NCBI RefSeq assembly: GCF_000731095.1
Contig: NZ_JMTZ01000052.1
Coordinates: 1-57,184, forward strand
DNA from: Lysobacter antibioticus
GTDB lineage: Bacteria > Pseudomonadota > Gammaproteobacteria > Xanthomonadales > Xanthomonadaceae
Direction: 5' to 3'
DNA length: 57,184 nt
Shown here: positions 1-57,184 of the stretch, in pieces
How positions within the stretch are numbered: position 1 is the stretch's first letter
Layout: each line of letters opens with the position of its first letter
Position numbers and translations under genes: made by a program
The notes under the pieces: generated by a model
What the model was told of the DNA's origin: nothing
Databases searched by the model: none
Seen by the model: the letters and a program-made list of their open reading frames with translations, nothing else

Positions 1-1099
1 GCCGTAGTTGCTGTAGGCCGGCGCGGGGGTCGTAAGCGTCACCGCGATGTCGGGCAAGCCGGTGACGTCGAGCGTGCAGGATTGGTCTTGCTCGTTGAGC
101 AAGGCGATGCCGGTCAGGCAGGTGCCGCTGGTGACGAAGGTATTGGCGGCGATGCCGCCCGGCCGCTGGCTGATCGCTGCGCGGTAGTTGCTGCCGGGCA
201 GCACGTAGATCTCGCTCGCGGTCTGCACGGTGCTGAGGTTGGCGGCGGCATTGGCATGCGGGGTGCGCCCGGCGCCGGTGGTTCCGGCGCCGTTGTCGAG
301 CAAGGTCGCGCCCTGGGTCAGGTTGACCAGCCAACCGCTGCCGCCGCGGGTCTGGTTCCAGGCGAAATCGGTGAAGCTCAGGATCGCCGAGTGGCGTGCC
401 TGCAGCAGGGTGCCGCAATACACGTTGATGCCGTCGTAGCCTTCGCCGCCGGCCTGCATGTACAGGCCCGAGACCAGCGTGGTCGAAGTGTTGCTGCAGA
501 ACGGCCCGCGCGCGACGTGGGCGGGTTGGCCGGCCATGGTCTCGCGCACGCCGACTTCGACGCTGGTCGAGGCGCCGGTGGTCATGCGGACCCAGGAATT
601 GGCGTCGAGCGTGAGCGGGCGGCAGACCAGGTTCAACGAAGAGGACCACGGCGGATATTGGCCGTTCGACCATTCGCGGTCCCAGCCGCCCAACTGGTGT
701 ACCAGCTGATTGGCCGGACAGTAGTTGGTGACCTCGGTGCCGGGCTCGGCATAGGTGCCCGACAGTACGTCCGGGGTGCCGTTCGGATTGCGGTTGACCA
801 CGTTGACGGTAACGCCATTAGTGGTGATGCCGCCGCAGTACAGGCCCACGCGATTGGTCATGCCGCGGGTCGAGCTGATTCCGGCGCTCATCGACTTGTC
901 GCGGTGATAGCCGCCGCGGACGATCGTGCCCGCCTGGCACTGCAGGGCGCCCGAGCCGACGTCGCCTTTATTGGTACCGATGGTGCCGGTCGGAGAGGCT
1001 CCGGCCTGGACGCCGATGCCGGCCTGGGCATGCGCGGTGCCGACCCCGGCTGTCGAGAGGGCGAACAGGCATAGGGGGGCCAAAAATTTTGCCAACATT
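1..1099 (-). CDS. Secreted protein of unknown function, C-terminus cut by window edge
   Basis: The frame opens at an ATG read from 1099 on the minus strand and stays open for 366 codons to the window edge, so the C-terminus is missing. Residues 1-24 form a clear Sec signal peptide (KFLAP, a hydrophobic LCLFALSTAGVG core, then an AHA cleavage site), so the product is exported. The mature part is rich in Gly, Thr, Asn and Ser with several scattered cysteines and no enzyme motif I recognise. The last visible residues (LPDIAVTLTTPAPAYS) look like the start of a DUF11-like or Ig-like surface repeat, but that is a guess from a short segment. A Clp/CRP-like site lies 76-91 bp upstream. It is probably a cell-surface or secreted structural protein. 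Confidence 0.7.
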
Positions 1100-1174
1100 C
1101 GTAGACGATCCTTGCGAGGCTTCGGGCGCCTGTTCGAGCTGGGGCGCCGCCAATGTGATGCAGGTCGCAAAAAA

Positions 1175-1190
1175 TGTGCCATCCATCACA
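1175..1190. promoter_or_regulatory. Clp/CRP-like binding site
   Basis: The 16-bp sequence TGTGCCATCCATCACA matches the CRP/Clp palindrome TGTGA-N6-TCACA at 9 of 10 fixed positions. It is flanked by A-tracts on one side and T-tracts on the other. It lies 76-91 bp upstream of the start of the secreted-protein gene read leftward. Clp is the CRP-family global regulator of Xanthomonas and Lysobacter. Binding here is inferred. Confidence 0.45.
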
Positions 1191-1586
1191 GTTTTTCAGG
1201 AAATCGCTTTCATGTCGGGCCATGGGAGCGGACCGCTGACCGTGCAAGCCCCCTTATTGCGAGCTCGCAAACCTGCCGCTGATGGTCAGTTTCTGACCCT
1301 GAGTAAGGTTGAGAGCCCCGAAGGCCCGTGGCGAACCGCACGGGTCTTGCTCGATCGGGGGCTGCCGAAACCCGGCCTGTACGGCGCGAGTACGGCCGAC
1401 GGCATTCGGTGCCGAGGTCGGCGGCAGCGAACGAAGGGGGCCAGGACAAGGGCGCGATCCTTGCAGCGCGGATGTGCGCGATTTGACACCCGCGCGGTTC
1501 GCACACTACGGTGCGCGTCCCCGTATCACCGCTATTCGGCGGGCCCAGAGGGACAACATGTCTGAGAGTGTAGCCACCCGCTAAAC

Positions 1587-1603
1587 CCTTCGCTTCGCGA
1601 AGG
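1587..1603. repeat. Short hairpin (7-bp stem)
   Basis: CCTTCGC and GCGAAGG form a perfect 7-bp inverted repeat around a 3-nt loop. There is no T-tract beside it and its role is unknown. A second hairpin lies 27 bp downstream. Confidence 0.35.
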
Positions 1604-1629
1604 TGGGTAGACGCGTCGAGTTCGTTCGC

Positions 1630-1648
1630 CATTCGCGCAAAGCGAATG
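1630..1648. repeat. Short hairpin (7-bp stem)
   Basis: CATTCGC and GCGAATG pair perfectly around the loop GCAAA. Together with the preceding hairpin this could be structured leader RNA of a transcript reading toward the GNAT gene, or degenerate intergenic repeat DNA. Confidence 0.3.
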
Positions 1649-2014
1649 CGCGCCGCCGCGTCCGTTTCGGCTGCAACCGACATCAGACATGACTATTTCG
1701 CAAAGAATGCGGCGCGCGCTGTGCGCGTCCGCTCAAGGTGGAGCCATCCGCCATCGCCGCGCCGTCGGCGCGGACTTCATCGCCATCGCCATCGTTTGCC
1801 GCGACGCCTCCTGCGCCCGCCCGCCATGCTGCAGGACTTCGGTCTTGCCTGCGCGGCCGTGCTCGAAACCCTGCAACGGGTTGCCGTCATCGCTCAGCAT
1901 TCCTTGGCGACGGATAGCGCCCCCGCGACACGAGCGTCGGAGGCCGACATGTTGAGCCTGTTGATGTTCAGTCGGGTCTGTCGCCACGAGCCCGCGTGCG
2001 GGCAGGAGAACACC

Positions 2015-2524
2015 ATGCAAATCGAACTGGAAAATGCCGGGCATCATGCCGGTGTAGACGCCGTCACCCGCGCGGCCTTCGCCGGCCACGACGAAGCCGA
2101 ACTGATCGAACGCCTGCGCGCGGACGGATTGGTCCGGCTGTCCCTGGTCGCCATCGGCGGCGAGCGAGTAGTGGGGCATGTGATGTTCACCACCCTGCAT
2201 GTCGTCGTCGACGGATGCCTCGTCGATGCGTTGTGCCTCGCCCCGGTATCGGTGCTGCCGCAATACCAGCGGCGTGGAGTGGGCTCGATGCTGATCCGCG
2301 AGGGGCTCGCGCGTTCGAAAGCGCTGGGGTGCGAAGCCGTCGTAGTACTCGGCCATGCCGCTTACTACCCGCGCTTCGGTTTCTCCGCGGCCCTGGCGAG
2401 CAAACTCGCGGCGCCGTTCGCGGGCGAGTCGTTCATGGCACTCGAATTGGTCGAGGGCGCTCTGAGCGGCGAAGCGGGCGAAGTGGTGTATCCGCCTGCG
2501 TTCGGCATCGACGGCGGCCATTGA
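2015..2524 (+). CDS. GNAT family N-acetyltransferase (YhbS-like)
   Basis: A 169-residue single-domain acetyltransferase. The acetyl-CoA pyrophosphate-binding motif Q-R-R-G-V-G is at residues 85-90, preceded by the beta-4 strand (LCLAPVSVLPQY) and followed by the helix SMLIREGLARSKALG; a YYPRFGF motif near residue 115 is typical of the YhbS/COG3153 group. These enzymes transfer acetyl groups from acetyl-CoA to amines; the substrate here cannot be told. The ATG at 2015 is chosen because GGCAGGAGAA lies 5-14 bp upstream. It is convergent with the next genes and ends just before a strong bidirectional hairpin, so it is probably monocistronic. Confidence 0.85.
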   Translation: MQIELENAGHHAGVDAVTRAAFAGHDEAELIERLRADGLVRLSLVAIGGERVVGHVMFTTLHVVVDGCLVDALCLAPVSVLPQYQRRGVGSMLIREGLARSKALGCEAVVVLGHAAYYPRFGFSAALASKLAAPFAGESFMALELVEGALSGEAGEVVYPPAFGIDGGH

Positions 2525-2539
2525 TCGCGTCGCCATAAA

Positions 2540-2571
2540 GACGAAGCCCACCGCATGCGGTGGGCTTCGTC
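2540..2571. terminator. Bidirectional terminator, perfect 32-bp palindrome
   Basis: The 32 bases are exactly self-complementary, centred on GCATGC. The minus-strand reading is followed by CTTTAT, so it best serves the leftward small-protein genes. It lies between convergent genes and probably ends transcription from both sides. Confidence 0.7.
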
Positions 2572-2614
2572 GTGTCGCGGATCAACGCGGTGTCGATGCG
2601 CCGAGCGCATCGAC

Positions 2615-2872
2615 TCAGGGCTCCCAACCGCAGGTGCTCTTGGCATAGGTGAAGTAGCGGGTGCGTTCGCCCCACTGGAAGGGCTCGCCGCAATGGCCGT
2701 AGCCCATGCCGCCGACTTCGACCGTGCGGGTCGCGTCGGAGTAGTAGGTGAAGACATAACCTTCGCCGGGGCCGGGATAGGGCAGTGCGGCGGCGGCCAG
2801 CGACACGACCATACCGGCCGCGAGCAGGAACAACGACAGCTTCTTCTTCAGCGGTTTGCTGGTTGCGGACAT
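2615..2872 (-). CDS. Small exported protein, DUF6289-like (copy 1)
   Basis: An 85-residue protein with a basic N-terminus (KPLKKK) and a hydrophobic stretch (LSLFLLAAGMVVSLAAAA) ending in an Ala-rich cleavage region, so it should be exported. The mature part of about 55 residues has the pattern YYSDATRTVEVGG, a Cys followed by GEPFQWG, and a final Cys close to the C-terminus, giving two cysteines that could form a disulphide. I associate this layout with the DUF6289 family of small xanthomonad proteins; function is unknown. The start at 2872 has AAGGAGAA at proper spacing. The neighbouring gene at 2977-3231 encodes a close paralog, so this is a tandem duplication. Confidence 0.75.
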   Translation of the reverse strand: MSATSKPLKKKLSLFLLAAGMVVSLAAAALPYPGPGEGYVFTYYSDATRTVEVGGMGYGHCGEPFQWGERTRYFTYAKSTCGWEP

Positions 2873-2976
2873 CGGAGTTCTCCTTGAGGCCCGTGCGCGG
2901 CGCGCAGCGGATCCAGCCCGCTCGCGGCGGGCTGGATCGGTCTGTGATTCGCGCAGTGAGCGGCCGAGGCGGCCGG

Positions 2977-3231
2977 TCAGGGCAGCGGGTGGCAGGTGGT
3001 CTTGTAGTAGGTCGAGTACGAGGTCATGCGGCCCCACTGGAAGGGCTCGCCGCAGTAACCATAGGAACGACCGCCGACTTCGACCGTGCGCGATGCGTCG
3101 GAGTAGAACGTGAAGGTGTAGCTCTCGCCCGGACCGGCGTGCGGCAGGGCCATTGCGGCCAGCGAGACGAGCATGCCGGCGGCGAGCAGGAACAGCGATT
3201 TCTTCTTGAGCTGCTTCTTCGACTGGAACAT
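2977..3231 (-). CDS. Small exported protein, DUF6289-like (copy 2)
   Basis: An 84-residue paralog of the preceding small protein. It shares the KKQLKKKSLFLLAAGMLVSLAA leader type, the GPGESYTFTFYSDASRTVEVGG block, the Cys-GEPFQWG motif and a Cys near the end (TTCHPLP). The match covers the whole length, with most differences in the last 15 residues. AGGGAGAG precedes the ATG at 3231. The two genes point the same way and are about 100 bp apart, so they may be co-transcribed with copy 2 first. The conserved leader and two-cysteine mature region suggest a small envelope or secreted peptide; no activity can be assigned. Confidence 0.75.
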   Translation of the reverse strand: MFQSKKQLKKKSLFLLAAGMLVSLAAMALPHAGPGESYTFTFYSDASRTVEVGGRSYGYCGEPFQWGRMTSYSTYYKTTCHPLP

Positions 3232-3360
3232 CAGGACTCTCCCTTGTGCCTGTGGGCTCCGGATAAGCCGGAGTCCCCCGGTTCTACACGAAACCGGCGC
3301 ATCGCCGCGACGCAGGCCACGGCTGCGAAGTCGGAATCGTGACGGGCTTCCTGATGCGGG

Positions 3361-3630
3361 TCAGGCTTCGGGCACGTAGCCGTCCGGCTTGGCCGCGCCG
3401 CCGCCGAACAGGAATTTCTCCATTTCGCCTTCGAGGAAGGCGCGGTGCTTGGGGTCGAGCGGCGACAGCCGGTTCTCGTTGATCAGCATGGTCTGGTGCG
3501 CAAGCCATGCGGCCCAGGCCGGCTTGCCGACATGAGCGAACACGCGCTTGCCCAACTCGCCGGGCCAGGGCACGAAATCCAGGCCTTCGGCCTCGCGTTG
3601 TTCGTACTCGCAGAAAACGGTGCGGCTCAT
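3361..3630 (-). CDS. yggX: Probable Fe(2+)-trafficking protein YggX
   Basis: An 89-residue cytoplasmic protein with the family signature: MSRTVFC at the N-terminus with the conserved Cys7, then LPG-like [24 protein letters not shown] and [19 protein letters not shown]. YggX proteins protect Fe-S enzymes from oxidative damage and influence labile iron. Length is as usual for the family. It lies downstream of mutY (67-bp gap), the same mutY-yggX order as in E. coli; MutY is itself a 4Fe-4S enzyme. The start at 3630 is chosen by alignment to the family N-terminus; AGGA lies upstream. Confidence 0.95.
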
Positions 3631-3697
3631 GGGGAAAGTCCTGGACGGTAGTGGAATGTGGGGGAGCGCCGCTGCGGTCGCCCGCATCGGCGCGGCG

Positions 3698-4813
3698 TTA
3701 CAGCGATTCGATCAGTTTGCGGATCGGCGCCGGAATGCCGAGGACGGCGAGTTCGGCGCGTTCGAACCAGCGCAGGTCGTCATTGTCGCGCACGCCGTTG
3801 CGCAAGGCGACCGGGCGCCAGCGCCGCGGCTGCAGTTCGAGTTTGTAATGACTGAAGGCGTGCGCGATCGGCGCCAGTTCCTCGCCGTCGGCGAACTCGC
3901 CGCTGACGTGCGCGGCGAACCATTGCGCCGCGCCGTCCTCGTCGTCGCTTTGCGGCAAGGTCCACAACGACGCCCAGATGCCCGCCGGCGGACGGCGTTG
4001 CAACAGCACCCGGTTTTTGCGGTCGAGCAGCCACAGCACCTGTGCGTGGCGTTGCGGCGCGACCTTGCCGGGCTTCGGCGTCGGCAGTTCGGCGACTCGG
4101 CCTTCGATGCGCGCGACGCAATCGTGTTGCAGCGGACACAGGATGCAGGACGGGTCGCTGCGCGTGCACAGGGTCGCGCCCAGGTCCATCTGCGCCTGGG
4201 TGTAGTCGGTCATGCGCGCATGCGGCAGATGCGATTCGGCCAGCGCCCACAACTGGCGTTCGATCGCCGGCAGGCCCGGATAACCGGCGATGCCGTGATA
4301 ACGGCTCAACACGCGTTTGACGTTGCCGTCGAGGATGGCGTGGCGGTCGTCCCAGGCTTGCGAAAGAATCGCCGCGGCGGTGCTGCGGCCGATGCCGGGC
4401 AGCGCGGTGAGGGCATCGATATCGCGCGGCAGGTCGCCGCCGTGGCGTTCGACGCAAAGCTTGGCGGTCGCATGCAGATTGCGCGCGCGAGCGTAATAGC
4501 CCAGACCCGACCACAGGCCGAGCACGGTATCCAGCGAGGCTGCGGCCAGCGCAGGCAAGGTCGGCAGGGTGTCGACGAAACGCTCGAAGAACGGCGCCGC
4601 GGTCTTGACCTGGGTCTGTTGCAGCATGATCTCCGACAGCCACACCCGGTACGGCGTGCGCGGATGCTGCCAAGGCAGGTCGTGGCGGCCGCTGACGTCG
4701 AACCAGGCCAACAGGCGGTTGGCGTAGGCGTCGTCGCCGGCGTCGGCGCTGTTGCTGGCTGCGGCCACCGCTGCGGTCTTGCCCGTGCGTGGTTTCGTTG
4801 CGCGCTGCTTCAT
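3698..4813 (-). CDS. mutY: A/G-specific adenine glycosylase MutY
   Basis: A 371-residue DNA repair enzyme that removes adenine mispaired with 8-oxoguanine. The catalytic glutamate motif [10 protein letters not shown], the helix-hairpin-helix [14 protein letters not shown], the catalytic Asp in [11 protein letters not shown] and the iron-sulphur loop C-x6-C-x2-C-x5-C ([17 protein letters not shown]) are all present, followed by a C-terminal NUDIX-like domain that reads 8-oxoG. About 25 Ala/Lys/Thr-rich residues precede the usual N-terminus. The ATG at 4813 is the last of four ATGs spaced exactly 14 bp apart and overlaps the stop codon of the preceding five-codon mini-ORF, so translation is probably coupled to the upstream gene. 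Confidence 0.97.
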
Positions 4814-4855
4814 GCAGGTAACTTCATGCAGATGACTTCATACGGGTGACTTCAT
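4814..4855 (-). repeat. Three 14-bp tandem repeats, each an overlapping five-codon mini-ORF before mutY
   Basis: Read on the minus strand, the AsmA-like gene's stop TGA overlaps an ATG at 4855. From there the 14-bp units ATGAAGTCACCCGT, ATGAAGTCATCTGC and ATGAAGTTACCTGC follow without a gap, leading to the mutY ATG at 4813. Each ATG opens a frame of five sense codons (MKSPV, MKSSA, MKLPA) whose TGA overlaps the next ATG as ATGA. Ribosomes leaving the AsmA-like gene could therefore stop and restart four times before entering mutY. The layout is read directly; its use in translation is inferred. Confidence 0.8.
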
Positions 4856-6198
4856 TCGAGCGGGCGAGTCGCGGCCGGCTTCGGCGCGGGTTGGGATGGC
4901 GCTGCCGTCGGCGGAGCGGCGGCTGGCGTCGTCGTCGCGTCGTCGTCTTGTTCGATTTCGATCTCGACCCCTTCGAGCGTGGCGCCGGACACTTCGATCC
5001 GCGGTGTGCTCAAGCGGCCGCTCAACGGCGGCAGCAGCGAGCCTTGTGCGCTCGCGTCGACCCAGGCCAATACCGCCGGCAGGCGGAAGCGGCCATCGAA
5101 GCGAGTCTGGTCGCGTTGCAGGCGCAGCGCGCTGTCGCCGGAAAAATCGGCCGGGCCGTCGTAGTCGAGCACGAACGGCAACGGCGATTTCGACTGCCCC
5201 AACGGTGGCGGCAGCGCAGGCCAGGCTTCGGGCCATTGCGCCAGTACGCCGTCGAGATGCAGTCGCGTGCCATCGCCGAAGGCGAAGCGCCCGCTGGCGT
5301 CGAGCTGCGGGATCGCATCTTTGCCGCGCAAGGCGGCGCCGAGCGGCGCCAGGGACAGGGCGGCATCGCGATAGCGCAGCGGCCCGGCCAGGCCGAACAC
5401 GAACGGCAGATCGGTGTCGCCGGCGCGGTAGCGCGCGTGGGCGCCCAGGCGCAGACGATCGAGGCCGAGGCCGTCGTCGCCCGAATGCAACAGGGCGCCG
5501 AGGCGGATCCGCATCGGCAGGGCCCAATCCTTGGCCTGCACGCTGACGCCGCCGGACAAGCCGAGGCCACGCGCCAGCGCGGGACGTTGCAGCGTCGCGG
5601 CGAGATCGAACGGAACCTGCACGCCATCGCTGAGCACGCGTCCGCCGATGCGCGCCCGCAGCAGCCGCTGCGGATGCAATTCGGGCGAGGACAGCGAGAT
5701 CTGCTCGATCGACCAACCCACGCCTACGACGCGGCCGCGCACGATGCGCAGGCCGTCGCTCAGGCTCGGCATACGCAAGGGTTCGGTCGAAGGCGGGCGT
5801 GTCGCCAGCCAGCGTTGCAATGCGGCGATATCGAGTTGCGGGGCATCGAGTTCGACCCGTTCCACGTCGAGCACGGCGCCGGCGGCGCGGATCGTGCGCC
5901 ACGGCAGGGCGAGATAGACGCGTTCGGCGCGCAGCAGCGGCGCGGCCGCACCGGGTTGGCGTACGACCAGGTCGCGCACCACCAGCATCGGCGTGCCGCG
6001 CAAGCGGTATTCGCTGGCGCCGCTGGCGCTGAGCTCAAGCCCCAGCGGCTTGCCGACCTGGCTCAGCAAGATGCCGCTGACCTGGCTGGGCTGCGACACC
6101 CAGCGTAGGGCGAGCGCGGCGACCAACAGCACGATCGCGACGATCGCGATCCGCTTGCGCGAACGGCGCGCCGGGGCGGCCGTGGTCGTCGCGGGCAT
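4852..6198 (-). CDS. AsmA-like single-pass membrane protein
   Basis: A 448-residue protein with a short basic cytoplasmic N-terminus (residues 1-16), one transmembrane segment at about 17-36 and a long periplasmic part rich in beta-strand patterns. The segment after the TM (PSQVSGILLSQVGKPLGLELSASGASEYRLRG) resembles AsmA-type proteins, which act in outer-membrane biogenesis or lipid transport. The C-terminal 30 residues are a low-complexity Ala/Pro/Thr tail. It begins 14 bp after ftsY and its stop codon overlaps the first mini-ORF before mutY, so it sits inside an ftsY-mutY-yggX operon. No SD sequence is obvious before the ATG at 6198; coupling to ftsY is possible. The family assignment is moderate. 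Confidence 0.8.
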   Translation of the reverse strand: MPATTTAAPARRSRKRIAIVAIVLLVAALALRWVSQPSQVSGILLSQVGKPLGLELSASGASEYRLRGTPMLVVRDLVVRQPGAAAPLLRAERVYLALPWRTIRAAGAVLDVERVELDAPQLDIAALQRWLATRPPSTEPLRMPSLSDGLRIVRGRVVGVGWSIEQISLSSPELHPQRLLRARIGGRVLSDGVQVPFDLAATLQRPALARGLGLSGGVSVQAKDWALPMRIRLGALLHSGDDGLGLDRLRLGAHARYRAGDTDLPFVFGLAGPLRYRDAALSLAPLGAALRGKDAIPQLDASGRFAFGDGTRLHLDGVLAQWPEAWPALPPPLGQSKSPLPFVLDYDGPADFSGDSALRLQRDQTRFDGRFRLPAVLAWVDASAQGSLLPPLSGRLSTPRIEVSGATLEGVEIEIEQDDDATTTPAAAPPTAAPSQPAPKPAATRPLE

Positions 6199-6212
6199 GG
6201 CGAGGCCGTGCC

Positions 6213-7544
6213 TCAGCCGCCCAGTGCTTCAGGCAACAGGGCGTCGACGAAGGCCTCGGCATCGAACACGCGCAGATCCTCGGGGCGTTCGCCGATGCCT
6301 GCGAAACGGATCGGAATGCCGAACTCGCGGGCGAGCGCGAACACCACGCCGCCCTTGGCGGTGCCGTCGAGCTTGGTCACCACCAGGCCGGTGACACCGA
6401 CCGCGGCGTGGAACTGGCGCAACTGCGACAGCGCGTTCTGGCCGGTGGTGCCGTCGATGACCATCAGCACTTCGTGCGGCGCGGTGGTGTCGACCTTGGC
6501 CAGCACGCGGCGGATCTTGCCGAGTTCGGCCATCAGCCCCTGTTGCGTGTGCAGGCGGCCGGCGGTGTCGGCGATCAGCACCTGGGTACCGCGCGCCTTG
6601 GCCGCCTGCAAGGCGTCGAACGCGACCGAGGCGGCATCGGCGTTCTGGCCCTGGGCGACCACCGGCACGCCGTTGCGTTCGCCCCAGGCCTGCAACTGCG
6701 CGACCGCGGCGGCGCGGAAGGTGTCGCCGGCGGCGAGCATCAGCGGGCGGTTCTCGTCGCGGAAACGCTTGGCCAACTTGCCGATGGTGGTGGTCTTGCC
6801 GACGCCGTTGACGCCGACCGTCAGCACCACGAAAGGCTTGGCCTGGGTATCGATGACCAGCGGCTTGGCGACCGGCTGCAGCATCGCGATCAGGTCCGTG
6901 CGCAAAGCCGCGAGCAGGGCGTTGGCGTCGGCGAACTCGCGCGACTTCATGCGCTTGCGCAGGCTTTCGACCAACTGGGTGGTGGCGGTGACGCCGACGT
7001 CGGCGGTGATCAGCGCGGTTTCGATCTCGTCGAGCAGGTCGTCGTCCAGGCGCGGGTTGCGCGAGAACAGGCCGCCGAAGCTGCGCGCGAACACGCTGCC
7101 GCGCAAACGCTCGCGCCAGCCGGACTTGCCCGCGGCGGCGGCGGGCTTGTCGATGTAGTCGGCCGGGGCGGATTCGCCAGGTACCGAGATGACCGTGGTG
7201 GATGCGGTTACCGGTGTTGCCGCGGGCGCCACGGGCAAGGGCGGCTCGACTTCGAGCGCGGCGGCCAGCACTTCGGCCGGCACCGGCGGCTCGACGGCAA
7301 CTGGTTCGACGGGAGCCGGCTTGACGGAAGCCGGCGCGACGGCAGGCGGTGCGGCGGCAGGCGGCTGCGGCGCAGGCGGCTCGACCGCGGCCGGCGTCGC
7401 TGCGGGCGCTTCGGCCGGCGGTGCGGCCGGCTCGGGCCGCGCGTTGGGAAACGCGGCGGCCAGCTCTTCGGTGGTGAAACGGCGCTCGGAAGACGAGCTT
7501 CCGCCGGCGGTTTCGGGTTTCTTGCGGCGAAAAAAACTGACCAT
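6213..7544 (-). CDS. ftsY: Signal recognition particle receptor FtsY
   Basis: A 443-residue SRP GTPase that docks ribosome-SRP complexes at the inner membrane. The NG domain shows the P-loop GVNGVGKT (residues 244-251), DTAGRLHTQ and TKLDGTAKGG. The N-terminus MVSFFRRKK is the usual amphipathic membrane-targeting start; a further in-frame ATG at 7592 is less likely since the family starts at MVSFFRR. The A domain (about residues 38-115) is unusual in being almost wholly Pro, Ala, Val and Glu, not mainly acidic as in E. coli. It is transcribed divergently from rsmD and heads an operon with the AsmA-like gene, mutY and yggX. Confidence 0.96.
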   Translation of the reverse strand: MVSFFRRKKPETAGGSSSSERRFTTEELAAAFPNARPEPAAPPAEAPAATPAAVEPPAPQPPAAAPPAVAPASVKPAPVEPVAVEPPVPAEVLAAALEVEPPLPVAPAATPVTASTTVISVPGESAPADYIDKPAAAAGKSGWRERLRGSVFARSFGGLFSRNPRLDDDLLDEIETALITADVGVTATTQLVESLRKRMKSREFADANALLAALRTDLIAMLQPVAKPLVIDTQAKPFVVLTVGVNGVGKTTTIGKLAKRFRDENRPLMLAAGDTFRAAAVAQLQAWGERNGVPVVAQGQNADAASVAFDALQAAKARGTQVLIADTAGRLHTQQGLMAELGKIRRVLAKVDTTAPHEVLMVIDGTTGQNALSQLRQFHAAVGVTGLVVTKLDGTAKGGVVFALAREFGIPIRFAGIGERPEDLRVFDAEAFVDALLPEALGG

Positions 7545-7599
7545 TCGGGAGGCTGGGGGCGAGAAGGCGCGAGGATGCGCGAGAATGTGCACATGCTAG

Positions 7600-8841
<1,242 letters not shown>

Positions 8842-8870
8842 CCACCAAACAAACATCCAAGGGGCAAACG

Positions 8871-9906
<1,036 letters not shown>

Positions 9907-9911
9907 ACACG

Positions 9912-11675
9912 ATGCGCAAGGCGTTGCGGCTGCGGGCCGGTCTGAAGTCTCCCCTCTGCTTGATGGCCACCCTGCTGCTGATCGCCTCGCCCGCGTTGTG
10001 CGCCGACGGCGGCGCCCGCGCGCCCGCGCGCGCCGCCGCGACGGCCAGCGCGGCCGCGCATCCGCCCGGCACCGCGATCGCCAGCGCGCATTCGCTGTCG
10101 ACCCAGGCCGGCCTGGAAATCGTTCGTGCCGGCGGCAATGCCTTCGACGCCGCGATCGCGGTGTCCTCGACCCTGTCGGTGGTCGAGCCGATCAGCTCGG
10201 GCATCGGCGGCGGCGGTTTCTTCCTGTTGCACGACGCCAAGCGCAATCGCGACATTTTCGTCGACGCGCGCGAGACCGCGCCGGCCGCGTCCACGCCGGC
10301 GGCTTATCTGGACGACAAGGGCGAACTCAACCGCGACCGCGCCACCAACGGCCCCTGGTCGGCCGGCATTCCCGGGCTGCCGGCGGCGCTGGTGCACCTG
10401 GCGCAAAACTACGGAAAGCTGCCGCTGAAGACTTCGCTGGCGCCGGCGATCCGCATCGCGCGCGAGGGCTTCGAGGTCTACCCGCGCCTGGAAAAGGGCT
10501 ACGGCAGCCGCCGTGAAGTTATGGAGCGCTACCGCGGCACGCGCGAGGTGTTCCTCGCCGACGGTTCGCCGCCGAAAGCCGGCGAGACCCTCAAGCAGCC
10601 GGATCTGGCCCGCACCCTGGAGCTGCTGGCCGAAAAGGGCTTCGATGGTTTCTATCGCGGCGACGTCGCCGCCAAGCTGTTGGCCTCGGTCAAAGAAGAA
10701 GGCGGCCAATGGCGCGCCGAGGAACTGGCCGGTTACAAAGTGCGCGAGCGCGAGCCGCTGCGCTTGAAGTACCGCGGTTGGGACATCGTCACCGCGCCGC
10801 CGCCGTCCTCGGGTGGTGTGGCCTTGGCCGAGATTCTGCAGGTGCTGCAGGGCTGGGACCTGTCCAAGCTCGATCCCGCGCACCGCACCCACATCCTCGC
10901 CGAAGCCATGCGCCGCGCTTATCGCGACCGCACGATTTATCTGGGCGATCCGGATTTCGTGAAGATGCCGATCAAGCGCCTGACCAGCGCCGATTACGCC
11001 GCCGGCCTGCGCGCGACGATCCATCCCGAGAAGGCCACGCCGAGCGATCTGCTGTCGGGCCAGCCGGCGCCGCTGGAAGACGACGAGACCACCCATTTCT
11101 CGATCATCGACGGCGACGGCAACCGCGTCTCGGCGACCCAGACGGTGAACCTGCTGTACGGCTCGGGCCTGGTCGCGCCGGGCACCGGCGTGCTGCTCAA
11201 CAACGAAATGGACGACTTCGCCTTGCGCCCGGCCACGCCGAACGCGTTCGGCGTCATGGGTTTCGAAGCCAACGCACCGGAACCCGGCAAGCGCATGCTC
11301 AGTTCGATGACGCCGAGTTTCCTGGAATCGTCCGATCGCGTGGTCGCGGTCGGCGCGCCCGGCGGCAGCCGCATCATCACCCAGGTGTTGCTGGCGATCC
11401 TCGCCTACGACGCCGGCCTGCAACCGCAGCAGGTCGCCGCGCAACCGCGCATCCATCACCAGTGGATGCCGGACGCGATCTCGGCCGAAGCCGGCGCGCT
11501 CGATGCCGGCACCGTCGCCAAGCTCCAGACCATGGGCCACAAGGTCAACGCCGGCGAATCGACCTGGGGCAACCTGCAGACGGTGATGTGGGACAAGCGC
11601 GCCAACACCTTGTCCGGCGGCACCGATCCGCGCAATCCGGTCGGCCAGGCCGAGGTGCAGCCGAACAAGCCCTGA
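9912..11675 (+). CDS. ggt: Gamma-glutamyltranspeptidase
   Basis: A 587-residue periplasmic N-terminal-nucleophile hydrolase that cleaves glutathione and transfers gamma-glutamyl groups. Residues 1-31 form a signal peptide (hydrophobic LMATLLLIASPALC, then A-D). The precursor self-cleaves before Thr393 in the TTHFSIID motif to make large and small subunits; that Thr is the nucleophile. Other family motifs are GGNAFDAAIA, GIGGGGFFL, PPSSGG, YGSGL and GAPGGSRIIT. It begins 5 bp after the ferredoxin gene stop. All catalytic features are intact, so activity is expected. Confidence 0.95.
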   Translation: MRKALRLRAGLKSPLCLMATLLLIASPALCADGGARAPARAAATASAAAHPPGTAIASAHSLSTQAGLEIVRAGGNAFDAAIAVSSTLSVVEPISSGIGGGGFFLLHDAKRNRDIFVDARETAPAASTPAAYLDDKGELNRDRATNGPWSAGIPGLPAALVHLAQNYGKLPLKTSLAPAIRIAREGFEVYPRLEKGYGSRREVMERYRGTREVFLADGSPPKAGETLKQPDLARTLELLAEKGFDGFYRGDVAAKLLASVKEEGGQWRAEELAGYKVREREPLRLKYRGWDIVTAPPPSSGGVALAEILQVLQGWDLSKLDPAHRTHILAEAMRRAYRDRTIYLGDPDFVKMPIKRLTSADYAAGLRATIHPEKATPSDLLSGQPAPLEDDETTHFSIIDGDGNRVSATQTVNLLYGSGLVAPGTGVLLNNEMDDFALRPATPNAFGVMGFEANAPEPGKRMLSSMTPSFLESSDRVVAVGAPGGSRIITQVLLAILAYDAGLQPQQVAAQPRIHHQWMPDAISAEAGALDAGTVAKLQTMGHKVNAGESTWGNLQTVMWDKRANTLSGGTDPRNPVGQAEVQPNKP

Positions 11676-11778
11676 GGCGGCGTCTGCGAAACCGCCGCCG
11701 CGATGGCGCGACGGCGGTGCGGTGCAGTAGATTTCGCGGCATGGACGGCGTCAGTACGAAGCGACAGGGGACAGGGCA

Positions 11779-12366
11779 GTGAGCGACGACAACGACAAGC
11801 GTTGGTATACCCGCGTGCCTGCGATCTCGATCGCGCTGGTCGCTTTCCTCGTGGCCCTGACCACCCTGATCAACAACGTGCGCGAGATCGGCGGGCTCAA
11901 GGACAAGCCGACGACACCGGCCGCGCCCTCGCAGCCGGTCGCGACCGCTCCGGTCAAGCCGGCCGCGCCGCAAGCGCCGGCCCGCTACACGGTGCTGCTG
12001 ACCCTGGAGAAGATCGAAGTCGTCAACGACGGCACCAACGGCAGCACGGCCTGGTCGTTCGACGTCAGCGCCGGCGGCCAGGATCTGTTCGCGCTGCCGT
12101 CGCGCGATTACCTGGACAGCGAAGCCGAGCGCATCGTCGCGCCGCGTCCGACCGACCCCTCGATGGGGCGGGTGGTGCTGGTGGCCGGGCAGGAAATGCT
12201 GGTCAAGATCAACGGACGCTCGTCCGGGCTGATCAGCAAGGCCGCGGCCAGCGGCAGCGCCACCCTGCTGGCCGAGCGGCCCCTGGCGCCGGTGCGCGTG
12301 GTCGCAGGCGACGGCCGCGACGGCGAGTTCATTTTCCACTTCGCCACCGTCACCACGCCGCAATGA
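11779..12366 (+). CDS. Single-pass membrane protein of unknown function
   Basis: A 195-residue protein starting at GTG (11779), preceded by GACAGGGCA. A short charged cytoplasmic start (MSDDNDKRWYTR) is followed by one transmembrane segment at about residues 13-34 (VPAISIALVAFLVALTTLI), a Pro/Ala/Lys linker (about 42-68), then a beta-rich domain of about 125 residues with LLTLEKIEVVNDGTNGSTAWSFDVSAGG and a final EFIFHFATVT strand. That part looks like a beta-sandwich and is probably periplasmic, but I recognise no family. It stands between ggt and an MBL-fold gene in the same direction, with 103 bp and 163 bp gaps, and may be monocistronic. Confidence 0.75.
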   Translation: MSDDNDKRWYTRVPAISIALVAFLVALTTLINNVREIGGLKDKPTTPAAPSQPVATAPVKPAAPQAPARYTVLLTLEKIEVVNDGTNGSTAWSFDVSAGGQDLFALPSRDYLDSEAERIVAPRPTDPSMGRVVLVAGQEMLVKINGRSSGLISKAAASGSATLLAERPLAPVRVVAGDGRDGEFIFHFATVTTPQ

Positions 12367-12371
12367 CGGCC

Positions 12372-12394
12372 GCAGGCGCCGCGGCGGCGCCTGC
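12372..12394. terminator. Possible terminator hairpin after the membrane-protein gene
   Basis: GCAGGCGCC and GGCGCCTGC form a 9-bp GC-rich stem around GCGGC, starting 6 bp after the stop codon. No T-tract follows, so it is a weak terminator candidate or a barrier hairpin. Confidence 0.4.
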
Positions 12395-12529
12395 CCATGA
12401 TCGGCCGCTGCACAGCGTGAGCGGCGCCTGTCCACGATCCGCGGCTTCGCCGCATTCCGGCCCGATGCCTGCGTTTGCGCAGTAAAATCGAGCCATCCTT
12501 CGCCAGTGCCCGTAACGGGCGGTGCAGAC

Positions 12530-13416
<887 letters not shown>

Positions 13417-13429
<13 letters not shown>

Positions 13430-14187
13430 GCGGCCGCCGGCGCCGGGCGGCGCTGGCCGCGTACGCCATCGCCTTGCTGGCGATGTGCGTGTTCGCGGGC
13501 ACGGCAGTCGCCCAAGCCGAAGACCCGGGCGAACCGCTCGGCGAGCCGCGCAGCGGCAAACGCCTGCTGGATCGCGACTTCGGCGTGGAAACGCGCGAGT
13601 TCGGCCTGGATCGTCGGGTCGAGATGTACCAGTGGCGTTCGGTCGGCGAGGGCTATGAGCGGGTCTGGAACGCGGCGCCGATCGATTCCTCGAAGTTCTC
13701 GGCCGGGCACGTCAATCCCTCGCGCCTGCCCCTGGAGAACAAGCGCTGGTGGGCGGACGCCGCGACCCTCGACGGCAAACCGATCCGCCCCGACGTGCTG
13801 CGCGCGGTCGGCGAGTGGCGTTTGTTCCGTCCGAATTTCAGCCGCCTGCCGGCGAACCTCGCCGCGACCTTTCAGCCGGAAGGCGACGGCCTCGGCAGTG
13901 CCGAGAACCCGCTCGACCCGCAGATCGGCGATCTGCGCGTGAGCTGGCGCGAGCTGCGGTTGCCGCCCTTGGAAGGCAAGCTGGAATTGCGCGAAGGCAG
14001 TTGGCGTTTGCGCCCCGAAGCCGCCGCGGCGGCCTTGAACGCCGCGCCCGCGCGCGAGCCGAATGCGGCGGCCTCGCTCGACCGCGACGACGGCCGCTGG
14101 TCGCCGGCCTGGTTCGCCACCGCGGTGGGGTTCGCCCTGATCTTGCTGTACCGGTTGCGCAAGCGGCGCCAGCGCAAGACGTCTTGA
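13417..14187 (+). CDS. Short bacterial TMEM43-like membrane protein
   Basis: A 256-residue protein, or 253 if it starts at the in-frame GTG (13426) that overlaps the upstream stop as GTGA. It has an N-terminal signal or anchor ([28 protein letters not shown]), a middle part with [26 protein letters not shown] and [24 protein letters not shown], and a C-terminal TM (about 228-244) followed by a basic tail RLRKRRQRK. The YEMYQW...W...IDSS.F...GH.NP pattern is characteristic of the TMEM43 family known from eukaryotic nuclear envelope and many bacteria. It is shorter than usual, lacking most of the long luminal domain. Coupling to the MBL gene suggests a joint function, unknown. Confidence 0.72.
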
Positions 14188-14305
14188 GGGCGCAGCGGCC
14201 TTCGCTGCAACGGGCGCTTACGCAGTGCGAGCAGTGCATCGACGGCGATACGCGCCGAGTTGCCCCGGCACGCGTGGCGGGGCGCGATCCCGCTTGCGAC
14301 AACGC

Positions 14306-14941
14306 TCAAGCGTAATGCTTGGTCCCGAAGATCTTGTCGCCGGCATCGCCGAGGCCGGGCAGGATGTAGCCGACTTCGTTGAGGCGTTCGTCGACCGAAG
14401 CGGTGAAGACTTCGACGTCGGGATGGCGCGCTTCCAGCGCCTTCAGGCCTTCCGGTGCGGCGACCAGGAACAGACCCTTGATGCGCTTGCAGCCGGCGGC
14501 CTTGAGCAGGTCGACGGTCGCGATCAGGCTGCCGCCGGTGGCGAGCATCGGGTCGAGGATCAGCGCGGTGCGCTCGTCCATGCGGCCGGTGAGTTTTTCG
14601 TAGTAGCCGACCGGTTGCAGGGTCTGCTCGTCGCGCTGCAGGCCGACCACGCCGACCTTGGCCGCCGGGATCAGTTCCAGCACGCCCGGCAGCATGCCCA
14701 GGCCGGCGCGCAGGATCGGCACCAGGGTGACCTTGGCGCCCTTGATGCGGCGGGTGACGACCGGCCCGGCCCAGCCTTCGACCACGGCCTCCTCGGTTTC
14801 CAGGTCGGCGGTGGCTTCGTAGGTCAGGAGGGTCGCGACTTCCGAGGCCAGTTCGCGGAACGACTTGGTGCTGTTGTCGGCGCGGCGCATCAGGCCGAGC
14901 TTGTGCTGCACGAGCGGGTGGCGGACTTCGACGATTTTCAT
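14306..14941 (-). CDS. upp: Uracil phosphoribosyltransferase
   Basis: A 211-residue pyrimidine-salvage enzyme converting uracil and PRPP to UMP. The PRPP loop [17 protein letters not shown] and the C-terminal uracil-binding [19 protein letters not shown] are conserved, as are the N-terminal [12 protein letters not shown] and PILRAGLGM. Length is typical (208 in E. coli). AAAGG lies 7 bp upstream of the ATG at 14941. It is convergent with the TMEM43-like gene and appears monocistronic, with no uracil permease gene beside it in this window. Confidence 0.97.
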
Positions 14942-15127
14942 GAGCGGCCTTTATGCGGGTGTTTGCCGGGCGGTCTTGGCCGCAAGCATTGATGGTTGAA
15001 GGGCGGGGCGCAAGCGTGGCGCAGGCGGATGCAGGCGTTCGCGCTCACCGCGGTGAAGGAAATGGCGGCGACGCGGGCGTCAAGGTGGCGCTGCTTGCGC
15101 TGCGAGCGGGGCGAAGCGAGGTTCCGG

Positions 15128-15151
15128 CCGCTGGCTTCCGGCGGCCAGCGG
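15128..15151. terminator. Possible hairpin at the end of the small-gene operon
   Basis: CCGCTGGC and GCCAGCGG form an 8-bp stem around an 8-nt loop, 8 bp beyond the stop codon of the leftward gene that ends at 15159. No T-tract is present. Confidence 0.35.
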
Positions 15152-15158
15152 GGAGAAC

Positions 15159-15512
15159 TCAGTCTGCGACGGCGTAGAGGTTGTCGCCGTCGGCGATCAC
15201 CTGGGCGACGAACAGCGAAAATCCGCGGATCTCGGCTGGGTCGGTGAACCGGGCCTCGAGCCGCTTCAGTTCGGCATGCAGATCCGCCAGTTCGCAGGAC
15301 GAGATCTCGGCGTCGGCGAGGTAGTCGTGCAGCCTGCGCAGCAGCGGATACTCGTGGTGCGGCAGCGCCCGGGCCATCAACTGCTGGTGGAAGGGCAGGT
15401 CGATGGCGAACGATTTGCGCGAGGCGGGCGCCTCGCGTTCGTGCCGGGCCTGGATCAGGTCGAGCGCCATGACGGGGCGCAAGTCGGGCCGCGGCGTGGC
15501 CGCGGCCGACAT
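15159..15512 (-). CDS. Hypothetical cytoplasmic protein
   Basis: A 117-residue protein without signal peptide or TM segment. After a variable start (MSAAATPRPDLRP) comes a helical, charged sequence (MALDLIQARHEREAP, YPLLRRLHDYLADAEISSCELADLHAELKRLEARF) and a C-terminal FSLFVAQVIADGDNLYAVAD. It may bind a partner through its helices; I know no family name. GAGG lies 8 bp before the ATG at 15512. It lies 10 bp downstream of the 80-residue acidic protein gene in the same direction, so the two probably form an operon. Confidence 0.75.
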   Translation of the reverse strand: MSAAATPRPDLRPVMALDLIQARHEREAPASRKSFAIDLPFHQQLMARALPHHEYPLLRRLHDYLADAEISSCELADLHAELKRLEARFTDPAEIRGFSLFVAQVIADGDNLYAVAD

Positions 15513-15522
15513 GCGTTCGGCC

Positions 15523-15765
15523 TCAGGCCGTGCGTACGTACTGGATCTCGACGCCGTCGCTGTCGCCGATGGCCGCGCGCAGCACGGTGATCAGCGAGCC
15601 CGCATTGAGATGATCGATCTCGATCATGTCGACGGTGGCGTGGTCGATGAAGTAGTTCTGGTCCTTGCTGTCTTCTTCTTCCAGCGCCGCGACGAGGATC
15701 TGCAATTCCTCTTCGCTGATCTCGCCGATGTCGGCGCCGGTGTCCTTGTTCGACAAACGAATCAT
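15523..15765 (-). CDS. Hypothetical small acidic protein
   Basis: An 80-residue, strongly acidic protein: MIRLSNKDTGADIGEISEEELQ, then LVAALEEED, a middle FIDHATVDMIEI and an end IQYVRTA. The alpha-beta pattern and high Glu/Asp content are visible, but no catalytic motif. It resembles conserved short xanthomonad proteins I recall seeing with unreliable enzyme labels, so I give no function. It starts 32 bp after the aminotransferase stop and 10 bp before the next small gene, suggesting an aminotransferase - small protein - small protein operon. Confidence 0.72.
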   Translation of the reverse strand: MIRLSNKDTGADIGEISEEELQILVAALEEEDSKDQNYFIDHATVDMIEIDHLNAGSLITVLRAAIGDSDGVEIQYVRTA

Positions 15766-15797
15766 TCCGCGACCTCAGTTGGGATGGACCAAGCCTA

Positions 15798-17297
15798 TCA
15801 GGCCGCGACAGCCTGGTGCGCGCGCGGGCCTTCGCGCAGGGCGCGGCCGACCATCGACACCAGCAGTTCGATCTCGTCGCTGCCGATGGTGAAGTTCGGG
15901 GTGAAGCGCAGCGAGTTGACGCCGCCATGGATCACGCCGATGCCGCGCTCGCGCAGCCATTCTTCGGTCGAACCGGCGCCATAGCACTTGAACTGCGGGG
16001 CGAGTTCGCACGAGAACAGCAGGCCGGTGCCCTGGACCTTGGTGATCAGGCCGCCGAGTTCGCTCTTGAGCTTCTCCAGCTTTTCGATCGCCTCGGCGCC
16101 GCGGTTGCGGATATTGGCCTGCAGTTCCGGGGTGACGTGTTCCATCACCGCGACGGCGACGTCGAGGGCGCGCGGGTTGCTGGTCATGGTGTTGCCGTAC
16201 AGACCCTTGCGGTACAGCGAGGCGGCGCGTTCGCCGACCGCGAGCACCGACAGCGGGTACTGACCGGCGTTGAGCGCCTTGGAATAGGTTTCCATGTCCG
16301 GCGCTTCCAGGCCTTCGAAGCCCGGGTAGTCGACGATCGACAGCACGCCGTGGGCGCGCAGGCCGGCCTGGATCGAATCGACCAGCAGCAGCGAACCGTG
16401 GTTGCGGGTCAGCTCGCGGGCGGCGGCATAGAACGCCGGCGGCACGCCGCGGCCGGGGTCGCCTTCGCCCATGACCGGCTCCAGGAACATCGCCTCGACG
16501 AACCAGCCGTTGCTGTCGGCGTCGGCGAACACCTTCTTGAGCGCGTCGACGTCGTAGGGCTCGACGGTGATGACCGAGTCTTCGTTGCGGAAGCTGGCCA
16601 AGTGCTGGATGTAGGCCTTGCGTGAGGAATCCGAGTACAGCGCCGGGCGCTCGGTGCGGCCGTGGAAGCTGCCCTTGACCACGACGCGCTTGATCGCGCG
16701 GCCGGCGTGGCGCGCGCCCGGGTCGGTCATCAGCTTGCTGTTGACGTCGGCGATGCGCGCGGCCAGCGACACCGATTCGGAACCGGAGTTGAGGCAGAAG
16801 AAACGCTCGTACGGGCATTCGCCGCGGGTGGTGCCGATGGCCCCGCGCAGGGCGCGCTCGAAGCGCAGCTGCGACAGCGACGGGGTCATGATGTTGGCCA
16901 TCACCTGCGGCTTGGCCATCGCCGCGATCACCGCCGAGGGGGTGTGGCCGAAGCCGAGCATGCCGTAGCCGCCGGAGTCGTGCAGCACCGCGCCCTTCAG
17001 GGTGATCACCCAGGGGCCGCGCGCGGTCAGGGCGACATAGGGATTGACGCCGTCGTCGGGATAGAAATTGACGTAGCCGGCCTGGACGGCCTGGATCTGC
17101 GCATCCTCGTCGAGGTCGAGCAGGTCGGCGTGCAGGTCGCGGATCAGGGCGTACTCGGCCGCGGCCGCGGCGATGGCTTCGCCGAGTTCGGGGTGGGTCA
17201 CGGCGAAGCGGGCGACGGTGTCGTCGTCCAGGCCGACGGTGCGGCGTTTGCCGGCGTGAGCGCGCAGCGGCGCGAGTTGGCTGAGCAGGTTGTTCAT
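15798..17297 (-). CDS. Class III pyridoxal-phosphate-dependent aminotransferase
   Basis: A 499-residue PLP enzyme of the ornithine/acetylornithine aminotransferase class. The phosphate-binding SGSES is at about 171-175, FHGRT at about 211, the ring-nitrogen Asp in VDSIQAGLR at 307, and the Schiff-base Lys340 in the TYSKALNAGQYP segment. About 70 N-terminal residues before the usual core make it longer than typical family members. The amino donor and acceptor cannot be deduced. ATG 17297 is chosen because GGAG lies 7 bp before it; an upstream TTG would sit only 1-2 bp from that site. Two small genes follow and may be co-transcribed. Confidence 0.88.
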   Translation of the reverse strand: MNNLLSQLAPLRAHAGKRRTVGLDDDTVARFAVTHPELGEAIAAAAAEYALIRDLHADLLDLDEDAQIQAVQAGYVNFYPDDGVNPYVALTARGPWVITLKGAVLHDSGGYGMLGFGHTPSAVIAAMAKPQVMANIMTPSLSQLRFERALRGAIGTTRGECPYERFFCLNSGSESVSLAARIADVNSKLMTDPGARHAGRAIKRVVVKGSFHGRTERPALYSDSSRKAYIQHLASFRNEDSVITVEPYDVDALKKVFADADSNGWFVEAMFLEPVMGEGDPGRGVPPAFYAAARELTRNHGSLLLVDSIQAGLRAHGVLSIVDYPGFEGLEAPDMETYSKALNAGQYPLSVLAVGERAASLYRKGLYGNTMTSNPRALDVAVAVMEHVTPELQANIRNRGAEAIEKLEKLKSELGGLITKVQGTGLLFSCELAPQFKCYGAGSTEEWLRERGIGVIHGGVNSLRFTPNFTIGSDEIELLVSMVGRALREGPRAHQAVAA

Positions 17298-17940
17298 CGT
17301 CAATCTCCACAGGCCGGCGATATGCGCGGCCTCTCCGGTTTTCGGCCGAGGCCGAAGGCTTCATCACATGGGAGACCGGTCCGCCTTCATGGCTGGACGC
17401 TCGCAGTTGCAGCGGCATTGCCGCCAAGCGCCATCTCTCACACCCATACAACGTAAGGAACAACGAAAGATCGCAGTCGCGGTGCGCGCAAGAATTTTGC
17501 GTGGCGCCGCCGCTTCTCGACGATTTTTCGTTTCAATTCAATAATTTATGCGAGTTTATCATGTCCAGGCGTTGCCGATAACCCCCATCGCCCGGCCGGG
17601 CCGGCGGGCGGGCGTGACGCTTGTCACCGGCGATGAATGATCTCGCCCACTGCCCCGGCGGGCGCCCGAGGACGACAGTGAGCGCACCTTCCGCAAGCCC
17701 GTGGAGCCAGCCGATGAGTGCGATCCATCCCTTCCACGGTGCCGTCGCCGCGACCGTGAAGAGGTCCGCGGGCAGCCCGGTTCCGGCCGCCGTCCAGGCC
17801 AGCCTGATGCTGGCCGGCGCGCGGGCCCGGCCTTGGCCGCGTTGCTTGCCCTTGTCGCGATCGCCGGCCGCCCTGGCCGCCGGCGCCGCCGCATCCTCCG
17901 ATGACCGCGCCGCGGCCATCGCCACCGAATGGAGCAGAAC
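17298..17940. other. Divergent intergenic region with AT-rich promoter-like core
   Basis: This 643-bp gap separates the leftward aminotransferase from the rightward amidohydrolase. A TTCGGCC/GGCCGAA hairpin (7-bp stem) lies at 17341-17356, in the 5' leader of the aminotransferase. The stretch 17505-17560 is much richer in A/T than the genome (TTTTTCGTTTCAATTCAATA and onward), so promoters for one or both genes probably lie here, but no hexamer pair stands out. The part 17600-17930 is GC-rich with open frames that lack any coding signal. Confidence 0.5.
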
Positions 17941-19776
17941 ATGAAGATGGAAAAACCGTCCGCGCCTACCCAAGCCGTCGGCCTGTTGCTCGGCGCCTTG
18001 CTGGGCTCGGGCGCAGCGGTCGCCGCCGATAGCGCGCACGCGCCGGCCGCGACCGCCACGAAGGCGGCATTGCCGGCTGCCTCGTTCGCGATCCGCCAGG
18101 TTCGCGTGTTCGACGGCGAGCGCGTGCTGCCCTCGGCGACGGTGCTGGTGCGCGACGGCCTGATCGCCGAGGTCGGCGCGGGCCTGGCGGTGCCGGCCGG
18201 TGTGCCGGTGGTCGACGGCAACGGCGCCACTGTGCTGCCCGGCCTGATCGATTCGCACGTCCACAGTTGGGGCGAAGCGCGCAGCGATGCACTGCGTTTC
18301 GGCGTGACCACCGAGTTGGACATGTTCAGCGACCACCGAGGCCTGGCGGCGGCGCGCGCCGAACGCGAAAGCCGCGGCAAGACCGGTAAGGCCGATTTGT
18401 GGTCGGCCGGAACCCTGGTCACCGCCAAGGGCGGACACGGCACCCAATACGGCATGCCGATCGCGACGCTGGACGATCCGGCGCAGGCGCAGGCCTTCGT
18501 CGATGCGCGCATCGCCGAGGGTTCGGATTACATCAAGCTGGTGCTGGAGCCCTTGCTCGACCCCAGCGGCAAGGCGCGCATGAATACCTTGTCGGAGGCC
18601 TCGTTGCGCGCTGCGATCAAGGCCGCGCACGCGCGCAAACGCTTGGCGGTGGTGCACGTGTCGCAGGCCTCCGATGCCGCCTTGGCGATCGATGCCGGCG
18701 CCGACGGCCTGGTCCACATCAACGGCGACCTGATCGACGATCCGAAGCTCGTCGCCGCGATCAAGCAACGCAACGCCTTCGTGGTGCCCACTCTGACGGT
18801 GATGTCGTCGGTCTACGGTATCGAGGGCTCCGCACGCAAGCGCGTCGCCGGCGATGCGCGCCTGACGCCGTACCTGCGGGCGCAGCAGAAAGACCAACTG
18901 GCGGCGAGCTTTCCCAGTGGTTTCTTGACCGAGGCGAAGTTCAAGAACTCCCTGGAGAACGTGCGCCGCCTGCACGAGGCCGGGGTGACTCTGCTCGCCG
19001 GCACCGACAGCGGCAATCCCGGCACCACCCACGGCGCCAGCGAACATGGCGAGCTCGAACTGCTGGTGCAGGCCGGCTTGAGCCCGGTGCAGGCCTTGAC
19101 GGCGGCGACCGCCGCGCCGGCGCGCAGCTTCGGTCTTGACGACCGCGGCCGCATCGCCAGCGGCCTGCGCGCCGACCTGATCCTCGTCGACGGCGACCCG
19201 ACCACCGACATCACCGCCACCCGTGCGATCCGTTCGATCTGGAAGAACGGCTATCCGGTCGACCGCGCGATCGATACCGCGCTGCCGACGCTCAAGCCGG
19301 GCAAGGTCGCCTTGTTCGACGGCGACAAGCCGAGCACGAGCTGGGTCGCCTCCGACGATCGTTATATCGGCGGCAAGTCGAAGTCGCGGCTGGAAGCGGT
19401 CGCCGACGGCGGCAAGGCGTCCACGCTCGCGGCCAGGGGCGACGTGGTCGCCAGCATCGCCCAGCCCTGGGGCGGGCTGATGTTCGTGCCGGGTCCGGTG
19501 CCGTTGGCGTCGGTCGATGCGCGCGCGGTCCGCGAGCTCAACCTGCGCGTGCGCGGCGACGGCCGCAAACTCACGGTGATGGTGTTCTCCGGCACCGACA
19601 TGCTCCGTCCGCCGGGCATCCAACAGCTCGCGGTCGGTACGCAGTGGCAGGAGGTGCGGGTACCGCTGACGACGATGGCGGGCGTCGACCTGGCCAACCT
19701 GCGCGGCATCGTGCTGGGCGCCGGAGGCGAGCCGGGCCCGTTCGCGTTCGAGATCGAAGCGGTCGAACTCCGTTAA
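17941..19776 (+). CDS. Exported amidohydrolase with C-terminal CIA30-like domain
   Basis: A 611-residue protein. Residues 1-29 form a signal peptide (LLLGALLGSGAAVAADS). Residues about 50-440 are a metal-dependent amidohydrolase (imidazolonepropionase/prolidase-like): the HVH metal motif at 106-108, the likely carbamylated Lys199 in YIKLVLE, His in VVHVSQ and LVHINGD, and Asp in AGTDSGNPG. Residues about 455-611 form a second domain (ALFDGDKPSTSWVASDD, LNLRVRGDGRKLTVMVFSG, WQEVRVPLTTM, FEIEAVELR) matching the CIA30-like beta-sandwich. The substrate is unknown; a periplasmic dipeptide or amide is plausible. GGAG lies 6 bp before the ATG at 17941. A histidine kinase gene follows after 80 bp. 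Confidence 0.9.
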   Translation: MKMEKPSAPTQAVGLLLGALLGSGAAVAADSAHAPAATATKAALPAASFAIRQVRVFDGERVLPSATVLVRDGLIAEVGAGLAVPAGVPVVDGNGATVLPGLIDSHVHSWGEARSDALRFGVTTELDMFSDHRGLAAARAERESRGKTGKADLWSAGTLVTAKGGHGTQYGMPIATLDDPAQAQAFVDARIAEGSDYIKLVLEPLLDPSGKARMNTLSEASLRAAIKAAHARKRLAVVHVSQASDAALAIDAGADGLVHINGDLIDDPKLVAAIKQRNAFVVPTLTVMSSVYGIEGSARKRVAGDARLTPYLRAQQKDQLAASFPSGFLTEAKFKNSLENVRRLHEAGVTLLAGTDSGNPGTTHGASEHGELELLVQAGLSPVQALTAATAAPARSFGLDDRGRIASGLRADLILVDGDPTTDITATRAIRSIWKNGYPVDRAIDTALPTLKPGKVALFDGDKPSTSWVASDDRYIGGKSKSRLEAVADGGKASTLAARGDVVASIAQPWGGLMFVPGPVPLASVDARAVRELNLRVRGDGRKLTVMVFSGTDMLRPPGIQQLAVGTQWQEVRVPLTTMAGVDLANLRGIVLGAGGEPGPFAFEIEAVELR

Positions 19777-19856
19777 AGTCCGCTACGCCGATGCGGTCCG
19801 GACCGGCGCCGGACCGCATCGCCACCGAGGTCTTGCCGACCTGAAGGAGCTCGACC

Positions 19857-21044
19857 ATGCGCTTGCCGCCGCCCACGATGGATGCCCAAGACAACCTGCT
19901 CGGTTGGCACCTGGCTTCGTTGCTGTATCTGAGTTTCGTGTTCATCCCGCTGTTCTTCTGGCCGCGGGTGCCGTGGTGGGTGGTGACCGCGGCGGTGACC
20001 TCGGTGCTGTTGTTCCTGCCGCTGTATTGGGCCTTCTACCGCAGCGGTTCCAAGCTGCGCCTGTGGTTGCTGCTCGCGGTGGCCTGCATCGGTTATGCGG
20101 TGATCCCGTTCGGCGGCGGGGGCGGCACTTACCTGATCTTCGCCTCCGGCATGATCGCCAGCCTGCTGCCGTTGGGGCGCGGCATCGCCTTGGCCGCCGT
20201 GCTGTTCGCGCTGCTCGGCGTCGAATTCATGCTGCTGGTGCCGAAGGAAGCGATGCCGCTGTCGACCTTCCTGATCAATCTGCTGGTCGGCGCGATCGTG
20301 TTCGCCGGCGTGGTCGCCGCGCGCAACCGCGAACGCCGCCATGCCGAGCTGCGCCTGACCCAGGACGAAGTCAAGCGCCTGGCCAGCCTGGCCGAACGCG
20401 AACGCATCGGCCGCGACCTGCACGATTTGCTCGGCCACACTTTGTCGGTGGTGGTGTTGAAATCGCAGCTCGCCGCGCGCCTGCTCGAACACGATACCGC
20501 CGCCGCGCACGCCCAGATCAACGAAGTCGAACGGGTCGCGCGCGAAGCCCTGACCCAGGTCCGCGAAGCCGTCGCCGGCATCCGCGCCAACGGCCTGCAG
20601 GCCGAACTCGCGGCGGCGCGGCTGGCCCTGCTGAGCGGCGAGATCAGCCTCGACCACAAGCTGGCGACCATCGACATCCCGCTCAACATCGAAGCTGCGC
20701 TGGCGCTGGCCTTGCGCGAATCGGTGACCAACGTGATGCGGCATGCGCGGGCGCGCCGGGTCGACGTCGAACTGACCCAGGACCCGCGCGGCGGCATCGT
20801 GCTGCGGATCGCCGACGACGGCCGCGGCGGCGTGTCCAGCGAGGGCCACGGCCTGACCGGCATGCGCGAACGCTTGCGCGCGGTCGGCGGCACCGTCGAA
20901 ATCGAAAGCCCGAACGGCGCCGGCACGCGCCTGAGCCTGCTGGTGCCGCGCGAGGCGTTGGTCGTCGCCCGACGCCTGGCCGCGCCCGCGGCAAACTCCG
21001 CGCCGGCGGCGACGCCGGCCCTGCTCGAACGAGGTATCGCATGA
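19857..21044 (+). CDS. DesK-type sensor histidine kinase
   Basis: A 395-residue membrane kinase. Several hydrophobic helices fill residues 18-155, with almost no periplasmic loop, so it probably senses something within the membrane, as DesK senses lipid order. The HisKA_3 dimerisation helix carries phospho-acceptor His189 in RIGRDLHDLLGHTLS; the HATPase_c domain has the N box ALRESVTNVMRHARA and the G box IADDGRGG, then GLTGMRERL. AAGGAG precedes the ATG at 19857 by 7 bp. Its stop overlaps the start of the response regulator gene (ATGA), so the two are co-translated. The signal and targets are unknown. Confidence 0.92.
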   Translation: MRLPPPTMDAQDNLLGWHLASLLYLSFVFIPLFFWPRVPWWVVTAAVTSVLLFLPLYWAFYRSGSKLRLWLLLAVACIGYAVIPFGGGGGTYLIFASGMIASLLPLGRGIALAAVLFALLGVEFMLLVPKEAMPLSTFLINLLVGAIVFAGVVAARNRERRHAELRLTQDEVKRLASLAERERIGRDLHDLLGHTLSVVVLKSQLAARLLEHDTAAAHAQINEVERVAREALTQVREAVAGIRANGLQAELAAARLALLSGEISLDHKLATIDIPLNIEAALALALRESVTNVMRHARARRVDVELTQDPRGGIVLRIADDGRGGVSSEGHGLTGMRERLRAVGGTVEIESPNGAGTRLSLLVPREALVVARRLAAPAANSAPAATPALLERGIA

Positions 21045-21643
21045 TCCGTCTGTTGCTCGCCGAAGATCAGGCCCTGGTGCGCGGCGCGCTGGCGGCGCTA
21101 TTGAACCTGGAACCCGACATCGAGGTGGTCGCCGAAGCCGGCGACGGCGCGGCGGCCTGGGAAGCGGTCAAGCGCGTCCAGCCCGACCTGATCATGACCG
21201 ACATCGAAATGCCGGGCATGACCGGCATCGACCTGGCCATGCGCGTGCGCGATTCCGGCATGTCGACCCGTGTCGTGATCGTCACCACCTTCGGCCGTGC
21301 CGGCTACCTGCGCCGGGCGATGGACGCCGGCGTGCGTGGCTACCTGCTCAAGGACGCCCCGGCCGGGCAACTGGCCGAAGCCCTGCGTCAGGTGCACCGC
21401 GGCGGCCGCGCGATCGACCCGCAACTCGCGGTTGCGGCCTGGAGCGACGAAGACCCGCTGACCGAGCGCGAGCGCCAGGTCCTGCGCCTGGCCGGCGAAG
21501 GCCTGTCGACCGCCGAGATCGGCGAGCGCCTGCACCTGAGCCAGGGCACCGTGCGCAATTACCTGTCCGAAGCCATCGGCAAGCTCGACAGCAGCAACCG
21601 CATCGAGGCCTATCGCCGCGCCCGGCAGAACGGCTGGTTGTAA
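21041..21643 (+). CDS. NarL/DesR-type response regulator
   Basis: A 200-residue two-domain regulator. The receiver domain has the acidic pocket AEDQ, phospho-acceptor Asp54 in MTDIEMPGMTG, Thr in VTTF and Lys in LLKDAPAGQ. The C-terminal LuxR-type helix-turn-helix is at about 140-198 (LTERERQVLRLAGEGLSTAEIGERL, GTVRNYLSEAIGKL). It acts as a DNA-binding dimer when phosphorylated by the coupled kinase, whose stop it overlaps. DesR-type partners often control adjacent ABC transporter genes, but none is present; the adjacent gene is the amidohydrolase. Confidence 0.93.
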   Translation: MIRLLLAEDQALVRGALAALLNLEPDIEVVAEAGDGAAAWEAVKRVQPDLIMTDIEMPGMTGIDLAMRVRDSGMSTRVVIVTTFGRAGYLRRAMDAGVRGYLLKDAPAGQLAEALRQVHRGGRAIDPQLAVAAWSDEDPLTERERQVLRLAGEGLSTAEIGERLHLSQGTVRNYLSEAIGKLDSSNRIEAYRRARQNGWL

Positions 21644-21989
21644 GGCGCCCGACGCTAACGGGGCATAGATTCCGGCTGTCTGGAATCCGAAACCGGGGCG
21701 ACTCCCGGCCCCAGGCCTGGCCGGTGCCCCGTTCCAAGTCCATGCGGTTTCTCCGCCCGAAGCCCGGGCCATTCCCCCATTTGGAGAGGGGGCGGGGGGA
21801 TTTGCTCCCAGCTCGCCAGACCCCGCCAAGCCCGCTTTTGCCGATCCCGCCCCATACCCGGGATAATGGGCGCTCTCCGAAACCTTGCCTGGCCCCCTTG
21901 CCGCCAGGTTTCGTCCCGTCCGTCAGCCCAGCCGGTTTTCGCCGGCTTCGGTGGCTACGGCGCTTCGCGCTCAATTACTTCGGTTCCCT
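21644..21989 (+). promoter_or_regulatory. Intergenic region with candidate queA-tgt promoter
   Basis: This 346-bp gap before queA contains TTGCCG (21838-21843) and GATAAT (21862-21867) separated by 18 bp, a good sigma-70 pair about 120 bp upstream of queA. A weak 6-bp hairpin lies near 21668. No small gene is convincing here. The long leader could hold further regulation, but I see no recognisable preQ1 aptamer. Confidence 0.5.
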
Positions 21990-23048
21990 TTGAAGAAGAA
22001 CGACTTCCACTACGAACTGCCGCCCGAGCTGATCGCCCAGGCGCCCTTGGCCGAGCGTTCCGCCAGCCGCCTGCTGGTGGTGCCGCCGGCGCCGGCGCCG
22101 CGCGAGGACCGCGTGTTCCGCGAGCTGCCGCAGTTGCTGCAGCCCGGCGACCTGCTGGTGTTCAACGACACCCGGGTGATCCCGGCGCGTCTGTTCGGCC
22201 AGAAGAGCACCGGTGGCCGGGTCGAGATCCTGATCGAGCGCCTGCTCGGCGGCATGGAGGCGCGCGCGCAGATCGGCGTCAGCAAGTCGCCGAAAGAAGG
22301 CGCGCGCATCGCCCTCGACGCCGGCGGCGAAGCCGAGGTGCTGGGCCGCGAAGGCGAGTTCTATCGCCTGCGCTTCCACGTGCCCGAGTCGCTCGAACAA
22401 TGGCTGCTGCACGCCGGCCGCCTGCCGTTGCCGCCGTACATCCAGCGCGAGCCCGGCAGCGACGACCAGGAGCGCTACCAGACCGTGTTCGCGCGCGAAG
22501 TCGGTGCGGTCGCGGCGCCGACCGCGGGCCTGCATTTCGACGACGCCTTGCTGGCGCAACTGCGCGAGCGTGGCATCGAGTTCGGCCACGTCACCCTGCA
22601 CGTCGGCGCCGGCACCTTCCAGCCGGTGCGCGCCGACAATCTCGACCAGCACGTCATGCACAGCGAGTGGCTCAACGTCGGCGCCGGCCTGGTCGAACAG
22701 ATCCGCCGCACCCGCGCCGCCGGCGGCCGCGTGATTGCGGTCGGCACGACCGTGGTGCGCGCGCTGGAAAGCGCGATCCGCCACCACAGCGGCGTCGCAG
22801 GCGAGGAAAGCGAGCTGCAGCCGTTCGCCGGCGAAACGCGCTTGTTCATCCTGCCCGGTTACCGCATCCGCTCGGTCGACGGCCTGATCACCAATTTCCA
22901 TCTGCCGGAGAGCACCTTGCTGATGCTGGTCTCGGCTTTCGCCGGCAAGGACGCGGTGTTCGCCGCTTACGAGCACGCGATCCGCGAGCGCTATCGCTTC
23001 TTCTCCTATGGGGACGCCATGCTGCTGTGGCCAACCGCAGCGACGTAG
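21990..23048 (+). CDS. queA: tRNA preQ1(34) S-adenosylmethionine ribosyltransferase-isomerase
   Basis: A 352-residue queuosine-pathway enzyme that transfers and isomerises the ribosyl part of SAM onto preQ1 in tRNA to give epoxyqueuosine. LPPELIAQAPLAERSASRLL, FNDTRVIPARLFG, PTAGLHFDDALL, HVGAGTFQPVR, NFHLPESTLLMLVSAFAG and FFSYGDAMLL are family motifs. I place the start at TTG 21990 (reads KKNDFHYEL), which matches the family N-terminus; no ATG lies close and the SD sequence is weak. tgt, whose product inserts preQ1 into the same tRNA position, follows 149 bp downstream. Confidence 0.95.
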   Translation: MKKNDFHYELPPELIAQAPLAERSASRLLVVPPAPAPREDRVFRELPQLLQPGDLLVFNDTRVIPARLFGQKSTGGRVEILIERLLGGMEARAQIGVSKSPKEGARIALDAGGEAEVLGREGEFYRLRFHVPESLEQWLLHAGRLPLPPYIQREPGSDDQERYQTVFAREVGAVAAPTAGLHFDDALLAQLRERGIEFGHVTLHVGAGTFQPVRADNLDQHVMHSEWLNVGAGLVEQIRRTRAAGGRVIAVGTTVVRALESAIRHHSGVAGEESELQPFAGETRLFILPGYRIRSVDGLITNFHLPESTLLMLVSAFAGKDAVFAAYEHAIRERYRFFSYGDAMLLWPTAAT

Positions 23049-23185
23049 CCCCGCCGCCTCACCCCGAAGCCGAGACCCCACAGCCGTCCTTCCGGTCTCC
23101 GCGCACCGCCGAGCAAAGCGAAAGCCCCAGCTCGAATGCCCCAACTCAGCCCCCAACGCATCGCCCCATGCGTCCCACTAGATAA

Positions 23186-24304
<1,119 letters not shown>

Positions 24305-24513
24305 GACGGCTTCGGGCTGCCGGCCGGCTCGGGGCTTGGACCGACCTGGCCTGGGCCATCCAAGCCCGACCTTCCAGGTCTGGACACGCCGCTCCAACCC
24401 GGTCGCCCGGCGCGTGAACAGGTGGGACCGGCTGCGAAGCGGACGGGGCAGGGCCCCGGAGGTTCCGTCACCTGCCGATAAAGCGTGCGCTGCGGCTCAT
24501 TTGGGCCCCGGCC

Positions 24514-24540
24514 TTGACTCCAACCCAGCCGTGGCATAAT
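24514..24540 (+). promoter_or_regulatory. Candidate promoter for yajC-secD-secF
   Basis: TTGACT (24514-24519) and CATAAT (24535-24540) match sigma-70 hexamers at 5 of 6 positions each. The 15-bp spacer is shorter than the ideal 17. It lies 32 bp before yajC, after 209 bp without a gene beyond tgt. Confidence 0.5.
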
Positions 24541-24571
24541 CCCCGGCTATTTTTCGTTCCAGGACATTCCG

Positions 24572-24922
24572 ATGAATCTGCTCGACCTCCTGATCGCCCC
24601 CGCTTACGCCCAGCCCGCTGGCGCGCCCGCCCCGGGCGGCTTTCTCGGCAGCGCCGGCGGCTTCGTCCTGCCGCTGATCCTGATCGGCGTCATGTACTTC
24701 CTGATCTTCCGTCCGCAGATGAAGCGCGCCAAGGAACACCGCGGCATGCTCGAGAAGCTGGCCAAGGGCGACGAAGTGCTGACCAACGGCGGCATCGCCG
24801 GCACCGTGACCGACATCGGCGAGAACTTCATCACCGTCGAAATCGCTGCCAACGTGCGCATCCGCGTGCAGAAGGGCGCGATCGCCAACGTGTTGCCCAA
24901 GGGCACCTTGAAGTCGGCCTGA
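24572..24922 (+). CDS. yajC: Preprotein translocase subunit YajC
   Basis: A 116-residue single-pass inner-membrane protein of the SecDF-YajC complex, which assists protein export through SecYEG. A Gly/Pro/Ala-rich start precedes one TM helix (FVLPLILIGVMYFLIFRPQ, about residues 30-48), then the conserved QMKRAKEHRGMLEKLAKGDEV, TNGGIAGTV and ITVEIAANVRIRVQKGAI blocks. Length is typical. It is followed by secD after 63 bp, with no terminator between, so the three sec genes form an operon. Confidence 0.97.
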   Translation: MNLLDLLIAPAYAQPAGAPAPGGFLGSAGGFVLPLILIGVMYFLIFRPQMKRAKEHRGMLEKLAKGDEVLTNGGIAGTVTDIGENFITVEIAANVRIRVQKGAIANVLPKGTLKSA

Positions 24923-24985
24923 GCCGACGCCACGCCTTTATTTACATAGACGCGGCGGCCGGGGAGGCTGCCGCAGGGGTTCTCG

Positions 24986-26848
24986 ATGCTGACCTTCGCG
25001 CGCTGGAAATACTTCGCCATCCTGGTCGTACTGATCTTCAGCGTGATTTATGCGCTGCCGAACGCTTATCCGCAGGATCCGTCCGTACAGATCTCCGCGG
25101 CCCGGCCGACCGGCACCCAAGTCGATGCGACCTTGGCCAAGCGCGTCGAAGGCATCCTCGCCAAGGCGCAGATTTCCTCGAAGTCGATCCTGGTGGAGAA
25201 CCAGGGCAACCTGATGGTGCGCCTGACCGACACGGACCTGCAGACCCGCGCCGCGGACCTGCTGCGTCCGCAGCTCGGCAGCGAATATGTGGTTGCCCTG
25301 AGCCTGGCCCCGACCGTGCCGGATTGGCTGCAGGCGTTCGGCGCCAAGCCGATGCCGCGCGGCCTGGACTTGCAGGGCGGCGTCCACTTCACCATGCAGG
25401 TCGACCAGGACGCCGCGCTCAACAAGCGCCTTGAGGCCTATGTCGAAGACGTGCGTTCGACCCTGCGCGACAGCAGCGTCTCCTACACCTCGGTGGTGCG
25501 TCGCGGCAACGAAGCCATCGTCGCCACGCTCGCCGCCGGCGCCAATGCCGACAAGGCGCAGAAGCAGTTGCGCACCGCCTTCCCGACCCTGACCCAGAGC
25601 CTCGACGGGCAGACCCTGACCCTGGAGATTCCGCAGTCGGAGCTGCAGCGCATCTCGCTCGACGCGATCGAGCAGAACCTGACCACCCTGCGCAACCGCA
25701 TCAACGCCTTCGGCGTCGCCGAGCCGGTGATCCAGCGCCAGGGCACCGACCGCATCGTGATCCAGCTGCCGGGCCTGCAGGACACCGCCGAAGCCAAGCG
25801 CCGCATCGGCGCCACCGCGACCCTCGAGTTCCGCGCCGTGGTCGGCGACGAAGCCACCGCCGCGGCCGCCGTGCGCGACCGCAACGTGCCGCCGGACGCA
25901 CGCATCTATTACAACGAAGCCAAGCAACCGCTGCTGCTGTCCAAGCGTCTGCTGGTTTCGGGCGACCAACTGGTCAACGCGATTCCGAGCAACGACCAGC
26001 AGGGCCAGCCGAGCGTCAGCATCACGCTCAACGCCATCGGCGGCCAGCGCATGCTCAACCACACCCTGGAAAACGTCGGCAAGCGTCTGGGCATCGTTTA
26101 CGTCGAACAGATCCCGATCACCCAGATCGTCGACGGCAAGGAAGTGCGCACCACCCGTTCGGAAGAGCGCGTGATCAGCTCCTCGACCATCCAGGGCGTG
26201 TTCGGCAAGGACTTCCAGACCACCGGCCTGAGCCGCGAAGAAGCCAACAGCCTGGCCCGCGACCTCAAGTCCGGCGCCCTGGCCGCGCCGATGACCTTCG
26301 TCGAAGAGCGCGTGGTCGGCCCGAGCCTCGGCGCCGAGAACGTCAAGCGCGGCACCACCGCGGTGATGTTCTCCTTCATCTTCGCGCTGAGCTTCTTCCT
26401 GATCTATTACCGCATGTTCGGCCTGATCACCTGTCTGGCCCTGCTGCTGAATCTGCTGATGGTGGTCGCGGTGATGTCGCTGCCGATCGTCGGCGCGACC
26501 ATGAGCCTGCCCGGCTTCGCCGGCCTGGCGCTGTCGGTCGGCATGTCGGTCGACGCCAACGTGCTCATCAACGAACGAATCCGAGAAGAGCTGCGGGCGG
26601 GTATGCCGCCGCAAACGGCGATCGCCACCGGTTACGACAAGGCCTCGGGCACGATCTTCGACTCCAACATGACCGCGTTGCTGGCGGGCCTGGCGCTGTT
26701 GATGTTCGGTACCGGCCCGCTCAAGGGCTTCGCGATCACCATGATCGTCGGCATCCTGACCTCGGTGTTCACTGCCGTGACCGTGTCGCGCGGCATCGCC
26801 ACGCTGATCTACGGCAAGCGCCGCAAGCTCAAGTCCATCGCGATCTGA
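24986..26848 (+). CDS. secD: Protein translocase subunit SecD
   Basis: A 620-residue RND-family subunit with six TM helices and a large periplasmic P1 domain. It uses proton motive force to aid late steps of export. TM1 is at about 8-25; RGLDLQGGVHFTMQVD begins the P1 domain; the C-terminal TM part carries the D5/D6 signature GLALSVGMSVDANVLINERIREELRAG, where the Asp is part of the proton path. Residue patterns are complete and length normal. The start at 24986 (MLTFARWKYF) matches the family. Confidence 0.97.
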   Translation: MLTFARWKYFAILVVLIFSVIYALPNAYPQDPSVQISAARPTGTQVDATLAKRVEGILAKAQISSKSILVENQGNLMVRLTDTDLQTRAADLLRPQLGSEYVVALSLAPTVPDWLQAFGAKPMPRGLDLQGGVHFTMQVDQDAALNKRLEAYVEDVRSTLRDSSVSYTSVVRRGNEAIVATLAAGANADKAQKQLRTAFPTLTQSLDGQTLTLEIPQSELQRISLDAIEQNLTTLRNRINAFGVAEPVIQRQGTDRIVIQLPGLQDTAEAKRRIGATATLEFRAVVGDEATAAAAVRDRNVPPDARIYYNEAKQPLLLSKRLLVSGDQLVNAIPSNDQQGQPSVSITLNAIGGQRMLNHTLENVGKRLGIVYVEQIPITQIVDGKEVRTTRSEERVISSSTIQGVFGKDFQTTGLSREEANSLARDLKSGALAAPMTFVEERVVGPSLGAENVKRGTTAVMFSFIFALSFFLIYYRMFGLITCLALLLNLLMVVAVMSLPIVGATMSLPGFAGLALSVGMSVDANVLINERIREELRAGMPPQTAIATGYDKASGTIFDSNMTALLAGLALLMFGTGPLKGFAITMIVGILTSVFTAVTVSRGIATLIYGKRRKLKSIAI

Positions 26849-26863
26849 CGGGAGAACCCAGAC

Positions 26864-27829
26864 ATGAAGATTTTCCCGCTGACCCTGCTGCCCAACGACG
26901 CCAACATCAACTTCATGAAGTTGCGTTGGGTGTCGATCGCGGTCGCCGCCCTGATCATGTTCGTCGCCATCGGCGCCATGTTCACCCGCAACTTCAACTT
27001 CGCCCTGGACTTCACCGGCGGCAACCTGGTCGAGGTGCACCTGGACAAGGCGATACCGCTGGACCAGGTGCGCGAGAAGCTGGCTGTCGACGGTTACGAC
27101 AGCGCCCAGGTCCAGACCTACGGCTCGGGCACCGAGTTGCTGATCCGCCTGCAGCCGCGCGAAGGCGACGCTTCCGCATCGGCCACCGCGCACGCCGCCG
27201 CCGCGGTCATGAAGGCGGTGTCGGGCGAAGGCAACAATGCCAAGATCCTGCGCAACGAGTTCGTCGGCCCGCAGGTCGGCAAGGAACTGGCCCTCAACGG
27301 CCTGTACGCGCTGATCTTCGTGATCGTCGGCTTCCTGATCTACATCGCGTTCCGCTTCGAATGGAAGTTCGCGGTCGCCGCGATCATCACCACCCTGCAC
27401 GACGTAATCGTGGTCGCCGGCTGGTTCGCCATCAGCGGCCACGAGTTCGACCTGACCGTGCTGGCCGGCATCCTGTCGGTGATGGGCTACTCGATCAACG
27501 ACACCATCGTGGTGTTCGACCGCGTCCGCGAGAACTTCCGCTCGATGCGCGCCGACCCGGAGACGATCCTCAACAAGTCGATCAACCAGACTTTGTCGCG
27601 TACCGTCATCACCTCGTTCGTCGCCTTCCTGACCGTGGTCGCCCTGTACATCTACGGCGGCGGTTCGCTGCGCGGCATGGCCGAATCGCAGATGCTCGGC
27701 ATCATCATCGGCACCCTGTCGTCGATCTTCGTCGCTTGCCCGCTGTTGACCCTAGGCATACTCAAGGTCAGCAAGCAGGACTTGCTGCCGAAGGCCAAGG
27801 ACGAAGCGGCGCTGGCTCGCCGTCCGTAA
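26864..27829 (+). CDS. secF: Protein translocase subunit SecF
   Basis: A 321-residue partner of SecD with six TM helices. LDFTGGNLVEVH near residue 48, the G-P-Q-V-G-K-E-L segment before TM2, and the MGYSINDTIVVFDRVRENF signature in TM4-5 are diagnostic. GGGAGAA precedes the ATG, 15 bp after the secD stop. A strong terminator 30 bp past its own stop closes the operon. Confidence 0.97.
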   Translation: MKIFPLTLLPNDANINFMKLRWVSIAVAALIMFVAIGAMFTRNFNFALDFTGGNLVEVHLDKAIPLDQVREKLAVDGYDSAQVQTYGSGTELLIRLQPREGDASASATAHAAAAVMKAVSGEGNNAKILRNEFVGPQVGKELALNGLYALIFVIVGFLIYIAFRFEWKFAVAAIITTLHDVIVVAGWFAISGHEFDLTVLAGILSVMGYSINDTIVVFDRVRENFRSMRADPETILNKSINQTLSRTVITSFVAFLTVVALYIYGGGSLRGMAESQMLGIIIGTLSSIFVACPLLTLGILKVSKQDLLPKAKDEAALARRP

Positions 27830-27853
27830 GGGTTCGACAATCCGTTTGGAACG

Positions 27854-27885
27854 AAAAGGCCGCGCATTGCGCGGCCTTTTTGTTT
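27854..27885 (+). terminator. Intrinsic terminator of the sec operon
   Basis: AAAAGGCCGCGC, loop ATT, GCGCGGCC and TTTTTGTTT form a classical GC-rich hairpin with a T-tract just after secF. Confidence 0.9.
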
Positions 27886-27898
27886 GTATGCGCAACGC

Positions 27899-27920
27899 GG
27901 TACGGATTTTGTGCCGTACC
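27899..27920. repeat. Inverted repeat before the methyltransferase gene
   Basis: GGTACGG and CCGTACC form a perfect 7-bp inverted repeat with an 8-bp AT-rich centre (ATTTTGTG), 73 bp before the proposed methyltransferase start. It could be an operator or an RNA hairpin. Confidence 0.35.
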
Positions 27921-27992
27921 AGTCGAAGCATTGAGAAGAGCAATCCCAAAGGCGTAGCCTGTAGCGCACCGCAAAGCGATCCCGAGCGAACT

Positions 27993-28850
27993 TTGACCGC
28001 CACCAACCAACAACAAATCAACGACTGGAACGGTCCGGTCGGCGCGCGCTGGCTGACTTATAACGATTGGCTCGACGAGCGCACCGCGGCTTATGGCCAG
28101 GCGGCTTTCGCCGCGGCGGCGCCGCAAGCCGGCGAGGCGGTGTTGGACATCGGTTGCGGGGCGGGGGCGACCTCGTTCGAGCTCGTGCGTGCGGTCGGGT
28201 CGGGCGGGCGAGTGGTCGGTGTCGACGTGTCCGAGCCCTTGGTCGGGCGGGCGCAGGAGCGCGCGCAGGCCTTGGGCCTGCCGGTCGAGTTCCGCCTCGC
28301 CGATGCCAGCCGGCCGTTGTTCGCGCCGCATAGTTTCGATCTGCTGTACTCGCGTTTCGGGGTGATGTTCTTCGACGATCCGGTGGCGGCGTTCGCGGAG
28401 TTGCGTAAGACGCTGAAGCCGGGTGGGCGGCTCGCGTTCGCCTGCTGGAAGGCGCCAGCGGAGAACGATTGGTATGTGCTGCCCTTGCAGGCGATCCGCG
28501 ACATCGTCGGGCAGGATGCCGTCGACACCAACGCGCCGGGGCCGTTCGCGTTCAGCGATCCTCAGCGGGTCGCGCGCGTGCTCGGCGAGGCCGGTTTCGA
28601 GGCGGTGGAATGGCAGCCGTTCGAGGCGCCGTTCTACTACGGCCGCGGCGACACTCGCGAGGCGATGATCGAGGACGCGCTGTCGCAGGTGTTCCGGGTC
28701 GGTCCGGTCGCGCGTCTGTTGGCGGCGCAGAGTGACGAGGTGCGCGAGCGGGCGACGGTGGCGATCCGCGAGGCGCTGTCGGGCATCGCGACCGGGCAGG
28801 GCATCGCGGTCAGCGGCGCGACCTGGGTGGTGACGGCGCGCGCGCCTTGA
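27993..28850 (+). CDS. Class I SAM-dependent methyltransferase
   Basis: A 285-residue methyltransferase. The SAM-binding motif I VLDIGCGAGATSFEL, acidic VVGVDVSEPLV, then FRLADASRPLF and the motif LYSRFGVMFFDDPVAAFAELRKTLKPGGRLAFACW are typical of the UbiE/type 11 group acting on small molecules. The substrate is unknown. I place the start at TTG 27993 (reads LTATNQQQINDWNG), since upstream in-frame codons run back into the sec terminator; an ATG at 27888 is possible but unlikely. The gene is followed by about 0.9 kb of repeat-rich non-coding DNA. Confidence 0.87.
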   Translation: MTATNQQQINDWNGPVGARWLTYNDWLDERTAAYGQAAFAAAAPQAGEAVLDIGCGAGATSFELVRAVGSGGRVVGVDVSEPLVGRAQERAQALGLPVEFRLADASRPLFAPHSFDLLYSRFGVMFFDDPVAAFAELRKTLKPGGRLAFACWKAPAENDWYVLPLQAIRDIVGQDAVDTNAPGPFAFSDPQRVARVLGEAGFEAVEWQPFEAPFYYGRGDTREAMIEDALSQVFRVGPVARLLAAQSDEVRERATVAIREALSGIATGQGIAVSGATWVVTARAP

Positions 28851-29015
28851 TCCGATGTTTGTATCGATGAAGATGCGGGCTCAGGCGTAAGTGAGCCTGT
28901 TTTCCGGCGAATGGAGTCTAGCCGAATGCGTTGGCCGATCATGCTGGCCGCGACCGCGGGACGCGCAGAGACTGCGCCGCCGAGGTCGTTGATGAAAGCG
29001 GTGATCTGTCGCAGG

Positions 29016-29040
29016 GTAGGAGCGACGCAAGTCGCGACCG
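29016..29040 (+). repeat. REP-like element, copy 1
   Basis: A 25-bp unit beginning GTAGGAGCGACGCAAG and ending CGCGACCG. Its core (GTCGC around GCAA-like bases) can form a small hairpin. This variant has an A/T pair at the two variable positions, as does copy 4. Confidence 0.75.
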
Positions 29041-29081
29041 CGCTGCTTCGGTCTCGTGGCGCATCCGGCCGTAGCCCCGCT

Positions 29082-29106
29082 GTAGGAGCGGCGCAAGCCG
29101 CGACCG
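29082..29106 (+). repeat. REP-like element, copy 2
   Basis: Same orientation as copy 1, 41 bp after it, with G and C at the variable positions (GTAGGAGCGGCGCAAG). The two changes are compensating, so the internal GCGGC/GCCGC pairing is kept. Confidence 0.75.
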
Positions 29107-29144
29107 CAACACCTCCAGATCAGCGCGTCGTTATCGCAAAGTCG

Positions 29145-29169
29145 CGGTCGCGGCTTGCGCCGCTCCTAC
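29145..29169 (-). repeat. REP-like element, copy 3 (inverted)
   Basis: Reverse complement of copy 2, with the same G/C variant. Copies 2 and 3 face each other over 38 bp, so an RNA through both could fold into a long stem of 25 bp. Confidence 0.75.
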
Positions 29170-29250
29170 CCGAAAGAGGAGTCGTTGCGGTTGCGGTAGC
29201 CGTAGAGAGCTTGGCGCAGCTCCGAACTCACGATGCAACCGCAGACCCGG

Positions 29251-29310
29251 AGGGCGGCGCACAGGACGTGCGCCGTTTTTCGATCGGACAAGGATGTCCT
29301 ATCGAAAAAT
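29251..29310 (+). ncRNA. Double-hairpin element with CsrA/RsmA-like loops
   Basis: Hairpin 1 (29255-29275): CGGCGCAC and GTGCGCCG enclose the loop AGGAC and are followed by TTTTT. Hairpin 2 (29276-29309): TTTTTCGAT pairs with ATCGAAAAA, and an inner GGACA/TGTCC stem presents the loop AGGA. The loop region ACAAGGATGT equals the core of the CsrA SELEX consensus (RUACARGGAUGU). Loop GGA motifs on stable stems are how CsrA/RsmA-sequestering RNAs work. Whether this is transcribed is unknown; it may instead be a mobile repeat or a terminator pair. Confidence 0.35.
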
Positions 29311-29374
29311 CCCGGCGCCAGCTGCGTACTCGCAGGGGAGCTTCGTCAAGGAAGGCCTCTCTTTGGTTAGCTTT

Positions 29375-29464
29375 GACCGAAGGGAATCCAGACGGACTTT
29401 TGGGCCAGCAAAAGAAAGTGACCGAAGGGAATCCAGACGGACTTTTGGGCCAGCAAAAGAAAGT
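29375..29464 (+). repeat. Two perfect 45-bp tandem repeats
   Basis: The unit 29375-29419 starts GACCGAAGGGAATCCAGACG and ends AAAGAAAGT; it repeats exactly at 29420-29464. Because 45 is a multiple of three, an open frame passes through both copies, but this is most likely a recent duplication in non-coding DNA. Confidence 0.9.
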
Positions 29465-29550
29465 AACCCGGCCGCTTTAGCGGACGGAAGCTTTGTTCTT
29501 GATGTTGCTTCGTCGCTCTGCGGCAAGAGTCGCAACAAGCGCGAACTGCG

Positions 29551-29575
29551 CGGTCGCGACTTGCGTCGCTCCTAC
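29551..29575 (-). repeat. REP-like element, copy 4 (inverted)
   Basis: Reverse complement of copy 1, with the same A/T variant. Copies 1 and 4 are thus an outer inverted pair enclosing copies 2 and 3, the hairpin element and the 45-bp duplication. Confidence 0.75.
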
Positions 29576-29674
29576 CGGGGAGGGAGCATCGCCTTTTGAT
29601 TCAGGCGGAGCCTTTGTAAGTTTACGGGCTGGCCTTCGACAGGCGCGCGCCCTCCGCGAGCCCACCCGACAACG

Positions 29675-29704
29675 AAAAACGCCGCGATCTCTCGCGGCGT
29701 TTTT
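29675..29704. terminator. Bidirectional terminator after suhB
   Basis: AAAAACGCCGCG and CGCGGCGTTTTT flank ATCTCT, giving A- and T-tracts on either side. It ends leftward transcription of suhB and any rightward transcript from the repeat region. Confidence 0.88.
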
Positions 29705-29728
29705 CTTGTTGCGATGAGCAGGCGCGTC

Positions 29729-30547
29729 TCAGTCGAACGCGGCCGCGTAGCCGGTGTTGACGATGCGGTGCTGCAGCGCGTCGGCGATCTTGAGGTTGCC
29801 GGCGATGATCTGGCGCGGGGCGAGGCCGCGGTTGTCCATCGGCCCGGTCGAGCGGCCCTTGAAGTCGGAGATCTTGCCGCCGGCTTCGCGCACCATCAGG
29901 GCGCCCGCGGCGATGTCCCAGGGCTTCACGCCGGCTTCGAAATAAGCGTCGGCGCGGCCGCAGGCGACGTAGGCCAGGTCGAGCGCGGCCGAACCGGTGC
30001 GGCGCACGTCCTCGGCATCGACGAGCAGGTTGTCCAGGCACTTGAGGTGGGCGCTGGTGCGCGCGCGTTCGCGCGGCGGGAAGCCGGTGATCAGCATCGC
30101 GCCGTTGAGGTCCTTGCGCTCGGCGATGCGCACGCGCTTTTCGTTGAGCTGGGTGCCGCTGCCGCGGCTGGTGGTGAACAGATCGTTGCGCAGCGGGTCG
30201 AAGATCACGCCGTGGATCGGTTCGCCGTTTTCGCACAGGGCGATCGACACGCAGAAATGCGGGATGCCGTGCAGGTAGTTGCTGGTGCCGTCGAGCGGGT
30301 CGATGACCCAGGTGAAGCGGGCCTGGCCGATCGGGCCGCTTTCCTCGCCGAGGATGGCGTAGTCGGGGGTGGCGCGGCGGAATTCCTTGATGATTTCCGC
30401 TTCGGCGAGGTTGTCGACCTCGCTCGCGTAGTCCATGCGGTCCTTCTCGACGATGTTCAGCGCATCCAGCCGGTGCATGTGGCGGAGCAACACGTTACCG
30501 GCGGCGCGGGCGGCCTTGACCATGAGGGTGACGGCGGGTTTCTGCAT
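29729..30547 (-). CDS. suhB: Inositol-1-monophosphatase family protein SuhB
   Basis: A 272-residue Mg-dependent phosphatase. The metal-site motifs [20 protein letters not shown] and the C-terminal [17 protein letters not shown] are intact. In E. coli SuhB dephosphorylates inositol-1-phosphate and also acts with Nus factors in rRNA antitermination. The start at 30547 ([17 protein letters not shown]) matches the family, with GAGG upstream. It is divergent from trmJ, a conserved arrangement in gammaproteobacteria. Confidence 0.95.
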
Positions 30548-30642
30548 GGCGTACGGCCTCGAGCGTGTGAGGTGGGGCAGGACTGACGGGGGTAAAGAGC
30601 GGACCGGCGCTTTGGCCGGGGCGGGGAGTTTACCATCTGCGC

Positions 30643-31521
30643 ATGAACCCCGATCTCCGCAATGAAGCGGCGCCCCCCGAGGCGCCCGATCCGATCAATT
30701 CCCCGGCCGGCTCCCCCGGCCATCCGCAGCCGGACCCGGCCTGCGAGGGCCGCCCCGCAGCCACGGCGCCGGACCCGGCCGCCGCCCATACCCGTATCGT
30801 CCTGGTCGGCACCCAGCACCCCGGCAATATCGGCTCGGCGGCCCGGGCGATGAAGACCATGGGCCTGAGCCGGCTGATCCTGGTCGCGCCCGAGAAGGGC
30901 CTGGACCGCGACGCCTACGCGATGGCCGCCGGCGCCGACGACCTGCTTGAATCGGCGGTGATCGTGCCCGACCTGGCCACCGCCGTGGCCGACTGCCACC
31001 TGGTCCTGGGCTGCACCGCGCGCAGCCGCCGCATCGCCCTGGAAGAACTGGTGCCGCGCGACGCCGCGGCGCGGGTCGACACGCTGGCCCGCAGCGGCGG
31101 CGAAGTCGCGGTGGTGTTCGGCCGCGAGCGCACCGGCCTGGACAACGACGAGCTGCAGCTCTGCCACGCCGCCGTGCATATCCCCGCCAACCCGGACTAC
31201 AGCTCCTTGAACCTCGGCGCCGCGGTGCAGGTGCTGAGCTACGAACTGCGCATGGCCGCCCTGGCCGCGGCCGAAGCCGGCGGCGGCGCGGAACGGCGCG
31301 ACCCGCCGGCCTCGCACGCGCAACTGGAGGGCTTTTTCAGCCAGCTCGGCGAGGCTCTGGATGCGATCGATTTCCACAAGGGCCGGGCGCCCGAATCGGC
31401 CATGCGCAAGCTGCGCCGGCTGTTCCTGCGCGCCGACCTGGACGAGCGCGAAGTGCGCCTGCTGCGCGGCGTGCTGGCCGATGTCGAGCGCATGGCCATG
31501 CTGGCCGGGCAGCGCCGCTGA
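30643..31521 (+). CDS. trmJ: tRNA (cytidine/uridine-2'-O-)-methyltransferase TrmJ
   Basis: A 292-residue SPOUT methyltransferase that 2'-O-methylates position 32 of tRNAs. The knot motifs are clear: [23 protein letters not shown] (motif 1), [15 protein letters not shown] (motif 2) and [24 protein letters not shown] (motif 3); the C-terminal helical part mediates dimerisation. The first ~45 residues ([16 protein letters not shown] and on) are a Pro/Ala-rich extension absent from E. coli TrmJ; translation might start later, but no better start is present before motif 1. Confidence 0.92.
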
Positions 31522-31667
31522 AGCCCGGTCGGGCCTGCCGGTGGCGGCATCCGTGACAGCGATTCGGCAGCACGGGCGAGGGGGCCATCGGCGGCCGGCG
31601 CGACGAGGTATCGGTCGGCCCCGGGTTTCGATTACGCTGCGCTGGCAATCCGACCAGGTGAAGGCTG

Positions 31668-32627
31668 TTGATCGCTAGTACGCGGTTTCTCGGTTTGCTG
31701 TTCGGGCTCGTCCTGGCCGGGGCGTTGGCTCCCGTGGCCGTGTCGTCGGCCCACGAGACCGAAAACGGGCACAAGGACGGGGCCGATGCCCACGTCCTGG
31801 TCCTGGGCCGCATCAGCGACGATCCCAAGGCCCACTACGAGCAACTCAAGCCCTTGCTGGACTACGTGATCCCGCGCATGGCCGACGTCGGCATCCGCGA
31901 GGGCCGCATCCTGATGGCCAAGGACGCCCAGCAGATGGGCAGCTACATGCGCCGCGGCCGGGTCGACTGGGTCACCGAGACCGCCGGCACCGCGGTCCTG
32001 CTGCACCAGCGCGCCGATGCGCGCCTGATGCTGTTGACCGAGCGCGACGGCGTCAGCCACTACCACAGCGTGTTCTTCGCCCGCCGCGACAGCGGCCTGC
32101 GCTCGCTCGACGACCTCAGCGGGCACAACGTCGCCTTCCAGCGCCCGTCCTCGACCAGCGCCTATTTCGTGCCGGCCGCGGCCCTGCTCGAACGCGGTTT
32201 GTCGCTGGAGATCCTGCTGTCGCCGACCGACCGCATCAACCGCGGCGCGGTCGGCTATCTGTTCGCGCGGTCCGAGCTCAACATCTCGACCTGGGTGCAC
32301 AAGCGCCTGGTCGATGCCGGGGTGATGAGCAACCTGGACTGGGACAACCCGCGCCGCGTGCCCGATGCCTTCCGCCGCGACCTGGTCGTGATCGGCCGCA
32401 GCGAGGACTACCCGCGCGCGCTCGAACTGGTGCGCGGCGACTTGAACCCGAAGGTCGCCGCCCGCCTGCGCGAAGTGTTGCTGGAGGCCGCCGGCGATCC
32501 CGATGCCGGCGAGGCGTTGCTGCGCTTCTTCAAGACCACCCGCTTCATGCCGATCGACCCGGCCTCGCAGCGCGCGCTCGAACATATTTCCGACGGTGTC
32601 GCGCGCGTGCGCGCGGAGGTCGAATGA
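31668..32627 (+). CDS. PhnD-like periplasmic substrate-binding protein
   Basis: A 319-residue exported protein starting at TTG 31668 (GTGAAGG lies upstream). A signal peptide covers residues 1-27 (FLGLLFGLVLAGALAPVAVSS). The mature protein resembles the phosphate/phosphonate-binding (PhnD) family: VLVLGRISDDPKAHYEQLKPLLDYV, a middle VDWVTETAGTAVLL, and GLRSLDDLSGHNVAFQRPSSTSAYFVP. No ABC permease or ATPase genes lie nearby. The stop overlaps the start of a membrane GGDEF-EAL gene (ATGA), so it probably serves as the ligand-sensing partner of that protein and not as a transporter part. Confidence 0.87.
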   Translation: MIASTRFLGLLFGLVLAGALAPVAVSSAHETENGHKDGADAHVLVLGRISDDPKAHYEQLKPLLDYVIPRMADVGIREGRILMAKDAQQMGSYMRRGRVDWVTETAGTAVLLHQRADARLMLLTERDGVSHYHSVFFARRDSGLRSLDDLSGHNVAFQRPSSTSAYFVPAAALLERGLSLEILLSPTDRINRGAVGYLFARSELNISTWVHKRLVDAGVMSNLDWDNPRRVPDAFRRDLVVIGRSEDYPRALELVRGDLNPKVAARLREVLLEAAGDPDAGEALLRFFKTTRFMPIDPASQRALEHISDGVARVRAEVE

Positions 32628-34759
32628 ATCTGCGCGCCGGCTTGCAGGTCAAGTTCTTCGCCATCATGGCGGTGGCCTTCCTGGTCGTGGTGACCCTGAT
32701 CCTGATGCTGCTCAATCGCCAGGAGCGCATGCAGAGCGAAGTCGTCGGCATCAGCCGCGAGGCGATGCGCGACACCATCGCCGAAAGCCTGAGCCGGCAC
32801 GGCGAGGGCGAGGTGACCCAACTCGCCGGCTCGCTGACCAATCCGCTGTATTACTTCGACCTGGACGCCATCGGCGAGCTCGGGCGCGCGGCGATGATGA
32901 ATCCCAGCGTGCGCTACGTCATCGTCTACGACAACGAAGGCAACATCGTCCACGACGGCAACGAAGAGATCCCCAGCTACGGTAAGCGCATGGACGATGC
33001 GATGGCGGCCAAGATCATCACCGCCCAGGCCTTGTCCACCCAGTGGAGCGAGACCACGCTCGACGTGTCCGCGCCGATCAAGGTCGGCCAGCAACGCCTC
33101 GGCGGGGTGCGCGTGGGCTACGACCTCAAGGCCATGCGCGCCTACCAGGACACCGCCCTGGACAAGGTGCGCCAGCGCCTGGAAGACCTCGGCCGCCGCC
33201 AGTTGTTCTGGGTCGGCGTGCTCAGCGTCGGCCTGCTCGCGCTCGGCGGCCTGATGCTGTGGCTGATCCAGCGTTGGCTGGTCAACCCGATCCGAGAACT
33301 CGCCGATGCCGCCCACATCATCGAGAACGGCCAGTTCGACAGCGCGCCGCCGGCCGCCCACAGCAACGACGAGGTCGGCGACCTGATGCAGGCCTTCGGC
33401 CGCATGAGCCAGAGCCTGGCCCGGCACGACCGCGACATCCGCCGCATGGCCTATACCGACGCCCTGACCGGCCTGGCCAACCGGCTCGCGTTCCGCGAAG
33501 TGTTGGACCAGCGCCTGCTGCACCTGCGCGGCGACAGCGGGCAATTGGGCTTGTTGTTCGCCGACATCGACGACTTCAAGCGCGTCAACGACACCCTCGG
33601 CCACGACGCCGGCGACGAGGTGCTGCTGCAGTTCGCCAACCGCATCCAGGAAACCGTGCAGCGCATCGGTGGCGAACGCGCCTTGCTGGCTCGCTTCGGC
33701 GGCGACGAGTTCGTGATCCTGGTCGAGGGCAGCCGCGAGCGCAACGGCGAGGCGCGCACAGTCGCGACCCATCTGGCCGAGGTGCTGGTCGGCGAACTCG
33801 GCCAGCCGATCGTGGTCCACGACCGCCAAGTGTTCCTTGGCACCTCGATCGGCGTGACCCTGTATCCCGAAGACGCGTCCGGCGCGACCGCGCTGATGAA
33901 GAACGGCGACATCGCCATGTACCAGGCCAAGGTCGCCGGCAAGAACTGCTACCGCTTCTACAGCCGGGCGATGGACCAGGCGGTCGAGCGCCGCGTGCAC
34001 CTGGAGCACGAGCTGCGCGGCGCCTGGGATCGCGGCGAGTTGAGTCTGGTCTATCAGCCGGTATTCCGTCTCGCCGACGGCGCCATGGTCGGCGCCGAAG
34101 CCTTGCTGCGTTGGAAGCATCCCGAGCAAGGGTTGATCGCGCCATCGGTGTTCATCGATGTGGCCGAGCAGAGCGGGCTGATCGAAACCCTCGGCCCGCA
34201 GGTGCTGCGTGCGGCCTGCGAAGATGCGATCGCCTGGCATCGCGCGCGGCCCGGCGCCGAGCCGCTGTTCGTGTCGGTCAATGTCTCGCCGCGCCAGTTG
34301 CGCAGCGGCGACCTGCCGAACGTGGTCGCGGCCTGCCTGCAGGAAACCGGTTTGCCGGCCGCGCATCTGCATCTGGAGCTCACCGAGACGGCGGTGATCG
34401 GCGACGAGATCCATGCCAGCAGCCTGCTGGCGCGCTTGCGCGCCAGCGGGGTCAAGGTCTGGCTCGACGATTTCGGCACCGGCTTCTCCGGCCTGAGCCA
34501 TCTGCGCCGGGTGCCGGTCGACGGGGTCAAGATCGACCGCAGTTTCATCGCCGACGTGTTGCGCGACCCGGACGACCTGGCGCTGACCACGGCGATCATC
34601 GCCATGGCGCATTCGTTAGGCATCACCGTGGTCGCCGAGGGCGTGGAGAAGGAGGGCCAGTACGCGGTGTTGCGCGAGCGCGGCTGCGATCTCGCCCAGG
34701 GCTATTGGCTCGGTCACCCGGTCAATACCGAGGAATTCCTGGCGCTGTTGATGAGCTGA
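32624..34759 (+). CDS. Membrane-bound GGDEF-EAL protein with HAMP domain
   Basis: A 711-residue c-di-GMP enzyme. TM1 (about 9-30) and TM2 (about 194-216) bracket a periplasmic sensor domain; a HAMP domain (about 217-265) follows, then GGDEF (about 280-445) and EAL (about 455-705). The GGDEF active site is intact (ARFGGDEFVIL) but the RxxD inhibitory site that should precede it is absent. The EAL domain keeps GAEALLRW, NVSPRQL, LELTETAVI, DDFGTGFSGLSHL, KIDRSF and AEGVE, so phosphodiesterase activity is likely. GGAGGTCGA precedes the ATG, which overlaps the stop of the PhnD-like gene. Confidence 0.95.
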   Translation: MNLRAGLQVKFFAIMAVAFLVVVTLILMLLNRQERMQSEVVGISREAMRDTIAESLSRHGEGEVTQLAGSLTNPLYYFDLDAIGELGRAAMMNPSVRYVIVYDNEGNIVHDGNEEIPSYGKRMDDAMAAKIITAQALSTQWSETTLDVSAPIKVGQQRLGGVRVGYDLKAMRAYQDTALDKVRQRLEDLGRRQLFWVGVLSVGLLALGGLMLWLIQRWLVNPIRELADAAHIIENGQFDSAPPAAHSNDEVGDLMQAFGRMSQSLARHDRDIRRMAYTDALTGLANRLAFREVLDQRLLHLRGDSGQLGLLFADIDDFKRVNDTLGHDAGDEVLLQFANRIQETVQRIGGERALLARFGGDEFVILVEGSRERNGEARTVATHLAEVLVGELGQPIVVHDRQVFLGTSIGVTLYPEDASGATALMKNGDIAMYQAKVAGKNCYRFYSRAMDQAVERRVHLEHELRGAWDRGELSLVYQPVFRLADGAMVGAEALLRWKHPEQGLIAPSVFIDVAEQSGLIETLGPQVLRAACEDAIAWHRARPGAEPLFVSVNVSPRQLRSGDLPNVVAACLQETGLPAAHLHLELTETAVIGDEIHASSLLARLRASGVKVWLDDFGTGFSGLSHLRRVPVDGVKIDRSFIADVLRDPDDLALTTAIIAMAHSLGITVVAEGVEKEGQYAVLRERGCDLAQGYWLGHPVNTEEFLALLMS

Positions 34760-34917
34760 GGCGGCGCGACCGGGGGCGTCGGTCATGACTCCCGTCCTCC
34801 AAAGCCAGGCAACCCAGGGCCGGGCGGTGCAAGCCGCGACCCCGGCGGCGCGGCGTTATCGATGAGCCGCGCTATGCCGCCCGACACCCATCGCGGCGCT
34901 TCGACGCAAGCTGCGCT

Positions 34918-35613
34918 TCAGCCGATCTTGTCTTGCGCCAGGGCGATCCACTCGGCCAGGGCCTGGGCCAGGCTGCCGGACAAAATGCCGAACACCGCCA
35001 CCGCGATCGAGCCGGCGACCCAGGCCACGCCCATGAGCTTGCCGTCGCGTTCGAGCAGCGCGAACGCGAACAACAGCAGCAGGGCGCCGAACAGGAAGTT
35101 GGTCAGCGGGATCGGCAGCGACAGCAGGATGCCGAGCAGCACCAGCAGCAAGCCGGTGAAGGCGTTGGCGGCGCGATGATCGAGCATGGCCGGCGCGCGC
35201 GGGCTGACGATCCGCTCCAGGCGGCTCAGCCACGGCGCCAGCAGATTGCGGAACTTGCCCATCGCCTTGCGGTGCGGGCCGCGGCGGGCGATGAAGCCCG
35301 GCAGCCACGGCTTGCGCAGGCCGATCAGCAACTGCAGCCCGACCAGCACCACCAACGGCCCGCTGATCGCGCCGCCGACGCCCGGGATCGGGATGAAGGC
35401 GGGCAGGGTGGACACGAACAGCAGCATGCCGAAGGAACGGTTGCCGAGCCCGGCGATCACGTCGCCGAACTTGACCACTTCCTCCGGATCGCCGGCGACG
35501 ATGGCATCGAGCAGCGCGCGCGTGCCGGCCTCGTGCGGCTTGTGACCGTGTCGCCGGTCCCGCGACGGCTGGTCGTCTTCGCCGTCGGGGCCGTTGTCAG
35601 CCGCTGCTGTCAT
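34918..35613 (-). CDS. ExoD family membrane protein
   Basis: A 231-residue inner-membrane protein with about four or five TM helices. A charged His/Arg/Asp-rich N-terminus is followed by the ExoD-type core: FGMLLFVSTLPAFIPIPGVGG, SGPLVVLVGLQLLIG, PWLPGFIARRG, and a C-terminal set of helices (GLLLVLLGILLSLPIPLTN and LMGVAWVAGSIAVAVFGIL). ExoD of Sinorhizobium affects exopolysaccharide production; the molecular role is not known. Its first 17 bp overlap the end of the CNNM/CorC-like gene, so the two are probably co-translated. It is convergent with the GGDEF-EAL gene. Confidence 0.87.
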   Translation of the reverse strand: MTAAADNGPDGEDDQPSRDRRHGHKPHEAGTRALLDAIVAGDPEEVVKFGDVIAGLGNRSFGMLLFVSTLPAFIPIPGVGGAISGPLVVLVGLQLLIGLRKPWLPGFIARRGPHRKAMGKFRNLLAPWLSRLERIVSPRAPAMLDHRAANAFTGLLLVLLGILLSLPIPLTNFLFGALLLLFAFALLERDGKLMGVAWVAGSIAVAVFGILSGSLAQALAEWIALAQDKIG

Positions 35614-36937
35614 CGTCGCTGGACTCCGGCGGTTTCGGCAGATGGCGGTGCAACAGCAGTTTGTCGATGCGCGGCCCGTCGAGGTCGATCACCTCGACCC
35701 GCCAACCCAGCCAGCTGAAGTGCTCGCCGACGTGCGGGATGCGGCCGAAGTGGGCGATCACCATGCCGGCGGCGGTGTGGAAATCGTGCTCGTCCTCGTC
35801 GGGCAGGCGCCCGCCGCCGATCACCTCGCGCAGCTCTTCCACCGGCAGGGCGCCGTCGATCAGGTAGGAGCCGTCCTCGCGTTGCACCACCGGGCCGGGC
35901 TGGTCGTCGGACTCGGCGGTCTGGATGCGGCCGATCACCGCGCCCATCAGGTCGTTGACCGTGACCAGGCCGGTGACGTCGCCGTATTCGTCGACCACCA
36001 GGGCCAGCGACTGCTGCTCCTCGCGGAAGATCTCCAGCAGCTTGAGAGCGTGGGTCGACTCGGACACGAACAAGGCTTCGGTCAGCTGGCCGAACAGGTC
36101 CGGCAGATTGCCGACGCCGAGATTGCGCAGCAGGGTCTTGGCTTCGAGCACGCCGAGCACGTCCTGGTCGCTGCCGCGGTAGACCGGGAAACGCGAGAAC
36201 GGCGATTCGCGCATGGCCGCCAGGTTGTCCTCGATGCTCGCGCCGGCATCGAGCCAGGCGATGCGGGTGCGCGGCGTCATCAGGCTTTCGGCGGTGCGAT
36301 CGCCGAGGCTGAGCACGCGATTCATCATCTTGCGCTCGTCGGCGTCGATCACGCCCTGCTCGTGGCTTTCGCTGACCAACAGGCGGATCTCTTCTTCGCT
36401 GATCTCGCTGCGGGCATCGTCCTTGATCCCGAGCAGGCGCAGCACCAGGCGGTTGATCGCGCCGAGCGCGCCGACCACCGGTTTGGCGAAACGGGCCAGG
36501 CCGGCCAGGACGATCGCCACCGAACTGGCGATCTTTTCCGGATTGGTCAGGGCCAGCCGCTTGGGGATCAGTTCGCCGAAGATCACGCTGGAAGCGGTGA
36601 TCAGGGTGACCGCGGTGCCGATGCCGATGCTGCGCGCGTACTCGGCCGCGCCCGGCAGCACGCCGCTGAGCCAGCCGGCGATGGCCAGGCCGATCGACTC
36701 GCCGCCGAAGGTGCCGGTGAGCACGCCGATCGCGGTGATGCCGACCTGCACGGTCGAGAGCAGGTGGTCGGGGCGTTCGGCCAGCTGCAGGGCGACGCGG
36801 GCGCCGCGGCTGGGGTGCGCCGGGTCCTCGGCCATCTGCTTCAGGCGCAGCTTGCGCGAGGTCATCAGCGCCATCTCCGACATCGCGAAGAAGGCGTTGA
36901 GGACGATCAGGGCCATGACGATCAGTAGTTCCAGCAT
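35597..36937 (-). CDS. CNNM/CorC-family transporter-like protein (hemolysin family)
   Basis: A 446-residue membrane protein. The N-terminal DUF21 domain (about 1-190) has TM helices (LELLIVMALIVLNAFFAMSEMAL, ITAIGVLTGTFGGE, ITASSVIFGELIPKRLAL); the middle has two CBS domains (about 205-325, TPRTRIAWLDA, FPVYRGSDQDVLG, LALVVDEYGDVTGLVTVNDLM); the C-terminal CorC_HlyC domain is at about 345-435. Such proteins are linked to Mg2+/Co2+ efflux; 'hemolysin' is a historic label. ATG 36937 is preferred since GGAGG lies 8 bp upstream, while a TTG six bases earlier would be too close to it. Confidence 0.92.
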   Translation of the reverse strand: MLELLIVMALIVLNAFFAMSEMALMTSRKLRLKQMAEDPAHPSRGARVALQLAERPDHLLSTVQVGITAIGVLTGTFGGESIGLAIAGWLSGVLPGAAEYARSIGIGTAVTLITASSVIFGELIPKRLALTNPEKIASSVAIVLAGLARFAKPVVGALGAINRLVLRLLGIKDDARSEISEEEIRLLVSESHEQGVIDADERKMMNRVLSLGDRTAESLMTPRTRIAWLDAGASIEDNLAAMRESPFSRFPVYRGSDQDVLGVLEAKTLLRNLGVGNLPDLFGQLTEALFVSESTHALKLLEIFREEQQSLALVVDEYGDVTGLVTVNDLMGAVIGRIQTAESDDQPGPVVQREDGSYLIDGALPVEELREVIGGGRLPDEDEHDFHTAAGMVIAHFGRIPHVGEHFSWLGWRVEVIDLDGPRIDKLLLHRHLPKPPESSDDDSSG

Positions 36938-37286
36938 CGGCAATGCCTCCTGTGGCCGGTGGGTTCACGGAAGGAGCGCGCTGCGCGATGGGAGGGGGCC
37001 GTCGAGGCGCGGCCGGGCGGCGGTTTTGGGTCGTCGTCCATGGAAGAGGTTTGGGGGGAGCGTACTGTAAGGAACCGGGGGCCGATCTTAGCAGGCCTTC
37101 ACGACCGCCCCTCGTGAAAGGCCGGGCGGGCGGGACGGCAGGGTCGGTGCGCGTTTCCAGGTCTTGGGGGCGCCCCGGGCGGCCGTCAAGGTGGGCGCGG
37201 CGGCGTCAAACCGTCATAATCGCGCCCGCAAACCCTTCGGCCCGGCGCGGCCGGCACGTATCGGCCCAGCCCAGAGGCACCCCAGC
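36938..37286. other. Divergent intergenic region
   Basis: This 349-bp gap separates the leftward CNNM-like gene from the rightward DUF47 gene. A TATAAT-like CATAAT (37215-37220) lies 67 bp before DUF47, without a matching -35 hexamer. No Pho-box with the right spacing is present. I see no gene or strong repeat. Confidence 0.45.
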
Positions 37287-37913
37287 ATGTTTTCCCTGCA
37301 GACCATTTTCGGCCAAGGCAACCAGTTCTATACCCTGCTGGAGGAGGCCGCCGTCGCCGCCCACGACAGCACCAAGGCCCTGCACGCCATGCTCAAGGAG
37401 TCCGACCGCCAGCCGGCGCTGGACGCGTTCAAGCTGGCCCGCCAGCGCGAGCGCGAGACCTCCGACAAGATCAGCCAGGAGCTGGTCGACAGCTTCATCA
37501 CCCCGATCGAGCGCGAGGACATCGAATCGCTGAGCTCGGCGCTTTACAAGATCCCCAAGCAGGTCGAGAAGTTCGCCGACCGCTATTCGCTGGCGACCCG
37601 CCATCTGGAGCACATCGACTTCGCGCCGCGCGCGGCGATGCTCGAACAGGCCGCCGGGGTGGTGGTGAAGATGGTCCACCAGCTGCGCCAGCTCAAGCTG
37701 GAGCCGATGAAGGCCCTCAACGACCAGCTGCGTGCGCTCGAGAACGAGGCCGACCGGCTGATGCTCGAGCTGTACCGCGACATTTATTCCGGCCAGCTCG
37801 ACAACCTGCAGATGTTCCTGCTCAAGGAGTTCTTCGAGATCCTGGAAAAGGCGATCGACCGCTGCCGCGAGGCCGGCGTGGTCGCCTACCAGATCGTCCT
37901 GAAAAACTCCTGA
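37287..37913 (+). CDS. DUF47 family PhoU-like protein
   Basis: A 208-residue all-helical cytoplasmic protein of the DUF47/PhoU-like group (FSLQTIFGQGNQFYTLLEEAA, SDKISQELVDSFITPIEREDIESL, KIPKQVEKFADRY, ENEADRLMLELYRDIYSG, LKEFFEILEKAIDRCREAGVV). The E-x3-D-type metal-binding patterns of PhoU are visible. DUF47 proteins are typically encoded next to PiT transporters and are thought to regulate them. The pit gene begins 10 bp after its stop. ATG 37287 matches the family start. Confidence 0.94.
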   Translation: MFSLQTIFGQGNQFYTLLEEAAVAAHDSTKALHAMLKESDRQPALDAFKLARQRERETSDKISQELVDSFITPIEREDIESLSSALYKIPKQVEKFADRYSLATRHLEHIDFAPRAAMLEQAAGVVVKMVHQLRQLKLEPMKALNDQLRALENEADRLMLELYRDIYSGQLDNLQMFLLKEFFEILEKAIDRCREAGVVAYQIVLKNS

Positions 37914-37923
37914 GGCGCGCGCG

Positions 37924-39051
37924 ATGCTGACGCTCGTCCTGGTGGTGATAGTCGCGGCTCTGATCTTCGAGTACGTCAACGGCTTTCACGACACCGCCAA
38001 TTCCATCGCCACCGTGGTCGCGACCAAGGTGCTGTCGCCGATGCAGGCGGTGATCCTGGCCGCGTCGACCAATCTGATCGGCGCCCTGTGGGGCACCGCG
38101 GTCGCCAAGACCATCGCCTCGGGCCTGATCGACGCCGGCGTGGTCGAGGTCGGCTCGCAGCTGATCCTGTGCGCGCTGCTCGGCGGCATCATCTGGAACC
38201 TGATCACCTGGTGGCTGGGCCTGCCGTCCTCGTCCTCGCACGCGCTGATCGGCGGGTTGTGCGGCGCGGCCATCGCGGCGGCCTCGAACAACTGGCACGC
38301 GGTGGTCTGGTCGCACCCGGCCGAACCGATCTGGAAAAGCGCCGGCGTGCTGTGGAAGGTGATCGTGCCGATGTTCACCTCGCCGGTGCTGGGCTTCACC
38401 GCCGGCTTCCTGGTGATGGGCGTGCTGTTCGCGATCATCTCGTTCATGGCGCGCAGCGGCGGCGTGCTGGCGCGGATCGCGCGGCCGCGCTGGGTCAACA
38501 GTTTCTTCGGCAAGGCGCAGTTGGTCAGCGCCGCCGGCATGGGCTTCGCCCACGGCATGAACGATGCGCAGAAGACCATGGGCATCATCGCCCTGGCGCT
38601 GATGAGCGCGCAGCAGGCCGGTACGCTCGACAATCTGCCGGCATGGCTGGCCTTCCTGCATCCCTCGCCGAATGCGATCGCCCATAACGACATCGACACC
38701 TGGATCAAGCTGACCTGCGCGGTGGTGATGGCCGCCGGTACCGCCGCCGGCGGCTGGCGCATCATCAAGACCCTCGGCCACAAGCTGGTCAAGCTGCACC
38801 CGATCCACGGCTTCGCCGCCGAGACCAGCGCCGCGTCGGTGATCATGTTCGCGTCCTCGCTGGGCATCCCGGTGTCGACCACCCACAACATCTCCGCCGC
38901 GATCATGGGCGTGGGCACGGCCAAGCGTTTCAACTCGATCAAGTGGACCGTGGTCGAGAAGATGATCTGGGCCTGGATCCTGACTATTCCGGCCGCCGGC
39001 GGCATCGCCTACGCGCTGTTCGAGGCGATGCGGTTCTTCGGTTGGATTTGA
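37924..39051 (+). CDS. Inorganic phosphate transporter, PiT family
   Basis: A 375-residue inner-membrane transporter with about ten TM helices. The two inverted PiT signatures are GFHDTANSIATVV (N-terminal) and AHGMNDAQKTMGII (middle); a GLPSSSSHALIGG loop and a C-terminal GIPVSTTHNISAAIMGVG also match. It is a proton- or cation-coupled, low-affinity phosphate importer. The ATG at 37924 follows the DUF47 stop by 10 bp, so they form an operon closed by a strong terminator. Confidence 0.96.
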   Translation: MLTLVLVVIVAALIFEYVNGFHDTANSIATVVATKVLSPMQAVILAASTNLIGALWGTAVAKTIASGLIDAGVVEVGSQLILCALLGGIIWNLITWWLGLPSSSSHALIGGLCGAAIAAASNNWHAVVWSHPAEPIWKSAGVLWKVIVPMFTSPVLGFTAGFLVMGVLFAIISFMARSGGVLARIARPRWVNSFFGKAQLVSAAGMGFAHGMNDAQKTMGIIALALMSAQQAGTLDNLPAWLAFLHPSPNAIAHNDIDTWIKLTCAVVMAAGTAAGGWRIIKTLGHKLVKLHPIHGFAAETSAASVIMFASSLGIPVSTTHNISAAIMGVGTAKRFNSIKWTVVEKMIWAWILTIPAAGGIAYALFEAMRFFGWI

Positions 39052-39091
39052 GTCGCGTTGGTCGCGCGATGCGGCAGGTCAGTGCATAACG

Positions 39092-39120
39092 AAAGGCCCG
39101 CAGCGATGCGGGCCTTTTTG
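39092..39120 (+). terminator. Intrinsic terminator of the DUF47-pit operon
   Basis: GGCCCGCA, loop GCGA, TGCGGGCC and TTTTTG form a strong hairpin with T-tract. An A-tract on the left lets it work for leftward transcripts too (from the YbjN-like gene). Confidence 0.88.
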
Positions 39121-39219
39121 TTGCGGGGTTTGTTTATTGCACCTCGGCGACGGCGTTGGCCCGAAGCCTCGAGCGCGATCCCCCGGAGGCCGGAGAGATC
39201 GGAAACCTCAAACGACGCC

Positions 39220-39627
39220 TTACAGCAGATCGCCGTCCGCCGACAGCACGCGCTCCATGCGGTCGCCCACGCCGCCGATCTCCATCACCAGGCGCTGCAG
39301 CTCGGCCGCGTCCAGGGTTTCGGCGGGGCGGTTCTCGCACAGTTGCAGATAGGGCACGCCGTCGAGGTCGCCGATGGCGAGGTAGCCGACGTGGCTTTCC
39401 CAGTTGAAGGCCAGCGCGCGGCGCGCGTCCAGACCGGTGGTCGGAGCGATCGCGGTGCTCACGCGCACGAACGGACGGCCGTCGTCGTCTTCCAGTTCGG
39501 ACAGGAAGATCGCTTGGTGGCGCGTGCCCTGTTCGAGCGAGAGCTCGATGCAGATCACGTTTTCGTCGTGGACGGTGAGGTGGAACCCGGCTCGGGTCAG
39601 ATGGGTACGGATCTGTTCGAAATGCAT
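39220..39627 (-). CDS. YbjN-like protein
   Basis: A 135-residue cytoplasmic protein with the fold expected of YbjN/type III chaperone-like proteins: an N-terminal helix (FEQIRTHLTRAGF), strands HLTVHDENVICIEL, HQAIFLSELEDDDGRPFVRVST, a central ARRALAFNWESHVGYLAIGDLDGVPYLQL and a C-terminal helix. Such proteins bind partners and are linked to stress responses in E. coli; no enzyme function is known. AGGAG precedes the ATG at 39627. It is divergent from the ATL gene over 38 bp. Confidence 0.78.
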   Translation of the reverse strand: MHFEQIRTHLTRAGFHLTVHDENVICIELSLEQGTRHQAIFLSELEDDDGRPFVRVSTAIAPTTGLDARRALAFNWESHVGYLAIGDLDGVPYLQLCENRPAETLDAAELQRLVMEIGGVGDRMERVLSADGDLL

Positions 39628-39665
39628 GGGCGACTCCTGCGCGTTGCAGGGCATATGCTACCGCG

Positions 39666-40001
39666 ATGGACAGCGAAACTGCCGCAAAACGCATCCGGGC
39701 TGCGATCCGCGCCATCCCCAAGGGCGAAGTCGCCGGCTACGGCGAGGTCGCGCGCCGCGCCGGGCTGCCCGGACGGGCCCGTCTGGTGGCGCGCCTGCTC
39801 AGCGAGAACGACGACGCCAAGCTGCCCTGGCACCGGGTGCTGCGTTCGGACGGGCGTATCGCGCTGCCGGAAGGTTCGGCCGGTTATCGCGAGCAGTGCC
39901 AGCGCCTGCGCGCCGAAGGCGTGGCGGTGGTGAACGGGCGCGTGCGCGGCCAGCGTGCGGCGCCGACTCTGGATTCGCAGATCTGGGGCCCGACCGACTG
40001 A
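39666..40001 (+). CDS. Alkyltransferase-like (ATL) DNA-binding protein
   Basis: A 111-residue protein homologous to the C-terminal domain of O6-alkylguanine-DNA alkyltransferase, but with Trp55 in place of the reactive Cys: PWHRVLRSDGRI instead of PCHRV. This is the defining change of ATL proteins, which bind O6-alkylguanine, flip it and hand the lesion to nucleotide excision repair without removing it. The helix-turn-helix with Arg finger (GEVAGYGEVARRAGLPGRARLVARLLS) is present. The start at 39666 leaves a 38-bp divergent gap to the YbjN-like gene. Confidence 0.93.
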   Translation: MDSETAAKRIRAAIRAIPKGEVAGYGEVARRAGLPGRARLVARLLSENDDAKLPWHRVLRSDGRIALPEGSAGYREQCQRLRAEGVAVVNGRVRGQRAAPTLDSQIWGPTD

Positions 40002-40093
40002 ACGCAGCCTGCGCGCGGGCCGCGCCTCGACGCGATGCTCACGGTGCGACGCCGAGGCAGCGGCTACCATAGCGCCCGATTCGAGGAGCCGCG

Positions 40094-40807
40094 ATGTTTT
40101 CCAGTATCCCGCCGGTCGTCAGGAAACTGCTGATCGCCAATGTCGTCGTATTCATCCTGCAAGCGCTGTTGAGCCAAGGCGATGCGACGCGCGGTTGGGT
40201 GCTGTGGTGCGAGTTGTGGCCGTGGTTGCCCGCGCATATCCCGGCTGCCGGCAACTTCATGCCGTGGCAGTTGCTGACATCGGGCTTCATGCACGGCGGC
40301 ATCGGCCACCTCGTGTTCAATATGCTGGCGCTGGTGATGTTCGGCGCTTCGCTCGAATACGAATGGGGCGCCAGACGTTTTGCGATCTATTACTTCACCT
40401 GCCTGATCGGTTCGGCGTTGTTGCAGTTGCTGATCGCCTCGATCGCCGCGCGCCAGGGCGACGTCTATGTGACCCTGGGCGCTTCGGGCGCGGTTTACGG
40501 CCTGCTGTTGGCCTACGGCATGCTGTTCCCGAACCGGCGAGTGACCTTGTTGCCGTTCCCGATCGTGCTCAAGGCGCGCACCCTGGTCATCATCTACGCG
40601 GTCGCCGCGGTGTTCTACGGCGTCTTCGCCCAGGGCACCGGCGTCGCTCATTTCGCCCACCTCGGCGGCATGCTGGTCGGTTGGCTGACCATTCTGTATT
40701 GGCGCAAGCGACCGCCGGGCAGCGGTCGCGGTGGCCCCCGCCGCGATCCGCGCGTGGAAGCGCTGCGCCAGCGCAGGCGGACCACCAAGCTGCGCGTGGT
40801 CAAGTAA
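40094..40807 (+). CDS. Rhomboid family intramembrane serine protease
   Basis: A 237-residue membrane protease with six TM helices. The catalytic Ser131 lies in LGASGAVYG and His189 in HFAHLGGML; the oxyanion-helping FMHGGIGHLVFNML segment (His67, His72, Asn76) is present. The basic C-terminal tail (RKRPPGSGRGGPRRDP and on) is cytoplasmic. Rhomboids cleave TM segments of membrane proteins; the substrate is unknown. GAGGAG precedes the ATG. It is convergent with the TPR gene. Confidence 0.95.
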   Translation: MFSSIPPVVRKLLIANVVVFILQALLSQGDATRGWVLWCELWPWLPAHIPAAGNFMPWQLLTSGFMHGGIGHLVFNMLALVMFGASLEYEWGARRFAIYYFTCLIGSALLQLLIASIAARQGDVYVTLGASGAVYGLLLAYGMLFPNRRVTLLPFPIVLKARTLVIIYAVAAVFYGVFAQGTGVAHFAHLGGMLVGWLTILYWRKRPPGSGRGGPRRDPRVEALRQRRRTTKLRVVK

Positions 40808-40823
40808 CGCCGAACAGCGCCGC

Positions 40824-41756
40824 TCAGAACCCCGGGCGCAGCTTGACCTGTTCGAGCTCGCGCTTGATCGAGCGCCAGAACAGGCTCGGCGCGATCCAGG
40901 TGTAGGCGCAAAACCCCAGCCACAGGTAGGACAGCGGTCCGGCCCAGTGCGACAGGCCATGCTCGGGCAGGGCGATCAGGGCGATGCGGTAGAGCAGGAA
41001 GATGCCGAGCAGCAGCACCACCGCGCGGGTACGCGAACCAGCGCTGATATAGCTTTGGAACCGCCACCACAGCCCGAGCAGCCAGCTGCGGCGCGCTTTC
41101 ACCGCCGCCATCAAGGTCAGGGCCTCGCCGTCCATCGGGTCGATCTGCAGCGCCCAGGCGGCGTGGTCGCGGGCGCTGTCGGTACGACCGGCGGCGAGTT
41201 CGCAATGGCCGAGCACGCACAAGGCCTCGACGTGTTCGGGATGCGCGGCCAGCACCTCGCGCGCCAGAGCCTCGGCCTTGCGGCGTTCGCCGCGGCGCAG
41301 TTCCAGCGAGGCCAGCAGGGCCTGGTAGTCGACATCGGCCGGCTCCAGCTCGCAGGCGCGGCGCGCTTCTTCCAGGGCCTGCGCATCGCGGCCCCAGGCG
41401 TTGTAGAGGCGGGCGAAGGCATCGGCGATCGAGGCCGAGTCCGGGTCGAGTTCGCGCGCCGAGTGCAGATGCGTTTCGGCGTCGCGGAAACGCCGCCCGG
41501 CGGTCGCCACGATCGCCGCGGCCAGGTGCGCGAACGGCGAATCGGGTTCGAGTTCGAGCGCGCGCGCGGCTTCCAGCGCGGCCGCATGCAGGCGCTTGCG
41601 CTTGACCAGGCACAGGGCCAGGAAGGCGTGCGCGCCGGCCTGCTCGGGGTCTTCGCCGAGCAGACGCAGCAACACGGCGATGGCTTCGTCGATCTGGCCG
41701 TGGGCGTAGTAACGCTCGGCCATCTGCAACCAGTAACCGTGGCTGGCGTCGTTCAT
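40824..41756 (-). CDS. TPR-repeat membrane protein in the AAA+ operon
   Basis: A 310-residue protein. Residues about 1-215 form TPR repeats (YWLQMAERYYAHGQIDEAIAVL, HAFLALCLVKRKRLHAAALEA, AHLAAAIVATAGRRFRDAE, IADAFARLYNAWGRDAQALEEA, LASLELRRGERRKAEALA, LCVLGHCELAAGRTDSARD), and the C-terminus carries two TM helices (about 240-260 and 265-285). The TPR part should face the cytoplasm and bind partner proteins at the membrane. The ATG overlaps the stop of the preceding membrane-protein gene (ATGA). It is the last gene of the AAA+ operon. Confidence 0.85.
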   Translation of the reverse strand: MNDASHGYWLQMAERYYAHGQIDEAIAVLLRLLGEDPEQAGAHAFLALCLVKRKRLHAAALEAARALELEPDSPFAHLAAAIVATAGRRFRDAETHLHSARELDPDSASIADAFARLYNAWGRDAQALEEARRACELEPADVDYQALLASLELRRGERRKAEALAREVLAAHPEHVEALCVLGHCELAAGRTDSARDHAAWALQIDPMDGEALTLMAAVKARRSWLLGLWWRFQSYISAGSRTRAVVLLLGIFLLYRIALIALPEHGLSHWAGPLSYLWLGFCAYTWIAPSLFWRSIKRELEQVKLRPGF

Positions 41757-42229
41757 TGCAGGATCACCGACAGCAAGGCGGGCAGTTGCACGGCGCCGAG
41801 CGCGCCGCGCCCGACCACGGCCAGCAGGATCGTCAACGGCAGGCCGTTGCGCGCCTGGCCGCCGTAGTACTCCCAGATCTCGAAGCAGCGTTGCTGCATC
41901 AGGTACACGGCATAGGCCATGCCGAGCTTGAGCAACAGGATGCTCAGAAACGCGTAGCGCAACTGCGCGCCCTGCAGCCAACCGTTCTGCTCGCACAGCA
42001 GCAGAGCGAACAGCAGCAGCGGGCTGCCGACCGCGCTCAGGCCGATGCACAGCCATTCGCGCCAGCGCGTCGGGCTGCCGATCGCCAGCGAATTGAAGCC
42101 GAACCAGAGCAGGCCGAAGCCGCTGCCGGCCAGCATCACGCTGAGCAAGGGCCAGACCGGATCGACCGCGTAACGCGACAGGCCGGACGGCAAGGGCTCG
42201 TCGGGCAAACGATAGACCGAGGCCGCCAT
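41753..42229 (-). CDS. Multi-pass membrane protein in the AAA+ operon
   Basis: A 158-residue inner-membrane protein with four predicted TM helices at about 26-48, 58-80, 92-111 and 131-154. Tyr/Trp-rich loops (FEIWEYYGGQARNG) lie between helices 3 and 4. I know no family name. Its start overlaps the AAA+ ATPase stop (TGATG) and its stop overlaps the TPR gene start (ATGA), so all three are made as a unit. It may anchor the ATPase and TPR proteins at the membrane. Confidence 0.82.
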   Translation of the reverse strand: MAASVYRLPDEPLPSGLSRYAVDPVWPLLSVMLAGSGFGLLWFGFNSLAIGSPTRWREWLCIGLSAVGSPLLLFALLLCEQNGWLQGAQLRYAFLSILLLKLGMAYAVYLMQQRCFEIWEYYGGQARNGLPLTILLAVVGRGALGAVQLPALLSVILQ

Positions 42230-43584
42230 CAGCCGCCTCCGTGGCGCTTGAGGAACTCCAGCACCTCGTCGTACTGGCCGCCCTGATTGGCGTAACGGGC
42301 GTGATTGCGCGCCGTGGTCAGCCACTCCAGAGTGGTCGAACGGGTGTCCTTGAGAGCCGCGCGCAGGTGGCTCATGGTCAGCGGCATTTCCCTGCCCTGG
42401 TCGATCGAGGCCTCGATGGCCTCGTCGATCGCGGTCTCGACCAGGTTGCGCAGGTCGGCGCCGGAATAACCCGAGCTCAAGCGCGCGATCTCGGCGCCGT
42501 CGATGTCGTCGCCGAGCGGGCGCTCGCGCAGCAACAGCTCGAGGATGGCGCGCCGCGCCGGCTCGTCCGGCGGCGGCACGAACAGCACCCGGTCGAAGCG
42601 GCCGGGGCGGCGGAACGCGGCGTCGACCGCCCACGGCACGTTGGTCGCGCCGAGGATCAGCACGCCCTGGTTGTTCTGGCCGAAGCCGTCGAGTTCGGTC
42701 AGGAACTGGCTGACCAGCTTGGCCGAGGTGGCCTCGCGCGAGTACTGGCGCTTGCCGCCGATGGCCTCGATCTCGTCGAAGAACACCACCGCCGGGGCGG
42801 TGCGCCGCGCGGTCTCGAAGATCGCATGCAGCTTGCGCTCGGACTCGCCGATATACATGTCGAGCACGTCGGTAATGGCCACGTTGTAGAAACGCGCGCC
42901 GCACTCGCCGGCGGTGGCGCGGGCGAGCAGGGTCTTGCCGCAGCCGGGCGGCCCGTACAGCAGGATGCCGCCGCCGGAGCGGCGCTTGAAGCGCTCGAAC
43001 AGCGAGGGCTTGAGGAAGGGGGTGATGATGCGGCGGCGGATCTGGTGCTTGACCTCGTCCAGGCCGCCGACGTCGGCGAAACCGATTCGCGCCTCCGGCG
43101 GCTGCAACAGCCGCGATACGTCGTCGGCATCGGTGTCGTCGTTGGCGATGCTGGTCTGCAGGCTGCCCGATTGCATGCGCCGCGCATTGGCCAGCGAGAT
43201 CACCTTGCCGGCCAGCTCGGTCGCCAGGGCGGCGTCTTCGAGCGCCGGGTTGAGGGCGATGGCCTGCTGGTACAGGCTGCGCGCGTCTTCGCGGCGGCCT
43301 TCGCCGAGCAGCAGGCGCGAACGCGCGAACAGCGAGGCCGCCGAATTCTCCGGCGCGATCCGCACCACGCGTTCATCGTGGCGGTGCTCCAGCAGCAAAC
43401 GCAGAGCGGCGTCGCGCTGGGTCGGGTCGGCCAGCAGGGCGTCGCCGCCGAGTTCGATCGCACGGATCAATGCGTCCGGGTCGGATTCGTTCAGGCAGGC
43501 GTTCACGACCAGCATGCCGAGCGCCGGGTTGTGCGGGCTGGCGGCCAGCGCGGCGAGCAGATCGTCGAGGGAGGTATCGGGCAT
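42229..43584 (-). CDS. Classical AAA+ ATPase (Cdc48/Vps4-like) with N-terminal helical repeat
   Basis: A 451-residue ATPase. Residues 1-130 are helical with a TPR-like motif (LFARSRLLLGEGRREDARSLYQQAIALNP). The AAA+ core has Walker A GPPGCGKT (211-218), Walker B VVFFDE (266-271), a pore-loop-like YIGESERK, sensor GATN, the second-region-of-homology Arg fingers in RRPGRFDR, and the C-terminal lid (SGYSGADLRNLVETAIDEA). This is the classical group of FtsH/Cdc48/Vps4, not the MoxR group. Such enzymes thread or remodel proteins. It leads the operon with the membrane and TPR proteins and starts divergently from the MoxR operon. Confidence 0.93.
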   Translation of the reverse strand: MPDTSLDDLLAALAASPHNPALGMLVVNACLNESDPDALIRAIELGGDALLADPTQRDAALRLLLEHRHDERVVRIAPENSAASLFARSRLLLGEGRREDARSLYQQAIALNPALEDAALATELAGKVISLANARRMQSGSLQTSIANDDTDADDVSRLLQPPEARIGFADVGGLDEVKHQIRRRIITPFLKPSLFERFKRRSGGGILLYGPPGCGKTLLARATAGECGARFYNVAITDVLDMYIGESERKLHAIFETARRTAPAVVFFDEIEAIGGKRQYSREATSAKLVSQFLTELDGFGQNNQGVLILGATNVPWAVDAAFRRPGRFDRVLFVPPPDEPARRAILELLLRERPLGDDIDGAEIARLSSGYSGADLRNLVETAIDEAIEASIDQGREMPLTMSHLRAALKDTRSTTLEWLTTARNHARYANQGGQYDEVLEFLKRHGGG

Positions 43585-43832
43585 GACGGCATCCTGGCCG
43601 GGTGTGGCGGCGTATAGCGTAAAGAAAAACCGCGCAGGATAGGTCCGCGATCGCAACCGTACCGTGGCGCCGGTTGCGGTTCGACGAGCGCTGCGCCTAC
43701 AGTGCGAACTGTGGCGCAGGTCCGTTTCCGGGCCGCGAACCACGCCCCGTCAGCAAGCCCGCCGCCGCAGGACCGCGCGCCGCCCGCGCGCCGTCCGCCG
43801 ATGGCGACGCCAAGGATCCAGGCCGTCCGTCG
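43585..43832. promoter_or_regulatory. Divergent gap between the two AAA+ operons
   Basis: This 248-bp stretch lies between the start codons of the classical AAA+ and the MoxR ATPase and must contain the promoters of both operons. The segment 43610-43640 (AAAGAAAAACC) is A-rich and fits a leftward promoter region. No clear -35/-10 pair or palindrome stands out by eye. Confidence 0.45.
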
Positions 43833-44975
43833 ATGACTTTTTCGCCCGAACCTTCCGCCGCAGAGCAGGCCGCGGCCCGCGTCCGCGATGCCGTGCATTC
43901 CGCCACCACCGGCCTGGTCGAGCGCGAGCAACTCGCCGAGCTGATCGTGCTCGCCGCGGTCGCCCAGGAACACCTGTTGATCATCGGCCCGCCCGGCACC
44001 GCCAAGAGCGCGGTGGTGCGGCGCGTCGCGGCCGCGCTCGGCGGCCGTTACTTCGAGTACCTGCTCGGGCGCTTCACCGAGCCGGCCGAATTGTTCGGCC
44101 CGGTCGACCTGCGCCGGCTGCGCGAGGGCGTGGTCGAGACCGACGTCACCGGCATGCTGCCCGAAGCCGAGGTTGCCTTCCTCGACGAGGTCTTCCTCGG
44201 TTCGACCGCGATCCTCAACACCTTGCTCGGCGTGCTCAACGAGCGCCGCTTCCGTCGCGGCCACACCCAGATCGATTGCCCGCTGCGGGTCTGCGTGGGC
44301 GCGGCCAATGCCTTGCCCGACGACGAATCGCTGGCCGCGTTCGCCGACCGTTTCCTGCTGCACCTGTTCGTCGAGCCGGTGCCGGACCATCAACTCGAAG
44401 CCCTGCTCGAAGGCGGTTGGCAGTCCGAGCGCGCCGCGGTCGAGCACCGCACCGAACTGGCCGATATCGATTTGCTGAGCCGACGCGTGCCGCAGGTAAG
44501 CATGGGCCCTGCGCGCGGCCTGCTGGCCGATGCGATCCGCAGATTGCGCAGTGCCGGTCTGAGCCTGTCGGACCGGCGCATCGTCAAGGTCCAGCGCCTG
44601 ATCGCCGCAGCGACCGTGCTCGCCGGCCGCGACACCGCGACCGCCGCCGACCTGTGGCCGCTGTTCTATGTGATGCCGACCCGCGAGGCGCAGGCGGCGG
44701 CCCAGGACGCCTTGCGCGATTCGCTGTCGGCGGCGGCCAACCCGACACTGCGCGCCGCGGTCGAACATGCGGTGTTGCAGCCGGTGTCGCGCGCCGCGCG
44801 CCTGATCGAAGCCGCGCGCAGTTGCCTGCACGGCGCGGCCGACGCACCGGCCGCGACGACGATAGCGGAAGCCCTGCTGCGCGAGATCGACGCCAACTTC
44901 GACCCGCATTCGATTCCGCCCGAACTCGCCGCCGAGCGCGCGCGGCTGGTCGAACGGGTCGCCGCGCCGACATGA
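43833..44975 (+). CDS. MoxR family AAA+ ATPase
   Basis: A 380-residue MoxR/RavA-type ATPase. Walker A GPPGTAKS (52-59), the MoxR-typical FTEPAELFGPVDL (81-93), Walker B VAFLDEVF (114-121), sensor 1 AANALPDD and ADRF (171-174, Arg sensor) are intact. The rest is a helical lid and C-terminal region. MoxR proteins remodel metal-site or membrane complexes together with vWA proteins. ATG 43833 is chosen as the first Met with family-like sequence after it; a longer in-frame N-terminus is open but non-conserved. Its stop overlaps the next gene's start (ATGA), placing it first in a four-gene operon. Confidence 0.92.
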   Translation: MTFSPEPSAAEQAAARVRDAVHSATTGLVEREQLAELIVLAAVAQEHLLIIGPPGTAKSAVVRRVAAALGGRYFEYLLGRFTEPAELFGPVDLRRLREGVVETDVTGMLPEAEVAFLDEVFLGSTAILNTLLGVLNERRFRRGHTQIDCPLRVCVGAANALPDDESLAAFADRFLLHLFVEPVPDHQLEALLEGGWQSERAAVEHRTELADIDLLSRRVPQVSMGPARGLLADAIRRLRSAGLSLSDRRIVKVQRLIAAATVLAGRDTATAADLWPLFYVMPTREAQAAAQDALRDSLSAAANPTLRAAVEHAVLQPVSRAARLIEAARSCLHGAADAPAATTIAEALLREIDANFDPHSIPPELAAERARLVERVAAPT

Positions 44976-45388
44976 AGTGGCGCTGGCGCGCAGAGGCCGA
45001 CCCGCCCGCGCCGCAAGGCGCGATCGGGATCGGCGCGGCGGCGCAGGGCCTGCTCGATGCGCTCGCGCGCTTCGACGCGCGCACGCGCGAAGCCCTGATG
45101 CTGACCGCGAACGCCGATGCCGCCATCGTCACCGGTGCCGGCGAAGCGCTGCCGTGGAGCGACGGCGTGGCCTATATCGCGCCGCGCCAGGAAGCGCCAG
45201 CGCTGTGGCTGCCGACCACGCAGCGCCCGGACCTGCCGCTGGACTTGCTGCTGCGCGCGATCGCGCGTCGGCATCGGCAGTCGCCGCTGCTGCTGTGGCC
45301 CGAGCCGATGCAGATCGTGCCCTTGCACCGGGCGCTGCCGGCGAGCGACGCGTTGATCGCGCAGATCCGCGCGCACTGGCGGAGCTGA
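44972..45388 (+). CDS. Small bpX5-like protein of the MoxR-vWA-propeller system
   Basis: A 138-residue protein, starting with an ATGA overlap with the MoxR gene and ending 4 bp before the vWA/propeller gene. It has an N-terminal KWRWRAEADP, a helical GLLDALARFDARTREALML, then LPWSDGVAYIAPRQEAPALWLPTTQRPDLPLDLLLRAI and a final HRALPASDALIAQIRAHW. From position and these features I match it to the small 'bpX5' domain of MoxR-vWA-beta-propeller ternary systems; this is from memory and not checked. It could be an adaptor between MoxR and the propeller proteins. Confidence 0.72.
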   Translation: MKWRWRAEADPPAPQGAIGIGAAAQGLLDALARFDARTREALMLTANADAAIVTGAGEALPWSDGVAYIAPRQEAPALWLPTTQRPDLPLDLLLRAIARRHRQSPLLLWPEPMQIVPLHRALPASDALIAQIRAHWRS

Positions 45389-45392
45389 GCCG

Positions 45393-47228
45393 ATGCGGGT
45401 ACCCGAGGCGCTCAAACCCTGGCGGCCGTGGCTGGACTGGTTCGATGCCGAGATCGTCGACCTGCTCGGCGATCTGCTGCTGCGCCTGCACCCGATGCTC
45501 GGTGCGTTCCGGATGCGCGCCCAGCGCGGCGCGGCCGAGCCAGAGGGCATCGACGATCTGCGCCGGCGCGGCCATTACGAGCGCCTGTTGCTCAGCGAGT
45601 GGGCGCTGGCCGACGAGGTGCCGGAAGAATTCGACCGCCGCGCCGCCGGCGGCGAGCATCTGTTCCTGTCGCCGAAACTCGTCGCGCGCGAAGCCGATGC
45701 GCTGACCGTGGCGGTGTTCGACACCGGCCCGGGCCAGCTCGGCGCGGCGCGCCTGGTGCACGTGGCGATGTGGATCCTGCTGGCCGAACGCGCGCAGGCG
45801 GCGAAGGCGCGCTTCGCCTGGGGCGTGCTCGGTGCGCCCGGCGTGCTGCATCCGGCCGACGCGCCCGAACGTCTCAAGCAATTGCTGCAGGCGCGCAGCC
45901 TGACACCGGGCGGCCCCGCTTCCGACAGCGCGGGCAACGCACAGGCCGCGCGCGACCATCACGAACGCGAGTGGCGGCGTGCGCTCGACGAAGCCGATCC
46001 GAGCCCGGGCGAGCGCTGGTCGATCGGCGCGCATGCGGCCGGCTATGGTCTGGGCCATCGCGTTGACGTTGCGCGTGCCGGCGAGCAACAGCTCGCAGTG
46101 ACCATCGCCTCGCGCCAGGCGCGGCGCGAACTGCGCCTGGCCTTGCCGTCGCCCGAGCGTTCCAGCGCCTTGCTGCGCGGCGAATTCGAGCGCGTCGAGG
46201 TCTTGCGTCTGACCGAAGTCGCTACCGGCGCGCGCGGCCAGGGCAAGTTGTCGCTGAAGCAGCCACCGTTGATCTCCTGGGGCGGCCGCCACATCGCCGT
46301 GCCGCTCGCCGGCGAGAGCGCCGCCCATGTCTATCGTTTGCCCTCCAGCGCCGTGGCGCGCTTGGCGCCGCCGAAAACCACGCGCTGGGGCAAAGGCAAA
46401 TCGCTGCTCGCCGCGACCCTGACCGAGCGCCATTTCGCCGGGCTGATTCCGCTGTCGCAAGGGTTGGAGGGCTGGCAACTCGAGGGCATGGGCCGGCTGC
46501 CGTTGCCGCCGCAGGGCGATCTCGATGTCACTACCGGCACGGCGCGCCTGCTACCTTGCGTGTTTTTCAATCGCGGTGCGGGTTATCGGCGCCTGTTGCT
46601 GCTTACGAGCCAGCGCAAACTGCTGTCGTGGACGTCGCAGGGATCCGAGCCGAGCGCGTACGAGGTCGTGGGCGAGCAGGTGCTGGCGATCGCGCGTACC
46701 AGTGCCACGCAGGCGGTGTACTTGCGCTGCCACGATGGCCGCCTGCATCTGCACTCGAGTCTTCACGCCGAAGCTCTGGATTGCATCGCCTTCCAGGGCC
46801 AAGCCCGTAGCGCTTTTCTGAGCGGCCGCTGTTCTCTCGACAGTTGGCAGGGCGGCTGTTGCGTCGAGCAGATCGTCGGCGGTCACGGCGGCGAACGCTC
46901 CAGCATCTGGCGGGTGTTCATGCGCACCGCCGAGCGCCCGGCGACCGAGTACGAAATCGTGCTGCCGGCCGACTGGAAAGTGGTCGGGCTAAGCCAACCC
47001 GACGGCGACGACATGGGTTTGATCGCCTTGCGTCCGGACCGCAAGGCGCTGCTGCGCATCGGCGCGCAAGAACGTTCGGTGCTGTACGAATCGCCGAGTC
47101 CGATCAGTACGGTCAGCGTCGCCGTCGACGCCGACCTGATCGCCTTGGTCGACCTGCAAGGCCGTTTGGTGGTGTTGCGCGACGGCGCGCGAAAGATGCT
47201 CGTCTACACAGGGGGAGACGATGGCTGA
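45393..47228 (+). CDS. Degenerate vWA domain fused to a beta-propeller
   Basis: A 611-residue protein. Residues about 90-170 look like a von Willebrand A core (TVAVFDTGPGQLGAARLVHVAMWILLAER, then FAWGVLGAPGVLH), but the metal-binding MIDAS motif DxSxS is DTGPG (Asp110), so metal binding is probably lost. The C-terminal ~360 residues are blade-like beta repeats (LISWGGRHIAVPLA, YRRLLLLTSQRKLLSWTSQG, AVYLRCHDGRLHLHSSLH, LIALVDLQGRLVVLRDG), consistent with a beta-propeller. vWA proteins are the usual MoxR partners. It starts 4 bp after the small gene and its last 8 bp overlap the next gene. Confidence 0.82.
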   Translation: MRVPEALKPWRPWLDWFDAEIVDLLGDLLLRLHPMLGAFRMRAQRGAAEPEGIDDLRRRGHYERLLLSEWALADEVPEEFDRRAAGGEHLFLSPKLVAREADALTVAVFDTGPGQLGAARLVHVAMWILLAERAQAAKARFAWGVLGAPGVLHPADAPERLKQLLQARSLTPGGPASDSAGNAQAARDHHEREWRRALDEADPSPGERWSIGAHAAGYGLGHRVDVARAGEQQLAVTIASRQARRELRLALPSPERSSALLRGEFERVEVLRLTEVATGARGQGKLSLKQPPLISWGGRHIAVPLAGESAAHVYRLPSSAVARLAPPKTTRWGKGKSLLAATLTERHFAGLIPLSQGLEGWQLEGMGRLPLPPQGDLDVTTGTARLLPCVFFNRGAGYRRLLLLTSQRKLLSWTSQGSEPSAYEVVGEQVLAIARTSATQAVYLRCHDGRLHLHSSLHAEALDCIAFQGQARSAFLSGRCSLDSWQGGCCVEQIVGGHGGERSSIWRVFMRTAERPATEYEIVLPADWKVVGLSQPDGDDMGLIALRPDRKALLRIGAQERSVLYESPSPISTVSVAVDADLIALVDLQGRLVVLRDGARKMLVYTGGDDG

Positions 47229-49953
47229 AACGAACGATAAGGCGGAGGCGCAGGCCGATGCGACGGTCCGCTATCCGGTCTGGCGCGGCTGGCAACCCGT
47301 CGCCGGATTGTGGTTCGGCGCCGACTGGCTGGCGCCGGAACGGCGCGCCGAACGCATTCTGCAAGCGTGGACGATGGGCTGTCGCGCCTGGCGTTTCGAC
47401 GACGGCGACGTGCTCTGCTTCGAGCAGGCGCGGCCGATGCAATGCAGCGAAGCGGCCGGCGTGCCTTTGTGCCGCATCGGTGCGCACGGGCTGTACGCGG
47501 GGCCGTTGACCGCCGACGAACTCGCCGCGCTGGCGCCGGCCGACGTGCAACTGGTGGTCGGCGGGCGCTTGCAGCCGCTGCACTTCGCCCAGGCGCAGGC
47601 GCTGGACCCTTCGCTGGTCATCGACATCGACGACTACGCCCTGCACGACACCTACGATGGCCGCTTCAGTCTGCGCGCGCCGCGCCACGACCGGCTCGCC
47701 GGCAAGCGCGTGCGCGAAGTGCTGGGCGACAGTGTTCCGCCGCCGAGCAAGGAGCAGGCCGAATTCCTGCGCCGTGCACACGGCGGTGTGGGCACCGAGG
47801 CGCCGCCGAGCTTGCGCGAACGCGTCACCGGCACCCGCGACGGCATGGCCGATTGGCTGTTGCGGCGTTTTCCGGGCTTGTCGGGCGAGCCGGGGCAGGC
47901 GCGCAGCGGCCACGCCACGCAGACGCGCAACGGTGGCGCCGGCACCTTGCGCGCACGCGCCGCGCCGCGCGCGCCGCAGGCCTGGCGTTCGGCCCTGGTG
48001 CGTTTCGCAATGGCGAGCCGCGCCTCGAAACTGATCGGCATGCGCCAGGGGGCCTACCTGCGCCGGATGATGGCGCAGTTCGAAAAAGGCGATCTCGGCG
48101 AGGCGTTGCGTAATGCCTTGCCGATCGACGGCCGCGGCGATTCGCTGGGCCAGGCTTTCGGTACACCGGGCCGGCGTGGCGACCTCAGTCTCGGCGGCGA
48201 TCGTCATGCATCGACCGACATCAATCTCGGCGACTACGAGCGCGAGCACCTGCGCAAACTCTATCGCCAGGCTTTCGACAAACTCGACCGCCAGGGCCAG
48301 GTCGACGAAGCCGTGTTCGTGCTCGCCGAGTTGCTCAACGCGCGCCAGGAAGCGCTGGATTATCTGGTGCGCCACCAGCGCCATGCGCAGGCGGCCGAGC
48401 TTGCGCTGAGCTGGGACATGCCGGCGGAAACCATCATCCGTTTGCTGATGCTGTCCGGCGACAGCGAGCGCGCGATCCTGGTCGCGCGTCGCGACAATGC
48501 CTTCGCCGCGGCGATCGCGATGTTGGAAAAAGACCACCCCGAGCACGCAGGCAGGCTGCGCCGCGAATGGGGCCAGGCGCTGGTCGAGCGGGGGCAGTGG
48601 TTGGCCGCGGTCGATGCGGTCTGGCCGGAGCCGGAACTGCGCGAGCAGGCCGGACGCTGGCTGCTCGCAGCCGAGGCTGCAGGCGACGAATTGTCGGCGC
48701 GCGCTTTGGTGCAGCGCGCGACTCTGTTGCCCGACACGATCGAACACTATGCCGAGCGCATCGCGGTCCTGGCCGATCCGGCGTCGCCTGCGTTGCCGCG
48801 CGCGGCCCTGGCCGAAGCGCTGCTCGCCGCCAAGGGCAACGGCAAGGCCTTGCGCATGCTCGCCACCCACGTGTTGCCGGCGCTCGCAGCCGATCGCGCT
48901 GCATGCGCGAACGATCTCGACCGCCAGCAATTGGAGCGCCTGCTGAAATTGTCCGGCGACCCCTGGCTGCGCGCCGATCTGCCGGCCTGGGGCGTGCCGG
49001 CGGTAGCCGGGCGCAAGCTGTGGGAGAGCCAGGGCGAGCAACGCTGGCAGGCGCCCGCGGCCGGGTTGCATGCCGCGCACGATGTCGTCGCGATCGGCGA
49101 GGGCCGCTATCTCGCCGCGCTCGGCGAAGCCGGCGTCGCGGTCATCGACCGTCACGGCCGCAGTGTCCGTCGTTATGCGGTGCCGGCCTACAAGTTGGCG
49201 ATCGCCGACAGCCTGCAGGTGGCCTTGGCGATCGCGCCGCGCGAGGCGGTGTCGCGCATCGCACGGCTGGATCTGGCCCATCACGAGATCGCCGATCTCG
49301 GGGTGATGCCGATCCAGTTCGCCGCCGACCGTTACGACGGCATCGCCTGGTCGCTGGTGTCGAACGACCGCCTGCTGGTGGTCGACGCGGCGCGGCCGTC
49401 GCTCGATGTGTTGTGGAGCGTCAGCGAGCCCAACAGCCGGGTGATCGCGGCGGAGTATTTCGCCGCCGACGAGTTGTTCCTGATCCAGGACGCGCGCGGC
49501 GCGAGTTGCTGGCATTACCGCTTGCCGCGGCGCGCCCTGCGTTCGCGCGACGCCGTACCCGAGAGCCTGGAACAACGCTTGCGCCTGCACCCCATCACCG
49601 GCGCGCAATTGCTCGATGTGTCGGCCGACGACGACGGCATGTTGTTGGCGTACTCGTGGTCGAACTATCGGCGCAGCGTGCAGTTGTCCGCGCATGCACT
49701 CGGCAAGCTGCGCGACTGCAGCATCAAGTCGCTCGCCAACGGCTTCCTGGTCGGCCTGTACGGCGAGGAGGCGATGCGCTTCCACTTGGTCCGCTTCAAC
49801 GACGCGGCCTCGCTGGCGGCGATCGATTGGCCGTACGGCGCGGCGGTGTCGGTGCGCGAGCAGGACGGCCGCCTGCTGATGTACGACGACCAGGGCCGGG
49901 TGTTGGACATCGACACCCAGCGCAGCCAGGTGCATGGGCTGTCCTTGCTCTGA
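47221..49953 (+). CDS. Large bpX6-like helical/beta-propeller protein
   Basis: A 910-residue protein without signal peptide or TM helix. The N-terminal ~170 residues (YPVWRGWQPVAGLWFGADWL, AWRFDDGDVLCFEQ) fit the 'bpX6' domain as I recall it. Residues about 200-330 hold a basic, Arg-rich region; about 345-560 are helical, possibly TPR- or HEAT-like (KLYRQAFDKLDRQGQVDEAVFVLAELL, ERAILVARRDNAFAAAIAML). From about 575 to 910 blade-like strands repeat (GEGRYLAALGEAGVAVIDRHG, DRLLVVDAARPSLDVLW, GRLLMYDDQGRVLDIDT), a second beta-propeller. GGGGGAG precedes the ATG. It ends the four-gene operon before a strong terminator. Confidence 0.8.
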   Translation: MAETNDKAEAQADATVRYPVWRGWQPVAGLWFGADWLAPERRAERILQAWTMGCRAWRFDDGDVLCFEQARPMQCSEAAGVPLCRIGAHGLYAGPLTADELAALAPADVQLVVGGRLQPLHFAQAQALDPSLVIDIDDYALHDTYDGRFSLRAPRHDRLAGKRVREVLGDSVPPPSKEQAEFLRRAHGGVGTEAPPSLRERVTGTRDGMADWLLRRFPGLSGEPGQARSGHATQTRNGGAGTLRARAAPRAPQAWRSALVRFAMASRASKLIGMRQGAYLRRMMAQFEKGDLGEALRNALPIDGRGDSLGQAFGTPGRRGDLSLGGDRHASTDINLGDYEREHLRKLYRQAFDKLDRQGQVDEAVFVLAELLNARQEALDYLVRHQRHAQAAELALSWDMPAETIIRLLMLSGDSERAILVARRDNAFAAAIAMLEKDHPEHAGRLRREWGQALVERGQWLAAVDAVWPEPELREQAGRWLLAAEAAGDELSARALVQRATLLPDTIEHYAERIAVLADPASPALPRAALAEALLAAKGNGKALRMLATHVLPALAADRAACANDLDRQQLERLLKLSGDPWLRADLPAWGVPAVAGRKLWESQGEQRWQAPAAGLHAAHDVVAIGEGRYLAALGEAGVAVIDRHGRSVRRYAVPAYKLAIADSLQVALAIAPREAVSRIARLDLAHHEIADLGVMPIQFAADRYDGIAWSLVSNDRLLVVDAARPSLDVLWSVSEPNSRVIAAEYFAADELFLIQDARGASCWHYRLPRRALRSRDAVPESLEQRLRLHPITGAQLLDVSADDDGMLLAYSWSNYRRSVQLSAHALGKLRDCSIKSLANGFLVGLYGEEAMRFHLVRFNDAASLAAIDWPYGAAVSVREQDGRLLMYDDQGRVLDIDTQRSQVHGLSLL

Positions 49954-49978
49954 GGTTGTGCGGAGACGGCAGACAACG

Positions 49979-50005
49979 AAAAAGCCCGGCTTGCGCCGGG
50001 CTTTT
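49979..50005. terminator. Bidirectional terminator between the bpX operon and the M13 paralog
   Basis: AAAAAGCCCGGC, loop TTGC, GCCGGGCTTTT. The A- and T-tracts on either side let it end transcription of both convergent genes. Confidence 0.88.
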
Positions 50006-50043
50006 CCTTATCGCTCATCGCGGTTCGCCGCGTGCCGCCTCGA

Positions 50044-52059
50044 TCAGGGGAATACCTTGATCTGTTGCTCGGGCTTGCGCTGCATCGCGGTGCCGGCCTT
50101 GCAGCCGAAGGTCTCGCCGAACGCGGCCAGGTTCGACAGCGGCACGTTGGTGCGCCACTGGCCGGGGGCATGGATGCCGGCGGCCGAACGCTGCGCGGCG
50201 ACTTCCGGGCTCAGTTGCTGCGCCCACAGGCCGGCCCAGGCGCGGAAGAAGGCCTGGTTGGCGTCCTTGCTCGCCGCCGGCGACGCGGCGCGGAACGCCG
50301 ACCACGCCAGTTCGACGCCGGCCTGGTCGGCGATGGCGACTTCGCGGACCTGGTTGCCGTTGACCTTGACCCCGTTGAGGCCCGGATAGGGCTCGGCGCT
50401 GTACTGCGCGGCGACGCGGCTGGCGAGCGCGTCCCAGGCCGAGACTTCGGCCGGGGTCCACCAGTCGCGCACTTCCTGCTTGGCGTTGACGTAGCGGCCG
50501 CGGCTGTCGAAGCCGTGGGTCAGTTCGGCGCCGACCAGGGCGCCGTAGGAGCCGTACTGCGCGGCCTCGGGCTTGCTCAGGTCGAGCACCGGCGCCTGCA
50601 GCATCGCCGCGGTCACGATCAGGCGGTTCTGGGCGATGTCGTAGGCCAGCGACGGCTCCTGCGGCAGCACGTCCCAGCGACGGTCGGCGTTGCCGCGGCC
50701 GATCCGCTTCATTTCCTCGCGGTGGCGCCAGGTCGAGGCGATCAGCATGTTGCTGCCGAAGCTGCCGCGGCCCATCGGTTGAACGGTGTAGTCGAGATCG
50801 CGCTTGGGCGTGCCGACTTCGATCTTGAGCTTGCCGAGCTTGGCGCGCGCTTCGTGCTTGACCGCCTCGCTGAAACGGGTGTCGGCGTCGATGGCCTTGC
50901 CCACGGCATCGCGCAACTGGCTGGCGATCTGTTCGGCGCGCGCGTCGGTCGCGGCCGGCAGGTAACGCGCGGCGTACTCGTGGCCGACCATCGGGCCGGC
51001 GGCGAGGGTGATCGCGTCGAGCACGGCCTGCTGACGGGGCGCCGGCGCGGCGTGGCCGCGCAGCACGCGGCCGCGGAACTCGAACTCGGCGTCGCGGAAC
51101 GGCTTGGCCAGGTAGGGCGCCATCGAATCGCCCACGCGCCAGCGCAGATAGGTCTTCCACTGGTCCGGCTTGAGGCTGCCGAGCAGCTTGTCGAGTTCGG
51201 CGAACAATTGCGGGTTCGCCAGCGAGACGCTGTCGTCGGTGACGCCCTGGGCCTTGAGGAAGGCGCCCAACTGCAGGTTCTTGTACTGCTTGGCCAGGGT
51301 CGCGACCGCGACCGGGGCGTAGTTCGCGCGCGGGTCGCGCAGGTCCGGCAGCGACTTGGAGGCGCGGGCGATGCGGGTTTCCAGATCGATCACGAACAGC
51401 GACTCGGCCGCCAGCTTGTCCTTCGACGTGCCGGTCAGAGTCAGGATCTTCTGCACGTAGTTGTTGTAGTGGCCGAGCAACTGACGGGTATCGGCGTCGC
51501 TGCGGGTGTAATAGGCCGGGTCGGGCAGGCCGAGGCCGCCCTGGCTGAAGTAGCCGATGTGGCGTTCCAAGTCCTGCAGGTCGATGTCGGCGCCGAAGTT
51601 GAAGGCGACCGGGATGCCGACCTGGTGCAGCGCGGCGATCGAGGCCGGGATTTCCTTGGCTTTCTTGATCGCGTTGATGCGGCCCAGCAGCGGGGCGATC
51701 GGCTGCGAACCGTCGCGCTCGACCGCGGCTTCGTCCAGGCCGCTGGCCCAGAAGTCGCCGAGCAGCTTCTGCACGTTGCCCTGCGGCGCGGTCATGGCGC
51801 TGTTGAGCAGTTCCAGTTGCTGCTTGCGGGCATTGGCGGCCAGGGTTTCCAGCGAGGACACCGAACCGGCGCCGGACAAGGGGTTGCTGCGCAGCCAGTC
51901 GCCGTTGGCACTGGCATAGAAGTCGCTGCAGGCCGATGCGGCGGCGGGCGCCTTGGGCTTGGCGGCGGCCTTCTTCTTGGCGGCATCGGCGGTCGGCGAG
52001 GCCAGGCCGGCAATCAGGCTGAGGGCGAGGGCGCAGGCAAGCGGGCGTAGGGTCGACAT
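50044..52059 (-). CDS. Catalytically dead M13 (neprilysin-like) metallopeptidase paralog
   Basis: A 671-residue exported protein with a signal peptide (ACALALSLIAGLASPTADA) and the full M13 fold from SDFYASANGDWL to the C-terminal GCKAGTAM. The zinc motif HExxH has become AELTH (Ala511, Glu512, His515), and the second motif, ENxADxGG, is VAIADQAG, so the third zinc ligand Glu is also missing; the substrate motif NAxY is replaced by LAYD. It should not cleave peptides, yet the frame is intact and full length, so it is a selected pseudoenzyme and not a decaying gene. Its neighbour at 52319-54427 is an intact paralog. The start at 52059 is chosen for spacing to GGAA; 52071 is also possible. Confidence 0.9.
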   Translation of the reverse strand: MSTLRPLACALALSLIAGLASPTADAAKKKAAAKPKAPAAASACSDFYASANGDWLRSNPLSGAGSVSSLETLAANARKQQLELLNSAMTAPQGNVQKLLGDFWASGLDEAAVERDGSQPIAPLLGRINAIKKAKEIPASIAALHQVGIPVAFNFGADIDLQDLERHIGYFSQGGLGLPDPAYYTRSDADTRQLLGHYNNYVQKILTLTGTSKDKLAAESLFVIDLETRIARASKSLPDLRDPRANYAPVAVATLAKQYKNLQLGAFLKAQGVTDDSVSLANPQLFAELDKLLGSLKPDQWKTYLRWRVGDSMAPYLAKPFRDAEFEFRGRVLRGHAAPAPRQQAVLDAITLAAGPMVGHEYAARYLPAATDARAEQIASQLRDAVGKAIDADTRFSEAVKHEARAKLGKLKIEVGTPKRDLDYTVQPMGRGSFGSNMLIASTWRHREEMKRIGRGNADRRWDVLPQEPSLAYDIAQNRLIVTAAMLQAPVLDLSKPEAAQYGSYGALVGAELTHGFDSRGRYVNAKQEVRDWWTPAEVSAWDALASRVAAQYSAEPYPGLNGVKVNGNQVREVAIADQAGVELAWSAFRAASPAASKDANQAFFRAWAGLWAQQLSPEVAAQRSAAGIHAPGQWRTNVPLSNLAAFGETFGCKAGTAMQRKPEQQIKVFP

Positions 52060-52241
52060 CGCGTATTCCATCCTGGGGATGCGGGAGTTTAACAACTGCG
52101 CCGGCGACGGCGATGAACGGGTTTGGCGGTTGGGGGATGGAGGGTGCGAGGCCGTCATCCCAACCCGTGCCCCGGCCCGAACGCCTGGCGTTCGCGAACG
52201 CGCGAGCCAATGGCTCGCAAGCGGCGTTCGCTCACCCCAAG

Positions 52242-52269
52242 AAAAAAGGCCCGGGAAGCCCGGGCCTTT
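52242..52269 (-). terminator. Intrinsic terminator of the active M13 gene
   Basis: Read leftward: GGCCCGGG, a CTT loop, CCCGGGCC and TTTTTTC. It separates the intact M13 gene from its pseudoenzyme paralog, so they are probably separate transcripts. A second hairpin (GCGAGCC/GGCTCGC) lies at 52202-52218. Confidence 0.85.
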
Positions 52270-52318
52270 CGTTCCACACCTTGGCGGCGGCGCGACCCTC
52301 AGGCCGCGCCGCGGTCGA

Positions 52319-54427
52319 TCACCAGATCACCACCTGCTTGTCGCCCTCGCGGACCATCGGCTGGCCCGGCTTGCACGAGAACGCGGCGGCGAAGGCCGGC
52401 AGGTTCGACGGCGCGCCGATCGCGCGGAAGTTGGCCAGGGCGTGCTCGTCGGTCTGCAGACGCACCTTCATCTCTTCGGCGGTGAAGTTGCGGCGCCACA
52501 CCGTCGCCCAGTTGAGGAAGAAGCGCTGGTCGCGGGTGAAGCCGTCGGTCTTCGGGTCCGGGGTGTCGCCGGCGGCCTTCTTCATCGCGTCGTAGGCCGT
52601 GGCCAGGCCGCCGAGGTCGGCGATGTTCTCGCCGAGGGTGTGCTTGCCGTTGACGTGCTGGCCCGGGGCGGCTTCATAGGCGTTGAACTGCTGGATCAGC
52701 TTGTCGGTCAGGCCCGAGAAGGCCGTGGCGTCGCTCGGCGCCCACCACACTTCCATGTTGCCGGTCGGCCCGAAGCGCGAACCCTGGTCGTCGTAGCCGT
52801 GGGTCATTTCGTGGCCGATCACCGCGCCGATGCCGCCGTAGTTGGTGGCGTCGTCGGCCTTCGGATCGAAGAACGGCGGCTGCAGGATCGCGGCCGGGAA
52901 CACGATCTCGTTCTGCAGCGGGTTGTAGTAGGCGTTGACCATCTGCGGCGGCATGCCCCATTCGGTCTTGTCGACCGGCTTGCCGATCTTGCCCAGGTTC
53001 CACTTGTAGTTGAACTCGTTGGCCGCCTTGACGTTGGCGTAGTAGCTGTCGCGGCTGGTCGCCAGGCCGTTCCAGTCGCGCCACTTGTCCGGGTAGCCGA
53101 TCTTGGGCGTGAAGCTGGCCCACTTCTCGATCGCCTTCTTCTTGGTGTCGGCGCTCATCCAGGCCAGGTTCTCGATGCGCACCTTGAGGGCTTCGCTGAG
53201 GTTCTTGACCAGAGTCTGCATGCGCTCCTTGGATTCCGGAGTGAAGGCGACCTTGACGTACATCTGGCCCAGCGCTTCGCCGGCCTGGCCTTCGATGGTA
53301 TCGAGCACGCGCTTGCCGCGTTCCTTCAGTTCCTTCTGGCCGCGCAGGGTCTTGCTGTAGAAGTTGAAGTTCTCTTCGACGAAAGCGTCCGACAGGTACG
53401 GCGAGGCACCGTCGATGGCATGGAAGCGCAGATAGGCCTTCCACTGGTCGGCCGGGACGTCGCCGATCATCTTGCTGACTTCCTGGTGGAAGGCCGGCAC
53501 GGCGAGCGAGAACATCTTCGGCAGGGCCACGCCCTGCGACTCGAAGAACTTGGTCCAGGAGAAATTCGGCGTCAGCTTGTCGGCGTCGGCCGGGCTGACC
53601 GGGTTGTAGTACAGCGAGACGTCGCGCGACAGGGCTTCGCGCGACTTCGAGGCCTTGGCCAGGCGGGTCTCGAACGAGATCACGTCCTTGGCCTGCTTGG
53701 CGGCGTCGGCTGCCGGCGTGCCGCCGAGCTCGAGCACCTTGGCGATGTGGGCCTCGTACGCGGCGAGCTTGTCCTTGTGCTTGGCGTCGGAGTAGTACGG
53801 CGTGTCCGGCAGGCCCAGGCCGCCTTGCGAGGCATAGGCGATGTTGTTGGCCGAATCCTTGAAGTCGGCTTCGGCGCCGAAACCGAACAGCGGGTTGTCG
53901 CCGGTGGCGGCGGTCGTGCGCAGGTAGTCGGCGATCTTCTCCGCGCTGTCGAGCGCGTCGATCTTGGCCAGGTCGCCCTTCAGCGGTTCCAGGCCCTGGG
54001 CGTTGATCTTGGCCGCGTCCATGCCGGTCGACCACAGGTCGCCGACGATTTTCTCCACGCCGGTGGCCTTGCTGTCCGCCGCCGCTTGTTCGGCGATCTG
54101 GCGCTGCACCGCGGTGGAACGCTCATCGAGCATCTCGAACGCGCCCCACGAGGTGCGGTCGCCCGGGATGGCGTTGGCGGCGAGCCACTTGCCGTTGACG
54201 TATCCGCCGAAGTCGGTGCAGGCGTCCTTGGTGGTATCCAGGTCGGCGACGACGAAGCGGTTGACCGGCGGCAGCTTGCTCTCGTCGAGCTTCAGCGCAC
54301 TGGTTTCGGCGGGCTTGTCGGCGGCGGCCGGCGCGGCCGGGGCAGGGGTTTCCTGCTTGCCGCAGGCGGCCACGACCGTGGCGATGGCGAGGGACAACAG
54401 CAGGACTTGCGGTTTTTTGAAGGTCAC
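52319..54427 (-). CDS. M13 family metallopeptidase lipoprotein
   Basis: A 702-residue lipoprotein peptidase of the neprilysin family. The GTG start at 54427 is preceded by GGAG 6 bp away. A type II signal peptide has the lipobox VAAC (Cys ~22), followed by a Pro/Ala-rich linker. Zinc motif HEMTH (His539, His543) and GENIADLGG are intact, and NAYYNPLQNEIVFPAAIL is the substrate-binding region, so it should be an active zinc endopeptidase of short peptides in the periplasm or outer membrane. It matches its dead paralog along the whole length. Confidence 0.95.
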   Translation of the reverse strand: MTFKKPQVLLLSLAIATVVAACGKQETPAPAAPAAADKPAETSALKLDESKLPPVNRFVVADLDTTKDACTDFGGYVNGKWLAANAIPGDRTSWGAFEMLDERSTAVQRQIAEQAAADSKATGVEKIVGDLWSTGMDAAKINAQGLEPLKGDLAKIDALDSAEKIADYLRTTAATGDNPLFGFGAEADFKDSANNIAYASQGGLGLPDTPYYSDAKHKDKLAAYEAHIAKVLELGGTPAADAAKQAKDVISFETRLAKASKSREALSRDVSLYYNPVSPADADKLTPNFSWTKFFESQGVALPKMFSLAVPAFHQEVSKMIGDVPADQWKAYLRFHAIDGASPYLSDAFVEENFNFYSKTLRGQKELKERGKRVLDTIEGQAGEALGQMYVKVAFTPESKERMQTLVKNLSEALKVRIENLAWMSADTKKKAIEKWASFTPKIGYPDKWRDWNGLATSRDSYYANVKAANEFNYKWNLGKIGKPVDKTEWGMPPQMVNAYYNPLQNEIVFPAAILQPPFFDPKADDATNYGGIGAVIGHEMTHGYDDQGSRFGPTGNMEVWWAPSDATAFSGLTDKLIQQFNAYEAAPGQHVNGKHTLGENIADLGGLATAYDAMKKAAGDTPDPKTDGFTRDQRFFLNWATVWRRNFTAEEMKVRLQTDEHALANFRAIGAPSNLPAFAAAFSCKPGQPMVREGDKQVVIW

Positions 54428-54765
54428 AGCGGGCTCCAGCCGGAGAGGCGTTGGCGAAATACGAATCGGGAGTGTGGCGGATTTCGGACCGGCGCTGCTC
54501 GGCCTTTCCCGGATCACGGGCGGACGATAGTCCCGTTCCCGGGCCGGGAAGGGTGTCGAAGGTCATGTGGGGTGGCGCGAATTCGTTCAGTTTTGCCCGG
54601 TTTGTGCGGCCACTGCGCCGATTCCAGCGGTTCGCGCCGGACCCACCGCGCTGCGCCGACACTCGGCCGGGCGCGGCGCTCGCCGGAAGGCACACATTGC
54701 TCGCCGGGACCTTCCCAGGGGCCATGCTAGCGTTCGCCTTTGTCGATAGATGCGGAGTGCATTGC
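54428..54765. other. Divergent intergenic region
   Basis: This 338-bp gap separates the leftward M13 lipoprotein gene from the rightward beta-CASP gene. Its middle (54560-54610) is the least GC-rich part (GAATTCGTTCAGTTTTGCCC) and probably holds promoter elements. No gene, terminator or repeat is evident. An in-frame extension upstream of the beta-CASP start is open but not conserved-looking. Confidence 0.45.
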
Positions 54766-56139
54766 ATGCGAGTCCATTTCCACGGTGCGGCCGGCGAAGT
54801 CACCGGTTCCCTGCACGAGGTCGAGGCCGGCGGCCATCGCATCTTGCTCGATTGCGGCATGATCCAGGGCAGCCCCGAAGCCGAACAGCGCAACTTCGAT
54901 CCCTTCGCGTTCGACGTCGCCGCGCTGGATGCGTTGGTGATCAGCCACGCCCACATCGACCACATCGGCCGGGTGCCGTTGCTGGTGCGGCGCGGTTTCC
55001 GCGGGCCGATCTATGCCCAGGCCGCGACCGCCGACTTGATGCGCATCATGCTGCTGGACTCGGCGTCGATCGCCGAAAGCGAAGCCGAGCGCAGCAACCG
55101 CCGGCGCTCGCAAGGCCAGCCCGAAGCGCTGCCGCTGTACACGCGCGAAGACGTCGAGGCGACCATGCAGCGGGTCGAGCCACTGCCTTACGACAGCCCG
55201 CGCACGATCCTGCCGGGCGTCGAAATCGAGTTCCGCGAGGCCGGCCACATCCTCGGCTCGTCCGCGGTGGAATTGCGCGCCGAAGGCAGAACGCTGGTGT
55301 TTTCCGGCGACATCGGGCCGAAGGGCACGCCTATCCTGCGCGACCCGGCGCCGATCGCGCAGGCCGACCTGGTGCTGATGGAATCGACTTACGGCGACCG
55401 TCTGCACAAGGACCGCGCCGAAACCATCCTCGAACTCGGCCGCATTCTCGAACGGGCCTGGAACGACGGCGGCAACGTGCTGATCCCGGCGTTCGCGGTC
55501 GGCCGCAGCCAGGAACTGTTGTACTGGTTCGCCAAGTACTGGGACGAGTGGAACCTGTCGCGCTGGCAGATCTTTCTCGACAGCCCGATGGCGGCCAAGG
55601 TGGTCGCGGTCTACGACCGTCATGCCGACCTGTTCGACGAAGACGCACTGCAAGTGTGGAAGGAAAAACCCAACCCCTTCCAACTCCCGAACCTGCGCCT
55701 GACCGCGAGCGCCGAAGAATCGATGGCGATCAACCGCATCGAGCGCGGCGCCATCGTCATCGCCGGTTCCGGCATGGCCAACGCCGGCCGCATCCTGCAC
55801 CACTTCAAGCACAACCTCGGCAAGCCGCAGACCCATGTGGTGTTCGTCGGCTACCAGGCCGAAGGCACGATCGGGCGGCGCCTGGTCGACGGCGCGCAAT
55901 GGGTGCGCATCCACGGCAAGGATGTCCGCGCCAACGCCCAGCGCCACACCATCGGCGGGCTGTCGGCGCACACCGACCAGAAGGGCCTGATCGAGTGGTA
56001 CGGCCAGATCGCCGGTCATCCGCAGCTGGCCCTGGTCCATGGCGAAGACAAGGCGCGCGAAGCGCTGGCCGGGGAGATCGGCGAGCGCTACGGCATCGAG
56101 GTCAAGCTGACGCGGCCGGGGATGACGCTGGAGGTCTGA
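54766..56139 (+). CDS. MBL-fold/beta-CASP ribonuclease-type protein
   Basis: A 457-residue enzyme of the CPSF-73/YsH1-like RNA-processing group. The MBL motif SHAHIDHIGRVP (about 59-70), ISAS-like AGHILGSSAVEL, SGDIGPKGTPIL, the beta-CASP EST(Y)GDR motif (MESTYGDRLH) and C-terminal VFVGYQAEGTIGRRL, with GLSAHTDQKGL, are all family features. Such proteins cleave single-stranded RNA using two zinc ions. The start is preceded by GGAG at 8 bp. No 'KH' domain is present, so it is the short bacterial type. Target RNA is unknown. Confidence 0.92.
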   Translation: MRVHFHGAAGEVTGSLHEVEAGGHRILLDCGMIQGSPEAEQRNFDPFAFDVAALDALVISHAHIDHIGRVPLLVRRGFRGPIYAQAATADLMRIMLLDSASIAESEAERSNRRRSQGQPEALPLYTREDVEATMQRVEPLPYDSPRTILPGVEIEFREAGHILGSSAVELRAEGRTLVFSGDIGPKGTPILRDPAPIAQADLVLMESTYGDRLHKDRAETILELGRILERAWNDGGNVLIPAFAVGRSQELLYWFAKYWDEWNLSRWQIFLDSPMAAKVVAVYDRHADLFDEDALQVWKEKPNPFQLPNLRLTASAEESMAINRIERGAIVIAGSGMANAGRILHHFKHNLGKPQTHVVFVGYQAEGTIGRRLVDGAQWVRIHGKDVRANAQRHTIGGLSAHTDQKGLIEWYGQIAGHPQLALVHGEDKAREALAGEIGERYGIEVKLTRPGMTLEV

Positions 56140-56269
56140 TCGTCGCTGTGGCATGGCCGGCCGGCTGCGACTGGTCTGCCAGGCCGCAACTTCCGCGGCG
56201 CCCTATTCAGTTCGTTCAGGCGACGCCTGGGCCGACTCGCGAATCTGCCTAGCGCCCCTGGCTTGCGCT

Positions 56270-56298
56270 TTGACATGCAGCCTGCATGCGCTTAGTTT
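56270..56298 (+). promoter_or_regulatory. Promoter candidate with a palindrome in the spacer
   Basis: A perfect TTGACA (56270-56275) is followed after 17 bp by TAGTTT (56293-56298), three of six matches to the -10 consensus. Inside the spacer CATGCAG-C-CTGCATG (56274-56288) is a perfect 7-bp inverted repeat overlapping the -35 end, a likely repressor site. It lies 88 bp before the GEVED-protein gene. Confidence 0.45.
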
Positions 56299-56385
56299 CC
56301 ACTGGGTTGTGCTTGATGTTCCATTAGGACGTGCCGCTCGCAGAGCGGGCACAGCTGTCGGGCACGGGTGGGAACAGGGGGAGCG

Positions 56386-57184
56386 ATGGGGAACCGTTTG
56401 CGCGTGCGCAATCCGGGCCAGGCGAGCTCGAATCCGGAATTCCGGCATACCGGAAGCCGCATCGCCTGCCTTCGAGCCGCCCTGGCGGCTGCCATCGTCG
56501 GTGCCGCCGCGGCCGGACCGGCGCTGGCTTCGGAACAGAACCCCGATGTCGATGCGGCGACGGGCACCCAGACGACCTATATCTCCGGATTGGTGCTGAC
56601 CGCCGCGACCGGCGGCGGCGTGCCCGGGACGTCGTCTACCTCGATCACCGCAGGCGGACAGTCTTTCGGCGGCAATCCCCCCACCGCCTACGATCCGCGC
56701 ATCGACCTGGTTTCCGAGACCTTCAATTTCCTTACCCCGGGCACCCTGGTCGTCGTGGCTGCAGGCGGGCAACAGGCCATGGGCACGCTGACCTATAGCT
56801 TCAGCCGTCCGGTGGTGAACCCGCGCTTCCATTTCGCCCGCCTCGGCGGCACCGGCGCCGGCGCTGGTTTTTCCTCGACCTTCATGACCGCGCCCGCGGG
56901 TTCGACCTGGACCGTGATCGGCGGTTTGTTGACCACCACGCTCGCGAATACGCGCTTGCGCGGTTCGTCCAATGCGCCCACGGTCGCCTGCGGCGACCCG
57001 GCGACCACCTCGGGTTGCGGCACCGCGCAACTCAACGGCACATTCACTTCCATCCCGCTCGGGATCGGCATCGGCAACCCCACTGCGGCCACGCCCGGCG
57101 ATCTGGGCGCGGACGGCTACGGCGTCACCATCACCGTCGACGAAGATTTCAGCGATGCGCCGACCAGCTACGGCATGGCCGGCC
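56386..57184 (+). CDS. Secreted surface protein entering a GEVED-type segment, cut by window edge
   Basis: The frame runs from ATG 56386 (AGGGGGA upstream) for 266 codons to the window end, so the C-terminus is missing. A long signal peptide covers residues 1-49 (Arg-rich start, hydrophobic ACLRAALAAAIVGAAAAGPALAS). The mature part is a Gly/Thr/Ser-rich beta-strand protein (TYISGLVLTAATGGGVPG, GTLTYSFSRPVVNPRFHFARL) that ends in DEDFSDAPTSYG, matching the start of a GEVED-type domain. Such domains occur in large bacterial surface proteins, often before DUF11 repeats. The rest is probably a large adhesin-like protein. Two Cys pairs (ACGDPATTSGCG) are present. Confidence 0.8.
   Translation, partial: MGNRLRVRNPGQASSNPEFRHTGSRIACLRAALAAAIVGAAAAGPALASEQNPDVDAATGTQTTYISGLVLTAATGGGVPGTSSTSITAGGQSFGGNPPTAYDPRIDLVSETFNFLTPGTLVVVAAGGQQAMGTLTYSFSRPVVNPRFHFARLGGTGAGAGFSSTFMTAPAGSTWTVIGGLLTTTLANTRLRGSSNAPTVACGDPATTSGCGTAQLNGTFTSIPLGIGIGNPTAATPGDLGADGYGVTITVDEDFSDAPTSYGMAG

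What the first reader, a model, noticed from the sequence alone, without database searches (positions are those of the whole stretch)
40824..49953. Two divergent AAA+ operons that form a MoxR-vWA-beta-propeller (bpX-type) system
Seven genes are arranged divergently over a 248-bp gap. Rightward: MoxR AAA+, a bpX5-like small protein, a vWA-propeller fusion and a large helical-propeller protein, all linked by stop/start overlaps or gaps of 4 bp. Leftward: a classical Cdc48-like AAA+, a four-TM protein and a TPR-TM protein, likewise overlapping. MoxR-vWA-beta-propeller 'ternary systems' were proposed by comparative genomics (Aravind group) as regulated NTP-dependent conflict or protein-quality machines, and I know of no experimental study. 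The leftward arm adds membrane anchoring. It is the best candidate for an undescribed system in this window.
Basis: partly seen in the sequence, partly recalled or inferred. Interest (0 to 1): 0.88.

Follow-up and report, generated by a model that had tools for sequence, protein, structure and literature searches.

The report
MoxR-propeller cassette beside unrelated AAA operon
A known but untested kind of bacterial ATP-driven machine, whose propeller-shaped part differs unusually strongly between close Lysobacter species, happens to sit next to a separate three-gene membrane operon; the two look like neighbours rather than one system.

Summary
The seven genes are real and arranged as described. 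The rightward four are a MoxR-vWA-beta-propeller cassette of the kind published in 2020: bpMoxR 307 bits, bpX5 175, bpX6 234. Its gene order holds in all 69 loci, of 78 found, that show all four genes. The leftward trio is not an obligate part. It adjoins the cassette in 4 of the 67 loci with 2 kb or more before MoxR, all Lysobacter. It stands without the cassette in three genomes of other families. In nine other Xanthomonadaceae loci it directly follows an M13 peptidase gene, which points to insertion of the cassette between them. One Lysobacter has the cassette without the trio, and four have neither. New here: the propeller of the 611-aa protein is hypervariable in Lysobacter. In pair L029-L189 the median of 37 genes is 97.6% identical, but the propeller 47%; four-fold synonymous differences rise from 3/94 to 35/79, as if old alleles had been exchanged. 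I read it as the recognition part. vWA homology was not detectable, and no defence function is shown.

The parts
43833..44975 (+). MoxR AAA+ ATPase (bpMoxR), P-loop GPPGTAKS, motor of the cassette
   Evidence: Pfam bpMoxR 307 bits, cut-off 27; GxxxTAKS P-loop in 77 of 81 members, window included; closest solved structure by sequence RavA, 138 bits
44972..45388 (+). bpX5 small protein (138 aa), function unknown
   Evidence: Pfam bpX5 175 bits, residues 2-136
45393..47228 (+). vWA-like (residues ~100-250, degenerate) plus C-terminal beta-propeller (residues ~276-606) protein; propeller hypervariable in Lysobacter
   Evidence: AlphaFold + Foldseek; divergence profile; position in the cassette as in Kaur et al. 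2020
47221..49953 (+). third component: N-terminal bpX6 domain (16-185), conserved core (~261-600, helical by inference), C-terminal region taken as a propeller from the literature
   Evidence: Pfam bpX6 234 bits; region conservation; fold not modelled here
43585..43832 (.). 248-bp divergent intergenic region with two separate conserved blocks: TTGCGG-18 nt-TACAGT on the MoxR side, and a tagggtaa-type block on the AAA side
   Evidence: alignment of 13 Lysobacter loci; reading the blocks as promoters is my inference; the sigma-70 scan found none
42229..43584 (-). NOT part of the cassette: ATPase with a p97/Cdc48 D2-like AAA domain and a weak TPR-like N-terminal match below cut-off; first gene of the separate trio
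   Evidence: Pfam AAA 137.8 bits, TPR_2 21.0 against cut-off 27; PDB VCP-like ATPase 366 bits; synteny
41753..42229 (-). NOT part of the cassette: four-TM protein without a Pfam family
   Evidence: 4 hydrophobic segments; no Pfam hit above cut-off, no NCBIfam hit at E<=0.1
40824..41756 (-). NOT part of the cassette: TPR protein with C-terminal membrane segment(s)
   Evidence: Pfam TPR families; one segment by hydropathy, a second by eye

Best explanation
Two separable modules lie back to back. The right-hand one (43833-49953) is a beta-propeller-type MoxR-vWA ternary cassette that most likely inserted between an M13 peptidase gene and an older AAA-TM-TPR operon in a Lysobacter ancestor. Most likely mechanism: MoxR forms an ATP-driven ring (inferred from RavA/NorQ); the vWA-like N-terminal part of the 611-aa protein couples to that ring (inferred); its propeller binds a ligand that differs between lineages and is replaced or diversified as a block (variability shown, binding inferred); binding lets the ring remodel the conserved bpX6 third component, with bpX5 as a small adaptor, and so switches on an output that remains unknown (inferred). 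Whether the ligand is a phage or competitor product or a variable protein of the cell itself is open; I lean to a foreign or conflict-related ligand.
For: Membership. Fixed order: all 69 loci, of 78 found, with all four genes; of the other 9, six look cut by contig ends and three lack a detectable bpX5. Separability of the arms. Variable propeller: among compared window genes, vWAprop is the most divergent of 37 in two close pairs (0.653 against a median of 0.976; 0.588 against 0.948) and second of 34 in the third (0.861 against 0.986). The change is local: in L029-L189 residues 1-120 are 98% identical and 361-480 27-32%. Four-fold synonymous differences rise with it (L029-L189: 3/94 to 35/79, p=1.8e-11; L027-L189: 5/93 to 36/79, p=4e-10; 8 of 11 pairs at p<0.05, pairs sharing rows), so the tract looks older than the rest of the gene. 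All 15 Lysobacter copies are open over 605-652 codons, and dN/dS of the gene is below 0.7 in 9 of 10 pairs (the tenth, 1.6, rests on hardly any synonymous change). A similar logic was proposed for VMAP systems, where the vWA protein carries a DGR-varied lectin domain (PMC10907252, passages).
Against: No vWA homology by Pfam in any of 60 members, by PDB profile, or by Foldseek at E<=0.001. Within the propeller, changes are not generally concentrated in loops (significant in 1 of 5 pairs). The tree test did not reject one clade for L027/L029/L189 (p-AU 0.15); it rejected another group, with L190, that I chose after seeing the tree (0.001). Pairs L033-L191, L032-L192 and L193-L194 show no significant synonymous jump. 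bpX6 is also more divergent than the neighbourhood (second lowest in one and third lowest in another of the three pairs). Xanthomonas (10 pairs, 0.87-0.98) and Pseudomonas (1 pair, 0.99) propellers are not hypervariable; Variovorax (0.52-0.77) and Corallococcus (0.58-0.91) are intermediate. There is no PADLOC match in nine flanking genes, no phage and one weak plasmid relative, and CRISPR-like arrays beside only 2 of 78 cassettes. The bpX6 domain kept in 71 of 74 third components does not look like a swapped effector.
Confidence: 0.55

Rival explanations
1. The cassette is a chaperone for assembling or activating one of the cell's own complexes (as RavA-ViaA and NorQ-NorD are), and the propeller varies because its client does. 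It has no conflict role.
For: Stable composition over distant phyla; N-terminal bpX6 domain not swapped (71 of 74); ordinary chromosomal setting; near absence from phage and plasmid records; RavA is the closest solved relative of MoxR by sequence.
Against: Patchy presence (17 of 247 Xanthomonadaceae genomes, own included; 3 of 321 genomes of the class for bpX6, own included); no client-like gene linked across genera seen in the shown part of the neighbour clustering; block divergence of the propeller between close species.
Confidence: 0.35
2. The propeller is simply under weak constraint; its divergence is fast drift without a role in recognition.
For: Across genera the propeller is on average the fastest part (mean identity 0.68 when MoxR is 0.94-0.97, 24 pairs); changes fall on strands and loops alike in 4 of 5 pairs.
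Against: Synonymous divergence rises with protein divergence in the same tract, which relaxed selection alone does not give; frames are open and dN/dS is below 0.7 in 9 of 10 pairs; the jump is pair-specific, not clock-like.
Confidence: 0.2
3. One reading: both arms form one seven-gene system, the leftward arm giving a second AAA+ and membrane anchoring.
For: Adjacent with a 227-342 bp gap in 13 Lysobacter loci measured; both modules in 15 of 20 Lysobacter genomes, adjacent in 14; co-occurrence in 247 family genomes: 12 both, 5 and 5 single, 225 neither, p=4e-13.
Against: Co-occurrence is concentrated in two genera, so genomes are not independent; in 5 of the 12 the modules lie on different contigs or 196 kb apart. 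Cassette without trio in G157; trio next to M13a without cassette in nine loci; trio without cassette in three other families; trio in 4 of 67 cassette loci with enough upstream sequence. The AAA is not the two-domain FtsH protein of the FtsH ternary systems.
Confidence: 0.07

Closest known systems
Beta-propeller MoxR-vWA ternary systems (Kaur et al. 2020, eLife, PMC7159879, subsystem 4; Pfam bpMoxR, bpX5, bpX6)
   Same: MoxR with GXXXTAKS P-loop; propeller C-terminal in the protein at the vWA position; third component; extra small conserved gene; no conventional effector; presence in Xanthomonas and Pseudomonas
   Different: vWA part too degenerate to detect here; no membrane segment predicted in the third component; N-terminal domain of the third component kept in this subtype, while the most variable part in Lysobacter is the propeller of the 611-aa protein
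VMAP ternary systems with DGR-varied vWA-lectin sensor (PMC10907252, passages read)
   Same: MoxR plus a (putative) vWA protein that carries the variable, putatively ligand-binding domain
   Different: Propeller instead of C-type lectin; variation includes synonymous changes over about 1 kb, unlike targeted adenine mutation (recalled); the single reverse transcriptase match in the genome is on another contig
RavA-ViaA and NorQ-NorD MoxR/vWA chaperones (search listing only)
   Same: MoxR motor; RavA is the nearest solved relative by sequence
   Different: RavA equivalog score 160.7 against a cut-off of 681; fused propeller, bpX5 and bpX6 genes
FtsH ternary systems (Kaur et al. 2020, subsystem 3, section 21 read)
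   Same: A classical AAA protein encoded near a MoxR cassette
   Different: Here a single p97-D2-like AAA domain, not a double FtsH-type protein; linkage seen only in Lysobacter

Membership tests
Beta-propeller MoxR-vWA ternary system | MoxR AAA+ component, often with GXXXTAKS P-loop | tested here: met
   bpMoxR 307 bits; GPPGTAKS at residue 52, GxxxTAKS in 77 of 81 members. The bpMoxR model alone is not diagnostic: it rings in 12 of 14 control genomes.
Beta-propeller MoxR-vWA ternary system | Propeller C-terminal in the vWA component | tested here: met
   AlphaFold model, strands from 276 to 606; Foldseek matches to propeller-bearing complexes, best E 2.8e-08, whole-chain TM-scores low
Beta-propeller MoxR-vWA ternary system | vWA domain in that component (may be divergent) | tested here: inconclusive
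   No Pfam or PDB sequence match; alternating strands and helices at pLDDT 88 but no Foldseek match at E<=0.001, a NorQD chain at rank 38; D110, G117, R120, W209 invariant in 60 of 60, no DxSxS
Beta-propeller MoxR-vWA ternary system | Third component of the bpX type | tested here: met
   Pfam bpX6 234 bits
Beta-propeller MoxR-vWA ternary system | TPR and propeller in the third component (described as typical) | tested here: inconclusive
   No Pfam TPR or propeller hit at E<=1; not modelled
Beta-propeller MoxR-vWA ternary system | Highly variable N-terminal region of the third component (described; not the defining feature) | tested here: inconclusive
   Same bpX6 N-domain in 71 of 74 third components over 700 aa found through the core patterns; the search covered one subtype only
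Beta-propeller MoxR-vWA ternary system | Membrane-spanning segment in the third component (described; not the defining feature) | tested here: not met
   No segment at the hydropathy threshold in the window protein
RavA (equivalog) | NCBIfam RavA score over cut-off | tested here: not met
   160.7 against 681 bits
FtsH ternary system | Third component with two FtsH-type AAA domains | tested here: not met
   Leftward AAA has one AAA domain, p97-D2-like
IetA/IteA anti-phage ATPase (for the leftward AAA) | NCBIfam IteA score over cut-off | tested here: not met
   90.6 against 510 bits; PADLOC IetA partial match 95.5 bits over residues 204-409

The most novel reading that the evidence does not exclude
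The 611-aa protein is an immune-type receptor: its propeller is an exchangeable recognition module, replaced as a block by recombination between Lysobacter lineages, which feeds a conserved MoxR ATPase and a conserved third component. It would be a variable-sensor system that reaches diversity without a diversity-generating retroelement.
Probability: 0.3. Interest if true: 0.75.

Novelty: new member of a known kind. Interest (0 to 1): 0.45.

Why it matters
Beta-propeller MoxR systems have been called enigmatic because they carry no conventional effector (PMC7159879, section 22), and I saw no experiment on them in the searches made. Knowing which part varies suggests the recognition element and gives a direct swap experiment. 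Showing that the AAA-TM-TPR operon is separable avoids a false seven-gene model, and exposes a second three-gene unit whose TM protein matches no Pfam family above cut-off.

Tried and rejected
Rejected: one obligate seven-gene system. Rejected: leftward AAA as FtsH-ternary or IetA/IteA member, MoxR as RavA. Thought unlikely: DGR as the source of variation; the only reverse transcriptase match is on another contig and synonymous sites vary too. Not found: silent propeller donors; no second copy in the 8 genomes searched (two G157 pieces lie in one gene). Not seen: a swapped N-terminal effector in the third component of this subtype.

Led nowhere: Rfam on the window (nothing); PHROGs for four proteins (nothing); 'bpX5' as a paper term (a chromatography column); neighbour clustering over 78 loci (generic kinases/regulators and lineage-specific synteny in the part shown, output cut); promoter/terminator scan (no more than chance); loop against strand concentration of changes (1 of 5 pairs).

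Rows dropped: one search left out L031 and L038 (near-copies), one search left out L031 and L067; one search skipped L078, L091 and L142 (piece too short); one search used 59 of 72 relatives plus the window; one search left out the loci titled Lysobacter (at least some are the same genomes as the unnamed ones). In one search, 4 of 78 third components under 700 aa were not counted. In one search, 11 of 78 loci had no full MoxR or under 2 kb before it. One search scanned with two patterns from the core of the third component, so cassettes lacking them were not seen.
Full report
What is there. The window is contig C52 of a 5.5-Mb genome in 168 contigs. The genus is inferred: contigs of same-genus genomes have the lengths of named Lysobacter contigs (for example G090:C18 and Lysobacter sp. 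Root690, both 597,613 bases). Nearby genes look chromosomal and ordinary: phosphate transporter, rhomboid protease, two M13 peptidases, beta-CASP nuclease. None of nine flanking proteins tested matches PADLOC at E<=0.001.

What the rightward arm is. Pfam gives bpMoxR (307 bits), bpX5 (175) and bpX6 (234), three families named after the MoxR-vWA-beta-propeller ternary systems. Kaur et al. 2020 (PMC7159879; I read the abstract, sections 8, 21 and 22, and passages) describe these systems as having a propeller C-terminal to a divergent vWA domain, a MoxR often with a GXXXTAKS P-loop, a third component and extra small genes. The P-loop here is GPPGTAKS, and 77 of 81 members fit GxxxTAKS. The bpMoxR model by itself is not diagnostic, since it rings in 12 of 14 control genomes; bpX5 and bpX6 ring in none of the 14.

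The 611-aa protein. Its C-terminal half is modelled as a beta-propeller (AlphaFold mean pLDDT 77; Foldseek against PDB, best E 2.8e-08, whole-chain TM-scores low). Its vWA identity is not shown. None of 60 members gave a vWA Pfam hit, no PDB sequence matched, and the well-predicted N-terminal model (pLDDT 88) had no Foldseek match at E<=0.001; the rows shown are mostly RecA/Rad51-type chains, with a NorQD chain at rank 38. An Asp after the first strand of the alternating part (D110) is invariant in 60 of 60, but the DxSxS pattern is absent. I therefore call it vWA-like, resting on position and the literature.

Distribution of the cassette. A scan of 84,980 species genomes gave 78 loci; by record titles (ranks recalled) they lie in Xanthomonadales, Burkholderiales and relatives, Pseudomonas, Myxococcota, Actinomycetota and single other groups. 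All four genes are detected in 69, in the same order in all 69. Six of the other nine look cut by contig ends; three actinomycete loci lack a detectable bpX5. In the sampled family bpX5 is in 17 of 247 genomes, and in the class bpX6 is in 3 of 321, own genome included. Phage records gave none and plasmid records one weak match.

The leftward arm is a separable module. The TM protein (a specific marker, no Pfam family above cut-off) is in 17 of 247 family genomes. Both modules are in 12, each alone in 5, neither in 225 (p=4e-13). These genomes lie mainly in two genera and are not independent, and in 5 of the 12 the modules lie on different contigs or 196 kb apart. In nine loci (L058-L066; three genus codes, one of them the window's genus) M13a-AAA-TM-TPR are contiguous with no cassette, although L060 is cut within the TPR gene; a tenth, L067, is cut before AAA. 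In three genomes of other families the trio stands without an M13a-like gene and without the cassette within the 20-kb stretch read. In the genus, 20 genomes fall into 14 with cassette and trio adjacent, one with both 196 kb apart, one with the cassette only (G157), and four with neither and an M13a-rhomboid site holding nothing between that matched. The simplest history is insertion of the cassette between M13a and AAA in a Lysobacter ancestor. Among the 78 cassette loci four, all Lysobacter, show the trio; 67 hold 2 kb or more before MoxR. The AAA domain is most like the second domain of p97/Cdc48.

The variable propeller. In close Lysobacter pairs the 611-aa gene is an outlier of the neighbourhood. 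It is lowest of 37 genes in two pairs (65.3% against a median of 97.6%; 58.8% against 94.8%) and second lowest of 34 in the third (86.1% against 98.6%), where a 117-aa ORF at 15159-15512 is lower; bpX6 is second and third lowest in the first two. The divergence lies after about residue 160-250. In L189 the first 160 residues are 96% identical to L029 and 98% to L027, residues 280-560 only 47% and 45%. Synonymous changes at four-fold sites rise in the same place (L029-L189 3/94 to 35/79, p=1.8e-11; L190-L193 9/91 to 25/76, p=4e-4; 8 of 11 pairs at p<0.05, pairs sharing rows). This points to replacement by an old allele rather than selection alone. The topology test is mixed: p-AU 0.15 for the L189 group, 0.001 for an L190 group that I chose after seeing the tree. 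Three pairs show no significant jump. Outside Lysobacter, pairs with MoxR at 93% or more have propellers at 0.87-0.98 (Xanthomonas, 10 pairs), 0.99 (Pseudomonas, 1), 0.52-0.77 (Variovorax, 6) and 0.58-0.91 (Corallococcus, 13), against 0.36-0.94 in Lysobacter (16). Changes are not concentrated in loops in 4 of 5 pairs. No second propeller copy was found in 8 genomes.

The third component. Its core is the most conserved part (mean identity of 14 relatives to the window protein 64%), then the bpX6 domain (52%) and the C-terminal region (44%). The bpX6 domain is present in 71 of 74 proteins over 700 aa. In this subtype, therefore, I see no swapping of the third component's N-terminus.

How it most likely works. 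Shown: conserved motor, conserved third component, variable propeller, fixed gene order, separable neighbour. Inferred: the ring couples to the vWA-like part as in RavA/NorQ systems (seen as search listings and in section 8 of PMC7159879); the propeller recognises a ligand that changes between lineages; ATP-driven remodelling of the third component gives the output. A paper on VMAP systems proposes the same division of labour, with the vWA protein carrying the varied sensor (PMC10907252, passages). A house-keeping chaperone with a variable client is the main rival.

Novelty. The cassette is a new member of a published class. What I did not see in the paper searches or in the passages read is block variability of the vWA-linked propeller, nor an experiment on the subtype. 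The library lacks most subscription journals and I read only parts of two papers, so this is no proof of absence. A paper search for the AAA-TM-TPR operon next to M13 returned nothing, but its terms were narrow.

Noticed in passing
window 40824-43584: AAA (p97-D2-like) - four-TM - TPR-TM operon found as a trio in three other families of the class (L152, L153, L154); the TM protein has no Pfam family above cut-off.
   Followed up: partly
window 15159-15512: A 117-aa ORF is only 57.7% identical between two genomes whose compared window genes have a median of 98.6%.
   Followed up: no
L091 (Xanthomonas phaseoli), about 7500-12673: The cassette looks decayed: the vWA-like/propeller gene and the bpX6 gene are each split into separate open pieces. 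Intact copies exist in other Xanthomonas.
   Followed up: no
L072, L073, L074, L085, L086, L091, about 5562-6790 (-): A roughly 303-aa repeat protein (leucine-rich by eye) lies divergently beside MoxR in 6 of 78 loci, all Xanthomonas or Pseudoxanthomonas: a different neighbour in the place of the AAA trio.
   Followed up: partly
L112, L113, L139 (Corallococcus): About 1.8-3.3 kb of extra sequence, enough for one more gene, between the MoxR and bpX5 frames in some myxobacterial cassettes.
   Followed up: no
L114:14-4039; L123:1022-4821: CRISPR-like arrays (57 and 10+39 repeat copies) upstream of MoxR in 2 of 78 loci. L123 is titled Comamonas but its neighbours cluster with Myxococcus, so the title may be wrong.
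   Followed up: partly
L026 (G157): A Lysobacter that keeps the cassette but lacks the AAA-TM-TPR trio at the same site; no TM4 match in its genome.
   Followed up: yes
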